From the NCBI GenBank assembly GCA_017439305.1, contig JAFSJK010000082.1:1-51337 (forward strand): 51,337 bases of DNA, read 5' to 3'. The stretch comes from Bacteroidales bacterium (GTDB taxonomy: Bacteria > Bacteroidota > Bacteroidia > Bacteroidales > UBA932). A program made the position numbers and the translations under genes. The stretch's first letter is position 1. Every line of letters starts with the position of its first letter. This document shows, piece after piece, positions 1 to 51,337 of this stretch. The notes below the pieces were generated by a model. It made no database searches. It had not been told where the DNA came from and saw only the letters and a program-made list of their open reading frames with translations.

Positions 1-1438
1 AGGTCTTGTCCACGGTGATCTCGATGTCCTCGCCGAACGGGTAGCCCGTCTTCTGGCTCAGGGTGACGGCCTTGCCGGCCACCTTCTGGGTCATCGTGTT
101 GGGCATGAAGAGATTGACATAGAGGGCGTTGTCCTTCACGGCATACACGTAGCCGGGGACGGACGGGATGAAGCGGCAGATATTGGAAGGGCAGCAGGCG
201 CAGCCGAACCACGCCTGGCGCTGATGCTGTCCGATGGATTCCAGCGGGTTGGGATAGAAGAAGCCGTTGCCTTCCAGGGACACGCCGCTGATAAGGCCGT
301 TGTAGAGGGTGCGCTCCAGCACGTCGTAATACTTGGCGTCGCCGTGCAGGAGGAACATCCGGTAATTGACATAGACATTGCCGATGGCGGCGCAGGTCTC
401 GCAGTAGGCACTCATGTTCGGGAGCTGGTAGTTCTCTCCGAAGGCCTCGCCGTTGTTCGTGGCGCCGATGCCGCCGGTGATGTAGAGCTTCTTCCCGACG
501 ATGTTCTCCCAGATCCGGTCGATGGCGTCGATGTAGCCCTGGTCCCCCGTAAGGGCGGCCACGTCGGCCATGCCAGCGTACATATAGGCAGCGCGGACGG
601 CGTGTCCGACAGCCTCGTCCTGCTCCAGGACCGGTACGTGCGACTGGTTGTACTTGTCGTTATGGCCCGTCTTGCCGCGCTCGTCCAGGAAGAACTTCGC
701 TTCGTCCAGGTACTTCTTCTCACCGGTGGCGAGATAGAGCTTCGCCAGGGCCATCTCGGCAATCTGGTGGCCGGGGATCACGCGGGCCTGACCGGAGCCG
801 GAACCCACCTCGCGGACCACGCAGTCCGCATAGCGGATGGCGATGTCCAGGAAGTTGCGCTTGCCTGTAGCCTGCCAGTGGGCGACGGCGCCTTCCACCA
901 TATGGCCCAGGTTGTACAGCTCATGGCTGAGTTCCTCGTCCATGATCCAGCGCTTGTCGCCCGCCCACTCGTGCGGGTGCTCCGGATTCATCGTCCGGGC
1001 CGTGTACAGGTAACCGTCCGGCTCCTGCGCGGCGGCGACAATCGTCAGGACGCTGTCGATATAGGCTTCCAGTTTCTTGTCCGGATAGGTCTGAAGCACG
1101 TAGGAGGCGCCATCGATGGTCTTGTACACGTCGGTATCGTCGAAGGAATAGCCCTTCACCTCATAGCCGAGGTTCACCGGCGAATGCATCTGCTTTTCCG
1201 CCTTTACGAAATTCTCGTAGCGGCCTTCGCTTTCGCACTTGGAGAAAGCCAGGGGGATGGTGACCTCGCGGGAGGCTTTCAGGCGCTGTCCCCAGAAGGA
1301 ATCCGGGGCGACCTTCACGCTGGTGAAGGGTACGGGATCGATGGGATAGCCGCCGGAGGCGGTGGTAGCGGCAGGCTGTGCCTGCAGGGTCGCGGCGACA
1401 AGAAGGCCGGCCAGGGGAAGGAGGATTTTTCCAGTCAT
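1..1438 (-). CDS. GH127-family beta-L-arabinofuranosidase, C-terminus cut by window edge
   Basis: About 479 residues are present; the C-terminus lies beyond the left edge (family members are usually 600-800 residues). A signal peptide (residues 1 to about 20, ending LQAQ) indicates export to the periplasm or surface. The best family signature is the cysteine cluster CACCPSNI at residues 413-420. In GH127 enzymes the paired cysteines bind zinc and one acts as nucleophile, removing beta-L-arabinofuranose from hydroxyproline-linked or pectic arabino-oligosaccharides. Other typical stretches are EWAGDKRW, EQDEAVGHAVRA and YYDVLERTLYNG. The ATG at 1438 sits just downstream of a -7 box at 1461-1468. 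The gene is divergent from the sensor-regulator at 1572, fitting co-regulation with the SusC/SusD locus. Exact substrate cannot be read from sequence. Confidence 0.9.
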   Translation of the reverse strand, partial: MTGKILLPLAGLLVAATLQAQPAATTASGGYPIDPVPFTSVKVAPDSFWGQRLKASREVTIPLAFSKCESEGRYENFVKAEKQMHSPVNLGYEVKGYSFDDTDVYKTIDGASYVLQTYPDKKLEAYIDSVLTIVAAAQEPDGYLYTARTMNPEHPHEWAGDKRWIMDEELSHELYNLGHMVEGAVAHWQATGKRNFLDIAIRYADCVVREVGSGSGQARVIPGHQIAEMALAKLYLATGEKKYLDEAKFFLDERGKTGHNDKYNQSHVPVLEQDEAVGHAVRAAYMYAGMADVAALTGDQGYIDAIDRIWENIVGKKLYITGGIGATNNGEAFGENYQLPNMSAYCETCAAIGNVYVNYRMFLLHGDAKYYDVLERTLYNGLISGVSLEGNGFFYPNPLESIGQHQRQAWFGCACCPSNICRFIPSVPGYVYAVKDNALYVNLFMPNTMTQKVAGKAVTLSQKTGYPFGEDIEITVDKT

Positions 1439-1460
1439 AGTGCCAATAATAGGGTCTTTA

Positions 1461-1468
1461 CAAAAATA
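1461..1468 (-). promoter_or_regulatory. Promoter -7 box of the GH127 gene
   Basis: The minus strand reads TATTTTTG, a match to the Bacteroidota -7 consensus TAnnTTTG, 22 bases before the ATG at 1438. I see no clear -33 TTTG. Confidence 0.5.
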
Positions 1469-1557
1469 TCGCATTATAACAGCATCCATTGGCAGGGAAA
1501 TCCATTCTTTTTGTAAAATCGTCCAAGATTGGTCCATCGTTTTTTGGATTTTTCGTT

Positions 1558-1565
1558 TATCTTTG
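1558..1565 (+). promoter_or_regulatory. Promoter -7 box of the sensor-regulator gene
   Basis: TATCTTTG matches TAnnTTTG and lies 6 bases before the ATG at 1572. The untranslated leader would be only a few bases. No good -33 box is visible. Confidence 0.5.
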
Positions 1566-1571
1566 CAGGGT

Positions 1572-4514
1572 ATGAAGAAAACGATCCTTCTCTGCTTCCT
1601 TTTCTTCGCGGTTCCCGTCCTCACGGTAACCGCAGAAGCGTATTCCTTCCGCCACTACACTTCCCGGGAAGGCCTGTCCTCCAATACGGTCCGCGCCATC
1701 ATCCAGGACAGCCAGGGCCTCATCTGGCTGGGAACGGGCAGCGGGCTGGACAGTTTCGACGGCCGTGAAATCATCCATCACCGGTTGCCGGAGGGGGAAG
1801 GTGGAGCGGTCCAATGCCTGTACGAAGACGCTGCCGGCATCCTCTGGGTGGGAACGGAAGATGCGGTCTTCCGCTATGTGTCCGACAACCTGGTCCGCGT
1901 CGAAGGTTTTGACGCCGAAGTCACTGCCTTCGAGGAAGACAGGGACGGAAACCTCTGGATCGGGACGTGGGGAAAGGGCCTGTACCGGTACCGGGAAGGC
2001 ACGCTGACCGCCTTCCTGGACGGGCATCTGATAGAAGACATCCACGCCGCACGTGACGGCCGCCTATGGGTCGCCGACGCTTCCACGGAGGAAGGACTTC
2101 TCGTTTACAGCTCCGCCTCCCGGTCTTTCGTCTCCCCCGGTCTGCTGTTTGAGGGATGTTCGCACGCGCGGGTATGCGCCATAGATGAAGACAGGGACGG
2201 CGACCTGTGGCTGGGGACCTGGAACAGCGGTCTCTACCGGGTTGATGCGGCCGACAGGACCGTCCATCCGGCCGTTCCGCCCGGAAAAGGCCTCAACCAC
2301 ATCCACTCCCTGACGCACGACGGCGCCTGGAACTTCCTGCTGGGGTCGGACGACGGGCTGCTGGAAGTGAATCTCCTGACGGGAGAGCAGGCCCTTTACC
2401 GGAACGACCGGAGCGACCCGTCCTCCCTTTCCGACAAGTTCGTCTATCCCGTCGCCCGGGACCACGAAGGCGGCCTGTGGGTCGGAACCTATTATGGCGG
2501 CGTGAATTACGTCGCTCCCAACCGGGGACAGTTCTCCTTCCGCTCCCTGTCCGATCTGGTCAATGCCGACGAGGTCTATATCGTCAGCTGCTTCTGCGAA
2601 GACCCGGACGGGACCCTGTGGATCGGCTCCGACAACGGCGGCCTGTTCCATTACGACCCGGTCCGGAACACGGCCGTCAGATGGACGGCGCCTGCCGGCT
2701 GGACGCAGCGGCTTGCCTCCCTCAACATCCATGCACTGCTCCGCGAAGGGAACGACCTGTGGATCGGAACGTATTCGGACGAACTGGTCCGGCTGGACCT
2801 CCGGACAGGGGCAATCAAGGTCTACGGTCAGGAAGAAGGGCTGGACGCGCCCAGCGTCTATGCCTTGTGCGTCGGGCCCGATGGCGCCCTGTGGGCGGGC
2901 TCCAGTTCCGGCATCTGCCGGTACGACGTCCAGTCCGACCGATTCTCCCTGGAACGGAATGCAGAAGACTGGATCCTGGACATCCAGGCCGATGGTGACG
3001 GAAACCTCTGGTTCGGCACGTCCCGAAGCGGTGTCCTGCGCCGGTCTCCGGACGGGTCATGGCAGGAATACACCGTTGATAACGGGTTGCCGTCCAATCA
3101 CGTCAACTGCCTGCTTTCCACACCGCAAGGGGTGTTCACGGGCTTGCAGAAAGGCATTGCGCGGATTTCCGAGAAGGACGTGGAAACGATTCTGGACCAG
3201 GAAGATGTACAGAGAATCGCCTATGACGGAAGTCTGCTTTGGTTCTCCACCAGCACCGGCATCATCCGCCACTCCCTGCGCGACGGCAGCGAGGAACGCT
3301 TCGACTCCAGCGACGGGGTCTCCGCCAGTGTTTTCTCCGCCAATGCCGGCCTTACGTCCCGGGATGGAACGCTCTGGTTCGGCGCGGCCGACGGGTTTGT
3401 CTCCTTCTACCCGGGAAGCGTTCAGTCCAATACCATCTCCCCTTCCGTCCTCTTCACCCGTTTCCATGCCTCCGGCCCCGGCTTGTTCCAGGATGTATTC
3501 CAGGCGCAAGGGCACGAGCGGATCGTCCTCCCCTGGAAACTGCGCGACATAAAGGTGTACTTCGCCGCCCTCAGTTACTGCGCGCCCGAGAACAACCGGT
3601 ACGCCTACCGGATTGAGGGACTCGAACCTCATTGGAAGGACCTGGGTAACGAGAATTCCCTGACATTAAACCAATTGCCTGCCGGCCGATACCATCTGCA
3701 AGTCATCGCCAGCAACAACAGCGGCGTCTGGAATACCGAAGGAGCGTCCCTTTCCTTCATTATCCGGCCCCACCCCCTCCTGTCCGGCCCAGCCCTGACC
3801 CTCTATATCCTGCTTGTCGGCGTCCTGTTCTACCTGCTGGGACGCTGGCTCCTCCGCCGGGCGGAAAGGGAATCGCAGGCCAAATACGAAAGGGCCCTGG
3901 ATGCCGCCGTATCCCTGGTCAAGGAAGAGGAGCGGGACGACCGGGTCCACCTGATCTCCTCCCTGGCGGACCAGCTGGAGGCTCCCATCGCCGGCATCGG
4001 CGTCCAGTTGGACAAGCTGAAAGACGCCACCAAGAACCCCCAGAACCTGAAAAGCGGACTGTCCGTCATCGAAAAAAACCATCGGATGCTCCGCAACATC
4101 GCGGTGAACCTCCAGCAGATGCGAGCAGCCCTCGACCTCCGGAAAGGAGAGGACGGAGACGCCTCTCCGGACGCCGCCCCCGACAAGGAGGAAGACTTCC
4201 TGATCCGCCTGGACCGGATCATCGACGAGAACATCGCCAACCCCGACCTGTCCGTCGCTTTCCTGGCCCAGGAACTGGCCATCTCCCGGTCCGGCCTGTT
4301 CGCCAAGGCCAAGGAACTGAGCGGGGAAACGCCCAACAAACTCATCAACCAGGCCCGCCTCAACGCCGCCGCCAAGCTCCTGACGGAAGGGAAACACACC
4401 ATCGGGGAGATCTGCTACATGACCGGTTTCTCCTCTCCCAGCTATTTCTCGAAAAGCTTCGTGGCACAATTCGGCGTCACGCCCCACGAATGGGCCCGGA
4501 TGCACAAAGAATGA
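1572..4514 (+). CDS. Membrane-spanning propeller sensor fused to AraC regulator, without kinase or receiver
   Basis: This 980-residue protein looks like a hybrid two-component regulator (HTCS) stripped of its signalling core. A signal peptide (1 to about 22) is followed by many two-component propeller motifs of the LWIGT..GL type (about 25-650), a Y_Y_Y-type domain (about 660-735), a membrane segment (about 740-763), a helical stretch, and an AraC-type helix-turn-helix domain (about 876-980). The helical stretch resembles a decayed HisKA: where the phosphoacceptor His is expected there is Asp800 (ADQLEAPI in place of SHELRTPL). No ATPase N/G boxes and no receiver domain are present. It probably senses an oligosaccharide in the periplasm and controls the SusC operon just downstream. 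I chose the ATG at 1572 because it starts a clean signal peptide behind a -7 box; the frame stays open upstream but crosses that promoter. Confidence 0.85.
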   Translation: MKKTILLCFLFFAVPVLTVTAEAYSFRHYTSREGLSSNTVRAIIQDSQGLIWLGTGSGLDSFDGREIIHHRLPEGEGGAVQCLYEDAAGILWVGTEDAVFRYVSDNLVRVEGFDAEVTAFEEDRDGNLWIGTWGKGLYRYREGTLTAFLDGHLIEDIHAARDGRLWVADASTEEGLLVYSSASRSFVSPGLLFEGCSHARVCAIDEDRDGDLWLGTWNSGLYRVDAADRTVHPAVPPGKGLNHIHSLTHDGAWNFLLGSDDGLLEVNLLTGEQALYRNDRSDPSSLSDKFVYPVARDHEGGLWVGTYYGGVNYVAPNRGQFSFRSLSDLVNADEVYIVSCFCEDPDGTLWIGSDNGGLFHYDPVRNTAVRWTAPAGWTQRLASLNIHALLREGNDLWIGTYSDELVRLDLRTGAIKVYGQEEGLDAPSVYALCVGPDGALWAGSSSGICRYDVQSDRFSLERNAEDWILDIQADGDGNLWFGTSRSGVLRRSPDGSWQEYTVDNGLPSNHVNCLLSTPQGVFTGLQKGIARISEKDVETILDQEDVQRIAYDGSLLWFSTSTGIIRHSLRDGSEERFDSSDGVSASVFSANAGLTSRDGTLWFGAADGFVSFYPGSVQSNTISPSVLFTRFHASGPGLFQDVFQAQGHERIVLPWKLRDIKVYFAALSYCAPENNRYAYRIEGLEPHWKDLGNENSLTLNQLPAGRYHLQVIASNNSGVWNTEGASLSFIIRPHPLLSGPALTLYILLVGVLFYLLGRWLLRRAERESQAKYERALDAAVSLVKEEERDDRVHLISSLADQLEAPIAGIGVQLDKLKDATKNPQNLKSGLSVIEKNHRMLRNIAVNLQQMRAALDLRKGEDGDASPDAAPDKEEDFLIRLDRIIDENIANPDLSVAFLAQELAISRSGLFAKAKELSGETPNKLINQARLNAAAKLLTEGKHTIGEICYMTGFSSPSYFSKSFVAQFGVTPHEWARMHKE

Positions 4515-4576
4515 GTTTTTGGACTTTTTTTACATTATAATAGACCTTTTTAACCCGACACTCCAACAAAGCTGAC

Positions 4577-4584
4577 TATTTTTG
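4577..4584 (+). promoter_or_regulatory. Promoter -7 box of the SusC operon
   Basis: TATTTTTG fits TAnnTTTG and lies 39 bases before the chosen SusC ATG at 4624. The sequence between it and the regulator stop is AT-rich, unlike the flanking genes. This is the likely control point of the AraC-type regulator upstream. Confidence 0.55.
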
Positions 4585-4623
4585 CATCATACCACTGATA
4601 ACAACCAACCAAAACAACACCTT

Positions 4624-7600
4624 ATGCTTTTTTCCACATTTTTCTCGAAGGCGAAAGCGGCAACGGCCATCCTTCTGGGATGCTTCGTCCTGTCTTCCGT
4701 CTCCGCCTTTGCACAAGGCAACCTGACCGTCACCGGTACGGTCCGTGAAGCATCCGGTGAGCCCGTCGTCGGCGCCGGCGTCCTCGTGGCCGGTACGCCT
4801 TCCGGCGCCGTGACCGACATCGACGGCCAGTACCGGATCACCGGTGTCCGTCCGGACGCCGTCATCACGGTGACCGCCATCGGTTACATCACCCTGGAAG
4901 AGCCCGTCCGCGGCCGCACTTCCATCGACTTCGTCCTGGAGAACGACATCCTCGCCCTGGACGACGCCGTGGTCATCGGCTACGGCACCCAGCGCAAGGG
5001 TGACATCACCTCCGCCGTCGCCTCGGTCAAGAGCGAGGACTTCCTCGCGGGTAACATCCACGACGCTTCGGAAATGATCCGCGGCAAAGTGGCCGGTCTG
5101 AACATCACCAAGAGTTCCGGTGACCCGAACGCCGGCAGCACCATCCGCCTGCGCGGTGTCACCACCATCAACGGTGACCTCACCCCGCTCATCCTCGTGG
5201 ACGGCGTTCCCGGTGACATGGGCACCGTGGCCCCCGAGAACATCGCCGACATCTCCGTGCTGAAGGACGCCTCCGCCGCCGCCATCTACGGCACCCGCGG
5301 CGCCAACGGCGTCATCCTCATCACGACCAAGACCGGCCGTCGGGAGGAAAACGTCACCGTCAATTATTCCGGCTATGTTTCCACCTCCCACTTCGGCAAG
5401 AAAGCGGACTTCATGGACTGGAAGAACATCGTCGCCGTACCCAAGCAGACGGCGCTTTCGGACGACGGATACTCCACCGACTGGCTGGGAAAAATCACCC
5501 GTCCCGGCTTCACGCACAACAACTCTCTCTCCATCTCCGGCGGTACCAAGAGCACCACTTTCTCGGCCAATGTCGCCTACCGCGGGGAGCAGGGTGTCAT
5601 CCTGAGCACCGACAGCAACGACCTCAAGATGTCCTTCGACCTGACCCAGTATCTCCTGAAGGACATCGTGAAACTGAACCTGAACATGGTCAAGGGCCTT
5701 CATAAGAATTCCAACAGCAATCCTTCCTACGCCTATCGGCAGGCCCTGATCCGGAACCCTACTTCTCCCGTCTACGTGGACAACGATCCCGCCAAGGGTT
5801 ATGTGGAGGAGTTCGGCCGCTTCCAGTATTACAACCCGGTTTCCATCCTCAAGGAACAGACCGGAGACACCCAGAGCGAATGGACCAACCTCACCGGCAA
5901 CATCACCGTCGAGCCCGTCAAAGGCTGGCAGACCAACCTGATGCTCTCCACGCACCGGTCCAACTCCATGTCCGAGAATTACTACAGCTCGCTCTACTAC
6001 AGCAACTATACGAACTGGTACTACGACCACTCCAAGAAAGCGCAGTACAACGGTTCCGCTTCCAAGAGCCAGTACAACGGGCGGGAAGACTACCTGGAAC
6101 TCACCTCCAAGTACGAGCACAACTGGGACAAGCACCGTTTCTCCGGGATGGTGGGTTATTCCTACAACTACAACGTCTACGAGGGTTTCGGCGCTTCCAA
6201 CTCCGCCTTCTCTTCCGAGAAGTTCCTGTACAACAACCTGGGCAACGGCCGCTATGCCGAAATCCTGGACGGAAACCTCCGCAAGTACGGCAGCATGTCC
6301 TCCTATAAGAACGACAACAGGCTCATCGGTTTCTTCGGCCGTATTTCCTACGGCTATGACAACCGGTACAACGTGCTTGTCTCTTTCCGCCGGGAAGGTT
6401 CCTCCAAATTCGGTAGGGATCACAAATGGGGTAACTTCCCGTCCGTATCCCTGGGTTGGAACATCATGAACGAGAGTTTCATGTCCGGGACACGCGACTG
6501 GCTGTCCAACCTCAAGTTCCGCGTGGGTTGGGGTATTACCGGTATCATCCCGGGCAGTTCCTATGCTTCCCTGATCGCCTACGAGTATGCCGGCAAATTC
6601 TACAACCCCAATACCAACAACTGGGAATACGCCCTCCGTGCCTCGCAGAACCCCAATCCGGACCTTTCCTGGGAAACGTCTTCGGAAATCAACGTCGGTG
6701 TTGACTTCGGCTTGTGGAACGGCCGCCTGTACGGCAGCGTGGATGTCTATGACAAGACGACCACCGGCCTCCTGTACTGGTATGACGTTCCGCTTCCCCC
6801 GAACAAGTACAACAGCACCCTCGCCAATGTGGGCGTCATGAACAACAAGGGCGTGGAAGTGATGATCGGCGGCATTCCTGTCCGGACCCGCGACTTCGAG
6901 TGGAACACGATCGTCACCATGTCCCACAACGCCAACAAACTGGTGAGCCTGTCCAACGACCTCTATGAGACTTCCGACTGGATGAACACCGGTGGCATTT
7001 CCGATCCCGTGTCCGTCAGCACCCACCGCGTGGTCGTGGGCGAAGCGACCGGACGCTTCTGGGGCCTGAAATCCATCCACGGCATCTCCTCCAACGGCAA
7101 GTGGATCGTGGAACTCCCCGACGGCACCTGGGCCGAATCGTCCACCGAACTCAATGACGACCAGTATCGCCAGTGGCTCGGTTCCGGTGTTCCTTCCGTC
7201 ATCTTCAACTGGGGCAACACCTTCCGTTACAAGGGCTTCGACCTGGGCGTCCAGCTCTCCGGCCAGCTCGGGTTCAAGATCCTGAACAACCAGCGCCTGT
7301 TCTACCAGAACAACTCCATCCAGTACAACCGCCTCAAGATCGCGGCGAACGAGCTTCCGATCTACAACCTGGAGACCCATCAGCCTACCGGCGAATACGG
7401 GAAGCTGGGCACCGGCCAGACCCAGGTGTTCATCAGCGAATTCCTCGAGGATGGCGACTACCTGAAACTGGACAACGTGACCCTGGGTTACACCTTCAAG
7501 ACCAAGGCAGGCGCCCTGGTCAAGAATGCCAGACTGTACCTGTCAGGAAACAACCTGTTCTGCCTGACCAAATACTCCGGCCTGGATCCGGAAATCGAGA

Positions 7601-7692
7601 ATGGCAACCCGTTCTGGGGCGCCGGCATCGACGACCGTGACAAGTATCCCACCATCCGTTCCATCACCTTCGGCGTCAACCTCACCTTCTAA
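4624..7692 (+). CDS. SusC-like TonB-dependent outer-membrane transporter
   Basis: This 1022-residue protein has the classic SusC layout: signal peptide (to SAFAQ, about residue 30), a carboxypeptidase-regulatory-like domain (about 35-115), a plug domain (motifs VVIGYGTQRKGD, LRGVTTINGD, LKDASAAAIYGTRGANG, ILITTKTG) and a 22-strand barrel ending in FGVNLTF. SusC proteins import oligosaccharides or glycopeptides across the outer membrane using TonB energy, with SusD as lid. The next gene is SusD, 14 bases on. The open frame extends upstream to a TTG at 4582, but that codon overlaps the -7 box, so the ATG at 4624 is preferred. The imported ligand is inferred from neighbours only. Confidence 0.96.
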   Translation: MLFSTFFSKAKAATAILLGCFVLSSVSAFAQGNLTVTGTVREASGEPVVGAGVLVAGTPSGAVTDIDGQYRITGVRPDAVITVTAIGYITLEEPVRGRTSIDFVLENDILALDDAVVIGYGTQRKGDITSAVASVKSEDFLAGNIHDASEMIRGKVAGLNITKSSGDPNAGSTIRLRGVTTINGDLTPLILVDGVPGDMGTVAPENIADISVLKDASAAAIYGTRGANGVILITTKTGRREENVTVNYSGYVSTSHFGKKADFMDWKNIVAVPKQTALSDDGYSTDWLGKITRPGFTHNNSLSISGGTKSTTFSANVAYRGEQGVILSTDSNDLKMSFDLTQYLLKDIVKLNLNMVKGLHKNSNSNPSYAYRQALIRNPTSPVYVDNDPAKGYVEEFGRFQYYNPVSILKEQTGDTQSEWTNLTGNITVEPVKGWQTNLMLSTHRSNSMSENYYSSLYYSNYTNWYYDHSKKAQYNGSASKSQYNGREDYLELTSKYEHNWDKHRFSGMVGYSYNYNVYEGFGASNSAFSSEKFLYNNLGNGRYAEILDGNLRKYGSMSSYKNDNRLIGFFGRISYGYDNRYNVLVSFRREGSSKFGRDHKWGNFPSVSLGWNIMNESFMSGTRDWLSNLKFRVGWGITGIIPGSSYASLIAYEYAGKFYNPNTNNWEYALRASQNPNPDLSWETSSEINVGVDFGLWNGRLYGSVDVYDKTTTGLLYWYDVPLPPNKYNSTLANVGVMNNKGVEVMIGGIPVRTRDFEWNTIVTMSHNANKLVSLSNDLYETSDWMNTGGISDPVSVSTHRVVVGEATGRFWGLKSIHGISSNGKWIVELPDGTWAESSTELNDDQYRQWLGSGVPSVIFNWGNTFRYKGFDLGVQLSGQLGFKILNNQRLFYQNNSIQYNRLKIAANELPIYNLETHQPTGEYGKLGTGQTQVFISEFLEDGDYLKLDNVTLGYTFKTKAGALVKNARLYLSGNNLFCLTKYSGLDPEIENGNPFWGAGIDDRDKYPTIRSITFGVNLTF

Positions 7693-7706
7693 TCCTGCAT
7701 CCTTCT

Positions 7707-9560
7707 ATGAAAGCATTCCATAAAATACTGATTGTACTGGGTATGGCCGGAGCGCTGGTCTCCACCTCCTGCACCGACCTCACGGAGCATCCGTACGATT
7801 TCCTCACGGATGAGACCCTGGACTTCACCGACCCGCAGACCATCGCCGAAATGTCCGGCAATGTCTATTCTTTCATGCGCTCGACCTATTGGGCGTACTA
7901 CGGCATGTGGGACTGGAACGAGGACGCCTCCGACCTGCATCTCTTCCCTTCCCGCATCGGCGTGGGCTGGGGCGACTACTACATCGCCTACCACAAGCAC
8001 CAGTTCTCGCCTTCCCTGGATAACATCAACTACGTGATCTGGTACCACTCCTACGTGGCCATCATGTATGCCAACCAGTGCCTCGGCAACCAGACCTTCC
8101 GGGAGAGCAATCCGGAAGCCGTCGCCGAACTGAGGACCCTGCGCGCCTTCCTGTACTACATCCTGTTCGACTCCTACCGGAACATCCCGCTGCTCCCGGA
8201 AGAGGACCAGCCCGCGGGTTTCCTCCCCGAGCAGGAGAAACCGGAAGTTACCTTCAAGTACATCTGCGACGAGTTGGAAGCGGCCGAGGCCGACCTTCCC
8301 GAGACCAACCATTTCGGCTATCCCACCAAGGCGATGGCCTGGATGACCCTTGCCAAGATGCACCTCAACTACTACGCCTGGTTCGCCGACAAGGAGCCCT
8401 ACGACGAAGGGGACAAGAGCCATTATGAGGAAGCCCTCAAATGGGCCGACAAGGTAATCAAGTGCGGAAGGTACAGTCTGTCTCCCAATTACAAGGACAA
8501 CCACCGCGTGGACCTCTCCAACAACCAGGAAGTCATTTTCGCCCTGAACATGGAGGCCGGCCAGGCCAGCGGAAGCTATCTGGCCAATGCCAACCTGCCT
8601 TCCTTCGGAACGGCCGCCTTCGGCTTCTCCGGCGGTTGGAACGGTGGCTGCGGCATCCCCCAGTTCATCGACACCTATGCCCACCGGAGCGCAACGCCCA
8701 GCCGGACGAACCATATGACCGGCGTGGAATACCTGGACACCCGTTTCTATGATACCTGGGCCTACGGCCAGCAGTATCTCTACGGCTCCTCCGACCGCGT
8801 GAAGCTGGACAAGGCCTCCGTGGACGAGCAAGGTCCCGTGGATGTTTTCTACACTAAGGAAGTCCATTCCGTGGACACTCCCGGTGCCTACATGCTGGAA
8901 GGCTATCGCTACGTGAAGAGCGAGATCCAGGCCAACTCCTACCATGCCGCGGCTGACGACACGCCCATCTTCCGTCTCGCCGACGCTTACTTCATCGCCG
9001 CTGAATGCGCCCTCCGCCTGGGCGGGTCCAAGACCCTCCCCGAGTATTCGGAGCAGAAGGCCGCTGACCTGGTCACCGCGGTCCGGGAACGCGCTTTCCG
9101 CGACACCGATCCGTCGCTCGCCCGCCGTACCGTGGCCGACCTCAAGGGCGGCTCCGTATATGACTACGGCGTGCGCGAATATACCGCCGGTGCTTCCGGA
9201 AATGCGGAAATCGATGCCGCCGAACCCAAGAGCCCGGCCTTCACCTATGAAGAGGTGTGGGACGATCCCCTGTTCGTCAAGACCCTGGAAGGCGGCGCCG
9301 ACATCCAGCTGGGCGGCCTCCTGGACGACCTGGCCTGGGAGTTCGTGGGCGAATTCCACCGCCGTCAGGACCTCATCCGCTTCCAGTGCGGCAACGGCCA
9401 GAACGTGTGGAACGGAAAGAGCTGGTTCTCCAAGCGCAAGGAAGAGAAAGGCGTGATGTACAAGAACCTGTACCCCATCTGCGTCACCAACATGGAGTCC
9501 AATATCAAACTCGTCCAGAATCCGGGTTATCCGGGTCGGGACGCCACGTCAGAAGAATAA
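7707..9560 (+). CDS. SusD-like surface nutrient-binding lipoprotein (RagB/SusD family)
   Basis: This 617-residue protein has a lipobox ending at Cys22 (ALVSTSC) and the RagB/SusD pattern: N-terminal helical repeats with RTLRAFLYYILFDSYRNIP (about 140-158), later YFIAAECALRLGG and a C-terminal WNGKSWFSKRKEEKG region. SusD proteins sit on the outer leaflet, bind the incoming glycan and close over the SusC barrel. It follows SusC by 14 bases and is clearly co-transcribed. The 617 residues are within the usual range of about 500-650. The ligand cannot be assigned from sequence. Confidence 0.95.
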   Translation: MKAFHKILIVLGMAGALVSTSCTDLTEHPYDFLTDETLDFTDPQTIAEMSGNVYSFMRSTYWAYYGMWDWNEDASDLHLFPSRIGVGWGDYYIAYHKHQFSPSLDNINYVIWYHSYVAIMYANQCLGNQTFRESNPEAVAELRTLRAFLYYILFDSYRNIPLLPEEDQPAGFLPEQEKPEVTFKYICDELEAAEADLPETNHFGYPTKAMAWMTLAKMHLNYYAWFADKEPYDEGDKSHYEEALKWADKVIKCGRYSLSPNYKDNHRVDLSNNQEVIFALNMEAGQASGSYLANANLPSFGTAAFGFSGGWNGGCGIPQFIDTYAHRSATPSRTNHMTGVEYLDTRFYDTWAYGQQYLYGSSDRVKLDKASVDEQGPVDVFYTKEVHSVDTPGAYMLEGYRYVKSEIQANSYHAAADDTPIFRLADAYFIAAECALRLGGSKTLPEYSEQKAADLVTAVRERAFRDTDPSLARRTVADLKGGSVYDYGVREYTAGASGNAEIDAAEPKSPAFTYEEVWDDPLFVKTLEGGADIQLGGLLDDLAWEFVGEFHRRQDLIRFQCGNGQNVWNGKSWFSKRKEEKGVMYKNLYPICVTNMESNIKLVQNPGYPGRDATSEE

Positions 9561-9593
9561 CCCAAAATCAACAACCATTAATCCTTACACAGT

Positions 9594-10781
9594 ATGAAAA
9601 AGATTCTTTGGAGCCTTGCGCTCGTATCCACCCTCATCATCGGCTGCAGCAAGCCGGAAGAAGAGCGGAAACCCGAACCCAAGCCGGATGACAAGGAGAA
9701 ACCGGAAACGCCGGAAACGCCGGAAGGCCCCGTGGCCGAATGCGACTGGGCAGATTATTTGATCACCTTGGAATACACCACCCCGTCAACGACCGCTTAC
9801 GCCTTCACCCAAATCGATTATTCCACCCTCAAGCACAAGGACGGCAAGCTTGTCTATGAGCTGCTCGGCTTTGGCAGTTGGGATGAGATGGCCATCGCCA
9901 TCGGTGAAATCGGCGACAGCCCCGAAACCGGCAACGAAGTCCTCTATATGGGCAACGACCCCGGCACGGGCTATGACATGACCGATGCTTTCAACACCAA
10001 TGCCTTCGGTTACTGGTGCAACGGACAGGGCGGCAAGCAGAACTGGGGAGACGACGCCCGCATCTATACCGAAGCCTACTTCAATGACGAAGGTGTCCTG
10101 GTCGCAGACCTCGGTGTGATGGATGGTAAGATCAAAGCCGGCGAGACGTACACCTGCCGGATGGTTTTCCAGCGTACCAAGAGCGAAACCGAGATCATCC
10201 GTGTGGGTATCGAGTTCAAAGTCACCATCGAAGAGTTCAAGGATCCCGAGGCCGGCAAATACAACAGCGCCAACCGCAAGACCGGTGAATTCGACCTTCC
10301 GCTCGTGGAACTGACCGTTCCGGTGAATGTGTTCTACGGCGGCGTCCAGGCCGATATGTCTGCTGTCCAGGACTACCTGCAGCTCACCAAGTACGAAATC
10401 GGTCAGCTCGAGGCCGCAGTCTACGACGAGGAGACCGGTGAACTGCTCAAGGGTCTTGACATCACCAACTTCGTCGAGGGCGAAGCCGTGGCATCCAATG
10501 CCGGCGGACTGGGCGGCAACTGGATGAAGACCCCCACCGAAGTGGGTGCCTGGGGTGTCGAGAACGGTGCCTGGTTCATCGAGTTCCAGGCGGGTCTTGA
10601 CGCGATCGTCATCAGTGTCGGCACGATGCCGGGCGAAGAGGATGCCATCACCGACCTCGTCGCCGCGCTCGTGGGACAGACCGCTGATTACAAGCAGGTT
10701 ATGACCTACATTCCCGAGTTCGACGCCAAGCCGACGGTCATCAACATGACCTACAAGATCAGCTTCGTCGAGGCGCAGTAA
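9594..10781 (+). CDS. Lipoprotein with two DUF4859-like domains, probable surface ligand-binding protein
   Basis: This 395-residue lipoprotein (lipobox Cys18, IIGCSKPEEE) has an acidic Pro/Lys/Glu linker (about 20-48) and then two beta-rich domains (about 50-205 and 215-395). The first contains NAFGYWCNGQG, NWGDDARI and DGKIKAGETY. The same pattern (GFGFW...WG...DGKIKAGD) recurs at the C-termini of the paralogous peptidases at 10870 and 14975, so the domain family (DUF4859-like, named from memory) is shared across the locus. Its place right after SusD is where SusE/SGBP-type binding proteins usually sit, suggesting a surface binding role (inference). A strong terminator follows at 10793. No catalytic motif is visible. 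Confidence 0.7.
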   Translation: MKKILWSLALVSTLIIGCSKPEEERKPEPKPDDKEKPETPETPEGPVAECDWADYLITLEYTTPSTTAYAFTQIDYSTLKHKDGKLVYELLGFGSWDEMAIAIGEIGDSPETGNEVLYMGNDPGTGYDMTDAFNTNAFGYWCNGQGGKQNWGDDARIYTEAYFNDEGVLVADLGVMDGKIKAGETYTCRMVFQRTKSETEIIRVGIEFKVTIEEFKDPEAGKYNSANRKTGEFDLPLVELTVPVNVFYGGVQADMSAVQDYLQLTKYEIGQLEAAVYDEETGELLKGLDITNFVEGEAVASNAGGLGGNWMKTPTEVGAWGVENGAWFIEFQAGLDAIVISVGTMPGEEDAITDLVAALVGQTADYKQVMTYIPEFDAKPTVINMTYKISFVEAQ

Positions 10782-10792
10782 ACCACCTTTTC

Positions 10793-10823
10793 ACGGGGCT
10801 TCCGAGCGAAGCCCCGTCTTTTT
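10793..10823 (+). terminator. Intrinsic terminator inside the utilisation locus
   Basis: A 10-base-pair perfect stem (ACGGGGCTTC / GAAGCCCCGT) with a 5-base loop is followed by C and five T. It lies 11 bases after the stop of the DUF4859-like lipoprotein and should reduce transcription into the three peptidase genes. Confidence 0.85.
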
Positions 10824-10849
10824 CCGGCAGGGCCTGACCGCCCCGCCGG
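10824..10849 (+). other. Second GC-rich hairpin next to the terminator
   Basis: CCGGCAGGGC pairs with GCCCCGCCGG (one A-C mismatch) around a 6-base loop, starting directly after the T-run of the preceding terminator. It has no T-run of its own. It may stabilise the downstream peptidase mRNA or be part of an attenuation switch; this is inference. Confidence 0.5.
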
Positions 10850-10869
10850 GAACCATATACGACCCATTC

Positions 10870-13143
10870 ATGAAAAGAATCCTGAACGCCCTGTTGTTGC
10901 CGCTCCTGCTGGTTGCCGCTTGCAGCAAGCCAGAGCCGGAAACGCCCCCGGAAGACACTTTCGACGACACCATCGAAGGTACCGTGAAGTTCACCACGGA
11001 ACCCAGGCTCACCTTTTCCGGCCTCGGTGAAAGCAAGTCCCTCTTTTTCATGGTGGACTGCAACTGGAAGATCACCATCCCCGAGGGAATCGACTGGGTC
11101 AGCGTGACCCCGTCCAAGGGCGACGGATCCGGCACCCGCCAGGCCGTCTCCGTCCAAGTGGAAGCCAATCCGGATGCGAAAGCCAGGCAGACGACGCTTA
11201 CGTTCCACGCCGGCGCCAAACGGCAAACGATCTCCGTCATCCAGGAAGGGAACGTCGCTACCATCAAAAAGGAAGATGTCCCGGACCTCGACAAAATCTA
11301 TATTCCCCAGGAGCTCCGGTCCATGGACCTGTTCCGGAGTGACAGCCGCTGGTACTTCGGCCGCAGCCGCCAGAGCGAGCACTTCATCGTATTCTGGGAG
11401 CAGGGATATGAACCCTACGGAGAGACGACTCCGGGAGACCTGCCCTCCTCCAATTCCTATTATGTAGACATCGACGACCTCCTGGAAAAGGCTGAGGAAT
11501 TCTTCCGGGTCAACGTGGACATCCTGAAATTCGCCGATCTCGAAAGCGGAAAGTCCAACCTGAACCGCTACAAGATGGAAATCTTCATCCTGCACCAGAC
11601 CGAATGGCTGGCGACGGGAGGCGGCTATGACGACGTCATCGGGGCCCTGTGGATCAATCCGGCCACCTGCCACCCCGTCGGAAGTACCATCGCCCACGAA
11701 ATCGGACACAGCTTCCAATACCAGGTTTACGCCGACGCCATCGCGAACGGCGCACCCCGCAACTATTCCACCGGCTGGCGCTACGAGATCGGCCAGGGCT
11801 GCGGCTTCTGGGAGCAGAGTGCCCAGTGGCAGTCCTACCAGAGCTATGCGGAACAAGCCTTCACGACCGTGAACTTCAGCGAGTTCGTAAACAACTGCCA
11901 CCGCCACTTCACCCACGAGCACCAGCGTTACGCCTCCTATTTCCTGATGTGGCACTGGGCTTCCAAGCACGGCGTGGAGGAAATCGGCCGGCTCTGGCGG
12001 GAATCCAAAAAGCCGGAAGATCCGATCCAGACCTATCAGCGCCTGCACGGCCTTTCGATGGACGAGCTGAACGCCGACCTGTACGATTACGCCGCCCGCT
12101 GCGTCACCTGGGACTTCTCCGTCGAAGCCACCAACCTGGACGAAGGAAAACTCACCGGCCTCACGCAGCCGGTCCGGGAATTCGGCAGACCTTATGTCGG
12201 AAAGATCGGCTGGGCCGGAAACTATGACGGAGGGACCGGTTTCTACACGGTCGATCCCGCCCGTGCCCCCGAGGCTACCGGTTTCAACCATATCCGGCTG
12301 AACAAGCCCCAACCCGGAACGGAGATCTCTGTCCGGTTCGAAGGCCTTCCGAACGCGTCCGGCTTCAACCCGGTGAAGAACGCCTCCATCGCCGGTTGGA
12401 ACGTGGGCTTCGTGTGCCTGATGGAGGACGGCAGCCGTGCCTATTCCCCCACCAGCCGGGTACGTACCTCCGCCGACGTCTCCTACACGGTTCCGGACGG
12501 CTGCTCCAAACTCTGGCTGGTCGTCGCCGCCACACCGGAGACCTATCTCCAGCACCTGTGGGACGAGGACAACACCAACGACGAAGTCTGGCCTTTCCGC
12601 GTGAAATTCAGCGGAACCGACCTCTTCGGCAAACTGAACTTCGACGGGACGGAGACGCCGGAGAGCATTACGAAAGAAATTAGCCTGACCACTTCTGCGT
12701 CTGCCGGTTACGGCGGAACTTCGCTCACCCTGGACGACGACATCATCCTGGACGTCGCCAGGGCCCTGGTGATGCAGCCCTCGGACATTGTCACGGCCAT
12801 TTCCCCCGACTTCAACAATGTCAGGACCAGCCAGGTGAAATTCCTGGCCGTCAAGGCCGACGGTACGCTGGACGAATCCTACCAATCCAAGGATGCCGAC
12901 AGCTACTACTCCGCCAACGGCTTCGGCTTCTGGTTCGATGAAACCGGCGCCGTCAATTCCTGGGGCAACAGCTACACCTATCTGGAATACGATCCCGGCT
13001 CCTGGACCTGCAAGTTCGGCGTCCACCCCAACAAGGTCAGCGACGGAAAGATCAAGGCCGGGGACATCTATCCGGTTGCCGTCGCCTTCGTCCATGGCGA
13101 CTATGCAGCCACCTTACGATTCAACATCAGCATTACGGAATAA
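10870..13143 (+). CDS. Putative zinc metallopeptidase lipoprotein: BACON, HEIGH peptidase-like, DUF4859-like
   Basis: This 757-residue lipoprotein (Cys18, VAACSKPEPE) has a BACON/Ig-like domain (about 35-125), a peptidase-like core (about 130-440), a beta domain (about 440-600) and a C-terminal DUF4859-like domain (about 600-757). The core holds HEIGHSFQYQ with HExxH at 276-280, and FWEQSAQWQS with Glu315, 35 residues later, a plausible gluzincin third zinc ligand. From memory the core resembles DUF6055; I cannot confirm activity. It is the first of three tandem paralogues. Lying beside SusC/SusD and arabinofuranosidases, it may cleave a glycoprotein backbone at the surface. No promoter box is seen in the short gap after the terminator, so expression probably depends on read-through. 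Confidence 0.75.
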   Translation: MKRILNALLLPLLLVAACSKPEPETPPEDTFDDTIEGTVKFTTEPRLTFSGLGESKSLFFMVDCNWKITIPEGIDWVSVTPSKGDGSGTRQAVSVQVEANPDAKARQTTLTFHAGAKRQTISVIQEGNVATIKKEDVPDLDKIYIPQELRSMDLFRSDSRWYFGRSRQSEHFIVFWEQGYEPYGETTPGDLPSSNSYYVDIDDLLEKAEEFFRVNVDILKFADLESGKSNLNRYKMEIFILHQTEWLATGGGYDDVIGALWINPATCHPVGSTIAHEIGHSFQYQVYADAIANGAPRNYSTGWRYEIGQGCGFWEQSAQWQSYQSYAEQAFTTVNFSEFVNNCHRHFTHEHQRYASYFLMWHWASKHGVEEIGRLWRESKKPEDPIQTYQRLHGLSMDELNADLYDYAARCVTWDFSVEATNLDEGKLTGLTQPVREFGRPYVGKIGWAGNYDGGTGFYTVDPARAPEATGFNHIRLNKPQPGTEISVRFEGLPNASGFNPVKNASIAGWNVGFVCLMEDGSRAYSPTSRVRTSADVSYTVPDGCSKLWLVVAATPETYLQHLWDEDNTNDEVWPFRVKFSGTDLFGKLNFDGTETPESITKEISLTTSASAGYGGTSLTLDDDIILDVARALVMQPSDIVTAISPDFNNVRTSQVKFLAVKADGTLDESYQSKDADSYYSANGFGFWFDETGAVNSWGNSYTYLEYDPGSWTCKFGVHPNKVSDGKIKAGDIYPVAVAFVHGDYAATLRFNISITE

Positions 13144-13148
13144 AAACT

Positions 13149-14978
13149 ATGAAGAAGATTGCTTCGCTGCTGCTGGCAGCCTCTCTCCTCGTGACGGCGG
13201 GCTGGATGAACTCCTGTTCCAAGCCCGAGCCGGACCATGTGACCCCGGATCAACCCGAGCAACCGGATCAGCCGGAAAAGCCGGATTTCGATCCCAACGC
13301 CAAGATCACCTTCACCCAGGAGCCCAAATACAACTTCAGCGGAGAAGGCGGCTCCCTCAATGTCGTTTTCACCTGCACCGGTTATTGGGAGCTGGAAATC
13401 CCCAAGGACATGGACTGGATCTCCGCGTCGGTCCTCAGCGGAAAGGGCAGTACGAACCGGCAGTCCTTCAAACTCACCGCGACGGCCAATCCGGACGAAA
13501 GTGCCCGGAAAGGAACGCTGGTCCTGCGGGCTGGAGAGAACAATACCAAGAACATCTCCGTCACCCAGGACGAGAGCGTCCTCATCCTTTCCGAGAAAGA
13601 CGTCCCCAATCTGGACAAGATCTATATCCCGCTGGAATTCCGCAGCTTCGACATGTTCCGGAGCGACTCCAAGTGGTCTTTCTGCCGGAGCCGGCAGAGC
13701 GAGCATTTCATTGTCTTCTGGGACATCAAATATGGTTCGCACGGGACCACGACGCCTACGGATTGCAAGTCCCGCGCGGGCAAGACGCTGATGAAAGTGG
13801 ACATCGACGACCTGCTTGCCCGGGCGGAGGAATTCTACGACCTGAATGTGAACAAACTCAAGTTCGCCGATACCGGGAAGGGCCTGTCCGTCCTGGACAA
13901 ATACAAGATGGAAATCTTCATCATCTGGCAGGAAGAGTGGCTGGCCACCGGCTCCGGTTATGACAACACTATTGGCGCCCTGTGGGTGAATCCTTCCACC
14001 TGCCAGCCGGTAGGCAGCACCATCGGCCACGAAATCGGCCACTGCTTCCAGTACATGACCTTCTGTGACTATCTGGTCCGGGAAGGCAAGGGCGGCGACA
14101 AGGCCCCGAATGCCAACACCAACGAGGGTCCCGGCTGGCGCTATGGCTTCGGGCCGAACGGCTCCGGCGGCAACGCCTTCTGGGAGCAGACCGCCCAATG
14201 GCAGAGCATGCAGATTGAGAAATACCGCCCGGAGGCTTTCTCCGGCTGGTACGGCGAGTTTACTTCCTCCATTCACCTCCACGTGCTGCACGAGCGGCCC
14301 CGCTATGGCAATTACTTCATCCACTGGTGGTGGGTGGAAGAAAATGACAAGGACATCACGTTCATCGGCCGGCTGTGGAACGAGGCGCAGTATCCCGAGG
14401 ATCCGGTGGAAACCTACATGCGGATGACGGGGAAGGACGTGGACGCCATGAACGACTCCATGTGGGGCTATGCCGCCCATATGCTCACGTACGACACCGA
14501 AGAAATCCGGAAATACGGCACCGGTTCCATCGGAAAGACGGCCCTCGCCGCTTCCTTCCTGAAAAGGCAGGACGACTGGTGGGCGGTCGCCAGCACCCGG
14601 GCTCCGGAATCGACCGGTTCCAATGCCATCCGGATGACCCTGCCCTCTTCCGACGCTTCTTCCCGCGACGTGACGGCGACGCTCGCCTCCAACCTGGGCC
14701 TCGACGGCTGCATCAGCGGATCCGCGGCCATCGCGGGCTGGCGATACGGGTTTGTTTCCTACAACAAGGATGGCAGCACCTCCTACAGCCCCGTCTGGAG
14801 CGCCCTGGAGGAATCCCAGACCTGGACGGTCCCGGACAACGTCGAAAAACTCTGGTTCGTCGTGACCGCCGCTCCGTCCGAATATGAACGGCACCCTTGG
14901 ATCGACGAATCCGACGACAAGGACACCAAGTGGCCCTGGAAGGCCCAGTTCGAAGGAATCAAACCTTGGGGAAAATGA
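13149..14978 (+). CDS. Putative zinc metallopeptidase lipoprotein, short paralogue without the C-terminal domain
   Basis: This 609-residue lipoprotein (Cys23, NSCSKPEPD) is a close paralogue of its neighbours: Pro/Asp/Glu linker, BACON-like domain (about 50-140), core with NLDKIYIPLEFRSFDMFRSD, HEIGHCFQYM (HExxH 294-298) and FWEQTAQWQS (Glu346). It then has the shared beta domain ending at KWPWKAQFEG. Unlike the other two it stops there, lacking the roughly 140-residue DUF4859-like domain. The separation of HEIGH from the Glu is larger (48 residues) owing to a Gly/Asn-rich insert around 310-340. It starts 5 bases after the preceding gene and its TGA overlaps the next ATG by 4 bases, so translation is probably coupled. 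Confidence 0.75.
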   Translation: MKKIASLLLAASLLVTAGWMNSCSKPEPDHVTPDQPEQPDQPEKPDFDPNAKITFTQEPKYNFSGEGGSLNVVFTCTGYWELEIPKDMDWISASVLSGKGSTNRQSFKLTATANPDESARKGTLVLRAGENNTKNISVTQDESVLILSEKDVPNLDKIYIPLEFRSFDMFRSDSKWSFCRSRQSEHFIVFWDIKYGSHGTTTPTDCKSRAGKTLMKVDIDDLLARAEEFYDLNVNKLKFADTGKGLSVLDKYKMEIFIIWQEEWLATGSGYDNTIGALWVNPSTCQPVGSTIGHEIGHCFQYMTFCDYLVREGKGGDKAPNANTNEGPGWRYGFGPNGSGGNAFWEQTAQWQSMQIEKYRPEAFSGWYGEFTSSIHLHVLHERPRYGNYFIHWWWVEENDKDITFIGRLWNEAQYPEDPVETYMRMTGKDVDAMNDSMWGYAAHMLTYDTEEIRKYGTGSIGKTALAASFLKRQDDWWAVASTRAPESTGSNAIRMTLPSSDASSRDVTATLASNLGLDGCISGSAAIAGWRYGFVSYNKDGSTSYSPVWSALEESQTWTVPDNVEKLWFVVTAAPSEYERHPWIDESDDKDTKWPWKAQFEGIKPWGK

Positions 14979-17146
14979 GACATCCTTTCTTCCTGATGAT
15001 GGGGGCGGCACTGATGGCCGCCCTTTTCTCCTGTTCCAAGCCCGAGCCGATCATCGAGCCCGAACCTGAAGATACCTGGACGGAAAATACCGGCCAGATC
15101 ACCTACAATACGATACCGTCGGCCAATTTTACAGCCGAGGGCGGCGGAAAGCCCATCCGCTTCTACTGTACGGAGTCCTGGCACATAGAATGCGATGCCA
15201 CCTGGCTGCACTTCGACCCCGAGCGGGGGGAAGGTAACGGGAAAAAGGCAACCTATACAGTCAAGATAACCGCAGATCCGAACACGGAACCCGCGCTCCG
15301 GGAAGCCGGTTTCTCCATTGTCAGCGGAGAGACGAAGGCCTCCTTCACGGTCACCCAGAAAGCCCCCGTCATCATCCTGACGGACGCCGAAATCAAGGCC
15401 CGGGGCATCGACCCGTCCCGCATATACACCGGAATCACCGGCAGCCTGGAGAAGCTGAAGAGCTCCGACAGTGAGTTCTACCTGGGACGCGCCCGCGCCA
15501 GCGAACATTTCATCGTCCTGTGGGACAAAGGGTATGACGAGAGCGGTGCCATCGACCCGAACGACACCCGGACGCCCGAAAACATTCGCGTGGACGTGGA
15601 TGACCTCCTCAGGAAGGCCGAGATCTACTATGACACCTATGTGAACAAGTTCGGGATGCGCGGACCGGAAGGCCAGTCGTATCTGGACAAGTACTATCTG
15701 ACCATCTGCCTGTACGGGACGACCAACTGGAAGGCCGAAGGCGGCGGAAGCGGCAACATGGGCGGCCTATGGGTGAGCGCGACGGCCTGCCAGCCGACAG
15801 GAAGCACCGTGGCCCATGAGATCGGGCATGCCTTCCAGTACCAGGTGTATGCCGATTTCGGCCAGCGGGACGCCGGGTTCATGCAGAGCGGCGGCGTGTT
15901 CTGGGAGGCCTGTGCCAACTGGCAGAGCTACAACCTCTACGCCGAGCAAGCCTATAACTCCGATAACTTCCGCGTGTTCGCGGAAAACAGCCACAAGCAC
16001 TTCCACTACTTCGACATGCGCTATGCCTCTTACTGGTTCCAGTTCCTGTGGACAGACAAGTACGGATTCGACGCCTACGGCCGGATCTGGAAGGAATCCA
16101 AGCGCACGGAGGATGCCTGCCAGGCTTATATGCGGCTCTATTGCGGCGGCGACCTCGCCACGCTCAACCGGGACCTGTACGAATATGCCGCCCGCTGCGC
16201 CACCTGGGATTTCGCCACGGAGGTGGTGAACCTGGATGAGCAGGGAAACGTTGCCCGGACAGCGCCCATGCGTGATTTCGGCAAAGACTACATCGGCAAC
16301 ATCGGCTGGGTGGGGTCGGATGACGGAGACGGCTGGAGCAAGGTCGGAGACGGCCGCGCGCCGGAAGCCACCGGCTTCAACATCATCCGCCTCAAGCCTA
16401 CCGCCGGAGAAACGGTCTCGGTAGAATTCGAAGGACTTGCCAAAAAGGCCAATGCCGGCTGGACCTACGGGTTTGTCGCCTTGCTTTCTGATGGTTCCCG
16501 CGCCTACAGTGACGCCTCCCTGACCGACGGCAACGGCAGCGCTACCTGGACGGTCCCCGCATCGACGGACAAGCTCTGGCTGGTCGTTTCCTGCACTCCG
16601 TCAAGGTATTACGGAAGCGAGCAGGGCGGAACCTGGCCCTACCGCGTGCGCTTCACCGGAACGGACCTCATCACCAAGATCGATTTCACCGGCGACGAAA
16701 CGCCGCACGACACGGAAATCATCAAGGATGTCGATGTTCCCGCCTCCGCCGGTTACGCCGGACCTTCCTTCACCTTCGAAGCGGAGGATTATGAGAAGAT
16801 CGGACGTGCTTTCGTGATGCAGCCGTCGGAAATCGCCGCTTCCATCGCCGAACAGCGGGAAAACTATGCACGGGGGAAAGTGAAATTCGGCTCCCTCCAG
16901 CCTGACGGATCCGTCAGCTACGACTATACGGCCAATGGCTACGGCTTCTGGTATGACCCTTCCGGCGCTGTCACGCCCTGGGGCGGGACACCTACCGTCT
17001 ACACCCAGTACGACCGCACCAGCTGGACCTTCCAGCTTGGGTCCAAGCCCGGGGTCGTTTCACCCGGCCAGGACTACACCATCCGTCCGGTCTTCGTGTA
17101 TGGCGACGTCAAGGCGGTCGTCACCATCCATATGCATATCAAATAA
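14975..17146 (+). CDS. Putative zinc metallopeptidase lipoprotein, third paralogue
   Basis: This 723-residue lipoprotein (Cys20, LFSCSKPEP) has the same order as the first paralogue: BACON-like domain (about 35-130), peptidase-like core with HEIGHAFQYQ (HExxH 281-285) and FWEACANWQS (Glu311), beta domain, and a C-terminal DUF4859-like domain with YGFWYDPSGAVTPWGG. The ATG at 14975 overlaps the previous stop (ATGA) and begins a good signal peptide; the frame is open 26 codons further upstream, but inside the preceding gene. It ends the plus-strand series and converges on the GH127/GH146-type gene with 9 bases between stops. Role as for its paralogues: probable surface peptidase of a glycoprotein-directed locus, unproven. 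Confidence 0.75.
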   Translation: MRHPFFLMMGAALMAALFSCSKPEPIIEPEPEDTWTENTGQITYNTIPSANFTAEGGGKPIRFYCTESWHIECDATWLHFDPERGEGNGKKATYTVKITADPNTEPALREAGFSIVSGETKASFTVTQKAPVIILTDAEIKARGIDPSRIYTGITGSLEKLKSSDSEFYLGRARASEHFIVLWDKGYDESGAIDPNDTRTPENIRVDVDDLLRKAEIYYDTYVNKFGMRGPEGQSYLDKYYLTICLYGTTNWKAEGGGSGNMGGLWVSATACQPTGSTVAHEIGHAFQYQVYADFGQRDAGFMQSGGVFWEACANWQSYNLYAEQAYNSDNFRVFAENSHKHFHYFDMRYASYWFQFLWTDKYGFDAYGRIWKESKRTEDACQAYMRLYCGGDLATLNRDLYEYAARCATWDFATEVVNLDEQGNVARTAPMRDFGKDYIGNIGWVGSDDGDGWSKVGDGRAPEATGFNIIRLKPTAGETVSVEFEGLAKKANAGWTYGFVALLSDGSRAYSDASLTDGNGSATWTVPASTDKLWLVVSCTPSRYYGSEQGGTWPYRVRFTGTDLITKIDFTGDETPHDTEIIKDVDVPASAGYAGPSFTFEAEDYEKIGRAFVMQPSEIAASIAEQRENYARGKVKFGSLQPDGSVSYDYTANGYGFWYDPSGAVTPWGGTPTVYTQYDRTSWTFQLGSKPGVVSPGQDYTIRPVFVYGDVKAVVTIHMHIK

Positions 17147-17155
17147 ACGCCTCGG

Positions 17156-20068
17156 TTACAGCGTCTTCAACGCTTCCCGGAGCACCCGGTCGGCACGGTC
17201 GATGAGGTCCTTCGTGCCGGAGCCGTCGTTGACGTACTGGATCACCATGTCGGCGAAGTCGATGGCTTCACGGAGCTTGGTGTTCTTGTTCGGAATCTCC
17301 TTGGTTTCCACCACCAGGCGCAGCAGGGCGTCCAGGTCCTCAGGTTCGGCCAGGTTGCCGGGGCGCATCGTGTTGATGGCCGCGTTCAGGGCCGACGTGG
17401 CCTTGGTGACGGTCTCCTGCTTCAGGGAACGGGGCTTCGCCGCATTCACGGCCTCGGCGGCAGCAAGCTGCTCCAGCATCCGCGCGTAGCCGTTCGGAGC
17501 CCAGGGGGCGAAGGCCGGGACCTTGGTTTCCAGCGCATTCCAGGCATCCTGCGCAGTCACGCGGGAGCGGGCGATGCGGATGGCCTGATCCAGGTAAGTC
17601 TTGTCCACGCCGCGGGTCTTCTTCGCCTTCTTTCCCTGCGTGAGGACGTTCAGGCGCAGGTAGTGCGTACTGTGGTCCGTCATGTAATAGTCGGGATAGA
17701 AGGTCTTGTCACCCAAGGTCAGGGAATACAGCGGACCACCCGTGTCGTCTTTTGCCTTGGCACCCTGGAGGACGATGTCCCCGAGGTCCGGATTCAGCTC
17801 GAATTCGGCCTGGTCCCAGACCGTGATGTCCGGTGTAGCCATCACCAGCGGGCCGTACATCAGCGCGCCTTCCCACATCGGGGCGAAGGGAGTGCGGGCC
17901 TCGTTGACCCCCGTGGCGGCCAGGTCCATCTTGTCGGGACCGAAGTGGATATGCTTGCCGAAGGGCATCGTCACTTCCACCTTGTCGCCGGCCTTCCACT
18001 CCCGTTCGGGGATTTCCACATAGGAGGAAGGCTGGTACTGTGCCGCGATTTCACGGCCGTTCAGCTTCACGCCGAAGCCTTCCGTCGCCCAGTACGGAAC
18101 CCGGAGCTTCAGGGCGAACTTGCCACCCTTTTCGACGGTGATGACGGAGTTCTCCGCGGGCCAGGCGCATTCCTGCCGGATGGCGACGTCCTTTTCGTCC
18201 CAACGGGCCGTCGTCGGCAGGTAGAGGGCCACCCATAACGTGTTGTCAGACACGAAATAAGCCGCCTCCTGGTATTTCACGTGATTCTCCGCACCGGTGC
18301 CGCCGCAGCAGGTAGACTGGGGCGTCTCGCTGCCGAAGGGCTTGGTCGCATTCATGCCCACGGCATATTGATAGCACACGCCATACTCGTGCGGATTCAC
18401 CGACCCCACGAGCTGGTTGTATAGCACCCGCTCGTAGTAGTCCATATAGCGCGCATCGTCCGGATTGTAACCGTTCAGGTCCTTGGTGAGTTTCGCCAGG
18501 TTGTAGGCACAGCAGGTCTCGTTGATGTCCGGGTTCGGGAACAGGTTCCGGTTCCGGTCGGACTGGACGCTGGTGTTCATGGACATCATCTGGGAATAAG
18601 GCTGCCGGAACATCTCGCCGTTGCCCACGCCGCCCATCGCATAGGCGTAGCGGCCCTGGACCATCTCCCAGAAGTTACTGGCAATCCGGTAGTAATAAGG
18701 ATCTCCGTCCACGCGGTAGGTATTGATCGACCCGACAATCATCGGGATGTGCTGGTTCGCGTGGCGGGTGCGGATATCGTCGATGTTCTTGGAAAGCGGG
18801 TCGAAGAAAGCCGGGGAAACAAAGCACTCGGCCGCTTCCAGCAGACGCGCTTTCTCCGTCGGGTCGGAAACCATCGCGGACAGGCGCGAAAGGGATTCCT
18901 GCATGCCGCCCACCTCGCCGGCGATGTACATGTTCCACATCTCGTAACGGTTGCCGGGCCGGGCCTGACGCTCCGCCTTGTCGCCGTCCATCTTCACGTA
19001 AGTCCTGTAATGCAGGCGGTTCCACACCCACAGGCCCATATCCTTCGCAATGAGGAGAGCCTTTGCGGAAAGCTCGGGATCGTCGACGTTCACGGCGATG
19101 TCGATAAGGCCCGCCAGCTGCTTGTGGATGGAGTAGTACGGCGCCCAGACTCCTTTTTCATTATTGTAGGGGGCGTATTTCTCGATCAGCACGGGATGCT
19201 GGGCCGGAATGGCGTTGATATAGCCGTAACCGTAGCTCCGGCAGTCTTTCTTATACTCGTTGAACGCGCTCCAGGTCCCTTCCAAAGCGGCAAATTCCTC
19301 CTCCGGAACCAGGTCCCGGGCCTCCCGGTAGCGGCCCAAGGCATCGTCCCAGACGAACGTCATTTCCTGGCAGGCGCGGAGCTCGTCCACCATCCGGCGG
19401 ATATTCTTCCGGAGGGCATCCTTCAGGGCCGGATCGTCCGTCCCGGCGAAAGCGAAGGCCAGGGCCGACATATAATGGCCGGAACCGTGCCCCTTGAGCT
19501 TGGTGGTCGGGGAATCCCAGCCGTCGGACCGTGTATAACCTTCCGTGGGAAGGCCGTAGGTGTCCCGGTAGTTGTACAGCTGCTGGGTGATGTCCAGGGA
19601 CAGGAGATTACGGACATCCAGGTCGCGGTTGGAAGTGAGCCGGTTCTCGCCGATGAGCCGGACACTGCCGAGCGGCAGCGGACGGGCCACGGGCGTGGGA
19701 GCCGGGACGGCGGCTGCAGCGGCGACCACGGTTACCTGCGCATCCAGCGGGTAACCATTGTCCGTCGTATTGTCTCCCAGGATGTATCCCCGGACCGTAT
19801 AGGCGGAGCCGGCCGGCAGGGAGGCCTCCTCCTCTTCGGTCTCCCGGAGGGAATTGGTCCATTTGACCTGCCTCCAGGCACCGGTCCCGTCGGCATAGGT
19901 TACCCAGACCAGGTAAGGAAGGCGAGGGGCGGTCCCTTCGGGGGCATCCACCTGCACCGCAGTCACTTCGCGGATGGTTTTCACCGTCTTTTTACCGGAG
20001 CGGGCGGACACGGCCACGACCGGGATGAGCAGAAAAAGGACGACAGGAATGACAAGCCGGACTTTCAT
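17156..20068 (-). CDS. GH127-superfamily (GH146-like) beta-L-arabinofuranosidase, DUF1680 type
   Basis: This 970-residue secreted enzyme has a signal peptide (about 1-23), an Ig-like N-terminal region (about 30-130), an (alpha/alpha)6 barrel with GHGSGHYMSALAFAFAG, and two cysteine pairs, ETCCAYN (Cys519-Cys520) and STCCGGTGAENH (Cys587-Cys588). These are the zinc/nucleophile cysteines of DUF1680 enzymes; the CCGGTG.EN form is closer to GH146 than to the CACCPSNI form of the gene at position 1. A helical C-terminal region of about 150 residues follows the beta domain. Members remove terminal beta-L-arabinofuranose. It converges on the peptidase series and has its own promoter. The ATG at 20068 starts the signal peptide behind the -7 box at 20094-20101. 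Confidence 0.85.
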   Translation of the reverse strand: MKVRLVIPVVLFLLIPVVAVSARSGKKTVKTIREVTAVQVDAPEGTAPRLPYLVWVTYADGTGAWRQVKWTNSLRETEEEEASLPAGSAYTVRGYILGDNTTDNGYPLDAQVTVVAAAAAVPAPTPVARPLPLGSVRLIGENRLTSNRDLDVRNLLSLDITQQLYNYRDTYGLPTEGYTRSDGWDSPTTKLKGHGSGHYMSALAFAFAGTDDPALKDALRKNIRRMVDELRACQEMTFVWDDALGRYREARDLVPEEEFAALEGTWSAFNEYKKDCRSYGYGYINAIPAQHPVLIEKYAPYNNEKGVWAPYYSIHKQLAGLIDIAVNVDDPELSAKALLIAKDMGLWVWNRLHYRTYVKMDGDKAERQARPGNRYEMWNMYIAGEVGGMQESLSRLSAMVSDPTEKARLLEAAECFVSPAFFDPLSKNIDDIRTRHANQHIPMIVGSINTYRVDGDPYYYRIASNFWEMVQGRYAYAMGGVGNGEMFRQPYSQMMSMNTSVQSDRNRNLFPNPDINETCCAYNLAKLTKDLNGYNPDDARYMDYYERVLYNQLVGSVNPHEYGVCYQYAVGMNATKPFGSETPQSTCCGGTGAENHVKYQEAAYFVSDNTLWVALYLPTTARWDEKDVAIRQECAWPAENSVITVEKGGKFALKLRVPYWATEGFGVKLNGREIAAQYQPSSYVEIPEREWKAGDKVEVTMPFGKHIHFGPDKMDLAATGVNEARTPFAPMWEGALMYGPLVMATPDITVWDQAEFELNPDLGDIVLQGAKAKDDTGGPLYSLTLGDKTFYPDYYMTDHSTHYLRLNVLTQGKKAKKTRGVDKTYLDQAIRIARSRVTAQDAWNALETKVPAFAPWAPNGYARMLEQLAAAEAVNAAKPRSLKQETVTKATSALNAAINTMRPGNLAEPEDLDALLRLVVETKEIPNKNTKLREAIDFADMVIQYVNDGSGTKDLIDRADRVLREALKTL

Positions 20069-20093
20069 GATGGTTCTCGTTTTAGCGTTTTTC

Positions 20094-20101
20094 CAAAGAT
20101 A
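20094..20101 (-). promoter_or_regulatory. Promoter -7 box of the GH127/GH146-type gene
   Basis: The minus strand reads TATCTTTG, a perfect TAnnTTTG, 25 bases before the ATG at 20068. No clear -33 box at the standard spacing. Confidence 0.55.
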
Positions 20102-20171
20102 ACGCAAAACGGAACATTATTTTGTAAAAATAGTCCGGATGGATAAGAGAATCATCCAAAAGATGGCCGCA

Positions 20172-20645
20172 TCAATACCCGAGCCCCCCGAAAATCTCTT
20201 CCAGTTTCTTCTCCAACTCTGAGAATGCGCCTTCCAGCTTTTCCGTATTGAACAGATTCTCCAGGTATTCCTCGAACTCCCCGGCATGTTCCCCGAGGAC
20301 ATCCGTGAAACCTTCCAAGTACGCAGGAAGGGCTTCTTTCAGTTCTTCCAGGAACGCCGCAGACTGCTCGATCCCGTTTTCGAGAAGGAGGGCGTGATAA
20401 CGGCCGATGGACTTGGCCGCCAGGTCCCTTTCCGCTTTCGTATATCTTTTTCCGGAGGTATGGTACTCCTCCACCAGCTTATCAAACTGGTTCATGGACC
20501 GTTGCCAGTCCGTTGCCTGATAATTGACGCAGAGCTGCTCCGTCCTGTTTACAAATATGTTCAGTTTCTGCGGAACGCTGTAGCGGGAACAGGCACCCGC
20601 TGCAACCAGCATCGCCAAAACAACAAGGACCTTAAAAAATCTCAT
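20172..20645 (-). CDS. Small lipoprotein, last gene of the tubulin/actin-like operon
   Basis: This 157-residue lipoprotein (lipobox Cys19, VAAGACSRYS) is mostly helical, with an acidic C-terminal half rich in Glu/Leu. I do not recognise a function. It shares a clear pattern with the lipoprotein at 41145-41591: NRTEQ/NRVERN near the N-terminus, a conserved Tyr-rich middle, and IGRYHALLLENGIEQ versus IGRYHAILVDHGIKQ. The family may be the Bacteroides DUF6565 group (from memory, unverified). It starts 6 bases after the TM2-protein gene, making it the promoter-distal gene of the nine-gene operon. A TTG two codons upstream would also be in frame; the ATG at 20645 is preferred. Confidence 0.8.
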   Translation of the reverse strand: MRFFKVLVVLAMLVAAGACSRYSVPQKLNIFVNRTEQLCVNYQATDWQRSMNQFDKLVEEYHTSGKRYTKAERDLAAKSIGRYHALLLENGIEQSAAFLEELKEALPAYLEGFTDVLGEHAGEFEEYLENLFNTEKLEGAFSELEKKLEEIFGGLGY

Positions 20646-20651
20646 ATGCAA

Positions 20652-21011
20652 TTACAAAGAAACCTCTTCCTCTTGTTTCTGCTCGATTTCCTCCGGCTTT
20701 TCGACAACCGACCCGACGATAGTGACGGTATTCTGGGGCTGACTGGCCGTGGCAGGGGTCGTATCCTGCCGGGGCGCTTCCCGCACGGGAGGCTTAGCGG
20801 GCGAAGGCGCGACGGACGGAGCCGGTTCGAAATTCTTTCCGCCTGCAACCAGATAATAGAGGGCATCGATCACACCCAGGACCGCAGGGATACCTGTCCA
20901 GCAGAACAGCAGGTAGAGAATGCCCCTCCCCCAATGCTCCAGATAAAAATGGTGGATTCCCAGGCCGCCCAGGAAAAAGGCGAGTACGATGGCGACGGTT
21001 TTGTTTTTCAT
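20652..21011 (-). CDS. TM2-domain membrane protein
   Basis: This 119-residue protein begins with a TM2 domain: a first membrane helix (AIVLAFFLGGLGIHHFYLE, about 6-24), a short turn, and a second (LYLLFCWTGIPAVLGVIDAL, about 31-52). TM2 proteins are inner-membrane proteins of unknown biochemical role. The remaining 60 residues are a Pro/Ala-rich tail ending in a Glu/Gln-rich segment, probably disordered and possibly a docking tail. The gene lies 16 bases after the LRR gene and 6 bases before the terminal lipoprotein gene. The ATG at 21011 is chosen over an earlier in-frame start because it places the first helix at the N-terminus, as in the family. Confidence 0.85.
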   Translation of the reverse strand: MKNKTVAIVLAFFLGGLGIHHFYLEHWGRGILYLLFCWTGIPAVLGVIDALYYLVAGGKNFEPAPSVAPSPAKPPVREAPRQDTTPATASQPQNTVTIVGSVVEKPEEIEQKQEEEVSL

Positions 21012-21027
21012 GACGGGGAGGATAAGA

Positions 21028-22620
21028 CTATAGATTCCACTTGATAATGACAGGATCCGTCGTAGCAAGAGGCACGTCTTCCACAAAGATCTGGACCAGC
21101 AATTTCAACCGGGTCTTTACACCGTCCAGGTGGAATTCGCTGAGAGGAAGGCGCATCCGGAAATCGGAGAACTGGGAGGACGCATATTTCGGCGAAAAGA
21201 CGGCGCTGGAACAAACCTGCCCGTCTATCGTGCAATAGGATCCGTTCCTGTCCTGGACCGGTTTGCCGTTCTCGTGGAAAAGGAACAGGACACATCTCCC
21301 GTTCTTCCCCGCGCAGTTGTTCGCCTTGAAAGAGACGAGGCCATCCAGATAGGCCCCCGCCGAACCCAAACCGCTCTCGAGATGGAAAGAAGAGATACGG
21401 ATACAGGAAGGACCCGTCCAGGAATAGGGGTAGCTCTTTTCCTCTCCGACTTGTTTCCCCTTGGCAAAGAAGGATATGCGCCACTCGAGCTTCTCCGGAT
21501 GGCCGCCCAGATGGAACTCCGTATAGGGCAGGGTCAGGACAATCTGTGAAAACCGGCTTTGGACGAATTTCGGATTCAATTCGGTCCAGACGCCGACCTG
21601 GCCGCCGGACAGGCAGCAGTCATTGTTCATATCCTTCAACGGACTTCCGTCGCTATGGTACAAACGGGCCTCGACACGGACGGGAATCCCTTCCAGGAAT
21701 TTGGTCACGCAAGAAAACAGCAGGGCGACCGACCCTCCGTTCTGAATGGAATACCGGTCCTGGACCGAAATGGTCTCAACCCAGGCATCCGGACGCGTCT
21801 CCTTCTTGATGGAATGCTGTTCCACACTGGACACAAGGGCGGCCAATTCCTTTTTGCGAATGTCGGCGATTTCGGGCGTCTTGGGGGTCACGGGGACTTC
21901 CGGTTCTGCCGGAGCCACGGGTTTTTCCGCGACCGGTTTTTCTGCAGCCGGTTTTGCAGAAACCGGCTTGTCTTTTGTCACCAGGTTGAAAGCCTGCCAT
22001 GCGGAATCTTCCCTGTAAGCGGGCAGGGAACCGACGGTAACCAGGACCTGGCAATCCGGAGCGGAAAGACCGGAAAAGGCCGTCGGATCCACTTCGGGCG
22101 GCGTTTCAGCCCGAAGGGAAATCCGTTTCAGCCGACGGCAGCTCCCGAACGCAAAACGGCCGATCTGCAAGGGCGAAGCGCCCAGGGATACGGACTCCAG
22201 GGAAACGCAATTCATGAACGCCATCTCCCCAATCTCAGCCAACTGATCCGCCGCCCGGACTTCCTCCAGCTGGCGTGCGCCGAAAAAGGCCTTTCCGTCC
22301 ACCCTCCGGAGGCCCTTTGGAAGCACGATGGCCTTCAGCGTCTGCGCCTTGGAGAACATGTAACCGCCGATTTCATCCCGTTCCGTAACCGCACGGGCAT
22401 CCTCGGCAAAACCGCCGGGAACGATCCGGACCCCGGAAAGGTCCAGGCGCTCCAGGACGGGAGCGTGAAGACAATCCTTGCTCCCCTCGCAGCCGCACAT
22501 GCTCCGCAACAAAGTCACATCCGCTCCGTTGATCTCTCCGGAAAGGGCCAGTTCCTTGACATTGGATGTATCCGGAAGTTGCTGGGCAAGTGTTCCGGCG
22601 GTCAATCGCTCAAGCCGCAT
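21028..22620 (-). CDS. Leucine-rich-repeat protein (BspA-like repeats) with two beta domains, no signal peptide
   Basis: This 530-residue protein starts with LRR_5/BspA-type repeats (about 20-205; for example IGEMAFMNCVSLESVSLG and IGRFAFGSCRRLKRISL). A Lys/Pro/Ala/Glu linker with repeated AEKPV units (about 220-250) follows, then two similar beta-rich domains (about 280-400 and 405-530), both with YHSDGSPL/FHENGKPV turns and endings of the TEFHLGG/SEFHLDG type. No signal peptide or membrane segment is visible, so it is probably cytoplasmic and a binding or scaffold component. It begins one base after the stop of the upstream gene, inside the operon. BspA repeats usually occur on secreted proteins, so an intracellular copy is unusual. 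Function unknown. Confidence 0.75.
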   Translation of the reverse strand: MRLERLTAGTLAQQLPDTSNVKELALSGEINGADVTLLRSMCGCEGSKDCLHAPVLERLDLSGVRIVPGGFAEDARAVTERDEIGGYMFSKAQTLKAIVLPKGLRRVDGKAFFGARQLEEVRAADQLAEIGEMAFMNCVSLESVSLGASPLQIGRFAFGSCRRLKRISLRAETPPEVDPTAFSGLSAPDCQVLVTVGSLPAYREDSAWQAFNLVTKDKPVSAKPAAEKPVAEKPVAPAEPEVPVTPKTPEIADIRKKELAALVSSVEQHSIKKETRPDAWVETISVQDRYSIQNGGSVALLFSCVTKFLEGIPVRVEARLYHSDGSPLKDMNNDCCLSGGQVGVWTELNPKFVQSRFSQIVLTLPYTEFHLGGHPEKLEWRISFFAKGKQVGEEKSYPYSWTGPSCIRISSFHLESGLGSAGAYLDGLVSFKANNCAGKNGRCVLFLFHENGKPVQDRNGSYCTIDGQVCSSAVFSPKYASSQFSDFRMRLPLSEFHLDGVKTRLKLLVQIFVEDVPLATTDPVIIKWNL

Positions 22621-22621
22621 A

Positions 22622-24283
22622 TCAATTCCTCATGTATTGTTCCTTCAATTCCAGCAGGCGCGGGTTGTCAGGACGCCACTGAAGCATCTTGCTCAGGTGT
22701 TCGAGCATCTCAGGAGTAAAACGGCCGTGCGTTGCGCGCAGCAGCGTTTCCAGTTGTTCGATACCCTCGTCCACTTCATGGTCGATGGCCGCTTGGATTT
22801 CGTCATTGGCACGATGCAGCCGGCCGTTGATCAGAAAACGCATGAAGCCGGGACGGAAATCATCCCGGGCCTGCCGCAACTGCTGGACCGCCTGGCCGAA
22901 TTCGGCCTGCTCCAGCAGAGGTGCCAGATTGTCCGCCTCCTTGTTGAACCGGTCGACGCTGCCGGTGGTCATCCGGATCAGCACAAGCACCACGATGAGG
23001 GCGGCCAGGACCGAGAATACCTTGGCCCCTTGCTTGAGATTGTACGTGGGCGGGACCTTGGATTTCTCCAGGGCGTCCTGGATCATGCTCTTGCCGTAAG
23101 CCGGCTCCACATGCAGATCCAGCGCAACCTCGAATTTCTTGTCCATCCGGTTGTTCCGGGCCAGGATCTCCCGAAGCTCCTTCTGCGCCGCCTGGATCTT
23201 GCCCGCGTTCTCTTCCATCTGCCGCGCCAGCTCCTCCGCCCGTTCCCGGTCAGCCTCGTTGAAACTGCCGCTCTTCTTGAAGAAGAGGAGGAAACGGCGG
23301 GCACGCACGTCCTTGCAGATTTTCTCCAGGGCTTTCTGCGCTTCGGAATACGCCGGGTAGGCCAGCGCGATCACCTTGTAATTGATCTCGGCTTTTTTCC
23401 TGTCCGAGATGCGCAGGTCCCAGTCGTCCTCGTTGAAGGCATCCACGTAGGGACTGCGGCGCTCCACGGCACTGATGATCTCATTGCAAAGGAACGTGCT
23501 CACACCGCTGTCCATCGCCACTTCCAGGATCGTCCGGTACTCCGGGAACTCCTCCCGCTCCGGGAGAGCGCCCAGCGGTTCGACCATCGACTTGACAAAC
23601 TGGATAAAGCCGCTCAGGTATTCCTCGGCGTTCTTGTCCGTCACGGTCCGCAGCGAACCTCCGTAGGAAGGGTCGTTGTCGACAATCTTCAGCAAGACCG
23701 GTGAATCGACCAGCGTAATCGAACGGAGGATGCCGGTCTTGAAATAGCAGACATCGGCAATCTCTGCCTCTTTCGGCTTGTATGGTTTTCCGTTGCGGTA
23801 CAGGTTGAACAATTCCACCTCACCCCGGCCGATGGGCATGGAGACCGACTCCAGGATATCGCCGGGAGCGAGAGTACTCCGGTTCGTGGACAGGACATAG
23901 AAACGCTGGCGTCCCACATAGACCAGAACCGTGATGGAGCCGTTTTCTTCTTCGATCTGAAGCTCCTGCAGCGGCTTTAACCCGTTATCGCCCGCATTGG
24001 AGACGGAATCCACTGCGGACCGCTTTGGCGCGGCGCTGTTCCGCTCCTTGCACACCTGGGCGACCATCTGGTTGCACAGGTCACGGTCAAAGTGATAGTC
24101 CGTCTGGCCGATGGTATAGATGGCATCCCAGTCCGTCCCGAAGCGCGGGTTCAGATAGGGGTCGGCAAAGGTATGGTCCGCACCCTTGTATACCCCCAGG
24201 TCAGAAACGGAATGTTCGATAATGAACTTGACGAACGCTTCCGGTATGGCAACCGTCCGTCCGTCAAACACAACAGAACTCAT
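22622..24283 (-). CDS. Unknown protein with coiled coil and single membrane anchor
   Basis: This 553-residue protein has no signal peptide. The first roughly 320 residues are globular and unrecognised. A charged coiled-coil region (about 335-395, ending NNRMDKKFE) precedes one strong membrane helix (FSVLAALIVVLVLIRM, about 422-440). After it come about 110 residues rich in helices (LLEQAEFGQAVQQLRQAR..., MLEHLSKMLQWRPDNPRL), resembling TPR-like repeats. The topology is therefore a large cytoplasmic N-domain and a small periplasmic C-domain. Its ATG overlaps the stop of the preceding coiled-coil gene by 4 bases, so the two are probably made together. It could link cytoplasmic NTPases to the periplasm (inference). 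Confidence 0.75.
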   Translation of the reverse strand: MSSVVFDGRTVAIPEAFVKFIIEHSVSDLGVYKGADHTFADPYLNPRFGTDWDAIYTIGQTDYHFDRDLCNQMVAQVCKERNSAAPKRSAVDSVSNAGDNGLKPLQELQIEEENGSITVLVYVGRQRFYVLSTNRSTLAPGDILESVSMPIGRGEVELFNLYRNGKPYKPKEAEIADVCYFKTGILRSITLVDSPVLLKIVDNDPSYGGSLRTVTDKNAEEYLSGFIQFVKSMVEPLGALPEREEFPEYRTILEVAMDSGVSTFLCNEIISAVERRSPYVDAFNEDDWDLRISDRKKAEINYKVIALAYPAYSEAQKALEKICKDVRARRFLLFFKKSGSFNEADRERAEELARQMEENAGKIQAAQKELREILARNNRMDKKFEVALDLHVEPAYGKSMIQDALEKSKVPPTYNLKQGAKVFSVLAALIVVLVLIRMTTGSVDRFNKEADNLAPLLEQAEFGQAVQQLRQARDDFRPGFMRFLINGRLHRANDEIQAAIDHEVDEGIEQLETLLRATHGRFTPEMLEHLSKMLQWRPDNPRLLELKEQYMRN

Positions 24284-25119
24284 AAGCAGGCGATTTTCAC
24301 CTTCGAGACCACCACCCAGGCATCGTCATCCCGCTCAACGCGACCGGGCTCGACAATCTCGATGCTCGAATAATTCTCGGGAGAGCCCTTGACCACTTCG
24401 CACGCGCCGATGATGCTGCGGAATGCCGTGGGATTCAGGTCCGGAACCAGAGAGAACTCCGCCTCCGTCTTCGACTTCGTGTTGATGACAGCCGTGGAAT
24501 TCGCCTTTCTCTCCTCGGAAAGGAACTCGACGGAGAAACCCTTGACACTCTCCTTGTAAGCGGCATAATAAGTCTTGGGCCTGGCCGCCTCTTCTTCGGC
24601 TTCACGCTGGCGACGGAAATCCTCTTCCTTGGCAGCCAGTTCATCCTGCATTGCCCGGACCTTCCGCTCCTGCTCTGCCATAAAAGCGTCCTGCTGGTCC
24701 TGGAGGATAGCCTGCACCTTACCGGGAAGGGCTTTTTCAAGACTGTTCAGGCGGGCTTCCAACTGGAAATAATCCGTCTTGCGCTGGTTGATCCGCTCGT
24801 CCAAGGCGTGCTTCGCTTCCTTGATAGCCTTCTGGTCCAGCAAATACACCGCGACGGCGGCAACGAGCGCCAGGCAGGAAAGGACAAGTTCCCAAGGGAT
24901 GTTGAGGGGCGTTTTTTCTACCGGCTCGTCTTCTTGGGCAGTGTTGGAATCAGCCTCCGCAGCAGCGTTATTCATGTTGGAAGAATCTTGTGCCGTCACT
25001 GTCGTTGAATCCTGGGCAGAAGTATTGGTCTGTGTCGTGTCGGCTTGTGCAAAGGAGACACAACACATCGTCACCAAGAGGAGGAGGGCGACGCCCCAAC
25101 GGATGATTCTATTATTCAT
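24280..25119 (-). CDS. Membrane-anchored coiled-coil protein of unknown function
   Basis: This 279-residue protein has an N-terminal signal peptide (about 1-25, ending SFAQA) and a low-complexity Thr/Ser/Asn/Gln/Asp stretch (about 26-70) that would be periplasmic. A membrane helix (LVLSCLALVAAVAVYLL, about 77-94), a long Lys/Glu/Gln coiled coil (about 98-175) and a C-terminal domain of about 100 residues follow, the last two on the cytoplasmic side. No family recognised. It lies 9 bases after the giant ATPase gene and overlaps the next gene by 4 bases. Coiled coil plus membrane anchor suggests an adaptor between the cytoskeletal-type NTPases and the membrane. Confidence 0.75.
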   Translation of the reverse strand: MNNRIIRWGVALLLLVTMCCVSFAQADTTQTNTSAQDSTTVTAQDSSNMNNAAAEADSNTAQEDEPVEKTPLNIPWELVLSCLALVAAVAVYLLDQKAIKEAKHALDERINQRKTDYFQLEARLNSLEKALPGKVQAILQDQQDAFMAEQERKVRAMQDELAAKEEDFRRQREAEEEAARPKTYYAAYKESVKGFSVEFLSEERKANSTAVINTKSKTEAEFSLVPDLNPTAFRSIIGACEVVKGSPENYSSIEIVEPGRVERDDDAWVVVSKVKIACL

Positions 25120-25128
25120 GGCTCAAAC

Positions 25129-28100
25129 TCATTTGACATAAAAATTGGACAACTTGATGAAGAGGTTCCGCATGGCAAGGAAGAACAGGTTCTCCTTGGC
25201 GTCTTCATTCCTGTCAACCTGATGGCGGTTGTTGAACAGCTGCTTCTGGGTATCGAAACTTTCCTCAGCAAAACGGAGGATGCGGGTCATGTCATTTTCC
25301 GACGCGAAAGCATTCGCATCGTCCGGATTCCCGATGATGCCGGTCATGTATTCCTTCAGGATCTTGGAAGAATTCCGGGCGCGGAAAAGGGAAGAGACGT
25401 AATCCTTGACCTTCTCCATCACCATGGCCCGCGTCGCATCGTTCCTGACCTGTTCATTGAGCAGGCTTCCTGCCTTCTCATCCACCACATCCTTCTTATA
25501 GCCCAGGATATCCTGGCTGTAGTCATAATGGATATACTTCTCCCGCTGCACGGTCGAAGTGTTCCCCAAGTCGCTCAATGCGCCGATTGAAACATCAAAG
25601 TCATCCTCATCCACGGCTTTCAGGGTAATCTGGCAATCCGGGTTCATGCTGTAGATACCGCCGTTCGCCGTCAGCTCCTTCGGATTGGCCGGGAAATAGA
25701 CGGAGAACTGCCTGATCTCGATGCCGAAGGCTTTCAGCATCTCGCTGGTCAGGCGTGCGATTTCGGCCTCGTCGCCCAATAGCTTGATATACTCACTACC
25801 CTTTCCGGTGAAGGTGAGGATTTCGGGCATCCGGAAGTTATCGTTCCTGAAGCGGATGTATTTCAGGAAATCGGACAGATAATAGACGATGGACGAATAG
25901 TGCAGGAACATCACGAACCGGAGGTTCTGGTTCATCTTCACGTTGCCGCCGAAATTGAACTCGTTGTACTTGAAGAAGAAACTCACCAGCTGGTCCGCCG
26001 GTTTGTCCTTGTAGTTCGTCTCGTACACGCGCTTGAGTTCGCCGTCCTTGAAATGATAGTTTCCGGACTGGATCAGGTTCATCATATAGGAGACGAACCC
26101 GTTCTTGCTCCGGCGGCGCTCCTCCAGGGAGCGGGCGTCATCCTCGATGCCCCAGAGCTGGTTGCCGGCGAACAGGATGGAGGACTCGAAAGCCCGGCCG
26201 GTCTCCTGGAAGCCCAGGCTACCCTTGTCCAGCACGAAGATATCGGTCGTACCGCCACCGATATCGATGTTCACAGAATTGCGGGTGAATATCTGCTGGC
26301 CCACGCCGGGAAGGGCGATCAGGGAGTAGTACGGAGCGATAGCCTCCATGATGGGCGGTTCAACCGTCAGTTTGAAGTTGAATTTCGTCCATACTTCCTC
26401 GCTCTCCTCTTTCCAAATCTGCTGGAAGGACCTCTGGTCGGTCACCGACATACTGCCCGGATAGAAGTAAACGAACCGGTTGCCCTCCAGGCCGATGTTC
26501 TTGATGATGACCATGTTCTTGAGCATCCAAAGGGTCTGCTTGCAGAAGGCGCGGATCCGGGCCTCGTCCAGCTGGGTCTCCGAATTGTTCCCGTCGCTGC
26601 GGTGCTTCATCGCCTGCCACTTCAGGTCCTCCTGATAATTGAAAAGCTGCGTGTCCAGCCGGGTGAACTCGTTGTCGATGTCGTATCCGATATTGATGGT
26701 CTCGAACAGGTTCCGGGATCCGGTCGCATTGCGGAACTTGGCGGATTCCAGGGTGGCGGTCTTGATCGGATACTTCACGGAAGACCGGTCTTCGCGGTTG
26801 GCCGACAGGCCGATGACGGAGGGAACCGTCTCCTTCCAGAAGGACTGGAGTTCGGCGCCGACATCTCCGAAGGACTCGCGGTGCCGGTAGTCGGGATCGG
26901 ACGCATCCCGCTTGTTCAGGAACACGAACTGCCGCTCTTGATCCGGAATCGAGAACGGAACGACCGACTCGGACCGGCCGTCCGACGTGTCCAGATAGGC
27001 GACGTGGGTGTTGGACGTACCGAAGTCCACGGAAAGGACCGTCGGTTTCTGACGGAGAACCTGCGGAAGGGCCTTCATCCAGACGGGAATGACCAGGCCA
27101 TGGTCCTCCCGGGTGGAAGCTTCGGAGCGGGGAATGTCCACGCTCAGGAGAGAGAACTTGTTGCAGGCGTAGGAATTGAACTCGTTCCGGTTCTCCAGGT
27201 TATATACCTTGGAGATACCCTGACCGTTCGTGACCGTACGGGAGAATTCCGGAACATTCACGGGGAACAGGCCCTTCTTCCCTTCTTCGTCGCTCTGGAA
27301 ATAGAACGAGAGGGATGCTTCCTTCTTCTCCGTCTCTCCCACGTGTGAGAACAGGTATACCGAATAGGCGTTGGTATAATAATCGCCCACCGGATTCTTC
27401 TCGTTCAACTGGTAGAACGGAAAGATGCCCACATCCAGACCGCTTTCAAAGTAGCGGATCGGATAAACGCCCTTCGGAAGACCGAAATTGTCCTTGCTGC
27501 GGTCCTCGGGGCGGGGACGCTGGTATTTGCGCTGGAAAGTGAGCGTCCGGTCTGCCTTCAGTGGAATCGTGAGCGTGAAGACCACGGCCGTCGGGATGCC
27601 GGAACGGTTGCTGTCCGTATACCGGACGGAGAGGTTTTTCCGCAGTGTTTCCGGCTTGAAATAATCAAAGAAAGCCTTCTTGACCGGCAGCAGGAACCGG
27701 AAGTTGTCCTCACCCTGCGGGATGACGAACCGGTTGCCGTCCACCGTGAATCCCAGGTCGACCAGGGTGTCCTCGAACAGGTCCATGTCCGTCAGCCAGG
27801 GGTACTTGATGTTGGTCATCTCCCCGGCCGCTCCGTTCTGGGGAAGGCTGCGCTTCATCGGGTCGGGGTTCGTCATCAGATACATCTCCGTGATGACGGT
27901 ATCCATGCTCCAGGGCTCATCCTCGCTGATGTACGCCCAGTGGTTGATTCCCGTCGTGACGGTATCCCGGGAGGGAAGGACCAGCGGAAGGACGTCCTTT
28001 CCACAGACATCCATGTCCGGATGGATGGTGAAATAGCTTTTTTCCGCAATCGGAGGACGTTTGGCGTTGAAGCGGAGGACGATCTTCGCCCGGTTGCCGT

Positions 28101-28956
28101 CCTTGGTCTGGACCGGGACCTCCAGGTTCCGGACCGGATGGAAATTCTTTTCGAAACCGGCTTCGGCGAAATCGACGTCCCCGCATTCCTGCCTCACATA
28201 CTGGAAGAAACTGTATAGCGGAGACCGCATTCCAGTCACCTCCTCGGGGGCTGTCCGGTAGATTCCGTACAGGTACTCCTTGAAATCGGCAGGACGGGAA
28301 CGGAGAGGTACATACTTGCCGGCCGCATCAAAGAAACGGTACACCTTCCGGTCGATCCGGAAGTTGGACGTCAGATAGTCGGCCCGACCGTCTTTCTGCC
28401 GCTCGGCCTCCACCTCGTCCCGGAGATTCGCCCCGGTATAGACCAGGTTGAAGGGAGACGTTCCGCCCAGCAGCATCCCGTCGAAATAGATCAGGTTGAT
28501 CTGCTGGTCCTGGCCGAATTCACTGCCGGAACCGAAAGCCAGCTCCAGGGACTTACCCAGCAGCCGCTTCTCCTCGCTGCCCGAATTCTTCAGGGAACGG
28601 ATCACGCTCGCTCCCTTCCAGGCCAGCACCTTCAGTTTCGAAGTCTGGGACGAATCTTCATCCACGCCGTTTTCGAAGATCATCTGCAAGAGGTCCAGGG
28701 CGTCATTCACCAGTCCCTGGTAGACCTCGTTCCGGGCACTCACGTGCGAAGCCATGAACTCGAAAGCGGCATTGAACAGATAGATGCGGGCAAGGGGCGT
28801 CGGGATGGAGGTGCCCACCTTGCTCAGGTTGCCGATGTTGGAAAGCGTGTCCGGAATGTCCTTGATCGTCGCTTCCGTCACCTGCGAACGCTTGTACCAG
28901 CCATTCTGGCTCTGCTCGGCGTCGCTGCTGAAAAGATTGAAGATATATGATGCCAT
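25129..28956 (-). CDS. Giant actin/Hsp70-superfamily ATPase with large unknown N-terminal region
   Basis: This 1275-residue protein has no signal peptide. The C-terminal half carries the three actin/Hsp70/FGGY nucleotide motifs in order: phosphate-1 SVDFGTSNTHVAYLD (Asp644, GTSN 646-649), phosphate-2 NIDIGGGTTDIFVLD (Asp898, GGG 900-902, Asp905) and adenosine motif LTFTGKGSEYI (GKG 1051-1053). The interval between phosphate-1 and phosphate-2 (about 250 residues) is larger than in actin. Residues 1 to about 635 match nothing I recognise. Such ATPases polymerise or act as nucleotide switches. Size and layout recall virulence-factor SrfB-type proteins, which are known from memory only. It lies 11 bases after the tubulin-like gene and is central to the operon. 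Confidence 0.85.
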   Translation of the reverse strand: MASYIFNLFSSDAEQSQNGWYKRSQVTEATIKDIPDTLSNIGNLSKVGTSIPTPLARIYLFNAAFEFMASHVSARNEVYQGLVNDALDLLQMIFENGVDEDSSQTSKLKVLAWKGASVIRSLKNSGSEEKRLLGKSLELAFGSGSEFGQDQQINLIYFDGMLLGGTSPFNLVYTGANLRDEVEAERQKDGRADYLTSNFRIDRKVYRFFDAAGKYVPLRSRPADFKEYLYGIYRTAPEEVTGMRSPLYSFFQYVRQECGDVDFAEAGFEKNFHPVRNLEVPVQTKDGNRAKIVLRFNAKRPPIAEKSYFTIHPDMDVCGKDVLPLVLPSRDTVTTGINHWAYISEDEPWSMDTVITEMYLMTNPDPMKRSLPQNGAAGEMTNIKYPWLTDMDLFEDTLVDLGFTVDGNRFVIPQGEDNFRFLLPVKKAFFDYFKPETLRKNLSVRYTDSNRSGIPTAVVFTLTIPLKADRTLTFQRKYQRPRPEDRSKDNFGLPKGVYPIRYFESGLDVGIFPFYQLNEKNPVGDYYTNAYSVYLFSHVGETEKKEASLSFYFQSDEEGKKGLFPVNVPEFSRTVTNGQGISKVYNLENRNEFNSYACNKFSLLSVDIPRSEASTREDHGLVIPVWMKALPQVLRQKPTVLSVDFGTSNTHVAYLDTSDGRSESVVPFSIPDQERQFVFLNKRDASDPDYRHRESFGDVGAELQSFWKETVPSVIGLSANREDRSSVKYPIKTATLESAKFRNATGSRNLFETINIGYDIDNEFTRLDTQLFNYQEDLKWQAMKHRSDGNNSETQLDEARIRAFCKQTLWMLKNMVIIKNIGLEGNRFVYFYPGSMSVTDQRSFQQIWKEESEEVWTKFNFKLTVEPPIMEAIAPYYSLIALPGVGQQIFTRNSVNIDIGGGTTDIFVLDKGSLGFQETGRAFESSILFAGNQLWGIEDDARSLEERRRSKNGFVSYMMNLIQSGNYHFKDGELKRVYETNYKDKPADQLVSFFFKYNEFNFGGNVKMNQNLRFVMFLHYSSIVYYLSDFLKYIRFRNDNFRMPEILTFTGKGSEYIKLLGDEAEIARLTSEMLKAFGIEIRQFSVYFPANPKELTANGGIYSMNPDCQITLKAVDEDDFDVSIGALSDLGNTSTVQREKYIHYDYSQDILGYKKDVVDEKAGSLLNEQVRNDATRAMVMEKVKDYVSSLFRARNSSKILKEYMTGIIGNPDDANAFASENDMTRILRFAEESFDTQKQLFNNRHQVDRNEDAKENLFFLAMRNLFIKLSNFYVK

Positions 28957-28967
28957 ATCTGCCTGTT

Positions 28968-30509
28968 TTATTTTCTGACCTTGAACAACTCCTTGTTAGC
29001 GGTGAGCTCCCACAATCCCAGCGAGAATATCTTCATGAAAATCTGGGTATTGGACATTCCGCTCCCCTCCTGGGGAATCGGAGAGAACTGGAGCGCGACG
29101 TTTTTCCGGATCGTCGAGTAGATGTCCTTGGACGAAGGCCGTTCCGCATTGAAGAGCACGAAATGGTCCAGGTCTTTCGAGAAATCATACGGAGAGAAGG
29201 TCAGCTGCTCGTTCGTCGCCATCTCGTCCGACCACACTGCGAAGGCCTCCTGGAAGGACTCCAGCAGCTTGCCGAAATCGGTGGACCGGGAAATGTCGCT
29301 GCCCACCCGGCGATAATAGGTCTGCGGGGAGTTGAACACGCCGGCGCCGTCGTCTTTCTTGGGCGTGTAGACATACTCGTCGCAATACTTCTTGAAGAAG
29401 GCGAACGCATTCATCGGACGGACATACCGGTTGTACACCTCGTTCGTGCCCGTCTCGTTGCTCACATTGACGGCGGAGAGCACGTCCAGCATGCAGCCGT
29501 CCGGCTCGAACCCCTGGGCGGAGCCATATTCATATTCCGAGAGGATTCCCGGAGCGTGCGGCGTGCCGGGGTGCTTGGCGAATTCGACGATGCTCATGGC
29601 GGACAGGAGTTCCACCAGGTGCGCCTTGTTCCGCTGCTCGCTGCCGCCTTCCACATTCTTGTACGTACCTTTCCGGGCGTTGCAGCCGATGTAATAGATT
29701 TCGTCCAGCTTGTCGTTGACCTCCTTCTGGTAATAGGAAAGGGCCGCCTTGGACTTGGACACGTTCAGGTTGGAGTTGATCTGGCTCTTCTCGTTTCCTT
29801 CCACATTGAAGTAAGGGAGGATGATACAAGTGCCGATCCGGCAGTTCCGGATGGCGTTTTTCTCGCAGGAACGGAGGTTCTTCACCAGCTGGGGAATACC
29901 CGTCGACCCGGTGCCGCCGAAGATGGAACCGACGATGAACACCTTGTCCGGCGTGGTTTCATCCGTCGAGAAACTGTTGTAGAACGTCCTGTAGGTCTCC
30001 GTCCCGAAGAACTTGTTGAACACGACGCTGCCGATGTTGGGGTTTCCCTTGAAGCCCAGCTTCAGGGAAAGCTCCAGTTCCTGTTTGCTCTTGACCTTCG
30101 AGGCGCTGTACAGGCTGCGGATGAAGTCCTGGGTCGGGTCGTCGTCCGACTGGTTCAGGTTGTCATAGTTGATATAATTGCCGAAAGTCGCATTCGGGTA
30201 CTCCCGGCCCATCTCCACGAAGGAAAGGGAAGAATCGGCGGGATTGTTTCCCAGCATCGTCAGGGCGCCGTTGAAGAAAAGATGGTCCTTCTCCTCTCCG
30301 GGAATGTCCTTGATGATCTTGTTGAACTGCACATACTGGTCCATCAGCGCCTTGGTCCGGACCAGGTCGCCGTTCTCAATGTCATAGTCCACCAGGATGG
30401 GCACGATCTCGTTGCCCTTCCCCAGGTCCACGCCAGACGCCATCAGAAAAATCAGGGAGCGGAGCGTACGGGCTCCGGACCCCCCCACGAAATACACGAA
30501 AGTCCTCAT
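28968..30509 (-). CDS. Tubulin/FtsZ-superfamily GTPase-like protein
   Basis: This 513-residue protein has an N-terminal glycine motif (VYFVGGSGARTLRSL, about 5-19) like the first nucleotide loop of FtsZ/Tubulin_2 proteins. It also has the tubulin signature as SIFGGTGSTGIPQL, with GGTGSTG at residues 198-204, about 25 residues before a strand and loop ILPYFNVEGNE (230-240) that parallels the FtsZ KPF.FEG segment. It is too divergent and too long to be the cell-division FtsZ. I cannot identify a T7 catalytic loop by eye, so GTP hydrolysis is uncertain. It probably forms filaments or switches in the cytoplasm. Gaps of 6 and 11 bases join it to the small membrane protein and the actin-like ATPase. 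Confidence 0.85.
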   Translation of the reverse strand: MRTFVYFVGGSGARTLRSLIFLMASGVDLGKGNEIVPILVDYDIENGDLVRTKALMDQYVQFNKIIKDIPGEEKDHLFFNGALTMLGNNPADSSLSFVEMGREYPNATFGNYINYDNLNQSDDDPTQDFIRSLYSASKVKSKQELELSLKLGFKGNPNIGSVVFNKFFGTETYRTFYNSFSTDETTPDKVFIVGSIFGGTGSTGIPQLVKNLRSCEKNAIRNCRIGTCIILPYFNVEGNEKSQINSNLNVSKSKAALSYYQKEVNDKLDEIYYIGCNARKGTYKNVEGGSEQRNKAHLVELLSAMSIVEFAKHPGTPHAPGILSEYEYGSAQGFEPDGCMLDVLSAVNVSNETGTNEVYNRYVRPMNAFAFFKKYCDEYVYTPKKDDGAGVFNSPQTYYRRVGSDISRSTDFGKLLESFQEAFAVWSDEMATNEQLTFSPYDFSKDLDHFVLFNAERPSSKDIYSTIRKNVALQFSPIPQEGSGMSNTQIFMKIFSLGLWELTANKELFKVRK

Positions 30510-30515
30510 AGTGCG

Positions 30516-30968
30516 CTATTTGCCAAAAGGAATCAGATTGGTGCCGTGCGGGCCCCAACGCTTGATGATGATCGAGAAAAGGAAGAAGAAAACCAGCGCA
30601 TAGATGGCGGAATTCGCAGCGACGAGCCACATGTCCAGCGTCCCGGAAGCGGCCGTAGTTTCCGCCAGCGGGTCGATGGAGATCAGGTCATTGTCTATGA
30701 TATACTTGACAATCATCCCCTTTGCGACAAAGAAAACCGCGAAAAAGCACACCACCGCATTGAGGAACATCGTCAGATAATAATGGACGTTTGTCAGCGC
30801 GGGCTTGATCAGGGTCAGCACGAAGTAGAACAGGATGACAAACAACAGTGAAATGCCCAGCGTCATCAGGAACGAAAGGGTCAGGCCGCCGGATGTTGCA
30901 TACCAGGGAATCCATATGTCACCCGATGTCTGCAGAACGCTTGTCAGAAGAAAGTAAATCTTTTCCAT
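30516..30968 (-). CDS. Small multi-pass inner-membrane protein
   Basis: This 150-residue protein has probable membrane helices at about 29-53 (LSFLMTLGISLLFVILFYFVL), 65-82 (LTMFLNAVVCFFAVFFVA) and 114-136 (AIYALVFFFLFSIIIK). A stretch of about 30 residues between the last two (IDNDLISIDPLAETTAASG) is exposed. No family recognised. The gene lies between the vWA-like lipoprotein (15-base gap) and the tubulin-like gene (6-base gap). It could be a membrane anchor or channel for the system. Confidence 0.75.
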   Translation of the reverse strand: MEKIYFLLTSVLQTSGDIWIPWYATSGGLTLSFLMTLGISLLFVILFYFVLTLIKPALTNVHYYLTMFLNAVVCFFAVFFVAKGMIVKYIIDNDLISIDPLAETTAASGTLDMWLVAANSAIYALVFFFLFSIIIKRWGPHGTNLIPFGK

Positions 30969-30983
30969 TATATTGATTATTAG

Positions 30984-32471
30984 TTATTTCTTGATAATTT
31001 TGACCGGGATGTCAATGGCGGCATTGAGATTATCCGGCCGTATTCCCTTCCCAAGCAGCATGGCGCGGATGAGAGCATCCAGGCAGAAGGTGTCCTCGTC
31101 GTTTCCTCCGCCTACCGTATCATCCGCACAGGATTTCTGGAGATACCATTCATCCAGGATACCGCCCAGGCTGATGTTGATGTCCATGTCCTGTCCGAAT
31201 TTGGCCGCCAGTTCGGGAGAAACCTGGAGATCCAGGATATACGTCCCGAGAGCAGGGTTGTCCGCATGCAACCCCTGCAGGAAACCGTCTGCCGGAAGCG
31301 GAATGCCGGAAGCAGGATCCTTGTATTGGAACGTCAGGTTGGCCTGGAGGTAGTTCTCGTCATTGACAAAGGCAGGAAGGTCACGGACGCTCATCCGCAG
31401 GCGGAAATTCACCGGAGCCTGGACCCGGGACGGCATGATTACCGAATTCTGGGCGGGGACGATATTCACCTTTTCAGTGTTCTGGGAACCCATCAACTGG
31501 CCCTTAGTGAGGGTCTTGTACCCGCCGGCCTCATAGGAAGCGAGACGGTCTGTGAAACGGAAATTGGGTTCCTTTTCCACTTTCTGGGCGAACTCGGTCA
31601 GATGGTCGGCCGCTCCGAACAGGAAGATAAAGAAAGGACGGGGCGAGCCATTCAACTTATGCGTCTTGTTGTGATAGTCATAATAAACGCCGGAGAATTC
31701 ACCGTCGAAACGATACACCAGGAAATCGACTTTCTCCTGAGAGGAGACCGCATCCCTGATCCGCTGTTCAATCAGAGGCAGATGCTTGAGCGTGAATTCC
31801 GGATCCCGTTTGGTTTCCTGGCTGGTACCGCTGATGATTCCGTCGGTAATCACACAGGAAACCGTCTGGACGTTATCCGCCGCCATGGCGATGGCTGTGG
31901 CGAAAATCTGGTCCAGCGGGGAACTTTGCCCGACGAGGATCTTTCCGTTCGCCAGATTGCTGTCGAAGGTGTCCTTCGCAACTGCGGTCAGAACCTGGGC
32001 GTGCTTGGCATTCTCCCCGATATAGGCCGTTTCAATGGACACGTCCTTGGTCACGCCGTTGTACAAAGCGATGATCGGGCGGGTAAAGGTGCTGGTACCG
32101 GACTTGAAATAGCCTTGCATGCTCATGGAATTCTCCAGCATGACCACCAACCGCTCCAGCGGAACCGTGTTTTTGACGTACTTCTTCAACACGGCGGCCG
32201 GCTCGGAAATGCCCTTGCCGACAAAATACAGGGCGAGTTCCTCTTCGTTATGGATGGGTGTACGGACACCAGCATCATTGATCGTCACGATACCGGCTTT
32301 CTGTACCAAGGCAAGGGCCGACACAAATTCCGCGTCATTGACCTGCTGGTCCACCATGGCGGTACGGATGGCCTTGATGGCTTTCTGCTCTTTGGAATTG
32401 GACGAGCAGGCTCCCGTGAAAAGACAGATCACCAGAAGCGGGACAAGGCCGTTCTTCATCAGTTTATTCAT
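30984..32471 (-). CDS. Lipoprotein with degenerate vWA-like domain, first gene of the operon
   Basis: This 495-residue lipoprotein (lipobox Cys22, LFTGACSSN) contains a vWA-like fold (about 105-290). Strand one is LVVMLENSMSM, where the DxSxS metal site reads ENSMS (Glu113, Ser115, Ser117), and a later strand is VSCVITDGIIS with an Asp typical of vWA domains. The C-terminal third is beta-rich. With Glu for Asp the metal site may be weakened. vWA domains usually mediate protein interactions. Location is the periplasm or outer membrane via lipid. It heads the nine-gene operon, transcribed from the promoter at 32498-32505, and is divergent from the beta-barrel gene at 32545. Confidence 0.75.
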   Translation of the reverse strand: MNKLMKNGLVPLLVICLFTGACSSNSKEQKAIKAIRTAMVDQQVNDAEFVSALALVQKAGIVTINDAGVRTPIHNEEELALYFVGKGISEPAAVLKKYVKNTVPLERLVVMLENSMSMQGYFKSGTSTFTRPIIALYNGVTKDVSIETAYIGENAKHAQVLTAVAKDTFDSNLANGKILVGQSSPLDQIFATAIAMAADNVQTVSCVITDGIISGTSQETKRDPEFTLKHLPLIEQRIRDAVSSQEKVDFLVYRFDGEFSGVYYDYHNKTHKLNGSPRPFFIFLFGAADHLTEFAQKVEKEPNFRFTDRLASYEAGGYKTLTKGQLMGSQNTEKVNIVPAQNSVIMPSRVQAPVNFRLRMSVRDLPAFVNDENYLQANLTFQYKDPASGIPLPADGFLQGLHADNPALGTYILDLQVSPELAAKFGQDMDINISLGGILDEWYLQKSCADDTVGGGNDEDTFCLDALIRAMLLGKGIRPDNLNAAIDIPVKIIKK

Positions 32472-32497
32472 ACTGTAGCGGGTTTTGTTTCAAATGC

Positions 32498-32505
32498 CAA
32501 ATATA
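32498..32505 (-). promoter_or_regulatory. Promoter -7 box of the nine-gene operon
   Basis: The minus strand reads TATATTTG (TAnnTTTG), 26 bases before the ATG at 32471. It lies only 14 bases from the divergent -7 box at 32520-32527, so both directions may respond to the same regulator. Confidence 0.6.
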
Positions 32506-32519
32506 CTAAATAATTTTTG

Positions 32520-32527
32520 TAATTTTG
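32520..32527 (+). promoter_or_regulatory. Promoter -7 box of the repeat/beta-barrel gene
   Basis: TAATTTTG matches TAnnTTTG and lies 17 bases before the ATG at 32545. It is divergent from the operon promoter in the same AT-rich gap. Confidence 0.6.
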
Positions 32528-32544
32528 CCCCAAATTCAACGCAT

Positions 32545-34779
32545 ATGAAAAAGATCCTTTCCGTTTTGTTCTTATTCATGATATGCCTGGCCGGACCCGT
32601 CGCCGCCTCTGCCCAATCCGACTATAAAAGTTTTGTGAAGAATGGCGACCATGCCGTCTCCAAGAGCGACTACGTCGAAGCGGTGAAGCAGTACGACGGC
32701 GCCCTGGCGATGATGAAAATGAAGAAGATGAATCCGAATTCCGTCGAGTATCTGGAAGTCCAGAAAAAACTGAACAACGCGAAGGATTGCATCGCCTGGA
32801 ACAAGGCAGTCAAGGACGGCATCTCCGACCTCTCCGAAGACAGGATCCTTGCCCGTTTCGAGAGGGCGGTCAGCGAAGAGGACATGGACCGGATCAAGAA
32901 CGAACTGCTCGAAAAAGTCCGCAAGGTCAGGGCCAACGCCGACAATATTGTCCGGCGTTTTCCCACGGACAAGATCGCAAAGGGAAGGAAGGACCAATGC
33001 GACCGGCTCGCCGCGAAGATCAATGATGCCCGGGAAAGCCAGGAAGAACTGCTGGTCTGGGTCCGCTACCGCGACCGCCGGTCCCTCGAAGCCTACGACG
33101 ACTTCCTTTCCCAGTACCCCAACGGAAAATACAGCCAGGCGGCGAAAGACTCGATCCGCTCCATCCAGGAGAACCAGGCCTGGGCCTCCATCCGTTCCTA
33201 CGCCACCGAATCCTTGATGCAGGAGTACATCCGGAACTTCCCCGAGGGAAAACACATTGCGGAGGTCAAATCGCAACTGGCACAGTATCAAGCCCGCAGG
33301 CAAGACGAAAATGCCTGGGAAGAGGCGGTCCGTACCGGATCTTCGACCGCCTTCAGGCGCTATTCCACCCAGTTTCCCCAGGGCTACCACCGGAGTGAAG
33401 CCGACAGACGCTATCAGGAGGCACTCGTGAAAGAGGATGACAACGCCTGGGAGGAAGCGGAAAGTGCATCCACGGTGGCCGCCTACAAGGACTATCTGTC
33501 AAGATATCCCCAGGGACGGCATACCGCCGATGCCCGGAAAGGCCAGGACCGCGTCAATGACCGGAAACTGTGGGAAAGATACAGCAAGACCGATACCAAA
33601 GAAGCCTATGGGGCCTACCTGAACGAAACCAAGATGAACCTCTATGCTTCCGAAGCCCGGAAACGGATCAGTGAGATCGAAGCGGCCGAAAGGCAGGCGG
33701 AAGATGACGCACTCTGGGCCGCAGCCGTCAAGTACAATACGGTGGAAAGTCTTCAGAATTACTTGCGCACGAGCCGTCTCAAGACGCACGAAAAAGAGGC
33801 AAACAAACAGATCAGCGTGAAAAAGGCCCGGGCATTGAATGCTGCGGGGAGCGATCCGGAAAAGCTGGTGGAAGCCTATGCCGAAGCCGAAGCGCTGGGC
33901 GCGCTGGAACCCCAGGACCGCGTGGATTATTACAACGCGAAGGATGAGGCCGCCCATGCCCGGTACAAGCAGAACCCCACCGTCGAGCAAGGCAAGAAAT
34001 ACATCGCCAGTTTCCCCGACGGCAAACACTTCGCCGATGTTTCCGATGCCATTGCCATGGCCCTGGCCGACCGGTTTGCCTGGCAGGCGCTGGAAAGGGA
34101 CTATCAGGCGGCGTACGCGTATGCCGTTTCGCCCAAGGCGAAATCCTACGTGGACGAGCAGCACGAAAAGGTCCGGAAGGAACATGAGAAGGAACTCCGG
34201 AAGATTCAGCGGCAGAACAGCCGGGAAGCCCTCCACTTCCTGATGGGCGTCGGCGTCGAGACGGTTTTCGACGAGTTCTCCACCTTCACGAACAGCCTTG
34301 GCAACGGGATGATTCCCAACTTCGGGATGAAAGCGGCGCTCAGCCTGGGGGGCCACAGCAACCGCTTCAACCTCGAGCTGGCCGGAACCCTGTACAATTC
34401 CCTGGAATCGGAACTCTTCGGCCCGGCGAATCCATATTACAAGTTCCGCGTCTCCGCCACGCCGAAAGTGAACGTCATCAAGAAGCAAAATCTGGGAGGC
34501 GAGTATTCACTCGGATATCTCTATTTCGGTCCGGAGGTGTCCTATGACATCTATGCCGAAGATTCCGGTTTTTCAAAGCCCTGCCTGTCTGTCGGCGGAA
34601 AAGTCGGCTTTGGCCTGACCCTGTTCGATTTCTATGTCGGCTACCATTACATTGTCTCCGGCTCCGACCAGTACTACAGCAGGTATGATTCGGTCAACGA
34701 CGTCTATTATTACGATGATCTCCGGGCTCCCGGTCATTATCTGTCATTCGGCATCATGATGTACCTGGGCAGCAAATAG
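32545..34779 (+). CDS. Periplasmic TPR-like repeat protein with C-terminal outer-membrane beta-barrel
   Basis: This 744-residue protein has a signal peptide (to SAQS, about 24), then helical repeats (about 25-560). Several carry the pattern Y..FLSQYPNGKYSQAAKDSI / YIRNFPEGKHIAEVKSQL / YSTQFPQGYHRSEA / YLSRYPQGRHTADA / YIASFPDGKHFADV, i.e. TPR-like units of about 60-70 residues. The last 180 residues are beta-strand rich (FLMGVGVETVF ... YLSFGIMMYLGSK), typical of a small outer-membrane barrel. So it would be barrel-anchored with a long periplasmic arm. It is divergent from, and closely spaced to, the tubulin/actin-like operon, making it a good candidate for its outer-membrane partner. The ATG at 32545 is chosen for the signal peptide and the -7 box upstream. 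Function unknown. Confidence 0.8.
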   Translation: MKKILSVLFLFMICLAGPVAASAQSDYKSFVKNGDHAVSKSDYVEAVKQYDGALAMMKMKKMNPNSVEYLEVQKKLNNAKDCIAWNKAVKDGISDLSEDRILARFERAVSEEDMDRIKNELLEKVRKVRANADNIVRRFPTDKIAKGRKDQCDRLAAKINDARESQEELLVWVRYRDRRSLEAYDDFLSQYPNGKYSQAAKDSIRSIQENQAWASIRSYATESLMQEYIRNFPEGKHIAEVKSQLAQYQARRQDENAWEEAVRTGSSTAFRRYSTQFPQGYHRSEADRRYQEALVKEDDNAWEEAESASTVAAYKDYLSRYPQGRHTADARKGQDRVNDRKLWERYSKTDTKEAYGAYLNETKMNLYASEARKRISEIEAAERQAEDDALWAAAVKYNTVESLQNYLRTSRLKTHEKEANKQISVKKARALNAAGSDPEKLVEAYAEAEALGALEPQDRVDYYNAKDEAAHARYKQNPTVEQGKKYIASFPDGKHFADVSDAIAMALADRFAWQALERDYQAAYAYAVSPKAKSYVDEQHEKVRKEHEKELRKIQRQNSREALHFLMGVGVETVFDEFSTFTNSLGNGMIPNFGMKAALSLGGHSNRFNLELAGTLYNSLESELFGPANPYYKFRVSATPKVNVIKKQNLGGEYSLGYLYFGPEVSYDIYAEDSGFSKPCLSVGGKVGFGLTLFDFYVGYHYIVSGSDQYYSRYDSVNDVYYYDDLRAPGHYLSFGIMMYLGSK

Positions 34780-34784
34780 GCCGC

Positions 34785-36572
34785 TCATTCCTTCACCTTC
34801 AGGACCTCGCCTGCCTCGCGGGCGACGGTCTCTTTCCAGAGCTCCGTGTAGCCCGGCCATTCGACCTTCTCGGGCTGGCCTTCCGAGTACTCGGAATGCT
34901 TGAACGATCCGTCCTCGGCCTGCGGCTTCACGTTGCCGTCCATGAACTTGACGAGAAGCTCCTCCTCAAGGGAGACCCACGTTGCGAACTGGTCCTGGGC
35001 CGTCTGCACCGTGTAGTCCGTGACGTAACGGATCACCTTGGCGAAGGGACGGCGGGACACCATGACCGACCGCTTGGAAGAAAGCTTGTCTTGCAGCCTC
35101 ACCACGGCCTGGTTGTACAGGACGGTAGCGGCGCTGTCCACCGAATGGGTCTTGCGCTCCATCTGGTCGATTTCGAATGCATCAATTTTCTTCCGGACAT
35201 GCGAAGCCATGATGTTGTACATCTTGTAACAGGCGTTGGAGACCCGGTTGTTGATCCAGAAAGAGGCGGTGGGAGAATAGTGAAGGAGGTCGCCGTTCCC
35301 CTCCCGGAAGCATTCCGGCACTTCGGTCGTAGAAGTGTAGATCGGTGTAAGATAAGAGGTTGCCGCATCATCGGTGCCGAACCACAGGATGCCGCCCACC
35401 TCGTCGGGGACATAGTCCCGGGCCTGGCCCACCATCCAGAATCCGGTCTGCTGGGTGGCGATGGCGCGCTCGTTCAGGTAGGTGCCGCCCTCGGCCTTGA
35501 ACTCCATCGGACGCCATCGGTACGGCAGGGCATTGCCGCCCGCACCGATATCCTGGGTCATGTCCATCGGCGTCCCCTCGTAGTGGTCGCGCATCACGTC
35601 GGCCACGGCTTTCACGGTTACCGGATCGCGCGGATAGATGAACAGCGGAAGGTCCCCGTCCAGGTTGTACCCCATCGCATAGTCCAGGTATTCGGAGGCG
35701 TCTTTGGTCACAGCCTTTCCTTCGGCGTCATAATAGGAGAACCAGCCGCCGGAGAGGATGTTGAAGGCGCTCCAGACACGGGCGTCACAACCGCGCACGG
35801 TGCCGAAATCGGCCGGGCCGTACGCCTTCTTGAAGCTGAATTCCTCGTCAGCCCCCTCAAAGTATCCCTTGCGGCGAGCGAAGGAGATCACGTCCTTGGC
35901 ATACATGCAGTTGTCGGGATCTTTCAGGGGAAAAGCGCCGATGCGGGCCTGGTTCGCGTGGGCGCAGATGGCGCCGTCCGGCACACGGAGGGCGACCCAG
36001 ACGATGCCCTTGTCCGTATTGATCCCGTTCTTGATGTTCGTTCCCTTGCCGATCAGTTCCATGATCCAGGCCTCGTTCTTGTCAGCGATGGAGAAAGTCT
36101 CGCCTTCGGAGGCATACCCGTACTCGTTTGCGAGGTCCACGATGATCCGGATGGCTTCCCGGGCGGTCGACGCCCGCTGCAGGGCCACGTAGATCAGGGA
36201 GCCGTAATCGATCCGGCCCCGGCGGTCCATCAGTTCCTCGCGCCCGCCCCATGTAGTTTCGGTGATGATGACCTGCTTCTCGTTCATGTTGCCCACCGTC
36301 TGGAGCGTGTGGGAAATCTGGTCGATTTCGCCCAGGTATTTGCCACTGTCCCAATCGTATATCTTGAGCAGGGACCCGGCTTTCCAGTCGGCCGCCGGGT
36401 GGTAATACAGCTCTCCGAACAGATAATGCGAGTCGGCAGCATAGGAGACCAGGGTGGAACCGTCCTTGCTGGCGCCCTTGGTGACGATGACGTTGGTACA
36501 GGTGTTCCCTTCCAGGGCCGGTACCAGGGACAGGCAGAGGGACAGCAGGAGGGTCAGGTGCGATTTATGCAT
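34785..36572 (-). CDS. Secreted C69-family dipeptidase
   Basis: This 595-residue protein belongs to peptidase family C69 (PepD-like Ntn hydrolases), which cleave dipeptides using an N-terminal Cys exposed after processing. The predicted catalytic residue is Cys25 in GNTCTNVIVTKGASKDGS, right after the signal peptide. Other family hallmarks are VSYAADSH, ITETTWGGREEL, GYASEGETFSIADKNEAWIMEL and WVALRVPDGAICAHANQARIG. It probably works in the periplasm on short peptides. It converges on the beta-barrel gene (5 bases between stops). The ATG at 36572 gives a clean signal peptide; an in-frame TTG 7 codons earlier is less likely. Confidence 0.93.
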   Translation of the reverse strand: MHKSHLTLLLSLCLSLVPALEGNTCTNVIVTKGASKDGSTLVSYAADSHYLFGELYYHPAADWKAGSLLKIYDWDSGKYLGEIDQISHTLQTVGNMNEKQVIITETTWGGREELMDRRGRIDYGSLIYVALQRASTAREAIRIIVDLANEYGYASEGETFSIADKNEAWIMELIGKGTNIKNGINTDKGIVWVALRVPDGAICAHANQARIGAFPLKDPDNCMYAKDVISFARRKGYFEGADEEFSFKKAYGPADFGTVRGCDARVWSAFNILSGGWFSYYDAEGKAVTKDASEYLDYAMGYNLDGDLPLFIYPRDPVTVKAVADVMRDHYEGTPMDMTQDIGAGGNALPYRWRPMEFKAEGGTYLNERAIATQQTGFWMVGQARDYVPDEVGGILWFGTDDAATSYLTPIYTSTTEVPECFREGNGDLLHYSPTASFWINNRVSNACYKMYNIMASHVRKKIDAFEIDQMERKTHSVDSAATVLYNQAVVRLQDKLSSKRSVMVSRRPFAKVIRYVTDYTVQTAQDQFATWVSLEEELLVKFMDGNVKPQAEDGSFKHSEYSEGQPEKVEWPGYTELWKETVAREAGEVLKVKE

Positions 36573-36600
36573 GGTATTTGGGGGTTTGTTCAATAATTGT

Positions 36601-36608
36601 TAATTTTG
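36601..36608 (+). promoter_or_regulatory. Promoter -7 box of the small secreted protein gene
   Basis: TAATTTTG matches TAnnTTTG, 44 bases before the ATG at 36653. Confidence 0.5.
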
Positions 36609-36627
36609 CCCAGCCTTGAGGCAACTG

Positions 36628-36635
36628 CAAATTTA
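36628..36635 (-). promoter_or_regulatory. Promoter -7 box of the C69 dipeptidase gene
   Basis: The minus strand reads TAAATTTG (TAnnTTTG), 55 bases before the ATG at 36572; it is divergent from, and overlaps the transcript of, the gene at 36653. Confidence 0.4.
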
Positions 36636-36652
36636 TGAATTTTTATCAAGGG

Positions 36653-37099
36653 ATGAAACACTTATGGATGATGATGGCGGCGGCCCTCTGCCTGTCCGCC
36701 CTCCCCCTCCCGGCCCAGAACCAGGGCCCCCAGACGCCCGAGCAGCGGGAAAAGCAGCTCCTTGAGTTCATCGACAAGGAAGTCAAGCGCCTGTCCGAGC
36801 AGCTTGAACTGGAATATTGGCAGGAATTCTACGTGGACTCCACCCTCACCCACGACTATCATGCGATGCAGGAGGAGTTGGAGGACTTCCAGAAGGCGAA
36901 GGTCAGCAACGTGGACCTGTACCAGGCCGTCCAGGACAAATGGATGGAGCAGATCGACCGGTCCTACCAGCGCTTCTTCACGGAAGACCAGTGGAAAAAA
37001 TACTGGAAAAGCTCCGGCCAGCGGGCCCAGAAAGCCCGCGACAAACGGAAGGCCAAGTCCGAAAAAGCCTCAACCGGGGCCAAAAACGACGGAAAATAG
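36653..37099 (+). CDS. Small secreted helical protein, unknown
   Basis: This 148-residue protein has a signal peptide (MKHLWMMMAAALCLSALPLPAQ, about 1-22). The mature part is highly charged and helical, with QREKQLLEFIDKEVKRLSEQLELE in its first half, an aromatic middle (YWQEFYVDSTL, RFFTEDQWKKYW) and a Lys/Ala-rich tail. A role in the periplasm is likely but no family is recognised; the composition resembles Spy-like or other small periplasmic helical proteins only loosely. It lies just upstream of pheS, but pheS has its own -7 box starting 2 bases after this stop codon. The in-frame ATG 6 codons upstream is less likely because the signal peptide fits better from 36653. Confidence 0.75.
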   Translation: MKHLWMMMAAALCLSALPLPAQNQGPQTPEQREKQLLEFIDKEVKRLSEQLELEYWQEFYVDSTLTHDYHAMQEELEDFQKAKVSNVDLYQAVQDKWMEQIDRSYQRFFTEDQWKKYWKSSGQRAQKARDKRKAKSEKASTGAKNDGK

Positions 37100-37100
37100 T

Positions 37101-37108
37101 TATCTTTG
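37101..37108 (+). promoter_or_regulatory. Promoter -7 box of pheS
   Basis: TATCTTTG, perfect TAnnTTTG, 24 bases before the ATG at 37133, immediately after the stop of the previous gene. Confidence 0.6.
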
Positions 37109-37132
37109 TGGGATATTAGAAGCGAACATACC

Positions 37133-38167
37133 ATGAAAGAAGCGATTGAACAGATACAGAAGGAACTTTCCGAACTGAAAGCCACCTCCCAGAAGGAAGT
37201 GGAGGAGGCACGCGTACGTTTCCTGGGCAAGAAAGGATGCGTCACCGCGCTGATGGAACAGTTCCGCGGCGTCGCCCCCGAACTCAAGCGCGAATACGGC
37301 CAGAAGCTCAACGAGCTCAAGAAGGCCGTCACCGCCAAGATCGACGAACTCAAGGAACAGGCCACCGCGGCCGCCGTGAGCCTGGCCCCCAAGCAGGACC
37401 TCTCGATGCCCGGCGACCCCTTCGAACTGGGTTCCCGCCATCCCGTCTCCATCGTCCGGCAGGAAATCGTGGACATCTTCCGCAAGTTCGGCTACGACGT
37501 GGCCGAAGGTCCGGAGGTCGAGGATGACTGGCACGTGTTCGAGGCGCTCAACTTCCCGCCGAACCACCCGGCCCGCGAGATGCAGGATACCTTCTTCGTC
37601 TCTTCCGGCCATCTCAATCCGCTCCTTCTCCGCACCCACACCTCTTCCGTCCAGGTGCGCACGATGGAAACCCAGCCCCTCCCGATCCGCGTGATCTGCC
37701 CGGGCCGCGTGTTCCGCAATGAAGCCATCAGCGCCCGCGCGCACTGCATCTTCCACCAGGTGGAGGGTCTCTATATCGACAAGAACGTCACCTTCGCGGA
37801 CCTCAAGCAGGCCATCCTCTTGTTCGCTCGCGAAATGTTCGGCCCCGACACCCAGATCCGGATGCGCCCGTCCTACTTCCCCTTCACCGAACCCTCCGCG
37901 GAGGTGGACGTGAGCTGCAACATCTGCAAGGGCAAGGGCTGCAACATCTGCAAGGGCACCGGTTGGCTGGAGATCATGGGTTGCGGCATGGTGGACCCGA
38001 ACGTCCTCGAGGCCAGCGGCATCGACTCCAAGGTCTACAGCGGCTTCGCCTTCGGCATGGGCGTGGAGCGCATCGCGATGCTCAAGTGGCAGGTCAACGA
38101 CCTCCGCCACTACTTCGAGAACGACATGCGCTTCCTCCACGAATTCGCCACCGCGACGGAGGTGTAA
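37133..38167 (+). CDS. pheS: Phenylalanine--tRNA ligase alpha subunit
   Basis: This 344-residue protein is the catalytic alpha subunit of the (alpha-beta)2 enzyme that charges tRNA-Phe in the cytoplasm. It has the N-terminal coiled-coil arm (about 1-85, with RFLGKKGCVTALM), motif 2 (HTSSVQVRTM, GRVFRNEAISARAH, FHQVEGLYID) and motif 3 (FAFGMGVERIAML). The cysteine-rich insert CNICKGKGCNICKGTGWLEI (about 263-282) is common in PheS. Length is normal. The beta-subunit gene pheT is not in the window. A strong terminator follows. Confidence 0.98.
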   Translation: MKEAIEQIQKELSELKATSQKEVEEARVRFLGKKGCVTALMEQFRGVAPELKREYGQKLNELKKAVTAKIDELKEQATAAAVSLAPKQDLSMPGDPFELGSRHPVSIVRQEIVDIFRKFGYDVAEGPEVEDDWHVFEALNFPPNHPAREMQDTFFVSSGHLNPLLLRTHTSSVQVRTMETQPLPIRVICPGRVFRNEAISARAHCIFHQVEGLYIDKNVTFADLKQAILLFAREMFGPDTQIRMRPSYFPFTEPSAEVDVSCNICKGKGCNICKGTGWLEIMGCGMVDPNVLEASGIDSKVYSGFAFGMGVERIAMLKWQVNDLRHYFENDMRFLHEFATATEV

Positions 38168-38188
38168 ACGTCCGCCGACGGAATAATT

Positions 38189-38218
38189 GTGCAAAACCGA
38201 CCGTTTTGCACATTTTTT
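38189..38218 (+). terminator. Intrinsic terminator of pheS
   Basis: Perfect 9-base-pair stem GTGCAAAAC / GTTTTGCAC with a 5-base loop, followed by a run of six T. It lies 21 bases after the pheS stop. Confidence 0.9.
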
Positions 38219-38232
38219 GTTTTTACAAAGGC

Positions 38233-38658
38233 ATGAAACACTTCTCCTTGCTCCTTTTGGCTGTTTTTCTGCTCACGGCCTGTGAATCGTTCCCGATATC
38301 GAGAAGGCCGGACCCGGCGTCCACCTGGGTCGGGCGCCCGACGTCAGAAATCCTTGAGGCGATGGGCAATCCGGTCCGCATCGACGGGGACGGGAAGGAC
38401 GGAAGCATCCTGGTCTATGAATCCTCGGGGTATGAAGACCCCAGATTCGATATCTTTGATCCGCAGGCGTCGGCCAAGGCGCTGCAATATGCCAAGTTCT
38501 ACCTGAACAAGGAAGGCCTCTGCTACCACGTGGACACGAACCGGGAACTTCCACCCGCCCCGCGCGGAGAGGTTCCGGACGCCGAAATCAGCGCAGGCCT
38601 GGATATCCTCTTTGACATCCTCCTCCTTCCCTTGCTGACCATCAGCATTTTCCTCTGA
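38233..38658 (+). CDS. Small lipoprotein, possibly SmpA/BamE-like
   Basis: This 141-residue lipoprotein has lipobox Cys17 (FLLTACESFP). The sequence TWVGRPTSEILEAMGNPVRIDGDGKDGSILVYES (about 32-64) resembles the small alpha-beta fold of SmpA/OmlA/BamE-like proteins (a Gly, then a helix to a G-x-P turn, then strands), but this is by eye only. The C-terminus is unusually hydrophobic (ILFDILLLPLLTISIFL) and could be a membrane tail. No promoter box is seen between the pheS terminator and the ATG, only 14 bases. It converges on the DUF456 gene (5 bases between stops). Confidence 0.7.
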   Translation: MKHFSLLLLAVFLLTACESFPISRRPDPASTWVGRPTSEILEAMGNPVRIDGDGKDGSILVYESSGYEDPRFDIFDPQASAKALQYAKFYLNKEGLCYHVDTNRELPPAPRGEVPDAEISAGLDILFDILLLPLLTISIFL

Positions 38659-38663
38659 CCGGA

Positions 38664-39158
38664 TCAGAACGCGAACACGAAAATGTAAAAAAGCATTACG
38701 CCGGCGGCCGCGAGTTTGGCGCCGGTACCGAAAAGAAAGCCGAGAAAGGCACCGAGGGCCGATTTGATGGAGGTCCCGGTGTCTTTTTTCGCAAAGACGA
38801 ACTCCGCGATGAAGGCGCCCAGGAGCGATCCCACAATCATCCCAACGGGAGCGAGGAAGATTCCTGCGAACAGGCCGATGATGGCGCCCCAGCCGCCGGC
38901 CTTGGAGCCGCCGGTGAGCTTCGTGAAATAAGCGGGGACCACATAGTCGAGGATGGTGATGACGATGGTGACTGCCAGCCAGATGAGCAGGAAAGTCAGG
39001 GACATTGGATTCCCGCCCCCGTCGGTGCCTCCGCCCCATAGGTAGACGAGAAGCAGGCCCACCCAGCTGAGGGGCGGACCGGGCAAGCCGGGAGCGACGC
39101 TGCCGACGATGCCGACAAGGCCCAGAAGGAGGGCGAGGATGGCGATGAAGGTTTCCAC
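38664..39158 (-). CDS. DUF456-family membrane protein
   Basis: This 164-residue inner-membrane protein has several hydrophobic glycine-rich helices: ETFIAILALLLGLVGIVGSV with the typical APGLPGPPLSWVGLLL, then LTFLLIWLAVTIVITILDYVVP, TKLTGGSKAGGWGAIIGLFAG and GMIVGSLLGAFIAEFVF. This is the DUF456 pattern; its function is unknown. The start is a GTG at 39158, chosen because DUF456 proteins begin at this hydrophobic segment and a -7 box (39163-39170) lies directly upstream. That leaves almost no leader, so the message may be leaderless. Confidence 0.85.
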   Translation of the reverse strand: METFIAILALLLGLVGIVGSVAPGLPGPPLSWVGLLLVYLWGGGTDGGGNPMSLTFLLIWLAVTIVITILDYVVPAYFTKLTGGSKAGGWGAIIGLFAGIFLAPVGMIVGSLLGAFIAEFVFAKKDTGTSIKSALGAFLGFLFGTGAKLAAAGVMLFYIFVFAF

Positions 39159-39162
39159 TTTG

Positions 39163-39170
39163 CAAAAGTA
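39163..39170 (-). promoter_or_regulatory. Promoter -7 box of the DUF456 gene, nearly touching the start codon
   Basis: The minus strand reads TACTTTTG (TAnnTTTG), ending 4 bases before the GTG at 39158. Confidence 0.45.
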
Positions 39171-39175
39171 ATTGT

Positions 39176-39183
39176 TATCTTTG
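39176..39183 (+). promoter_or_regulatory. Promoter -7 box of the Xaa-Pro aminopeptidase gene
   Basis: TATCTTTG, perfect TAnnTTTG, 23 bases before the ATG at 39207; divergent from the DUF456 promoter 5 bases away. Confidence 0.6.
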
Positions 39184-39206
39184 TGGGAAACAAAACCCGT
39201 ACCGAT

Positions 39207-40604
39207 ATGTTTGCTAAAGATGTATACGTAAGACGCCGCAAGACCCTCCTCGACAAGATGCGCGGAACAGGGGAAAGCGGTATCATCCTCCTGGTGGGCA
39301 ATGCCGAAGCGCCGGCCCAGTACAAGGACAACTGCTACAAATGGCGCCAGGACAGCACCTGGCTCTACTATATGGGCCTGGACGACCCGATGTACGCCGC
39401 CATCCTGGATATCGACAGCGGCGAGGAAACCATCTATGCCGACGACGTGGAGATCGGGGACATCATCTGGATGGGCCCGCAGCCCACGGTCGCGTCCAAG
39501 GCAGCCCTCGTGGGCGTGGCCCATTCCGCCCCCTACGCCGAGGTGGACAAGGCTGTGAAAGCCGCCTGGAAGGCCGGCCGGAAAGTCCATTACATCGCTC
39601 CTTCCCGCTACTTCAACAAGCTCCGCCTGATGGAGATGATGGGACGCGCCCGCATCGACCTGGGCGTTTCCGAATCGCTCACGAAGGCCATCATATCCAT
39701 GCGTCTCGTCAAGGAACCCGTGGAGATCGCCGCCATCGACGCCGCCTGCGACCTGGGCTACAAGATGCATTCGGTGGCCCGCGACAGCATCCGCCTGGGC
39801 ATCGTCGAGCAGGAAATCGTGGGCAAAATGGAAGGCGTGGCCCTCGCCGAGGGCTGGGGCGTCTCCTTCCCCACCATCCTCACCCAGCACGGTGAAACCC
39901 TGCATAACCACTTGCACGACAAGGTTATCGAACCCGGCAAGCTGATGGTCATCGACGCCGGCGTGGAAAGCAACGAGCACTATGCCTCCGACTTCACCCG
40001 CACCTATCCGACTTCCGGCAAGTTCACCCCGAAGCAGCGCGAGGTATACCAGATCGTATGCGACTGTAACAACCTGGCTTTCAGCCTCACGAAGCCCGGT
40101 GTCACCTACCGGGACGTCCATCTCGCCACCGCCCGCAAGATGCTGGAGGGCCTCTCCGCCCTGGGCCTCGTGCACGGCGACCTGGACGAGATGGTCGCGG
40201 AAGGCATCGCCGGCCTGTTCCAGCCGCACGGCCTGGGCCACAACATGGGCCTGGACGTCCACGACATGGAAGACCTGAACGAGAACTGGGTCGGCTATGA
40301 TCCGGACCAGAAGCGGGCGAAGCAGCTCGGCCTCGGCTCCCTCCGCATGGCCCGCCGTCTCCAGCCCGGACACGTCATCACCGACGAACCCGGCATCTAT
40401 TTCATTCCGGCCCTCATCGGGCAGTGGAAGCGGGAAGGGACGGGCAAGGCCTTCGTGAACTTCGACAAGCTGGAATCCTATTACGACTTCGGCGGCATCC
40501 GCCTGGAGGACGACGTCCTCGTGACGGAAAACGGCGCCCGCCGGCTCGGCGAACAGCGCCTGCCCATCACGCCGGACGAGGTCGAAGACGCGATGAACCG
40601 ATGA
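39207..40604 (+). CDS. pepP: Xaa-Pro aminopeptidase (M24B)
   Basis: This 465-residue cytoplasmic enzyme removes the N-terminal residue from peptides with proline in second place. It has the N-terminal AMP_N-type domain (about 1-170; DSTWLYYMGLDDP) and the pita-bread catalytic domain. All five dinuclear metal ligands are recognisable: Asp250 (DAGVES), Asp262 (SDFTRTYP), His345 (HGLGHNMGLDVHD), Glu394 (DEPGIYF) and Glu434 (GIRLEDD). Length is normal. Its TGA overlaps the ATG of the downstream transporter gene, so the two are co-translated. The ATG at 39207 follows a -7 box. Confidence 0.95.
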   Translation: MFAKDVYVRRRKTLLDKMRGTGESGIILLVGNAEAPAQYKDNCYKWRQDSTWLYYMGLDDPMYAAILDIDSGEETIYADDVEIGDIIWMGPQPTVASKAALVGVAHSAPYAEVDKAVKAAWKAGRKVHYIAPSRYFNKLRLMEMMGRARIDLGVSESLTKAIISMRLVKEPVEIAAIDAACDLGYKMHSVARDSIRLGIVEQEIVGKMEGVALAEGWGVSFPTILTQHGETLHNHLHDKVIEPGKLMVIDAGVESNEHYASDFTRTYPTSGKFTPKQREVYQIVCDCNNLAFSLTKPGVTYRDVHLATARKMLEGLSALGLVHGDLDEMVAEGIAGLFQPHGLGHNMGLDVHDMEDLNENWVGYDPDQKRAKQLGLGSLRMARRLQPGHVITDEPGIYFIPALIGQWKREGTGKAFVNFDKLESYYDFGGIRLEDDVLVTENGARRLGEQRLPITPDEVEDAMNR

Positions 40605-41167
40605 ACCGCGAGTCTCTCTTCTCAGGCCTGCTGATCGGCCTGGGGGCCACCGGCTATCTGGCGCTCGGAGGGATTCCGGGCGCCGTGATCTTCGCTTTCG
40701 GACTCGTGTGCGTAGTGCTTTTCGGTGTACCGCTGTATACGGGAAAGGCCGGCGTCACGAACGACATTCCGGCCCTGGTCAAGATCTGGCTGTTCAACAT
40801 CATCGGCTGCGCCCTGCTGGGCCTGCTGGTGTTCTCCCTCGGCGGAGCGCCCGTGGAGCGAGCACAGGACATGGTGGCGGGACGCCTCGCCCAGGGCCCG
40901 TGGCGGAGCTTCCTCCGCGCCGTGGGCTGCGGCCTCATCATCGACATCGCCGTCTGGCTGTACAAAAACAAGGGGTCCATCCTCCCGATCCTGTTCGGCG
41001 TCCCCTTGTTCATCGTGTGCGGCTTCTACCACTCCATCGCCGACGTGACGTACATCGTCGCAGCCTGGACGTGGACGCCCGACCTGCTGTGGTATTATCC
41101 GCTGATCGTGCTCGGCAACTACGTCGGCTGCAACGTGCGCCGCGTTACTCTGCCAGCCGCTTCCTGA
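40601..41167 (+). CDS. Compact formate/nitrite-transporter (FNT)-like membrane protein
   Basis: This 188-residue protein has six probable membrane helices: SLFSGLLIGLGATGYLAL, GAVIFAFGLVCVVLFGVPLYTG, ALVKIWLFNIIGCALLGLLVF, FLRAVGCGLIIDIAVWLY, LPILFGVPLFIVCGFYHSIAD and WYYPLIVLGNYVGCNV. The glycine pattern and LYTGKAG after helix 2, and the GFYHSIADV loop, fit FNT channels that pass small monovalent anions, but it is short compared with typical FNT proteins of about 260-280 residues. The ATG at 40601 overlaps the pepP stop (ATGA). It converges on and overlaps the next minus-strand gene by 23 bases. Confidence 0.75.
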   Translation: MNRESLFSGLLIGLGATGYLALGGIPGAVIFAFGLVCVVLFGVPLYTGKAGVTNDIPALVKIWLFNIIGCALLGLLVFSLGGAPVERAQDMVAGRLAQGPWRSFLRAVGCGLIIDIAVWLYKNKGSILPILFGVPLFIVCGFYHSIADVTYIVAAWTWTPDLLWYYPLIVLGNYVGCNVRRVTLPAAS

Positions 41168-41591
41168 GGCTCTCCAGCGCGCTTTTCGTCTCGGCCGAAC
41201 CGAGTCCCAGCACATTCCGGAGGAAGTCCTCCACCGCCCCGGCGTCCTGTCTGAGAATGTCGAGGAGGCCGCCGGCATAGCTGCCCAGGCTTCCGAGGAA
41301 ACCGATTCCCTGCTTGATCCCGTGGTCCACGAGGATGGCATGGTAACGGCCGATGGCGGACATCGCCCGCTGCTTCTCGGAAATGGTATAGGTCCGGTAA
41401 TTGTCGATATACTCCCGCAGAAGGGCTTCATACTGGCGGTTGACACGCTCCCACTGGTAGGGGCGGTACCGGTCGGCATTGCGTTCGACCCGGTTCACGA
41501 GGCGCTCCAGCTTGGCCGGTGCCCGGAGCGTCGCGCAACTGGCGGCGGTCAGCGCCACCAGGAGGATAAGGATGTATTTACGCATAGTCAT
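41145..41591 (-). CDS. Small lipoprotein paralogous to the one at 20172-20645
   Basis: This 148-residue lipoprotein (lipobox Cys19 from this start, LTAASCATLR) is mostly helical. It shares with the operon lipoprotein at 20172 the blocks LVNRVERNADRYRPYQWERVNRQYEALLREY and ISEKQRAMSAIGRYHAILVDHGIKQG in the same order and spacing. The C-terminus ends in short helices. Function unknown; possible DUF6565 family (from memory). An ATG two codons downstream (41585) is equally plausible. A near-consensus -7 box (TATCTTCG) lies at 41606-41613. The gene tail overlaps the FNT-like gene on the other strand by 23 bases. Confidence 0.75.
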   Translation of the reverse strand: MTMRKYILILLVALTAASCATLRAPAKLERLVNRVERNADRYRPYQWERVNRQYEALLREYIDNYRTYTISEKQRAMSAIGRYHAILVDHGIKQGIGFLGSLGSYAGGLLDILRQDAGAVEDFLRNVLGLGSAETKSALESLRKRLAE

Positions 41592-41605
41592 TCAGTGTTT
41601 TCGGA

Positions 41606-41613
41606 CGAAGATA
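41606..41613 (-). promoter_or_regulatory. Weak promoter -7 box of the small lipoprotein gene
   Basis: The minus strand reads TATCTTCG, one mismatch from TAnnTTTG, 14 bases before the start at 41591. Confidence 0.3.
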
Positions 41614-41724
41614 GCAAAAATTCTGCCAATCTCCATTTTGCCGGGGTCCTGTCGGTTTTTGGCCGTAATTGTTTCAAATCTCGAAAAATGTGCTTATTTT
41701 CGTTTTTGACACGAACACAACCCC

Positions 41725-42390
41725 ATGAAGCCATCCCTGAAAGACACCATCCTCGATTTCTTCGTCAAGATGCTTTCCGTCGTCCTGGGCATCGTCATCA
41801 CGTTCTCCGTGCAGGGAATCATCAACCGGGCGCAGAGCCGGAAGAATGTCCGCTCCGGCCTGGAACTGGTCCGGACGGAGCTGACGGCGAACATCAACGA
41901 CATCCGCACGATGACCGAATATCTAGACGAAGAGCGGGCGTCGGCCCGATATCTGTTCTCGCACCGGAACGAACTGGACCGCTGCCCGGCGGATTCGGTG
42001 AACTACCACGCCGGTGTCATCTTCGCCGACGCTTCCATCACCCTGAGCCGGGACGCCCTGGACCTCCTGACGGTGTCCACCCTGTTCCCGAAGATCGGAA
42101 ACAACCAGCTGTCGATGAAGATCATCCGGGCCTATGATACCTGCCTGTCCACCGCGTCGAACCTGAACCAGTACATCGCCCTCCGCAACGACCGTTTCGA
42201 GCGCGCCGTCAACGAGAACACGGCCGGCAGATATGCCCAGGGCGGCCAGCTTGACATCGTCCGCTTCCTCAAGACCGACTACGGCGCCTATACCGTCCAA
42301 TGGCTGGCCAACCAGACCGACCCGGCCATCCTGACCGACGTCTCGGACGTCGAGGACGCCCTCAGCGCCATCGACGCTTACCTGCAATGA
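41725..42390 (+). CDS. Membrane-anchored protein of unknown function
   Basis: This 221-residue protein has one N-terminal membrane helix (FFVKMLSVVLGIVITFSVQGI, about 12-32), followed by an arm rich in Arg/Asn (INRAQSRKNVRSGLELVRTELTAN) and a helical domain ending DVEDALSAIDAYLQ. No conserved catalytic pattern is visible. The layout, a short anchor followed by a helical exported or cytoplasmic domain, is common among unnamed Bacteroidota proteins. A small gene follows 16 bases after the stop and is probably co-transcribed. A one-mismatch -7 box (TATTTTCG) lies at 41695-41702. Confidence 0.75.
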   Translation: MKPSLKDTILDFFVKMLSVVLGIVITFSVQGIINRAQSRKNVRSGLELVRTELTANINDIRTMTEYLDEERASARYLFSHRNELDRCPADSVNYHAGVIFADASITLSRDALDLLTVSTLFPKIGNNQLSMKIIRAYDTCLSTASNLNQYIALRNDRFERAVNENTAGRYAQGGQLDIVRFLKTDYGAYTVQWLANQTDPAILTDVSDVEDALSAIDAYLQ

Positions 42391-42406
42391 CAAAACCGAC
42401 GAACAT

Positions 42407-42586
42407 ATGAAAAAGATCGATCCGGAAAAACCGTCCAAGGTGGTCATCATCCACCACCCGCCTGTCAACGACAGCAAGGAAACCGCCGCTCCTGCCGGTG
42501 AAGGCACTCCTGCCGGAGAACCCGTCCAGGGAGACGTCCAACCAAAAACGGCGGACGAAAAGCCCGTCGAAAAAAACCAGGAATAG
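42407..42586 (+). CDS. Small acidic/proline-rich protein (59 residues), unknown
   Basis: The ATG at 42407 opens a 59-residue frame: MKKIDPEKPSKVVIIHHPPV, then a Pro/Ala/Gly/Glu/Lys-rich tail ending VEKNQE and TAG. Composition suggests a disordered protein or a docking tail. It lies 16 bases after the preceding stop and in the same direction, with codon use like its neighbours. It has no known homologue that I recognise; it could be a chance frame, so confidence is moderate. Confidence 0.45.
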   Translation: MKKIDPEKPSKVVIIHHPPVNDSKETAAPAGEGTPAGEPVQGDVQPKTADEKPVEKNQE

Positions 42587-42599
42587 GATTCCCGGGCGC

Positions 42600-42959
42600 T
42601 TATTCCCTTCCGTAGGGAATGCCCCTCCGCCCCAGAGATGTCAGGATCTTGAAGAAGGAGTTGTGCGGCTCCTTCAGTGCAAACCTTTTCCCGAGCGCCT
42701 TGATGAGCGTGTCGGGCTTCTTGACTTTGAGGCTGTCCATGAGCCGGAGGGTATCCTTCGCGGAAACGACAATACTTTCGCCCTTCTCCGGATCCTCTCC
42801 CCAGCCGTTGCCGCAGCGGGTAAGGATGAACTTCCCGTTTTCAACCTTCGCCATGATGCTGTAGCCGTTGCGGTTGAAATAAGTGGCCTCCGGGCCATTC
42901 TCTTTCCAGATAACCTCGATCTCAGGGGACCTCAGTTTTTTCACGTCTGATTTTGCCAT
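42600..42959 (-). CDS. Small cytoplasmic protein, unknown
   Basis: This 119-residue protein has no signal peptide. The first half is beta-rich (EIEVIWKENGPEATYFNRNGYSIMAKVENGKFILTRCGNGW), with a Gly/Trp turn; the second half is helical and basic (DTLRLMDSLKVKKPDTLIKALGKRF), ending in RRGIPYGRE. Not recognised. It converges on the 59-residue gene. Upstream on the minus strand there is TATATTTA, one mismatch from the -7 consensus, about 35 bases before the ATG. Confidence 0.65.
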   Translation of the reverse strand: MAKSDVKKLRSPEIEVIWKENGPEATYFNRNGYSIMAKVENGKFILTRCGNGWGEDPEKGESIVVSAKDTLRLMDSLKVKKPDTLIKALGKRFALKEPHNSFFKILTSLGRRGIPYGRE

Positions 42960-43009
42960 GGGGAATTGCTTTAATGGTTACTTTCGCTGTAAATATAACG
43001 TTTTTCTCG

Positions 43010-43017
43010 TATATTTG
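43010..43017 (+). promoter_or_regulatory. Promoter -7 box of the CDF exporter gene
   Basis: TATATTTG matches TAnnTTTG, 26 bases before the ATG at 43044. Confidence 0.55.
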
Positions 43018-43043
43018 TTTAATAATCAACCTTTTTCGATGGA

Positions 43044-43925
43044 ATGAAACGGGAAGATGAAATCGCACGGATAACCCTGGCAGGTAGCATCGTGAACGTG
43101 ATGCTGGTAGGCTTGAAGGCCGTAGCCGGCGTTGCGGGGCATTCGGCGGCCATGGTGTCGGACGCCGTCCATTCCCTGTCGGATTTCCTGACCGACATCG
43201 TCGTGCTGGTGTTCGTGCGCGTAAGCGCCCGGCCGCAGGACGAGGACCACGATTACGGGCACGGAAAGTACGAGACGCTGGCGACCCTGTTCATCGGCCT
43301 GGCGCTGGCCGCGGCCGCCGTGGGAATCGTCGTCTCCGGGGCAGGCAAGCTGGCCCGTTGGCTGCAGGGAGAAGACCTGCCGGCTCCCGGAAAGATCGCC
43401 CTCTGGGCTGCGCTCGCCTCCATTGTCGCCAAAGAACTCCTGTTCCAGTACACCCGCGTCAAGGGTAAGCACTTGGAATCCAAGGCATTGGAAGCCAATG
43501 CATGGCACCACCGCTCCGATGCGCTGAGTTCCGTCGGCACGGCCATCGGTATCGGCGGAGCCATCCTGCTGGGAAGCCGCTGGACCGTGCTGGATCCGCT
43601 GGCGTCCATCGTGGTGGGTGCCATGCTGGTCAAAGTGGCGTGGGACCTGCTCGGCCCCAGCTTCGGAGAACTGACCGACAGCTCCCTTCCTGCCGAAACG
43701 GAACAGGAAATGCTGGACATCATCCGGGGGGTGCCGGGCGTGGAAGATCCCCACAACCTGCGCACCCGCCGCATCGGCAACCGCATCGCGGCCGAGGTCC
43801 ATATCCGCCTGGACGGCAACCTGTCTCTCTCCGAAGCCCATGAAAAAGCCTCGGAAGTCGAACGCCGTTTCAAGGAGCGCTTCGGTGCCGAGTCACACAT
43901 CATCGTCCATATGGAACCGCTTTAA
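43044..43925 (+). CDS. Cation diffusion facilitator (CDF) metal exporter
   Basis: This 293-residue inner-membrane protein exports divalent metals (Zn, Fe, Mn or Co type) in exchange for protons. Both halves of the transmembrane metal site are visible: HSLSD (His43, Asp47, with Asp40 nearby) in helix 2 and HHRSD (His155, Asp159) in helix 5. It has the family stretches DYGHGKYETLATL and WTVLDPLASIVVGAMLV, and a C-terminal cytoplasmic domain (about 205-293; LRTRRIGNRIAAEVHIRLD). The His/Asp pairing is usual for zinc-type members, but metal choice is not certain. A GH31 gene follows 10 bases after the stop. Confidence 0.93.
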   Translation: MKREDEIARITLAGSIVNVMLVGLKAVAGVAGHSAAMVSDAVHSLSDFLTDIVVLVFVRVSARPQDEDHDYGHGKYETLATLFIGLALAAAAVGIVVSGAGKLARWLQGEDLPAPGKIALWAALASIVAKELLFQYTRVKGKHLESKALEANAWHHRSDALSSVGTAIGIGGAILLGSRWTVLDPLASIVVGAMLVKVAWDLLGPSFGELTDSSLPAETEQEMLDIIRGVPGVEDPHNLRTRRIGNRIAAEVHIRLDGNLSLSEAHEKASEVERRFKERFGAESHIIVHMEPL

Positions 43926-43935
43926 TTTCCCTTTC

Positions 43936-45525
43936 ATGAACAAGACTTGTATCCTCACTTGCAGCCTGTTGCTTCTGACCGCAGGTCTCCGTGCCCAGGA
44001 ACGCACGGTCGGCATGCTGCCCGGTGAAAAATGGTGGGGCTGCGTAACGGACCTCGGTGTCCGCATGCCCTTCGACGCCTCCACGGAACTGGCTTTCGAC
44101 CTGGCGACGCAGAATTTCAACAACCAGACCACCCCGTTGCTTGTCTCCGACAAGGGACGGTATATCTGGTGCGACACCTCGTTCTCCGCCTCCATTTCGG
44201 GCGGCGAAATCCGGATTGCTCCGCATCACGGGGGCTCCGTGACCTGCGTCCAGGCCGGAACGACGCTCCGGGAAGCATTCCTGGCCGCCTCAGCCGCCCA
44301 TTTCCCGCCCAGCGGGACCATCCCGCCGGAAATGTTCCTGAACAAGCCCCAGTACAACACCTGGATCGAACTGGTCTATGACCAGAACCAGGCGGACGTG
44401 CTGAAATACGCGCATGGAATCGTGAACAACGGCTTCCCCCCGGGAATCCTGATGATCGACGACAACTGGCAGAAGTACTACGGCAGCATCGAATTCCGCC
44501 CGGACCGGTTCCCGGACCCGAAGGGGATGGTGGACGAGCTGCACGCGCTGGGATTCAAGGTAATGCTATGGATCTGCCCCTTCGTTTCGCCGGACAGCCA
44601 GGAGTACCGGATGCTCCGCGACAAGGGATACCTCGTGATGGACGCGCAGGGAAACCGCCCCGCCATCCTGGATTGGTGGAACGGGCTCAGTGCCTGTTAC
44701 GACCTGAGCAATCCGGAGGCCTATGCCTATTACAAGGGAACGCTGACCGCCCTGCAGGAACAGTTCGGAATCGACGGATTCAAGTTCGACGCCGGGGATC
44801 CGGAGCGGTACCTGCAGGAGAATACCCGTCCCTTCGACGGGAAATCGTTTGACACGGAACAGACGATGCTCTGGGCCAAACTGGGCCTGGAATTCCCTTA
44901 CAATGAATTCCGTGCCTGCTGGCGGATGGGCGGAGACCCGCTGGTCCAGCGGCTGGGGGACAAGAACTATTCCTGGCAGGCCGTCGCCAGCCTGGTGCCT
45001 GACATGATCGCCGCGGGCCTGCTGGGGCATATCTACACCTGTCCGGACATGATCGGCGGCGGACAGTTCGGCAGCTTCCTGCATATCGACCAGTCCAAGA
45101 TGGACCAGGAACTGATCGTCCGCTCCTGTGAGATCCACGCCCTGATGCCCATGATGCAGTTCTCCGTGGCTCCCTGGCGGGTCCTGGATGCGGAACACCT
45201 CGCCGTCTGCCTGAAGTATGCCCGTCTGCACGAAGAGCTCGGCTCCTATCTGGTGGAGCAGGCCAGGCAAGGAGCGAAGACCGGCGAGCCTATCGTCCGG
45301 AGCATGGAATACGCGTTCCCGGGCCAGGGTTTCGAGACCTGTACCGACCAGTACATGCTGGGCGACCGCTATCTGGTCGCGCCCATGATGACACCGGGCC
45401 AATCCCGGACGGTCAAGCTGCCGAAAGGCCGCTGGCAGGACGAGAACGGCAAGGTGTACAAAGGGGGACGGACCTATGTGCTGGACGTCCCGCTGGACCG
45501 GGTGCCCCGTTTTACGCGGAAATAA
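43936..45525 (+). CDS. Secreted glycoside hydrolase family 31 enzyme
   Basis: This 529-residue enzyme has a signal peptide (to LRAQ, about 21), an N-terminal beta domain (about 22-130) and a (beta/alpha)8 barrel of the GH31 type. Useful motifs are GILMIDDNWQKYYGSIEFRP, LGFKVMLWICPFVSPDS and DGFKFDAGD, whose Asp285 is the likely nucleophile. LGDKNYSWQ carries Asp342 as the likely acid/base, and CPDMIGGG and QFSVAPWR follow. GH31 members act on alpha-glucosides, alpha-xylosides or alpha-galactosides by a retaining mechanism; the substrate here is undetermined. It is shorter than classic GH31 enzymes because the C-terminal domains are small. It follows the CDF gene by 10 bases but a functional link is not obvious. 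Confidence 0.88.
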   Translation: MNKTCILTCSLLLLTAGLRAQERTVGMLPGEKWWGCVTDLGVRMPFDASTELAFDLATQNFNNQTTPLLVSDKGRYIWCDTSFSASISGGEIRIAPHHGGSVTCVQAGTTLREAFLAASAAHFPPSGTIPPEMFLNKPQYNTWIELVYDQNQADVLKYAHGIVNNGFPPGILMIDDNWQKYYGSIEFRPDRFPDPKGMVDELHALGFKVMLWICPFVSPDSQEYRMLRDKGYLVMDAQGNRPAILDWWNGLSACYDLSNPEAYAYYKGTLTALQEQFGIDGFKFDAGDPERYLQENTRPFDGKSFDTEQTMLWAKLGLEFPYNEFRACWRMGGDPLVQRLGDKNYSWQAVASLVPDMIAAGLLGHIYTCPDMIGGGQFGSFLHIDQSKMDQELIVRSCEIHALMPMMQFSVAPWRVLDAEHLAVCLKYARLHEELGSYLVEQARQGAKTGEPIVRSMEYAFPGQGFETCTDQYMLGDRYLVAPMMTPGQSRTVKLPKGRWQDENGKVYKGGRTYVLDVPLDRVPRFTRK

Positions 45526-45534
45526 GCCGCCGGT

Positions 45535-45999
45535 CTACAGCGGCAATCCGTAACTGCATTTGATCTCGTTCATCACGAACGAACTCTGGACGGACCCCAG
45601 GCTGTCGATGGTGCCGAGGGTGTTGATGAGGAAGTCGTTGTAATACTGCATGTCCGGGGCGTAGATTTTCAACAGGTAGTCGAAGTCCCCCGAGATGTTG
45701 TAGCATTCGGCCACTTCCGGGATGTCCTTCACCCGGTTCACGAAATCATCGGCGATTTCCTTCCCCATCCGGCGAAGGCGCACACTGCAGAAAACCAGGA
45801 ATCCGCGCCCCAGTTTGGCGGCGTCCAGGACGGCCGTGTAGCGGCGGATGAAACCCTCCTTTTCCAGCCTGCGCAGGCGTTCGAAAACGGGGGTGGGGGA
45901 TAAATGGACCTTCAAGGCCAGGTCCTTGACGGTGATGCGGGCGTTCTCCTGGAGGACGCGAAGCATTTGAATGTCAATCTTATCGAGCGTTTCAGCCAT
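45535..45999 (-). CDS. Lrp/AsnC-family transcriptional regulator
   Basis: This 154-residue protein has an N-terminal winged helix-turn-helix (about 5-60; DKIDIQMLRVLQENARITVKDLA, LSPTPVFERLRRLEKEGFI) and a C-terminal RAM/AsnC ligand domain (about 65-150; VAECYNISGDFDYLLKIYAPD). Lrp-type proteins bind amino acids and regulate amino-acid genes as octamers. It is divergent from metY, 154 bases apart, so it probably controls metY and itself. The ATG at 45999 is standard for the family; the frame stays open upstream but crosses the promoter region and a candidate operator. Confidence 0.93.
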   Translation of the reverse strand: MAETLDKIDIQMLRVLQENARITVKDLALKVHLSPTPVFERLRRLEKEGFIRRYTAVLDAAKLGRGFLVFCSVRLRRMGKEIADDFVNRVKDIPEVAECYNISGDFDYLLKIYAPDMQYYNDFLINTLGTIDSLGSVQSSFVMNEIKCSYGLPL

Positions 46000-46024
46000 G
46001 GTGGAATCCTCTGCCGGGGGAAGC

Positions 46025-46043
46025 CTTGTCCCTATCTGACAAG
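46025..46043. promoter_or_regulatory. Inverted repeat, candidate operator for the Lrp-type regulator
   Basis: CTTGTC and GACAAG form perfect 6-base arms around a 7-base spacer in the leader of the lrp-type gene. A further CTTGTCC half-site occurs at 46101-46107, at the -33 position of the metY promoter. Regulator binding is inferred, not shown. Confidence 0.4.
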
Positions 46044-46065
46044 ATGTTTCCCCTGTTATTAATCG

Positions 46066-46073
46066 CAAATATA
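46066..46073 (-). promoter_or_regulatory. Promoter -7 box of the Lrp-type regulator gene
   Basis: The minus strand reads TATATTTG (TAnnTTTG), 66 bases before the ATG at 45999. Confidence 0.5.
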
Positions 46074-46124
46074 GAGGAAAACACCTATTTTTCAAAGTTT
46101 CTTGTCCGAAACATCCGGCCCATC

Positions 46125-46132
46125 TAACTTTG
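46125..46132 (+). promoter_or_regulatory. Promoter -7 box of metY
   Basis: TAACTTTG matches TAnnTTTG, 21 bases before the ATG at 46154. A partial -33 box (TTGT, 46102-46105) lies 19 bases upstream and overlaps the CTTGTCC half-site. Confidence 0.55.
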
Positions 46133-46153
46133 CAAGCAGAAAAACACACGATT

Positions 46154-47443
46154 ATGGCAACGCAGAAACTCCACTTCGAAACCCTTCAGCTCCACGTAGG
46201 ACAGGAACACGCCGACCCCGCCACCGACGCCCGCGCCGTTCCCATTTACCAGACTTCCTCCTACGTTTTCCATAACAGCGAACACGCAGCCGCGCGCTTC
46301 GGGCTGGCGGATCCCGGCAACATCTACAGCCGCCTGACCAACACCACCCAGGATATCCTGGAGCAGCGCATCGCCGCCCTGGAAGGCGGCGTGGGCGCCC
46401 TGGCCGTGGCCTCCGGCGCCGCCGCGATCACCTACGCGATTCTCAACATCACCCGCGCGGGCGACCACGTCGTGGCGGCCAAGACCATCTACGGCGGCAC
46501 TTATGACCTGCTGCAGCACACGCTCGTCCCTTACGGCATCTCGACCACCTTCGTGGACCCGGCCGACCTCGACAACTTCGAGAAGGCCATCCGTCCGGAG
46601 ACGAAACTCCTGTTCATCGAGACCTTCGGCAACCCCAACGGCAACGTCATCGACATCGGGAAGGTAGCGGCGATCGCCCACCGGCACCAGATCCCGCTCG
46701 TGGTGGACAACACCTTCGCGACCCCGTTCCTCCTCCGGCCCATCGAGTACGGCGCGGACATCGTGGTCCATTCCGCCACCAAGTTCATCGGCGGCCACGG
46801 AACCACCATCGGCGGCGTCATCGTGGATTCGGGGAAATTCGACTGGAAGGCTTCCGGCAAGTTCCCGCAGTTCACGGAACCGGAAAACAGCTACCACGGG
46901 ATCGTCTTTGCCGATGCCGTCGGCCCCGCCGCCTACATCACCCGCGCCCGCGCCATCCTGCTCCGGGACACCGGCGCCACGCTCTCCCCGGTGAGCTGCT
47001 TCATCTTCCTGCAAGGCCTGGAAACCCTCTCGCTCCGGGTGGAGCGGCACGTGGCCAATGCGCTGAAAATCGTGGACTTCCTGTCCAAGCACCCGCAGGT
47101 GGCGAAGGTCAACCACCCGTCCCTGCCGGACCATCCCGACCACGCGACATACCAGAAGTACTTCCCGAACGGGGGCGGTTCCATCTTCACCTTCGAAATC
47201 AAGGGCGGAAAGGACGAGGCGTTCAAGTTCATCGACTCGCTGGAAATCTTCTCCCTGCTCGCCAATGTGGCGGACGTGAAGTCCCTCGTCATCCACCCCG
47301 CGACCACCACACACTCCCAGCTCACGGAGGCGGAACTCACGGACCAGGGCATCTACCAGAGCACGATCCGCCTGTCCATCGGCACGGAGCACGTGGACGA
47401 CCTCATCGCCGACCTTTCGCAGGCCTTCGGGAAGATCATTTGA
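46154..47443 (+). CDS. metY: O-acetylhomoserine sulfhydrylase (PLP enzyme)
   Basis: This 429-residue cytoplasmic enzyme belongs to the Cys/Met metabolism PLP family and makes homocysteine from O-acetylhomoserine and sulfide. Evidence: FETLQLHVGQEHADPATDARAVPIYQTSSY at the start, IYSRLTNTTQDILEQRIAALEGG, VVDNTFATPFLLRP, and SATKFIGGHG with the PLP lysine Lys210. The QxxxxDPxTxARAVPIYQTSSY start and about 430-residue length favour MetY over MetB/MetC (about 380-400). It is divergent from the Lrp-type regulator. Its stop overlaps the end of the YhfC-type gene by 8 bases. Confidence 0.95.
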   Translation: MATQKLHFETLQLHVGQEHADPATDARAVPIYQTSSYVFHNSEHAAARFGLADPGNIYSRLTNTTQDILEQRIAALEGGVGALAVASGAAAITYAILNITRAGDHVVAAKTIYGGTYDLLQHTLVPYGISTTFVDPADLDNFEKAIRPETKLLFIETFGNPNGNVIDIGKVAAIAHRHQIPLVVDNTFATPFLLRPIEYGADIVVHSATKFIGGHGTTIGGVIVDSGKFDWKASGKFPQFTEPENSYHGIVFADAVGPAAYITRARAILLRDTGATLSPVSCFIFLQGLETLSLRVERHVANALKIVDFLSKHPQVAKVNHPSLPDHPDHATYQKYFPNGGGSIFTFEIKGGKDEAFKFIDSLEIFSLLANVADVKSLVIHPATTTHSQLTEAELTDQGIYQSTIRLSIGTEHVDDLIADLSQAFGKII

Positions 47444-48224
47444 ACGCCCTTCGGGCGATGAGCCAGGCGAGGGCGGCGATGGCGATGGCCAGGGACATGA
47501 TGATCAGCTCCACCGTGACCATGCCGGCGCCGGTCTTGGACAGGATGACGGCCAGGCCGTCAACCAGGGCGTGCAGCAGGATGGCGGCGGGAAAGAGCCA
47601 GAGCCACGTCCCGCCCTTCCGGGCAGCTGCCCAGACGAGGATGGACAGACCCACATGCAGGGTAATTGCGGAGAACCGCTCCCAGAGGCCGAGGAGGTAG
47701 GTGCCTGCGCCGGTGGTCTTGAGCTGCTCGAAGGTGGCGGTCAGCTGGTCCTGCGCCTCGGCGGGCGCCGAGGAGAGCAAGATGTCCGTCTGGCCGAGGT
47801 TGACCATGATGGCCATCGTGAGGGTAGAAATCATCGACAGGCCGAAGATGATGGCCATTTCCGCGCCGCCGTGGCCAAGGCCGTAGGAAACGCCCGGCTT
47901 GGTCTCCGTGGGTTCCTTCTTGAGGAGGAATTTCATCGCCAGGAACCGGCCCGTTTCCTCGAAAAGGCCTGCCATCAGGCCGCCGTAGAGGGCGTAGTAC
48001 AGGGTTTTCCCCTGGATGACCGCCCCGCTCGGGCCCTTGAGGACGATTTGGTGGACAATCGACTCCAGCACCAGCGCAAAGACGACGAAGACGCCGGCGC
48101 CGATGAGGATCGTGGACAGGTTGGCATGGTGCTTTTTCACCGCCCACCAACACAGGAACACGGGGATGGCGATGCCCAGGAGGGCATTCACGACCATCAT
48201 GATGATGGAACTGACAGGTACCAT
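47436..48224 (-). CDS. YhfC-family intramembrane protease-like protein
   Basis: This 262-residue protein has about seven hydrophobic helices. It carries the EETGRFLAMKFLLKK segment and LGHGGAEMAIIFGLSM, followed by LHVGLSILVWAAAR and LLHALVDGLAVILS. These are the conserved Glu/Glu and His positions of the YhfC group, annotated as glutamic-type intramembrane proteases. Substrate is unknown. The ATG at 48224 places the first helix at the N-terminus; earlier in-frame starts would add 30 unlikely residues. The 3' end overlaps metY by 8 bases in convergent orientation. Confidence 0.85.
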   Translation of the reverse strand: MVPVSSIIMMVVNALLGIAIPVFLCWWAVKKHHANLSTILIGAGVFVVFALVLESIVHQIVLKGPSGAVIQGKTLYYALYGGLMAGLFEETGRFLAMKFLLKKEPTETKPGVSYGLGHGGAEMAIIFGLSMISTLTMAIMVNLGQTDILLSSAPAEAQDQLTATFEQLKTTGAGTYLLGLWERFSAITLHVGLSILVWAAARKGGTWLWLFPAAILLHALVDGLAVILSKTGAGMVTVELIIMSLAIAIAALAWLIARRAFK

Positions 48225-48247
48225 GGTTATTCTGTATTTTTGCGAAA

Positions 48248-48366
48248 ATCTTTCGCCATGCGCCCGTCCCATCCCTTCTTCGCCTGGGAATGCGTTTCTA
48301 GAGACCGGCGGCACGGCGGAGTGCCTGCCCTACACAAAAAACCCGGACCTCGAAGTCCGGGTTTTT
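48248..48366 (+). ncRNA. Candidate small RNA between the YhfC-type and OmpA genes
   Basis: A perfect plus-strand -7 box, TATTTTTG at 48235-48242, has no credible coding gene after it, yet about 95 bases downstream a terminator with T-run ends at 48366. A transcript of about 118 bases would result. The reading frame starting at 48258 is not protein-like. Start is estimated. Confidence 0.25.
48336..48366. terminator. Bidirectional intrinsic terminator
   Basis: Stem AAAAACCCGGAC / GTCCGGGTTTTT (12 pairs) with a 6-base loop; A-run and T-run flank it so it can work on both strands. It ends the OmpA-lipoprotein gene on the minus strand (17 bases after its stop). Confidence 0.9.
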
Positions 48367-48383
48367 GCAGGTTGGGCAGCAGA

Positions 48384-49067
48384 TTACTGCAGCGTGCCGT
48401 TCTCGGCGGCCTTGATCATGTTCTCGTTCGCGGAGATGAAGACCTCCACGCGGCGGTTCTGGGCGCGGCCGGCCTCGGTGCTGTTGTCAGCGACCGGGTC
48501 GTTGTAGGAGTGGCCTTCAGCGATGATGCGGCTGGCGGCGATACCCTTGGCCTGGAGATACTTGGAAACGGCGTTGGCACGGGCGTCGGACACCTTCTGG
48601 TTGGCAGCGGCGGAACCGATGTTGTCGGTATGGCCCAGCACGGTGATGTCGGTGTCCGGCAGGTCTGCCATCTCAGCGGCAAACTTGTCCAGGTTCCTCT
48701 TGGCATCGGCCTTGAGGGTGGACTTGTTGAAGTCGAAGAGGATACCGCTGTCGAAGGTGACCTTGATGGCCTTGAGGCCGTTGACGTCGGTCACGGTCTC
48801 GACCTGGGCGTTCTCGAGGGCAGCCAGTTCTTCAGCCTTCTTGTCCATCTTGTTGCCGATGATGGCTCCGGTTCCACCACCCACGGCGGTACCGATGGCG
48901 GCGCCGATGGCGGCACCCTTGCCATCCTTGCCGATCAGGTAGCCGAGACCGGCACCGATGGCGGCACCCGCACCAGAGCCGATGAGGGAACCCTTTCCGA
49001 GGTTGCTCATACCGCAACCGGAGAAAATCATCGTTCCGCAGAGGAACATAAGAACATATTTCTTCAT
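48384..49067 (-). CDS. OmpA-family lipoprotein with glycine-zipper segment
   Basis: This 227-residue lipoprotein (lipobox Cys18, IFSGCGMSN) has a glycine-zipper region (about 25-75; repeats of GAAIGAGLG / GAAIGTAVGGGTG) and a C-terminal OmpA peptidoglycan-binding domain (about 100-220). The domain has FDFNKSTLKADAKRNLDKFA and the diaminopimelate-binding motif HTDNIGSAAANQKVSDARANAV, then AEGHSYNDPVADN and GRAQNRRVEVFI. It tethers the outer membrane to peptidoglycan. It has its own -7 box at 49110-49117 and terminator at 48336-48366. It is divergent from the vWA-domain lipoprotein at 49199. Confidence 0.93.
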   Translation of the reverse strand: MKKYVLMFLCGTMIFSGCGMSNLGKGSLIGSGAGAAIGAGLGYLIGKDGKGAAIGAAIGTAVGGGTGAIIGNKMDKKAEELAALENAQVETVTDVNGLKAIKVTFDSGILFDFNKSTLKADAKRNLDKFAAEMADLPDTDITVLGHTDNIGSAAANQKVSDARANAVSKYLQAKGIAASRIIAEGHSYNDPVADNSTEAGRAQNRRVEVFISANENMIKAAENGTLQ

Positions 49068-49109
49068 AACATAAAGGATTTAAAAGGTTTGTCTTATTAA
49101 TTATCCAGC

Positions 49110-49117
49110 CAAAAATA
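49110..49117 (-). promoter_or_regulatory. Promoter -7 box of the OmpA-lipoprotein gene
   Basis: The minus strand reads TATTTTTG (TAnnTTTG), 42 bases before the ATG at 49067. Confidence 0.5.
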
Positions 49118-49198
49118 TCGTTTTTTTCGCTTTTGCGCAAATTTTTCGCCACCTTTGATGCAAGGTTCGGGCCGAAGCTGAGTTTTAAGATTTGGAAA

Positions 49199-50419
49199 AT
49201 GAAGAAAAGTATGAAAAAAACGGTTGTGCTCTCCCTGCTGGCAGTCTTCGGTCTGCTCGCCTGTTCCAAGGCCGGTGATTTTTATGACGGAGATTTCTCC
49301 GCTTCGAAAGAGGGTCCTTTCTCCCCTCCTGGCATAAATGGTGAGGGCCGCCCCGGCGGCCGGGCCGGAGTCCTGACGGCCGGCGAATGGAACGACCTGG
49401 ACCATTGGGGGTTCTGGAGCGGATTGATGACTTCCAATACTTTCCAAGACATCTCGGATTACTGGGGTTTCTACACCCGGCGCCGGGTGGCCGTCCGGGT
49501 GGCCGATGCGTCCGGGGCGCGTCTTCCGGGCGTGAAAGTCGTCCTTGAACAGGGACAGACGGCTGTCTGGAGCACGGTTACCGATAACGTGGGAGAAGCC
49601 TCCCTGTGGGTGGATCCGTTCCACGGGCAGGCGGGGACGGACGACCTGGCCGTCACGATCAACGGCGTCCGCCAGGAAGGAACCCCCAAGGTGACTTCCT
49701 GGAATGTCCAGCAGGAAGAGCCCGAGGTCAACTTCTATGTCATCAACCTGTTCAATGTCATCAACCAGCCCCAGGGGGCGGAAAAGAAGCGGGCTGACAT
49801 CGCCTTCATCGTGGACGCCACCGGGTCGATGGGCGACGAAATCGCCTTCCTCAAGAAGGACCTCGTGGACATCCTGGACCGCGTCAAGGGCGGACAGGGC
49901 GACGTCGAACTTCGCACGGGCACCGTCTTTTACCGGGACGAAGGAGATGAATACCTGACCAAGTACTCCGACTTTACGCGGGACTACCGGGAAACCATCC
50001 AGTTCATCTCGATGCAATACGCCCGGGGCGGTGGCGATATACCCGAAGCCGTTCACACCGCCCTCGAAGCCGGACTGCAGAACCTGTCCTGGAACATCTC
50101 CGCCCGCTCCCGCATCGCCTTCCTCATCCTGGACGCCCCCGCCCACCAGGATCACCAGGGCGTCGTGGAGAGCCTCCAGGCCTCCATCCGCCGCTATGCC
50201 GAATACGGCATCAAGATCATTCCCGTCTTCTGCAGCAGTCCCTCCAAGGAATGCGAATTCATGTGCCGCTTCTTCGCCATCTGCACCGGCGGCACGTACG
50301 TGTTCCTTACCGACGACAGCGGTGTCGGCGGCGACCACATCGAAGCCTCCGTCGGCCAGTTCCAGGTGGAACCCCTCAACGACCTCCTCGTACGCCTGAT
50401 CGCCAAGTATATCGGATAG
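49199..50419 (+). CDS. vWA-domain lipoprotein with N-terminal Ig/carboxypeptidase-regulatory-like domain
   Basis: This 406-residue lipoprotein has lipobox Cys22 from this start (FGLLACSKAG). It has a low-complexity region, a beta domain (about 95-150; VAVRVADASGARLPGVKVVLEQG) and a von Willebrand factor A domain (about 195-400) with MIDAS DATGS (Asp206, Thr208, Ser210). ARGGGDIPEAVHTALEAGL and FLILDAPAH are further vWA landmarks. The metal site looks intact, so metal-dependent protein binding is likely, on the outer-membrane surface or in the periplasm. A second ATG at 49211 gives an equally good signal peptide; the choice is uncertain because no perfect -7 box is present. A terminator follows at 50442. 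Confidence 0.85.
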   Translation: MKKSMKKTVVLSLLAVFGLLACSKAGDFYDGDFSASKEGPFSPPGINGEGRPGGRAGVLTAGEWNDLDHWGFWSGLMTSNTFQDISDYWGFYTRRRVAVRVADASGARLPGVKVVLEQGQTAVWSTVTDNVGEASLWVDPFHGQAGTDDLAVTINGVRQEGTPKVTSWNVQQEEPEVNFYVINLFNVINQPQGAEKKRADIAFIVDATGSMGDEIAFLKKDLVDILDRVKGGQGDVELRTGTVFYRDEGDEYLTKYSDFTRDYRETIQFISMQYARGGGDIPEAVHTALEAGLQNLSWNISARSRIAFLILDAPAHQDHQGVVESLQASIRRYAEYGIKIIPVFCSSPSKECEFMCRFFAICTGGTYVFLTDDSGVGGDHIEASVGQFQVEPLNDLLVRLIAKYIG

Positions 50420-50441
50420 CCGGTTTTTCGGGGATAATCGG

Positions 50442-50469
50442 GAGATTTCAAAAAATCTCAATTTTTTTT
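50442..50469 (+). terminator. Intrinsic terminator of the vWA-lipoprotein gene
   Basis: GAGATTT / AAATCTC (7 pairs, 4-base loop) followed by A and eight T. The T-run overlaps the -33 box of the tRNA promoter. Confidence 0.8.
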
Positions 50470-50497
50470 GGAGATTCGAAATTTTGCCGTATCTTTG
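50467..50497 (+). promoter_or_regulatory. Canonical Bacteroidota promoter of tRNA-Gly
   Basis: The -33 box TTTG (50467-50470) and -7 box TATCTTTG (50490-50497) are separated by exactly 19 bases, the consensus spacing. It is the only promoter in the window where both elements are clear. Transcription should start around 50503. Confidence 0.8.
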
Positions 50498-50533
50498 CAT
50501 TCCCGTTCCACGGGAAAGTGTCATTGACATACT

Positions 50534-50606
<73 letters not shown>

Positions 50607-50617
50607 CCCCTTTTTGT

Positions 50618-50658
50618 AAATATGCCTTACAGCGCACTGTAGGGCATATTTCTTTTTT
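50618..50658 (+). terminator. Intrinsic terminator of tRNA-Gly
   Basis: AAATATGCCTTACAG pairs with CTGTAGGGCATATTT (15 pairs with one G-T) around a 4-base loop, followed by a T-rich run. It starts 11 bases after the tRNA. Confidence 0.9.
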
Positions 50659-50763
50659 ACAATAACCCCGAAAATCGGCCCAAAATCTCTTATTTTACAC
50701 CTATGTTACACCCACGCTTTGCCTAATTATTTTAAATTCAAGGCGTTAAAATAGGTCAAAAAA

Positions 50764-50776
50764 CGAGTTCGAGTCT
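50764..50776 (+). repeat. 13-base direct repeat, distal copy
   Basis: Second copy of CGAGTTCGAGTCT, 168 bases beyond the tRNA copy, in AT-richer sequence with no gene. Candidate remnant attachment site; the rest of the tRNA is not repeated there. Confidence 0.5.
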
Positions 50777-50856
50777 TCCTTGCACCCATCTTTTTGGCGT
50801 TTCATGGCGTTTTCGTACAATAAGGCCTCGCATATATCTTGCAAAAGGGTCTAATT

Positions 50857-51057
50857 ATGATAAAACGAGGCACAAAGGTCAGGGTTATCAAGATGGATGA
50901 CGCTGGCGGTGGATTCGGGTGGCAAGCGAAGCAACTCAACGGCAGAATCTTCACAGTCCGCTATATGGACGCAACAAAGCAAATCCATCTTGAAGAGACG
51001 GGAATTGCTTTGATTCCGGGGGTGGATCAGTATGAGATTGTAAAAGAGAACGAATGA
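50857..51057 (+). CDS. Small basic/acidic protein (66 residues), unknown
   Basis: This 66-residue protein (MIKRGTKVRVIKMDDAGGGF...) has no signal peptide and is predicted beta-rich, with alternating KVRVIKM, IFTVRYMD and QIHLEETGIALI strands, like a small SH3/KOW-type barrel. No family recognised. It starts 80 bases after the distal repeat and has lower GC than the genes to the left. A hairpin with T-run follows at 51092. Confidence 0.6.
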   Translation: MIKRGTKVRVIKMDDAGGGFGWQAKQLNGRIFTVRYMDATKQIHLEETGIALIPGVDQYEIVKENE

Positions 51058-51091
51058 AATAGGACTGGTAATCGTGGACTATTTGTCATGT

Positions 51092-51136
51092 AGATGGACA
51101 TTCTGGCTCATTCCGTGCCACTTTGTCCATCTTTTT
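51092..51136 (+). terminator. Likely terminator with long-loop hairpin
   Basis: AGATGGACA pairs with TGTCCATCT across a 23-base loop that contains a further TGGC/GCCA pair; T-run follows. It lies 34 bases after the 66-residue gene. Confidence 0.55.
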
Positions 51137-51243
51137 GGCATTGGTCCCGGCTTTGCAATTCCTTCAAGCAGCTCCGCGAAGGAGCCCCGGGAACAAGGCC
51201 TTGCAGAACAGCCCGAAACCGGAACGATTAAAGTTTTTGAGTT

Positions 51244-51337
51244 ATGTTACCTGTAATTAGAAGTACTCGAGACAGCTGGTTGCCGGACATCTTCAATGAC
51301 TTTTTCGACAACAGCTGGATGGAAAGGCCCACTTATA
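51244..51337 (+). CDS. Small heat-shock protein (Hsp20/alpha-crystallin), N-terminus only
   Basis: Thirty-one residues are present before the window edge: MLPVIRSTRDSWLPDIFNDF, then FDNSWMERPTY. The LPVIR...WLP.IFNDFF..W pattern is typical of the N-terminal arm of Bacteroidota Hsp20 chaperones, which hold unfolding proteins in the cytoplasm. The alpha-crystallin domain itself lies outside the window. Confidence 0.75.
   Translation, partial: MLPVIRSTRDSWLPDIFNDFFDNSWMERPTY

Follow-up and report, generated by a model that had tools for sequence, protein, structure and literature searches.

A widespread operon pairs a tubulin-like protein with a giant actin-like ATPase in a probable machine of the bacterial cell envelope

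A gene for a tubulin-like protein (C), followed by one for a giant actin-like ATPase (D), is a recurring and widespread module that is not peculiar to the genome from which our sequence came. We analyzed a stretch of 51,337 nucleotides from a Bacteroidales contig (here called the window), in which an ORF check placed the pair within nine ORFs of the minus strand, named A to I (positions 20172 to 32471; Table 1). D was found directly after C in 101 of 102 loci, with the window counted. Among 393 genomes of the order, 22 carried both genes, 1 carried C alone, 1 carried D alone, and 369 carried neither (Fisher P = 9e-34). For D, a threshold of E < 1e-20 was set in this comparison after inspection of the match list because the D profile at E ≤ 1e-3 reached 314 of the 393 genomes, and the weak matches listed were mostly proteins of FtsA size. 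Because the C-D pair recurs, nearly always adjacent, in many bacteria, the module is probably a real machine of the cell envelope.

Table 1. Positions of the operon genes, the divergent gene U, and the region between them in the window
Feature	Position	Strand	Description
U, divergent 764-aa secreted protein	32485..34779	+	ATG start ~32545; helical repeats, barrel-like C-terminus
Divergent intergenic region A/U	32472..32544	.	Contains TATATTTG, 32505-32498 minus strand
A, 495-aa vWA-like lipoprotein	30984..32471	-	Variant MIDAS ExSxS (E113, S115, S117), D210, lipobox Cys22
B, 150-aa three-helix membrane protein	30516..30968	-	Short C-terminal tail ...LIPFGK; hydropathy scan
C, 513-aa tubulin-like protein, FtsZl1/Tubulin_2 type	28968..30509	-	GGTGSTG at 198-204; Pfam PF13809
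D, 1275-aa giant actin/Hsp70-superfamily ATPase	25129..28956	-	Nucleotide motifs; MreB matches of profile
E, 279-aa membrane protein	24280..25119	-	Conserved C-terminal domain; two hydrophobic segments
F, 553-aa protein, one TM (422-440)	22622..24283	-	Occupies place of stator genes in other loci
G, 530-aa LRR_5 protein	21028..22620	-	Pfam LRR_5 7e-16; two-copy C-terminal domain; member by position only
H, TM2-domain protein	20652..21086	-	Pfam TM2 8.5e-18; ATG start probably ~21011
I, small lipoprotein	20172..20651	-	ATG start probably ~20645; lipobox-like N-terminal segment

An earlier note, made from the sequence of the window, had described both NTPase types in a single operon, and the neighborhood survey shows that this arrangement recurs together with membrane and lipoprotein parts. 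The usual core consists of A, B, C, D, and E; of 85 loci, 80 contained A and 75 contained B. Whether homologs co-occur elsewhere had been left to be seen; they were found together across Bacteroidota and on cyanobacterial plasmids, where the C and D matches were strong and adjacent. Ten loci were added later: C and D were adjacent in five, two were cut by contig ends, and three had no D beside C (L143, L146, and L147). Within the genus of the source genome the distribution was patchy (5 of 101 genomes, including its own), and the copies fell in different clades. The module is present alongside the cell's own FtsZ and MreB.

The coordinates of the nine genes agreed with the earlier description, and the recomputed gaps from A to I (15, 6, 11, 9, -4, 1, 16, and 6 bases, using the likely ATG starts of H and I) confirmed spacing of at most 16 bases with one 4-base overlap. 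A promoter had been placed at 32498-32505, and TATATTTG does lie on the minus strand at exactly that position. The element agrees with the Bacteroidota -7 consensus, but no -33 box was noticed at a suitable spacing from it. A sigma-70 scan returned 7 matches against a shuffle mean of 5.4, with no clear excess. A simple hydropathy scan detected three helices in B, two segments in E, one in F, an N-terminal signal or lipobox-like segment in A and I, and no hydrophobic segment in C, D, or G, in agreement with the lipoprotein (A and I), three-helix (B), and membrane-anchored (E and F) assignments of the earlier note. No Pfam family scored above its own cutoff for A, B, D, E, F, or I. The operon is surrounded in the window by polysaccharide utilization genes.

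The tubulin/FtsZ-like identity of C was borne out by Pfam Tubulin_2 (PF13809), whose curated cutoff it exceeded (30.8 bits; cutoff, 27), while its match to PF00091 (E = 0.014; 16.1 bits) was under the cutoff of 33. At E ≤ 0.1, PF00091 matched all of 17 C proteins and PF13809 matched 16. When hhalign was used to compare C with the FtsZ proteins that the relatives also encode, the alignment was not significant (probability, 0.2%; E = 0.3), although it matched the GGTG loop. The nucleotide motifs are conserved across C proteins and likewise across D proteins.

D consists of an N-terminal part of about 600 residues without a known fold, followed by an ATPase part with the phosphate-1, phosphate-2, and adenosine motifs of the actin/Hsp70/MreB superfamily (VDFGTSN, 643-649; DIGGGTTD, 898-905; FTGKG, 1049-1053). 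The proposed actin/Hsp70-type identity was supported by motifs and profile matches: the motif residues were invariant or nearly so across 16 homologs including the window protein, and the top PDB matches of the D profile were MreB chains (best E = 1.3e-5). Comparison with the relatives' MreB by hhalign gave an E value of 1e-6 over 35 columns. Weaker PDB matches were Hsp70 ATPase domains (0.015 or weaker) and exopolyphosphatases (0.061), and the best Pfam match of D members was Ppx-GppA (8 of 16; best, 3.3e-6). SrfB proteins (PF07520) are large proteins carrying actin-like motifs, and a relation of D to them had been suggested. We rejected this identity as too weak, since Pfam SrfB matched 3 of the 16 homologs (best E = 0.011), its cutoff was not reached, and the window D had no match at 0.1.

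The vWA reading of A comes from a variant MIDAS motif and a conserved Asp further on. The motif was ExSxS in 77 of 92 A proteins, DxSxS in 7, and QxSxS in 3, with none in 5. Pfam vWA had no match in the window A and one among 11 homologs, at only 0.052; the A profile matched no vWA structure in the PDB, its sole match being one unrelated chain (0.28). In B, the conserved feature is the tail: of 82 distinct B proteins, 62 had P[FW] within the final 22 residues and 46 ended in PF. Among 1512 other proteins the corresponding counts were 42 and 1, and P[FW] was present in 3 of 31 small membrane proteins. Both motifs were picked post hoc after inspection. They replaced a NIP motif found in only 18 of 91. 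At locus L033, B is fused to an N-terminal lipoprotein part carrying DxSxS; the A profile did not match this fusion protein, in which the vWA part was read by motif. The profile of the E C-terminal domain matched the window E (1.1e-14). Across 80 loci it recovered 91 proteins, and 71 of these occupied position +2 from C. D and the E domain are fused in one protein at locus L045, which accounts for the one D protein recovered by a first-round E profile. These fusions, together with the conserved tail of B, are suggestive of a single membrane-tied complex.

The window locus sits in a stator-less clade (100/99), with F and the outer-membrane-like U. In another genome of the genus (G491; locus L141), a homolog of F immediately follows E (phmmer, 2e-58), and a homolog of U immediately follows F (2.9e-32). 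F had matches at E ≤ 1e-3 in 2 of the 393 order genomes, its own counted, and U had weak partial matches in six further same-genus genomes. U matched no Pfam family and nothing in the PDB better than 0.3; its C-terminal stretch resembles an outer membrane barrel as judged by eye. The I family adjoins the module in five loci (L140, L103, L091, L078, and L061). The LRR and TM2 domain calls for G and H were reproduced by Pfam. No homolog of H was found by phmmer in other loci; a TM2-annotated gene is also located downstream in a cyanobacterial plasmid operon (L161). For the earlier inclusion of G as an operon member, position is the sole support; no convincing homolog adjoined other copies of the module. 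The copies of its C-terminal repeat are 35% identical, and the repeat profile matched no other protein of the loci. An LRR protein at L061 was discarded as a G homolog (generic secreted LRR repeats, six genes from C), as was a zinc-ribbon accessory type for the repeats, which gave no match.

In 54 of 98 nonduplicate loci (window excluded), ZorA- or ZorB-like genes were found. The ZorB-like neighbor matched PDB 8vvn_B (4e-15) with an invariant membrane Asp, and its OmpA-like C-terminus had a weak Pfam match in relatives (0.005, under the cutoff); the ZorA-like neighbor matched PDB 8qyk (2e-4) across 136-201. Genes of trypsin-like, retropepsin-like, NS-endonuclease, SNase, or EEP type occurred in 41 of 84 loci, counted at most seven genes away on the same strand in loci with enough sequence, with Pfam run on one member each. 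The window has neither such a hydrolase nor a stator gene (ZorA/ZorB-like family profiles, E ≤ 1). A PADLOC scan of its nine proteins and U detected no ZorC/ZorD or ZorE at 0.1 and nothing convincing otherwise.

Operons of FtsZl1 and vWA genes with a predicted role in membrane remodeling were reported in 2010 by Makarova and Koonin (PMC2875224), and the link drawn to them by the earlier note is correct. Those operons, like this one, combine an FtsZ/tubulin-superfamily protein with membrane proteins; they also have a vWA protein, to which the vWA-like A is a candidate counterpart, and sometimes proteins of OmpA type, and the alignment legend of that paper includes Bacteroides caccae and cyanobacteria. 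Unlike them, the present module has a giant actin-like ATPase as a constant partner; the text passages of PMC2875224 name no actin partner, and no description of one was found in the portions of the literature searched. The P-loop GTPase, kinase, and OmpA proteins that are frequent but not universal in FtsZl1 operons had no Pfam match among the nine window genes. GTPase-centered systems (PMC7159879) also include tubulin homologs near vWA proteins, one kind with an extra-membrane vWA, and GTPases combined with tubulin homologs and a HSP70 protein. In the passages available, however, they are built on TRAFAC GTPases and GAP1, with tubulin (in Firmicutes and Actinobacteria) and HSP70 as nonoverlapping themes; the window operon has no GTPase match. 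Zorya resembles the module in that many relatives carry, beside the core, a ZorA-like gene and a ZorB-like one whose product has the invariant membrane Asp, but the window operon has neither. Zorya is not known to include tubulin, actin, or vWA parts. A word search of the accessible text of PMC11890865 gave 0 mentions of tubulin or FtsZ.

We consider it fairly likely that the operon product is a complex that is tied to the membrane, spans the envelope, and includes two cytoskeletal-type proteins driven by nucleotides. Such a machine had been proposed earlier; the shared conserved operon, its membrane and lipoprotein parts, and peptidoglycan-binding-type stators in relatives support the proposal, whereas the pairing of both NTPase types proved to be widespread. 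Building on gene pairing, motifs, topology signals, and fusions read from the sequence, we infer a scheme in which nucleotide use, filament assembly, docking, signal direction, and output are predictions. A would do the sensing or binding, either in the periplasm or at the outer membrane, and B would be its transmembrane partner, with a short cytoplasmic tail that is perhaps a dock for C. C (with GTP) and D (with ATP) would coassemble at the cytoplasmic face, where the E C-terminal domain would anchor D to the inner membrane. Many relatives also carry genes for a proton stator of ZorA/ZorB-like type, a kind that grips peptidoglycan, and for a secreted protease or nuclease as the putative output. 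In the window's clade, without a stator, F and the outer-membrane-like U probably provide the trans-envelope link, and H and I would be accessories.

The ZorA/ZorB-like and hydrolase genes also fit a Zorya-like anti-phage or intercell conflict system, in which the sensing of envelope disturbance would be followed by NTPase assembly and by the release or activation of a secreted enzyme (nuclease or protease), and so does the patchy spread within the genus, with copies in different clades. We regard this as possible though doubtful: no defense-island enrichment was seen (8 PADLOC models, one member each, for 110 of 302 flank proteins versus 26 for 110 of 187 controls from six genomes), the best PADLOC match in the window was 0.013 (I against a ZorA1 model), no phage records matched C of L037, and the window lacks stator and hydrolase and has polysaccharide utilization neighbors. 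A system for membrane remodeling or vesicle formation, the prediction made for FtsZl1 operons (PMC2875224), would account for the pairing of FtsZ-like and vWA-like proteins, the OmpA-type partners in relatives, and the many membrane parts; hydrolase genes and stators would be superfluous to remodeling, and we hold it unlikely.

C or D may work without filaments, a point against the complex reading. In that reading, D would be an ATPase of chaperone or enzyme type, C would act as a GTP switch, and both would regulate the partner proteins (compare the tubulin and HSP70 proteins of the GTPase-centered systems in the passages of PMC7159879); the Hsp70, exopolyphosphatase, and Ppx-GppA matches of D agree with this, but the top PDB matches are MreB, and Pfam found no GrpE, DnaJ, or P-loop GTPase among the nine. 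We regard it as rather improbable. That the nine genes are an accidental neighborhood of unrelated genes is barely credible. The lack of membership support for G and the generic, distant LRR match at L061 would fit it, but the co-occurrence statistics, the fusions, and F and U together in G491 oppose it; co-occurrence disfavors it for A to E, and the recurrence of the C-D pairing elsewhere points to more than chance.

Bacterial tubulin and actin homologs have mostly been studied apart, or where they meet as FtsZ with FtsA. The conserved module, which almost always places a tubulin-like gene beside that of a giant actin-like protein and coexists with the cell's own FtsZ and MreB, would be a new setting in which to study cooperation of the two families. 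It also brings an actin partner, a stator, and hydrolases into a system about which the passages of the cited papers hold only predictions. Speculatively, and on balance improbably, the tubulin-like and actin-like proteins could form an obligate envelope machine, with a Zorya-type proton motor as additional power in many lineages and swappable secreted nucleases or proteases as its end point; this would be a widespread, unrecognized class of envelope surveillance or conflict system, of which the window would be a stator-less variant with an outer-membrane-like component instead. The question is testable because records of cultured strains carry the module, including Parabacteroides distasonis An897, Pedobacter, Spirosoma, Chitinophaga, and others.

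The nine genes called in the earlier note are real open reading frames of the window, closely packed on a single strand. Its assignment of C as tubulin-like was borne out by a match of the window protein to Pfam PF13809 (30.8 bits; cutoff, 27). In a set made up of window C and 16 C proteins encoded by other members of the order, all 17 matched PF00091 and 16 matched PF13809 (E ≤ 0.1); the PF00091 match of window C itself (E = 0.014) is under the family cutoff. The actin/Hsp70-type character of D was also upheld, with ATPase motifs kept across 16 proteins merely 16 to 24% identical to window D. Against the PDB, the D profile retrieved MreB structures first (best, 1.3e-5), followed by Hsp70 (0.015) and exopolyphosphatase (0.061). 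Pfam Ppx-GppA was matched by 8 of the 16 D members (best, 3.3e-6) and FtsA by 8 (best, 0.013). The FtsZ and MreB of the window's genome are encoded elsewhere (contigs C69 and C16), and C and D are therefore extra.

Homologs of C and D co-occur in other genomes. D was sought in 393 genomes of the order, and C was sought in named species genomes (the best 80 of at least 582 confirmed relatives), with five viral-collection contigs in addition; the search pattern for named species was the C motif itself, so that C is guaranteed in those loci and D is not. D was the next same-strand gene after C in 101 of 102 loci, a set that includes the window and three places that, judged by contig name and length, are represented twice (L054, L084, and L089). 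In the exception, L128, C is split into two fragments, with D coming after the second of them. In ten further loci, D adjoins C in five (L139, L140, L141, L144, and L148; L139 is the same place as L074), the contig ends in two (L142 and L145), and no D adjoins C in L143, L146, and L147. Profiles matched C and D in all of 85 loci, A in 80, and B in 75. Across the 393 genomes of the order, C was present in 23 and D (E < 1e-20) in 23, with both in 22 (P = 9e-34); in the one genome with D but not C (G354), D lies at the end of its contig, and in the one with C but not D (G052), C is truncated and the contig is short. A distant C-D subfamily (L034, L046, L047, L048, L132, and L148) showed no A and B matches at the usual places, and L147 belongs to the same clade.

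In the literature, covered in part, the nearest systems are those of the 2010 FtsZl1 paper (PMC2875224) and the 2020 GTPase-system paper; FtsZl1 is named in PMC2875224 and PMC5898192, among other papers. No description of the C-D pairing was found in the portions covered of these three papers, PMC11890865, and PMC12505986, a scope that leaves aside the supplementary tables of PMC2875224, bioRxiv preprints, and most subscription papers.

The core has A and B upstream of C, and D and E downstream. Among 92 A proteins, the MIDAS-type motif was ExSxS in 77, DxSxS in 7, QxSxS in 3, and absent from 5; a simple rule detected a lipobox in 56, and 79 have a hydrophobic N terminus. In the B tail, the final two residues are PF for 46 of 82 distinct B sequences versus 1 of 1,512 other locus proteins, and P[FW] occurs within the last 22 residues of 62 of the 82, versus 42 of the 1,512 and 3 of 31 small membrane proteins. 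The C-terminal domain of E was found in 91 proteins in 80 loci, 71 of them at +2 from C. The best evidence for a putative physical contact is the D-E fusion in L045 and, less firmly, a single protein in L033, which matches the B profile (2.7e-20) and not the A profile and is read as a probable A-B fusion, its vWA part by motif alone. If that vWA part is periplasmic, the B tail, coming after three helices, would be cytoplasmic.

Stator (ZorA-like or ZorB-like) genes follow in 54 of 98 nonduplicate loci, window excluded, with both in 50. The ZorB-like assignment is firm. The family matches PDB chains 8vvn_B (MotB-related; 4e-15) and 8qyd_F (5e-8; its sequence is also present in ZorAB entry 8qyk) and PADLOC ZorB1 (5e-12; one member scanned), and the Asp of its membrane helix is invariant. 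The putative ZorA-like assignment is weaker. With this family's profile, ZorA chain 8qyk was retrieved at 2e-4 (positions 136 to 201), ranked under some coiled-coil matches, and PADLOC ZorA2 is matched by 14 of 43 members, which coiled-coil-type models match too. Of the 84 loci in which four or more genes can be read past D, 41 have a hydrolase gene on the same strand at most seven genes away (trypsin-like, 18; retropepsin-like, 17; NS-endonuclease, 7; SNase, 5; EEP-type, 3). One member per family was checked against Pfam, the EEP-type member falling under its cutoff. A hydrophobic N terminus was found in 56 of 62 members of the five families (18/18, 17/18, 13/13, 4/8, and 4/5, in the same order).

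That the module serves in defense is argued against by the island test (PADLOC models at 1e-20), which was negative: 110 flank proteins matched 8 models, with one member each, fewer than the 26 matched by 110 control proteins. A membrane-tied envelope machine with two NTPases is the reading that we favor, and we consider it somewhat probable; its role may be defense, remodeling, or regulation.

The pair extends to cyanobacterial plasmids L161 and L163, where C and D adjoin and D is annotated as a hypothetical protein. The Picosynechococcus PCC 73109 plasmid carries C (3e-62), then D (1.5e-50), with an A homolog (3e-7) and, in the operon, a TM2 gene, as H is in the window; that of Gloeothece PCC 7822 carries C (6e-61), then D (5e-37), with an A homolog (1.6e-19) on the other strand. 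On both, a small protein, hydrophobic by eye, occupies B's place, and the B profile matched neither. C occurs in 5 of 101 same-genus genomes, own included, and the same-genus copies of the window and G430 fall in different clades of the C tree, which suggests that the module may have spread by horizontal transfer. With L037 C as the query, no phage record matched, and 6 of 72,556 plasmid records did, one being a 1.77-Mb replicon. In records named Acetatifactor, Williamsia, Clostridium, Oscillibacter, and Sulfuricurvum (L073, L081, L095, L119, and L127), C lies among Bacteroidota copies, possibly through misbinning or transfer.

Neither stator nor hydrolase profiles matched the window. Window C groups in a seven-copy clade, none of whose members has stator matches. 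Support for this clade was 98 when 104 rows were analyzed quickly and 100/99 in a more careful analysis of 76 rows, from which 28 distant, long-branched, or near-identical rows had been removed. The sister copy is in the same-genus genome G491, where the order is A-B-C-D-E-F and then a homolog of the divergent secreted protein U; U, absent from the earlier list, was therefore added to the system. U matches (E ≤ 1e-3) occurred in 8 of 101 same-genus genomes, own included, strong in G491 only and otherwise weak and partial. The one-TM protein F is rare, matching in 2 of the 393 order genomes (E ≤ 1e-3), own included; G491 is outside those 393. Membership of the LRR protein G in the operon is supported by its position only. 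The profile of G's C-terminal repeat matched no other protein of the loci. The small-lipoprotein family of I recurs in L140, L103, L091, L078, and L061.

Features located in the window and in loci of other genomes
Feature	Position	Strand	Description
U	window 32485-34779	+	homolog after F in G491
G	window 21028-22620	-	two copies of C-terminal domain, 35% identical
L033 protein	L033:506-2050		lipobox, DxSxS motif, and three B helices
L045 protein	L045:9201-12698		E C-terminal domain fused to end of D
L115 region	L115:19144-20247		adjoining module; part of it resembles, by eye, a formylglycine-generating (FGE-sulfatase) domain
Second I-family gene	window 41145-41591	-	profile 3.5e-54; ~9 kb from operon start
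Polysaccharide-utilization genes	window 1362-20107 and 43840-45525		hybrid two-component regulator, SusD, DUF6055/DUF4859, GH127, GH31
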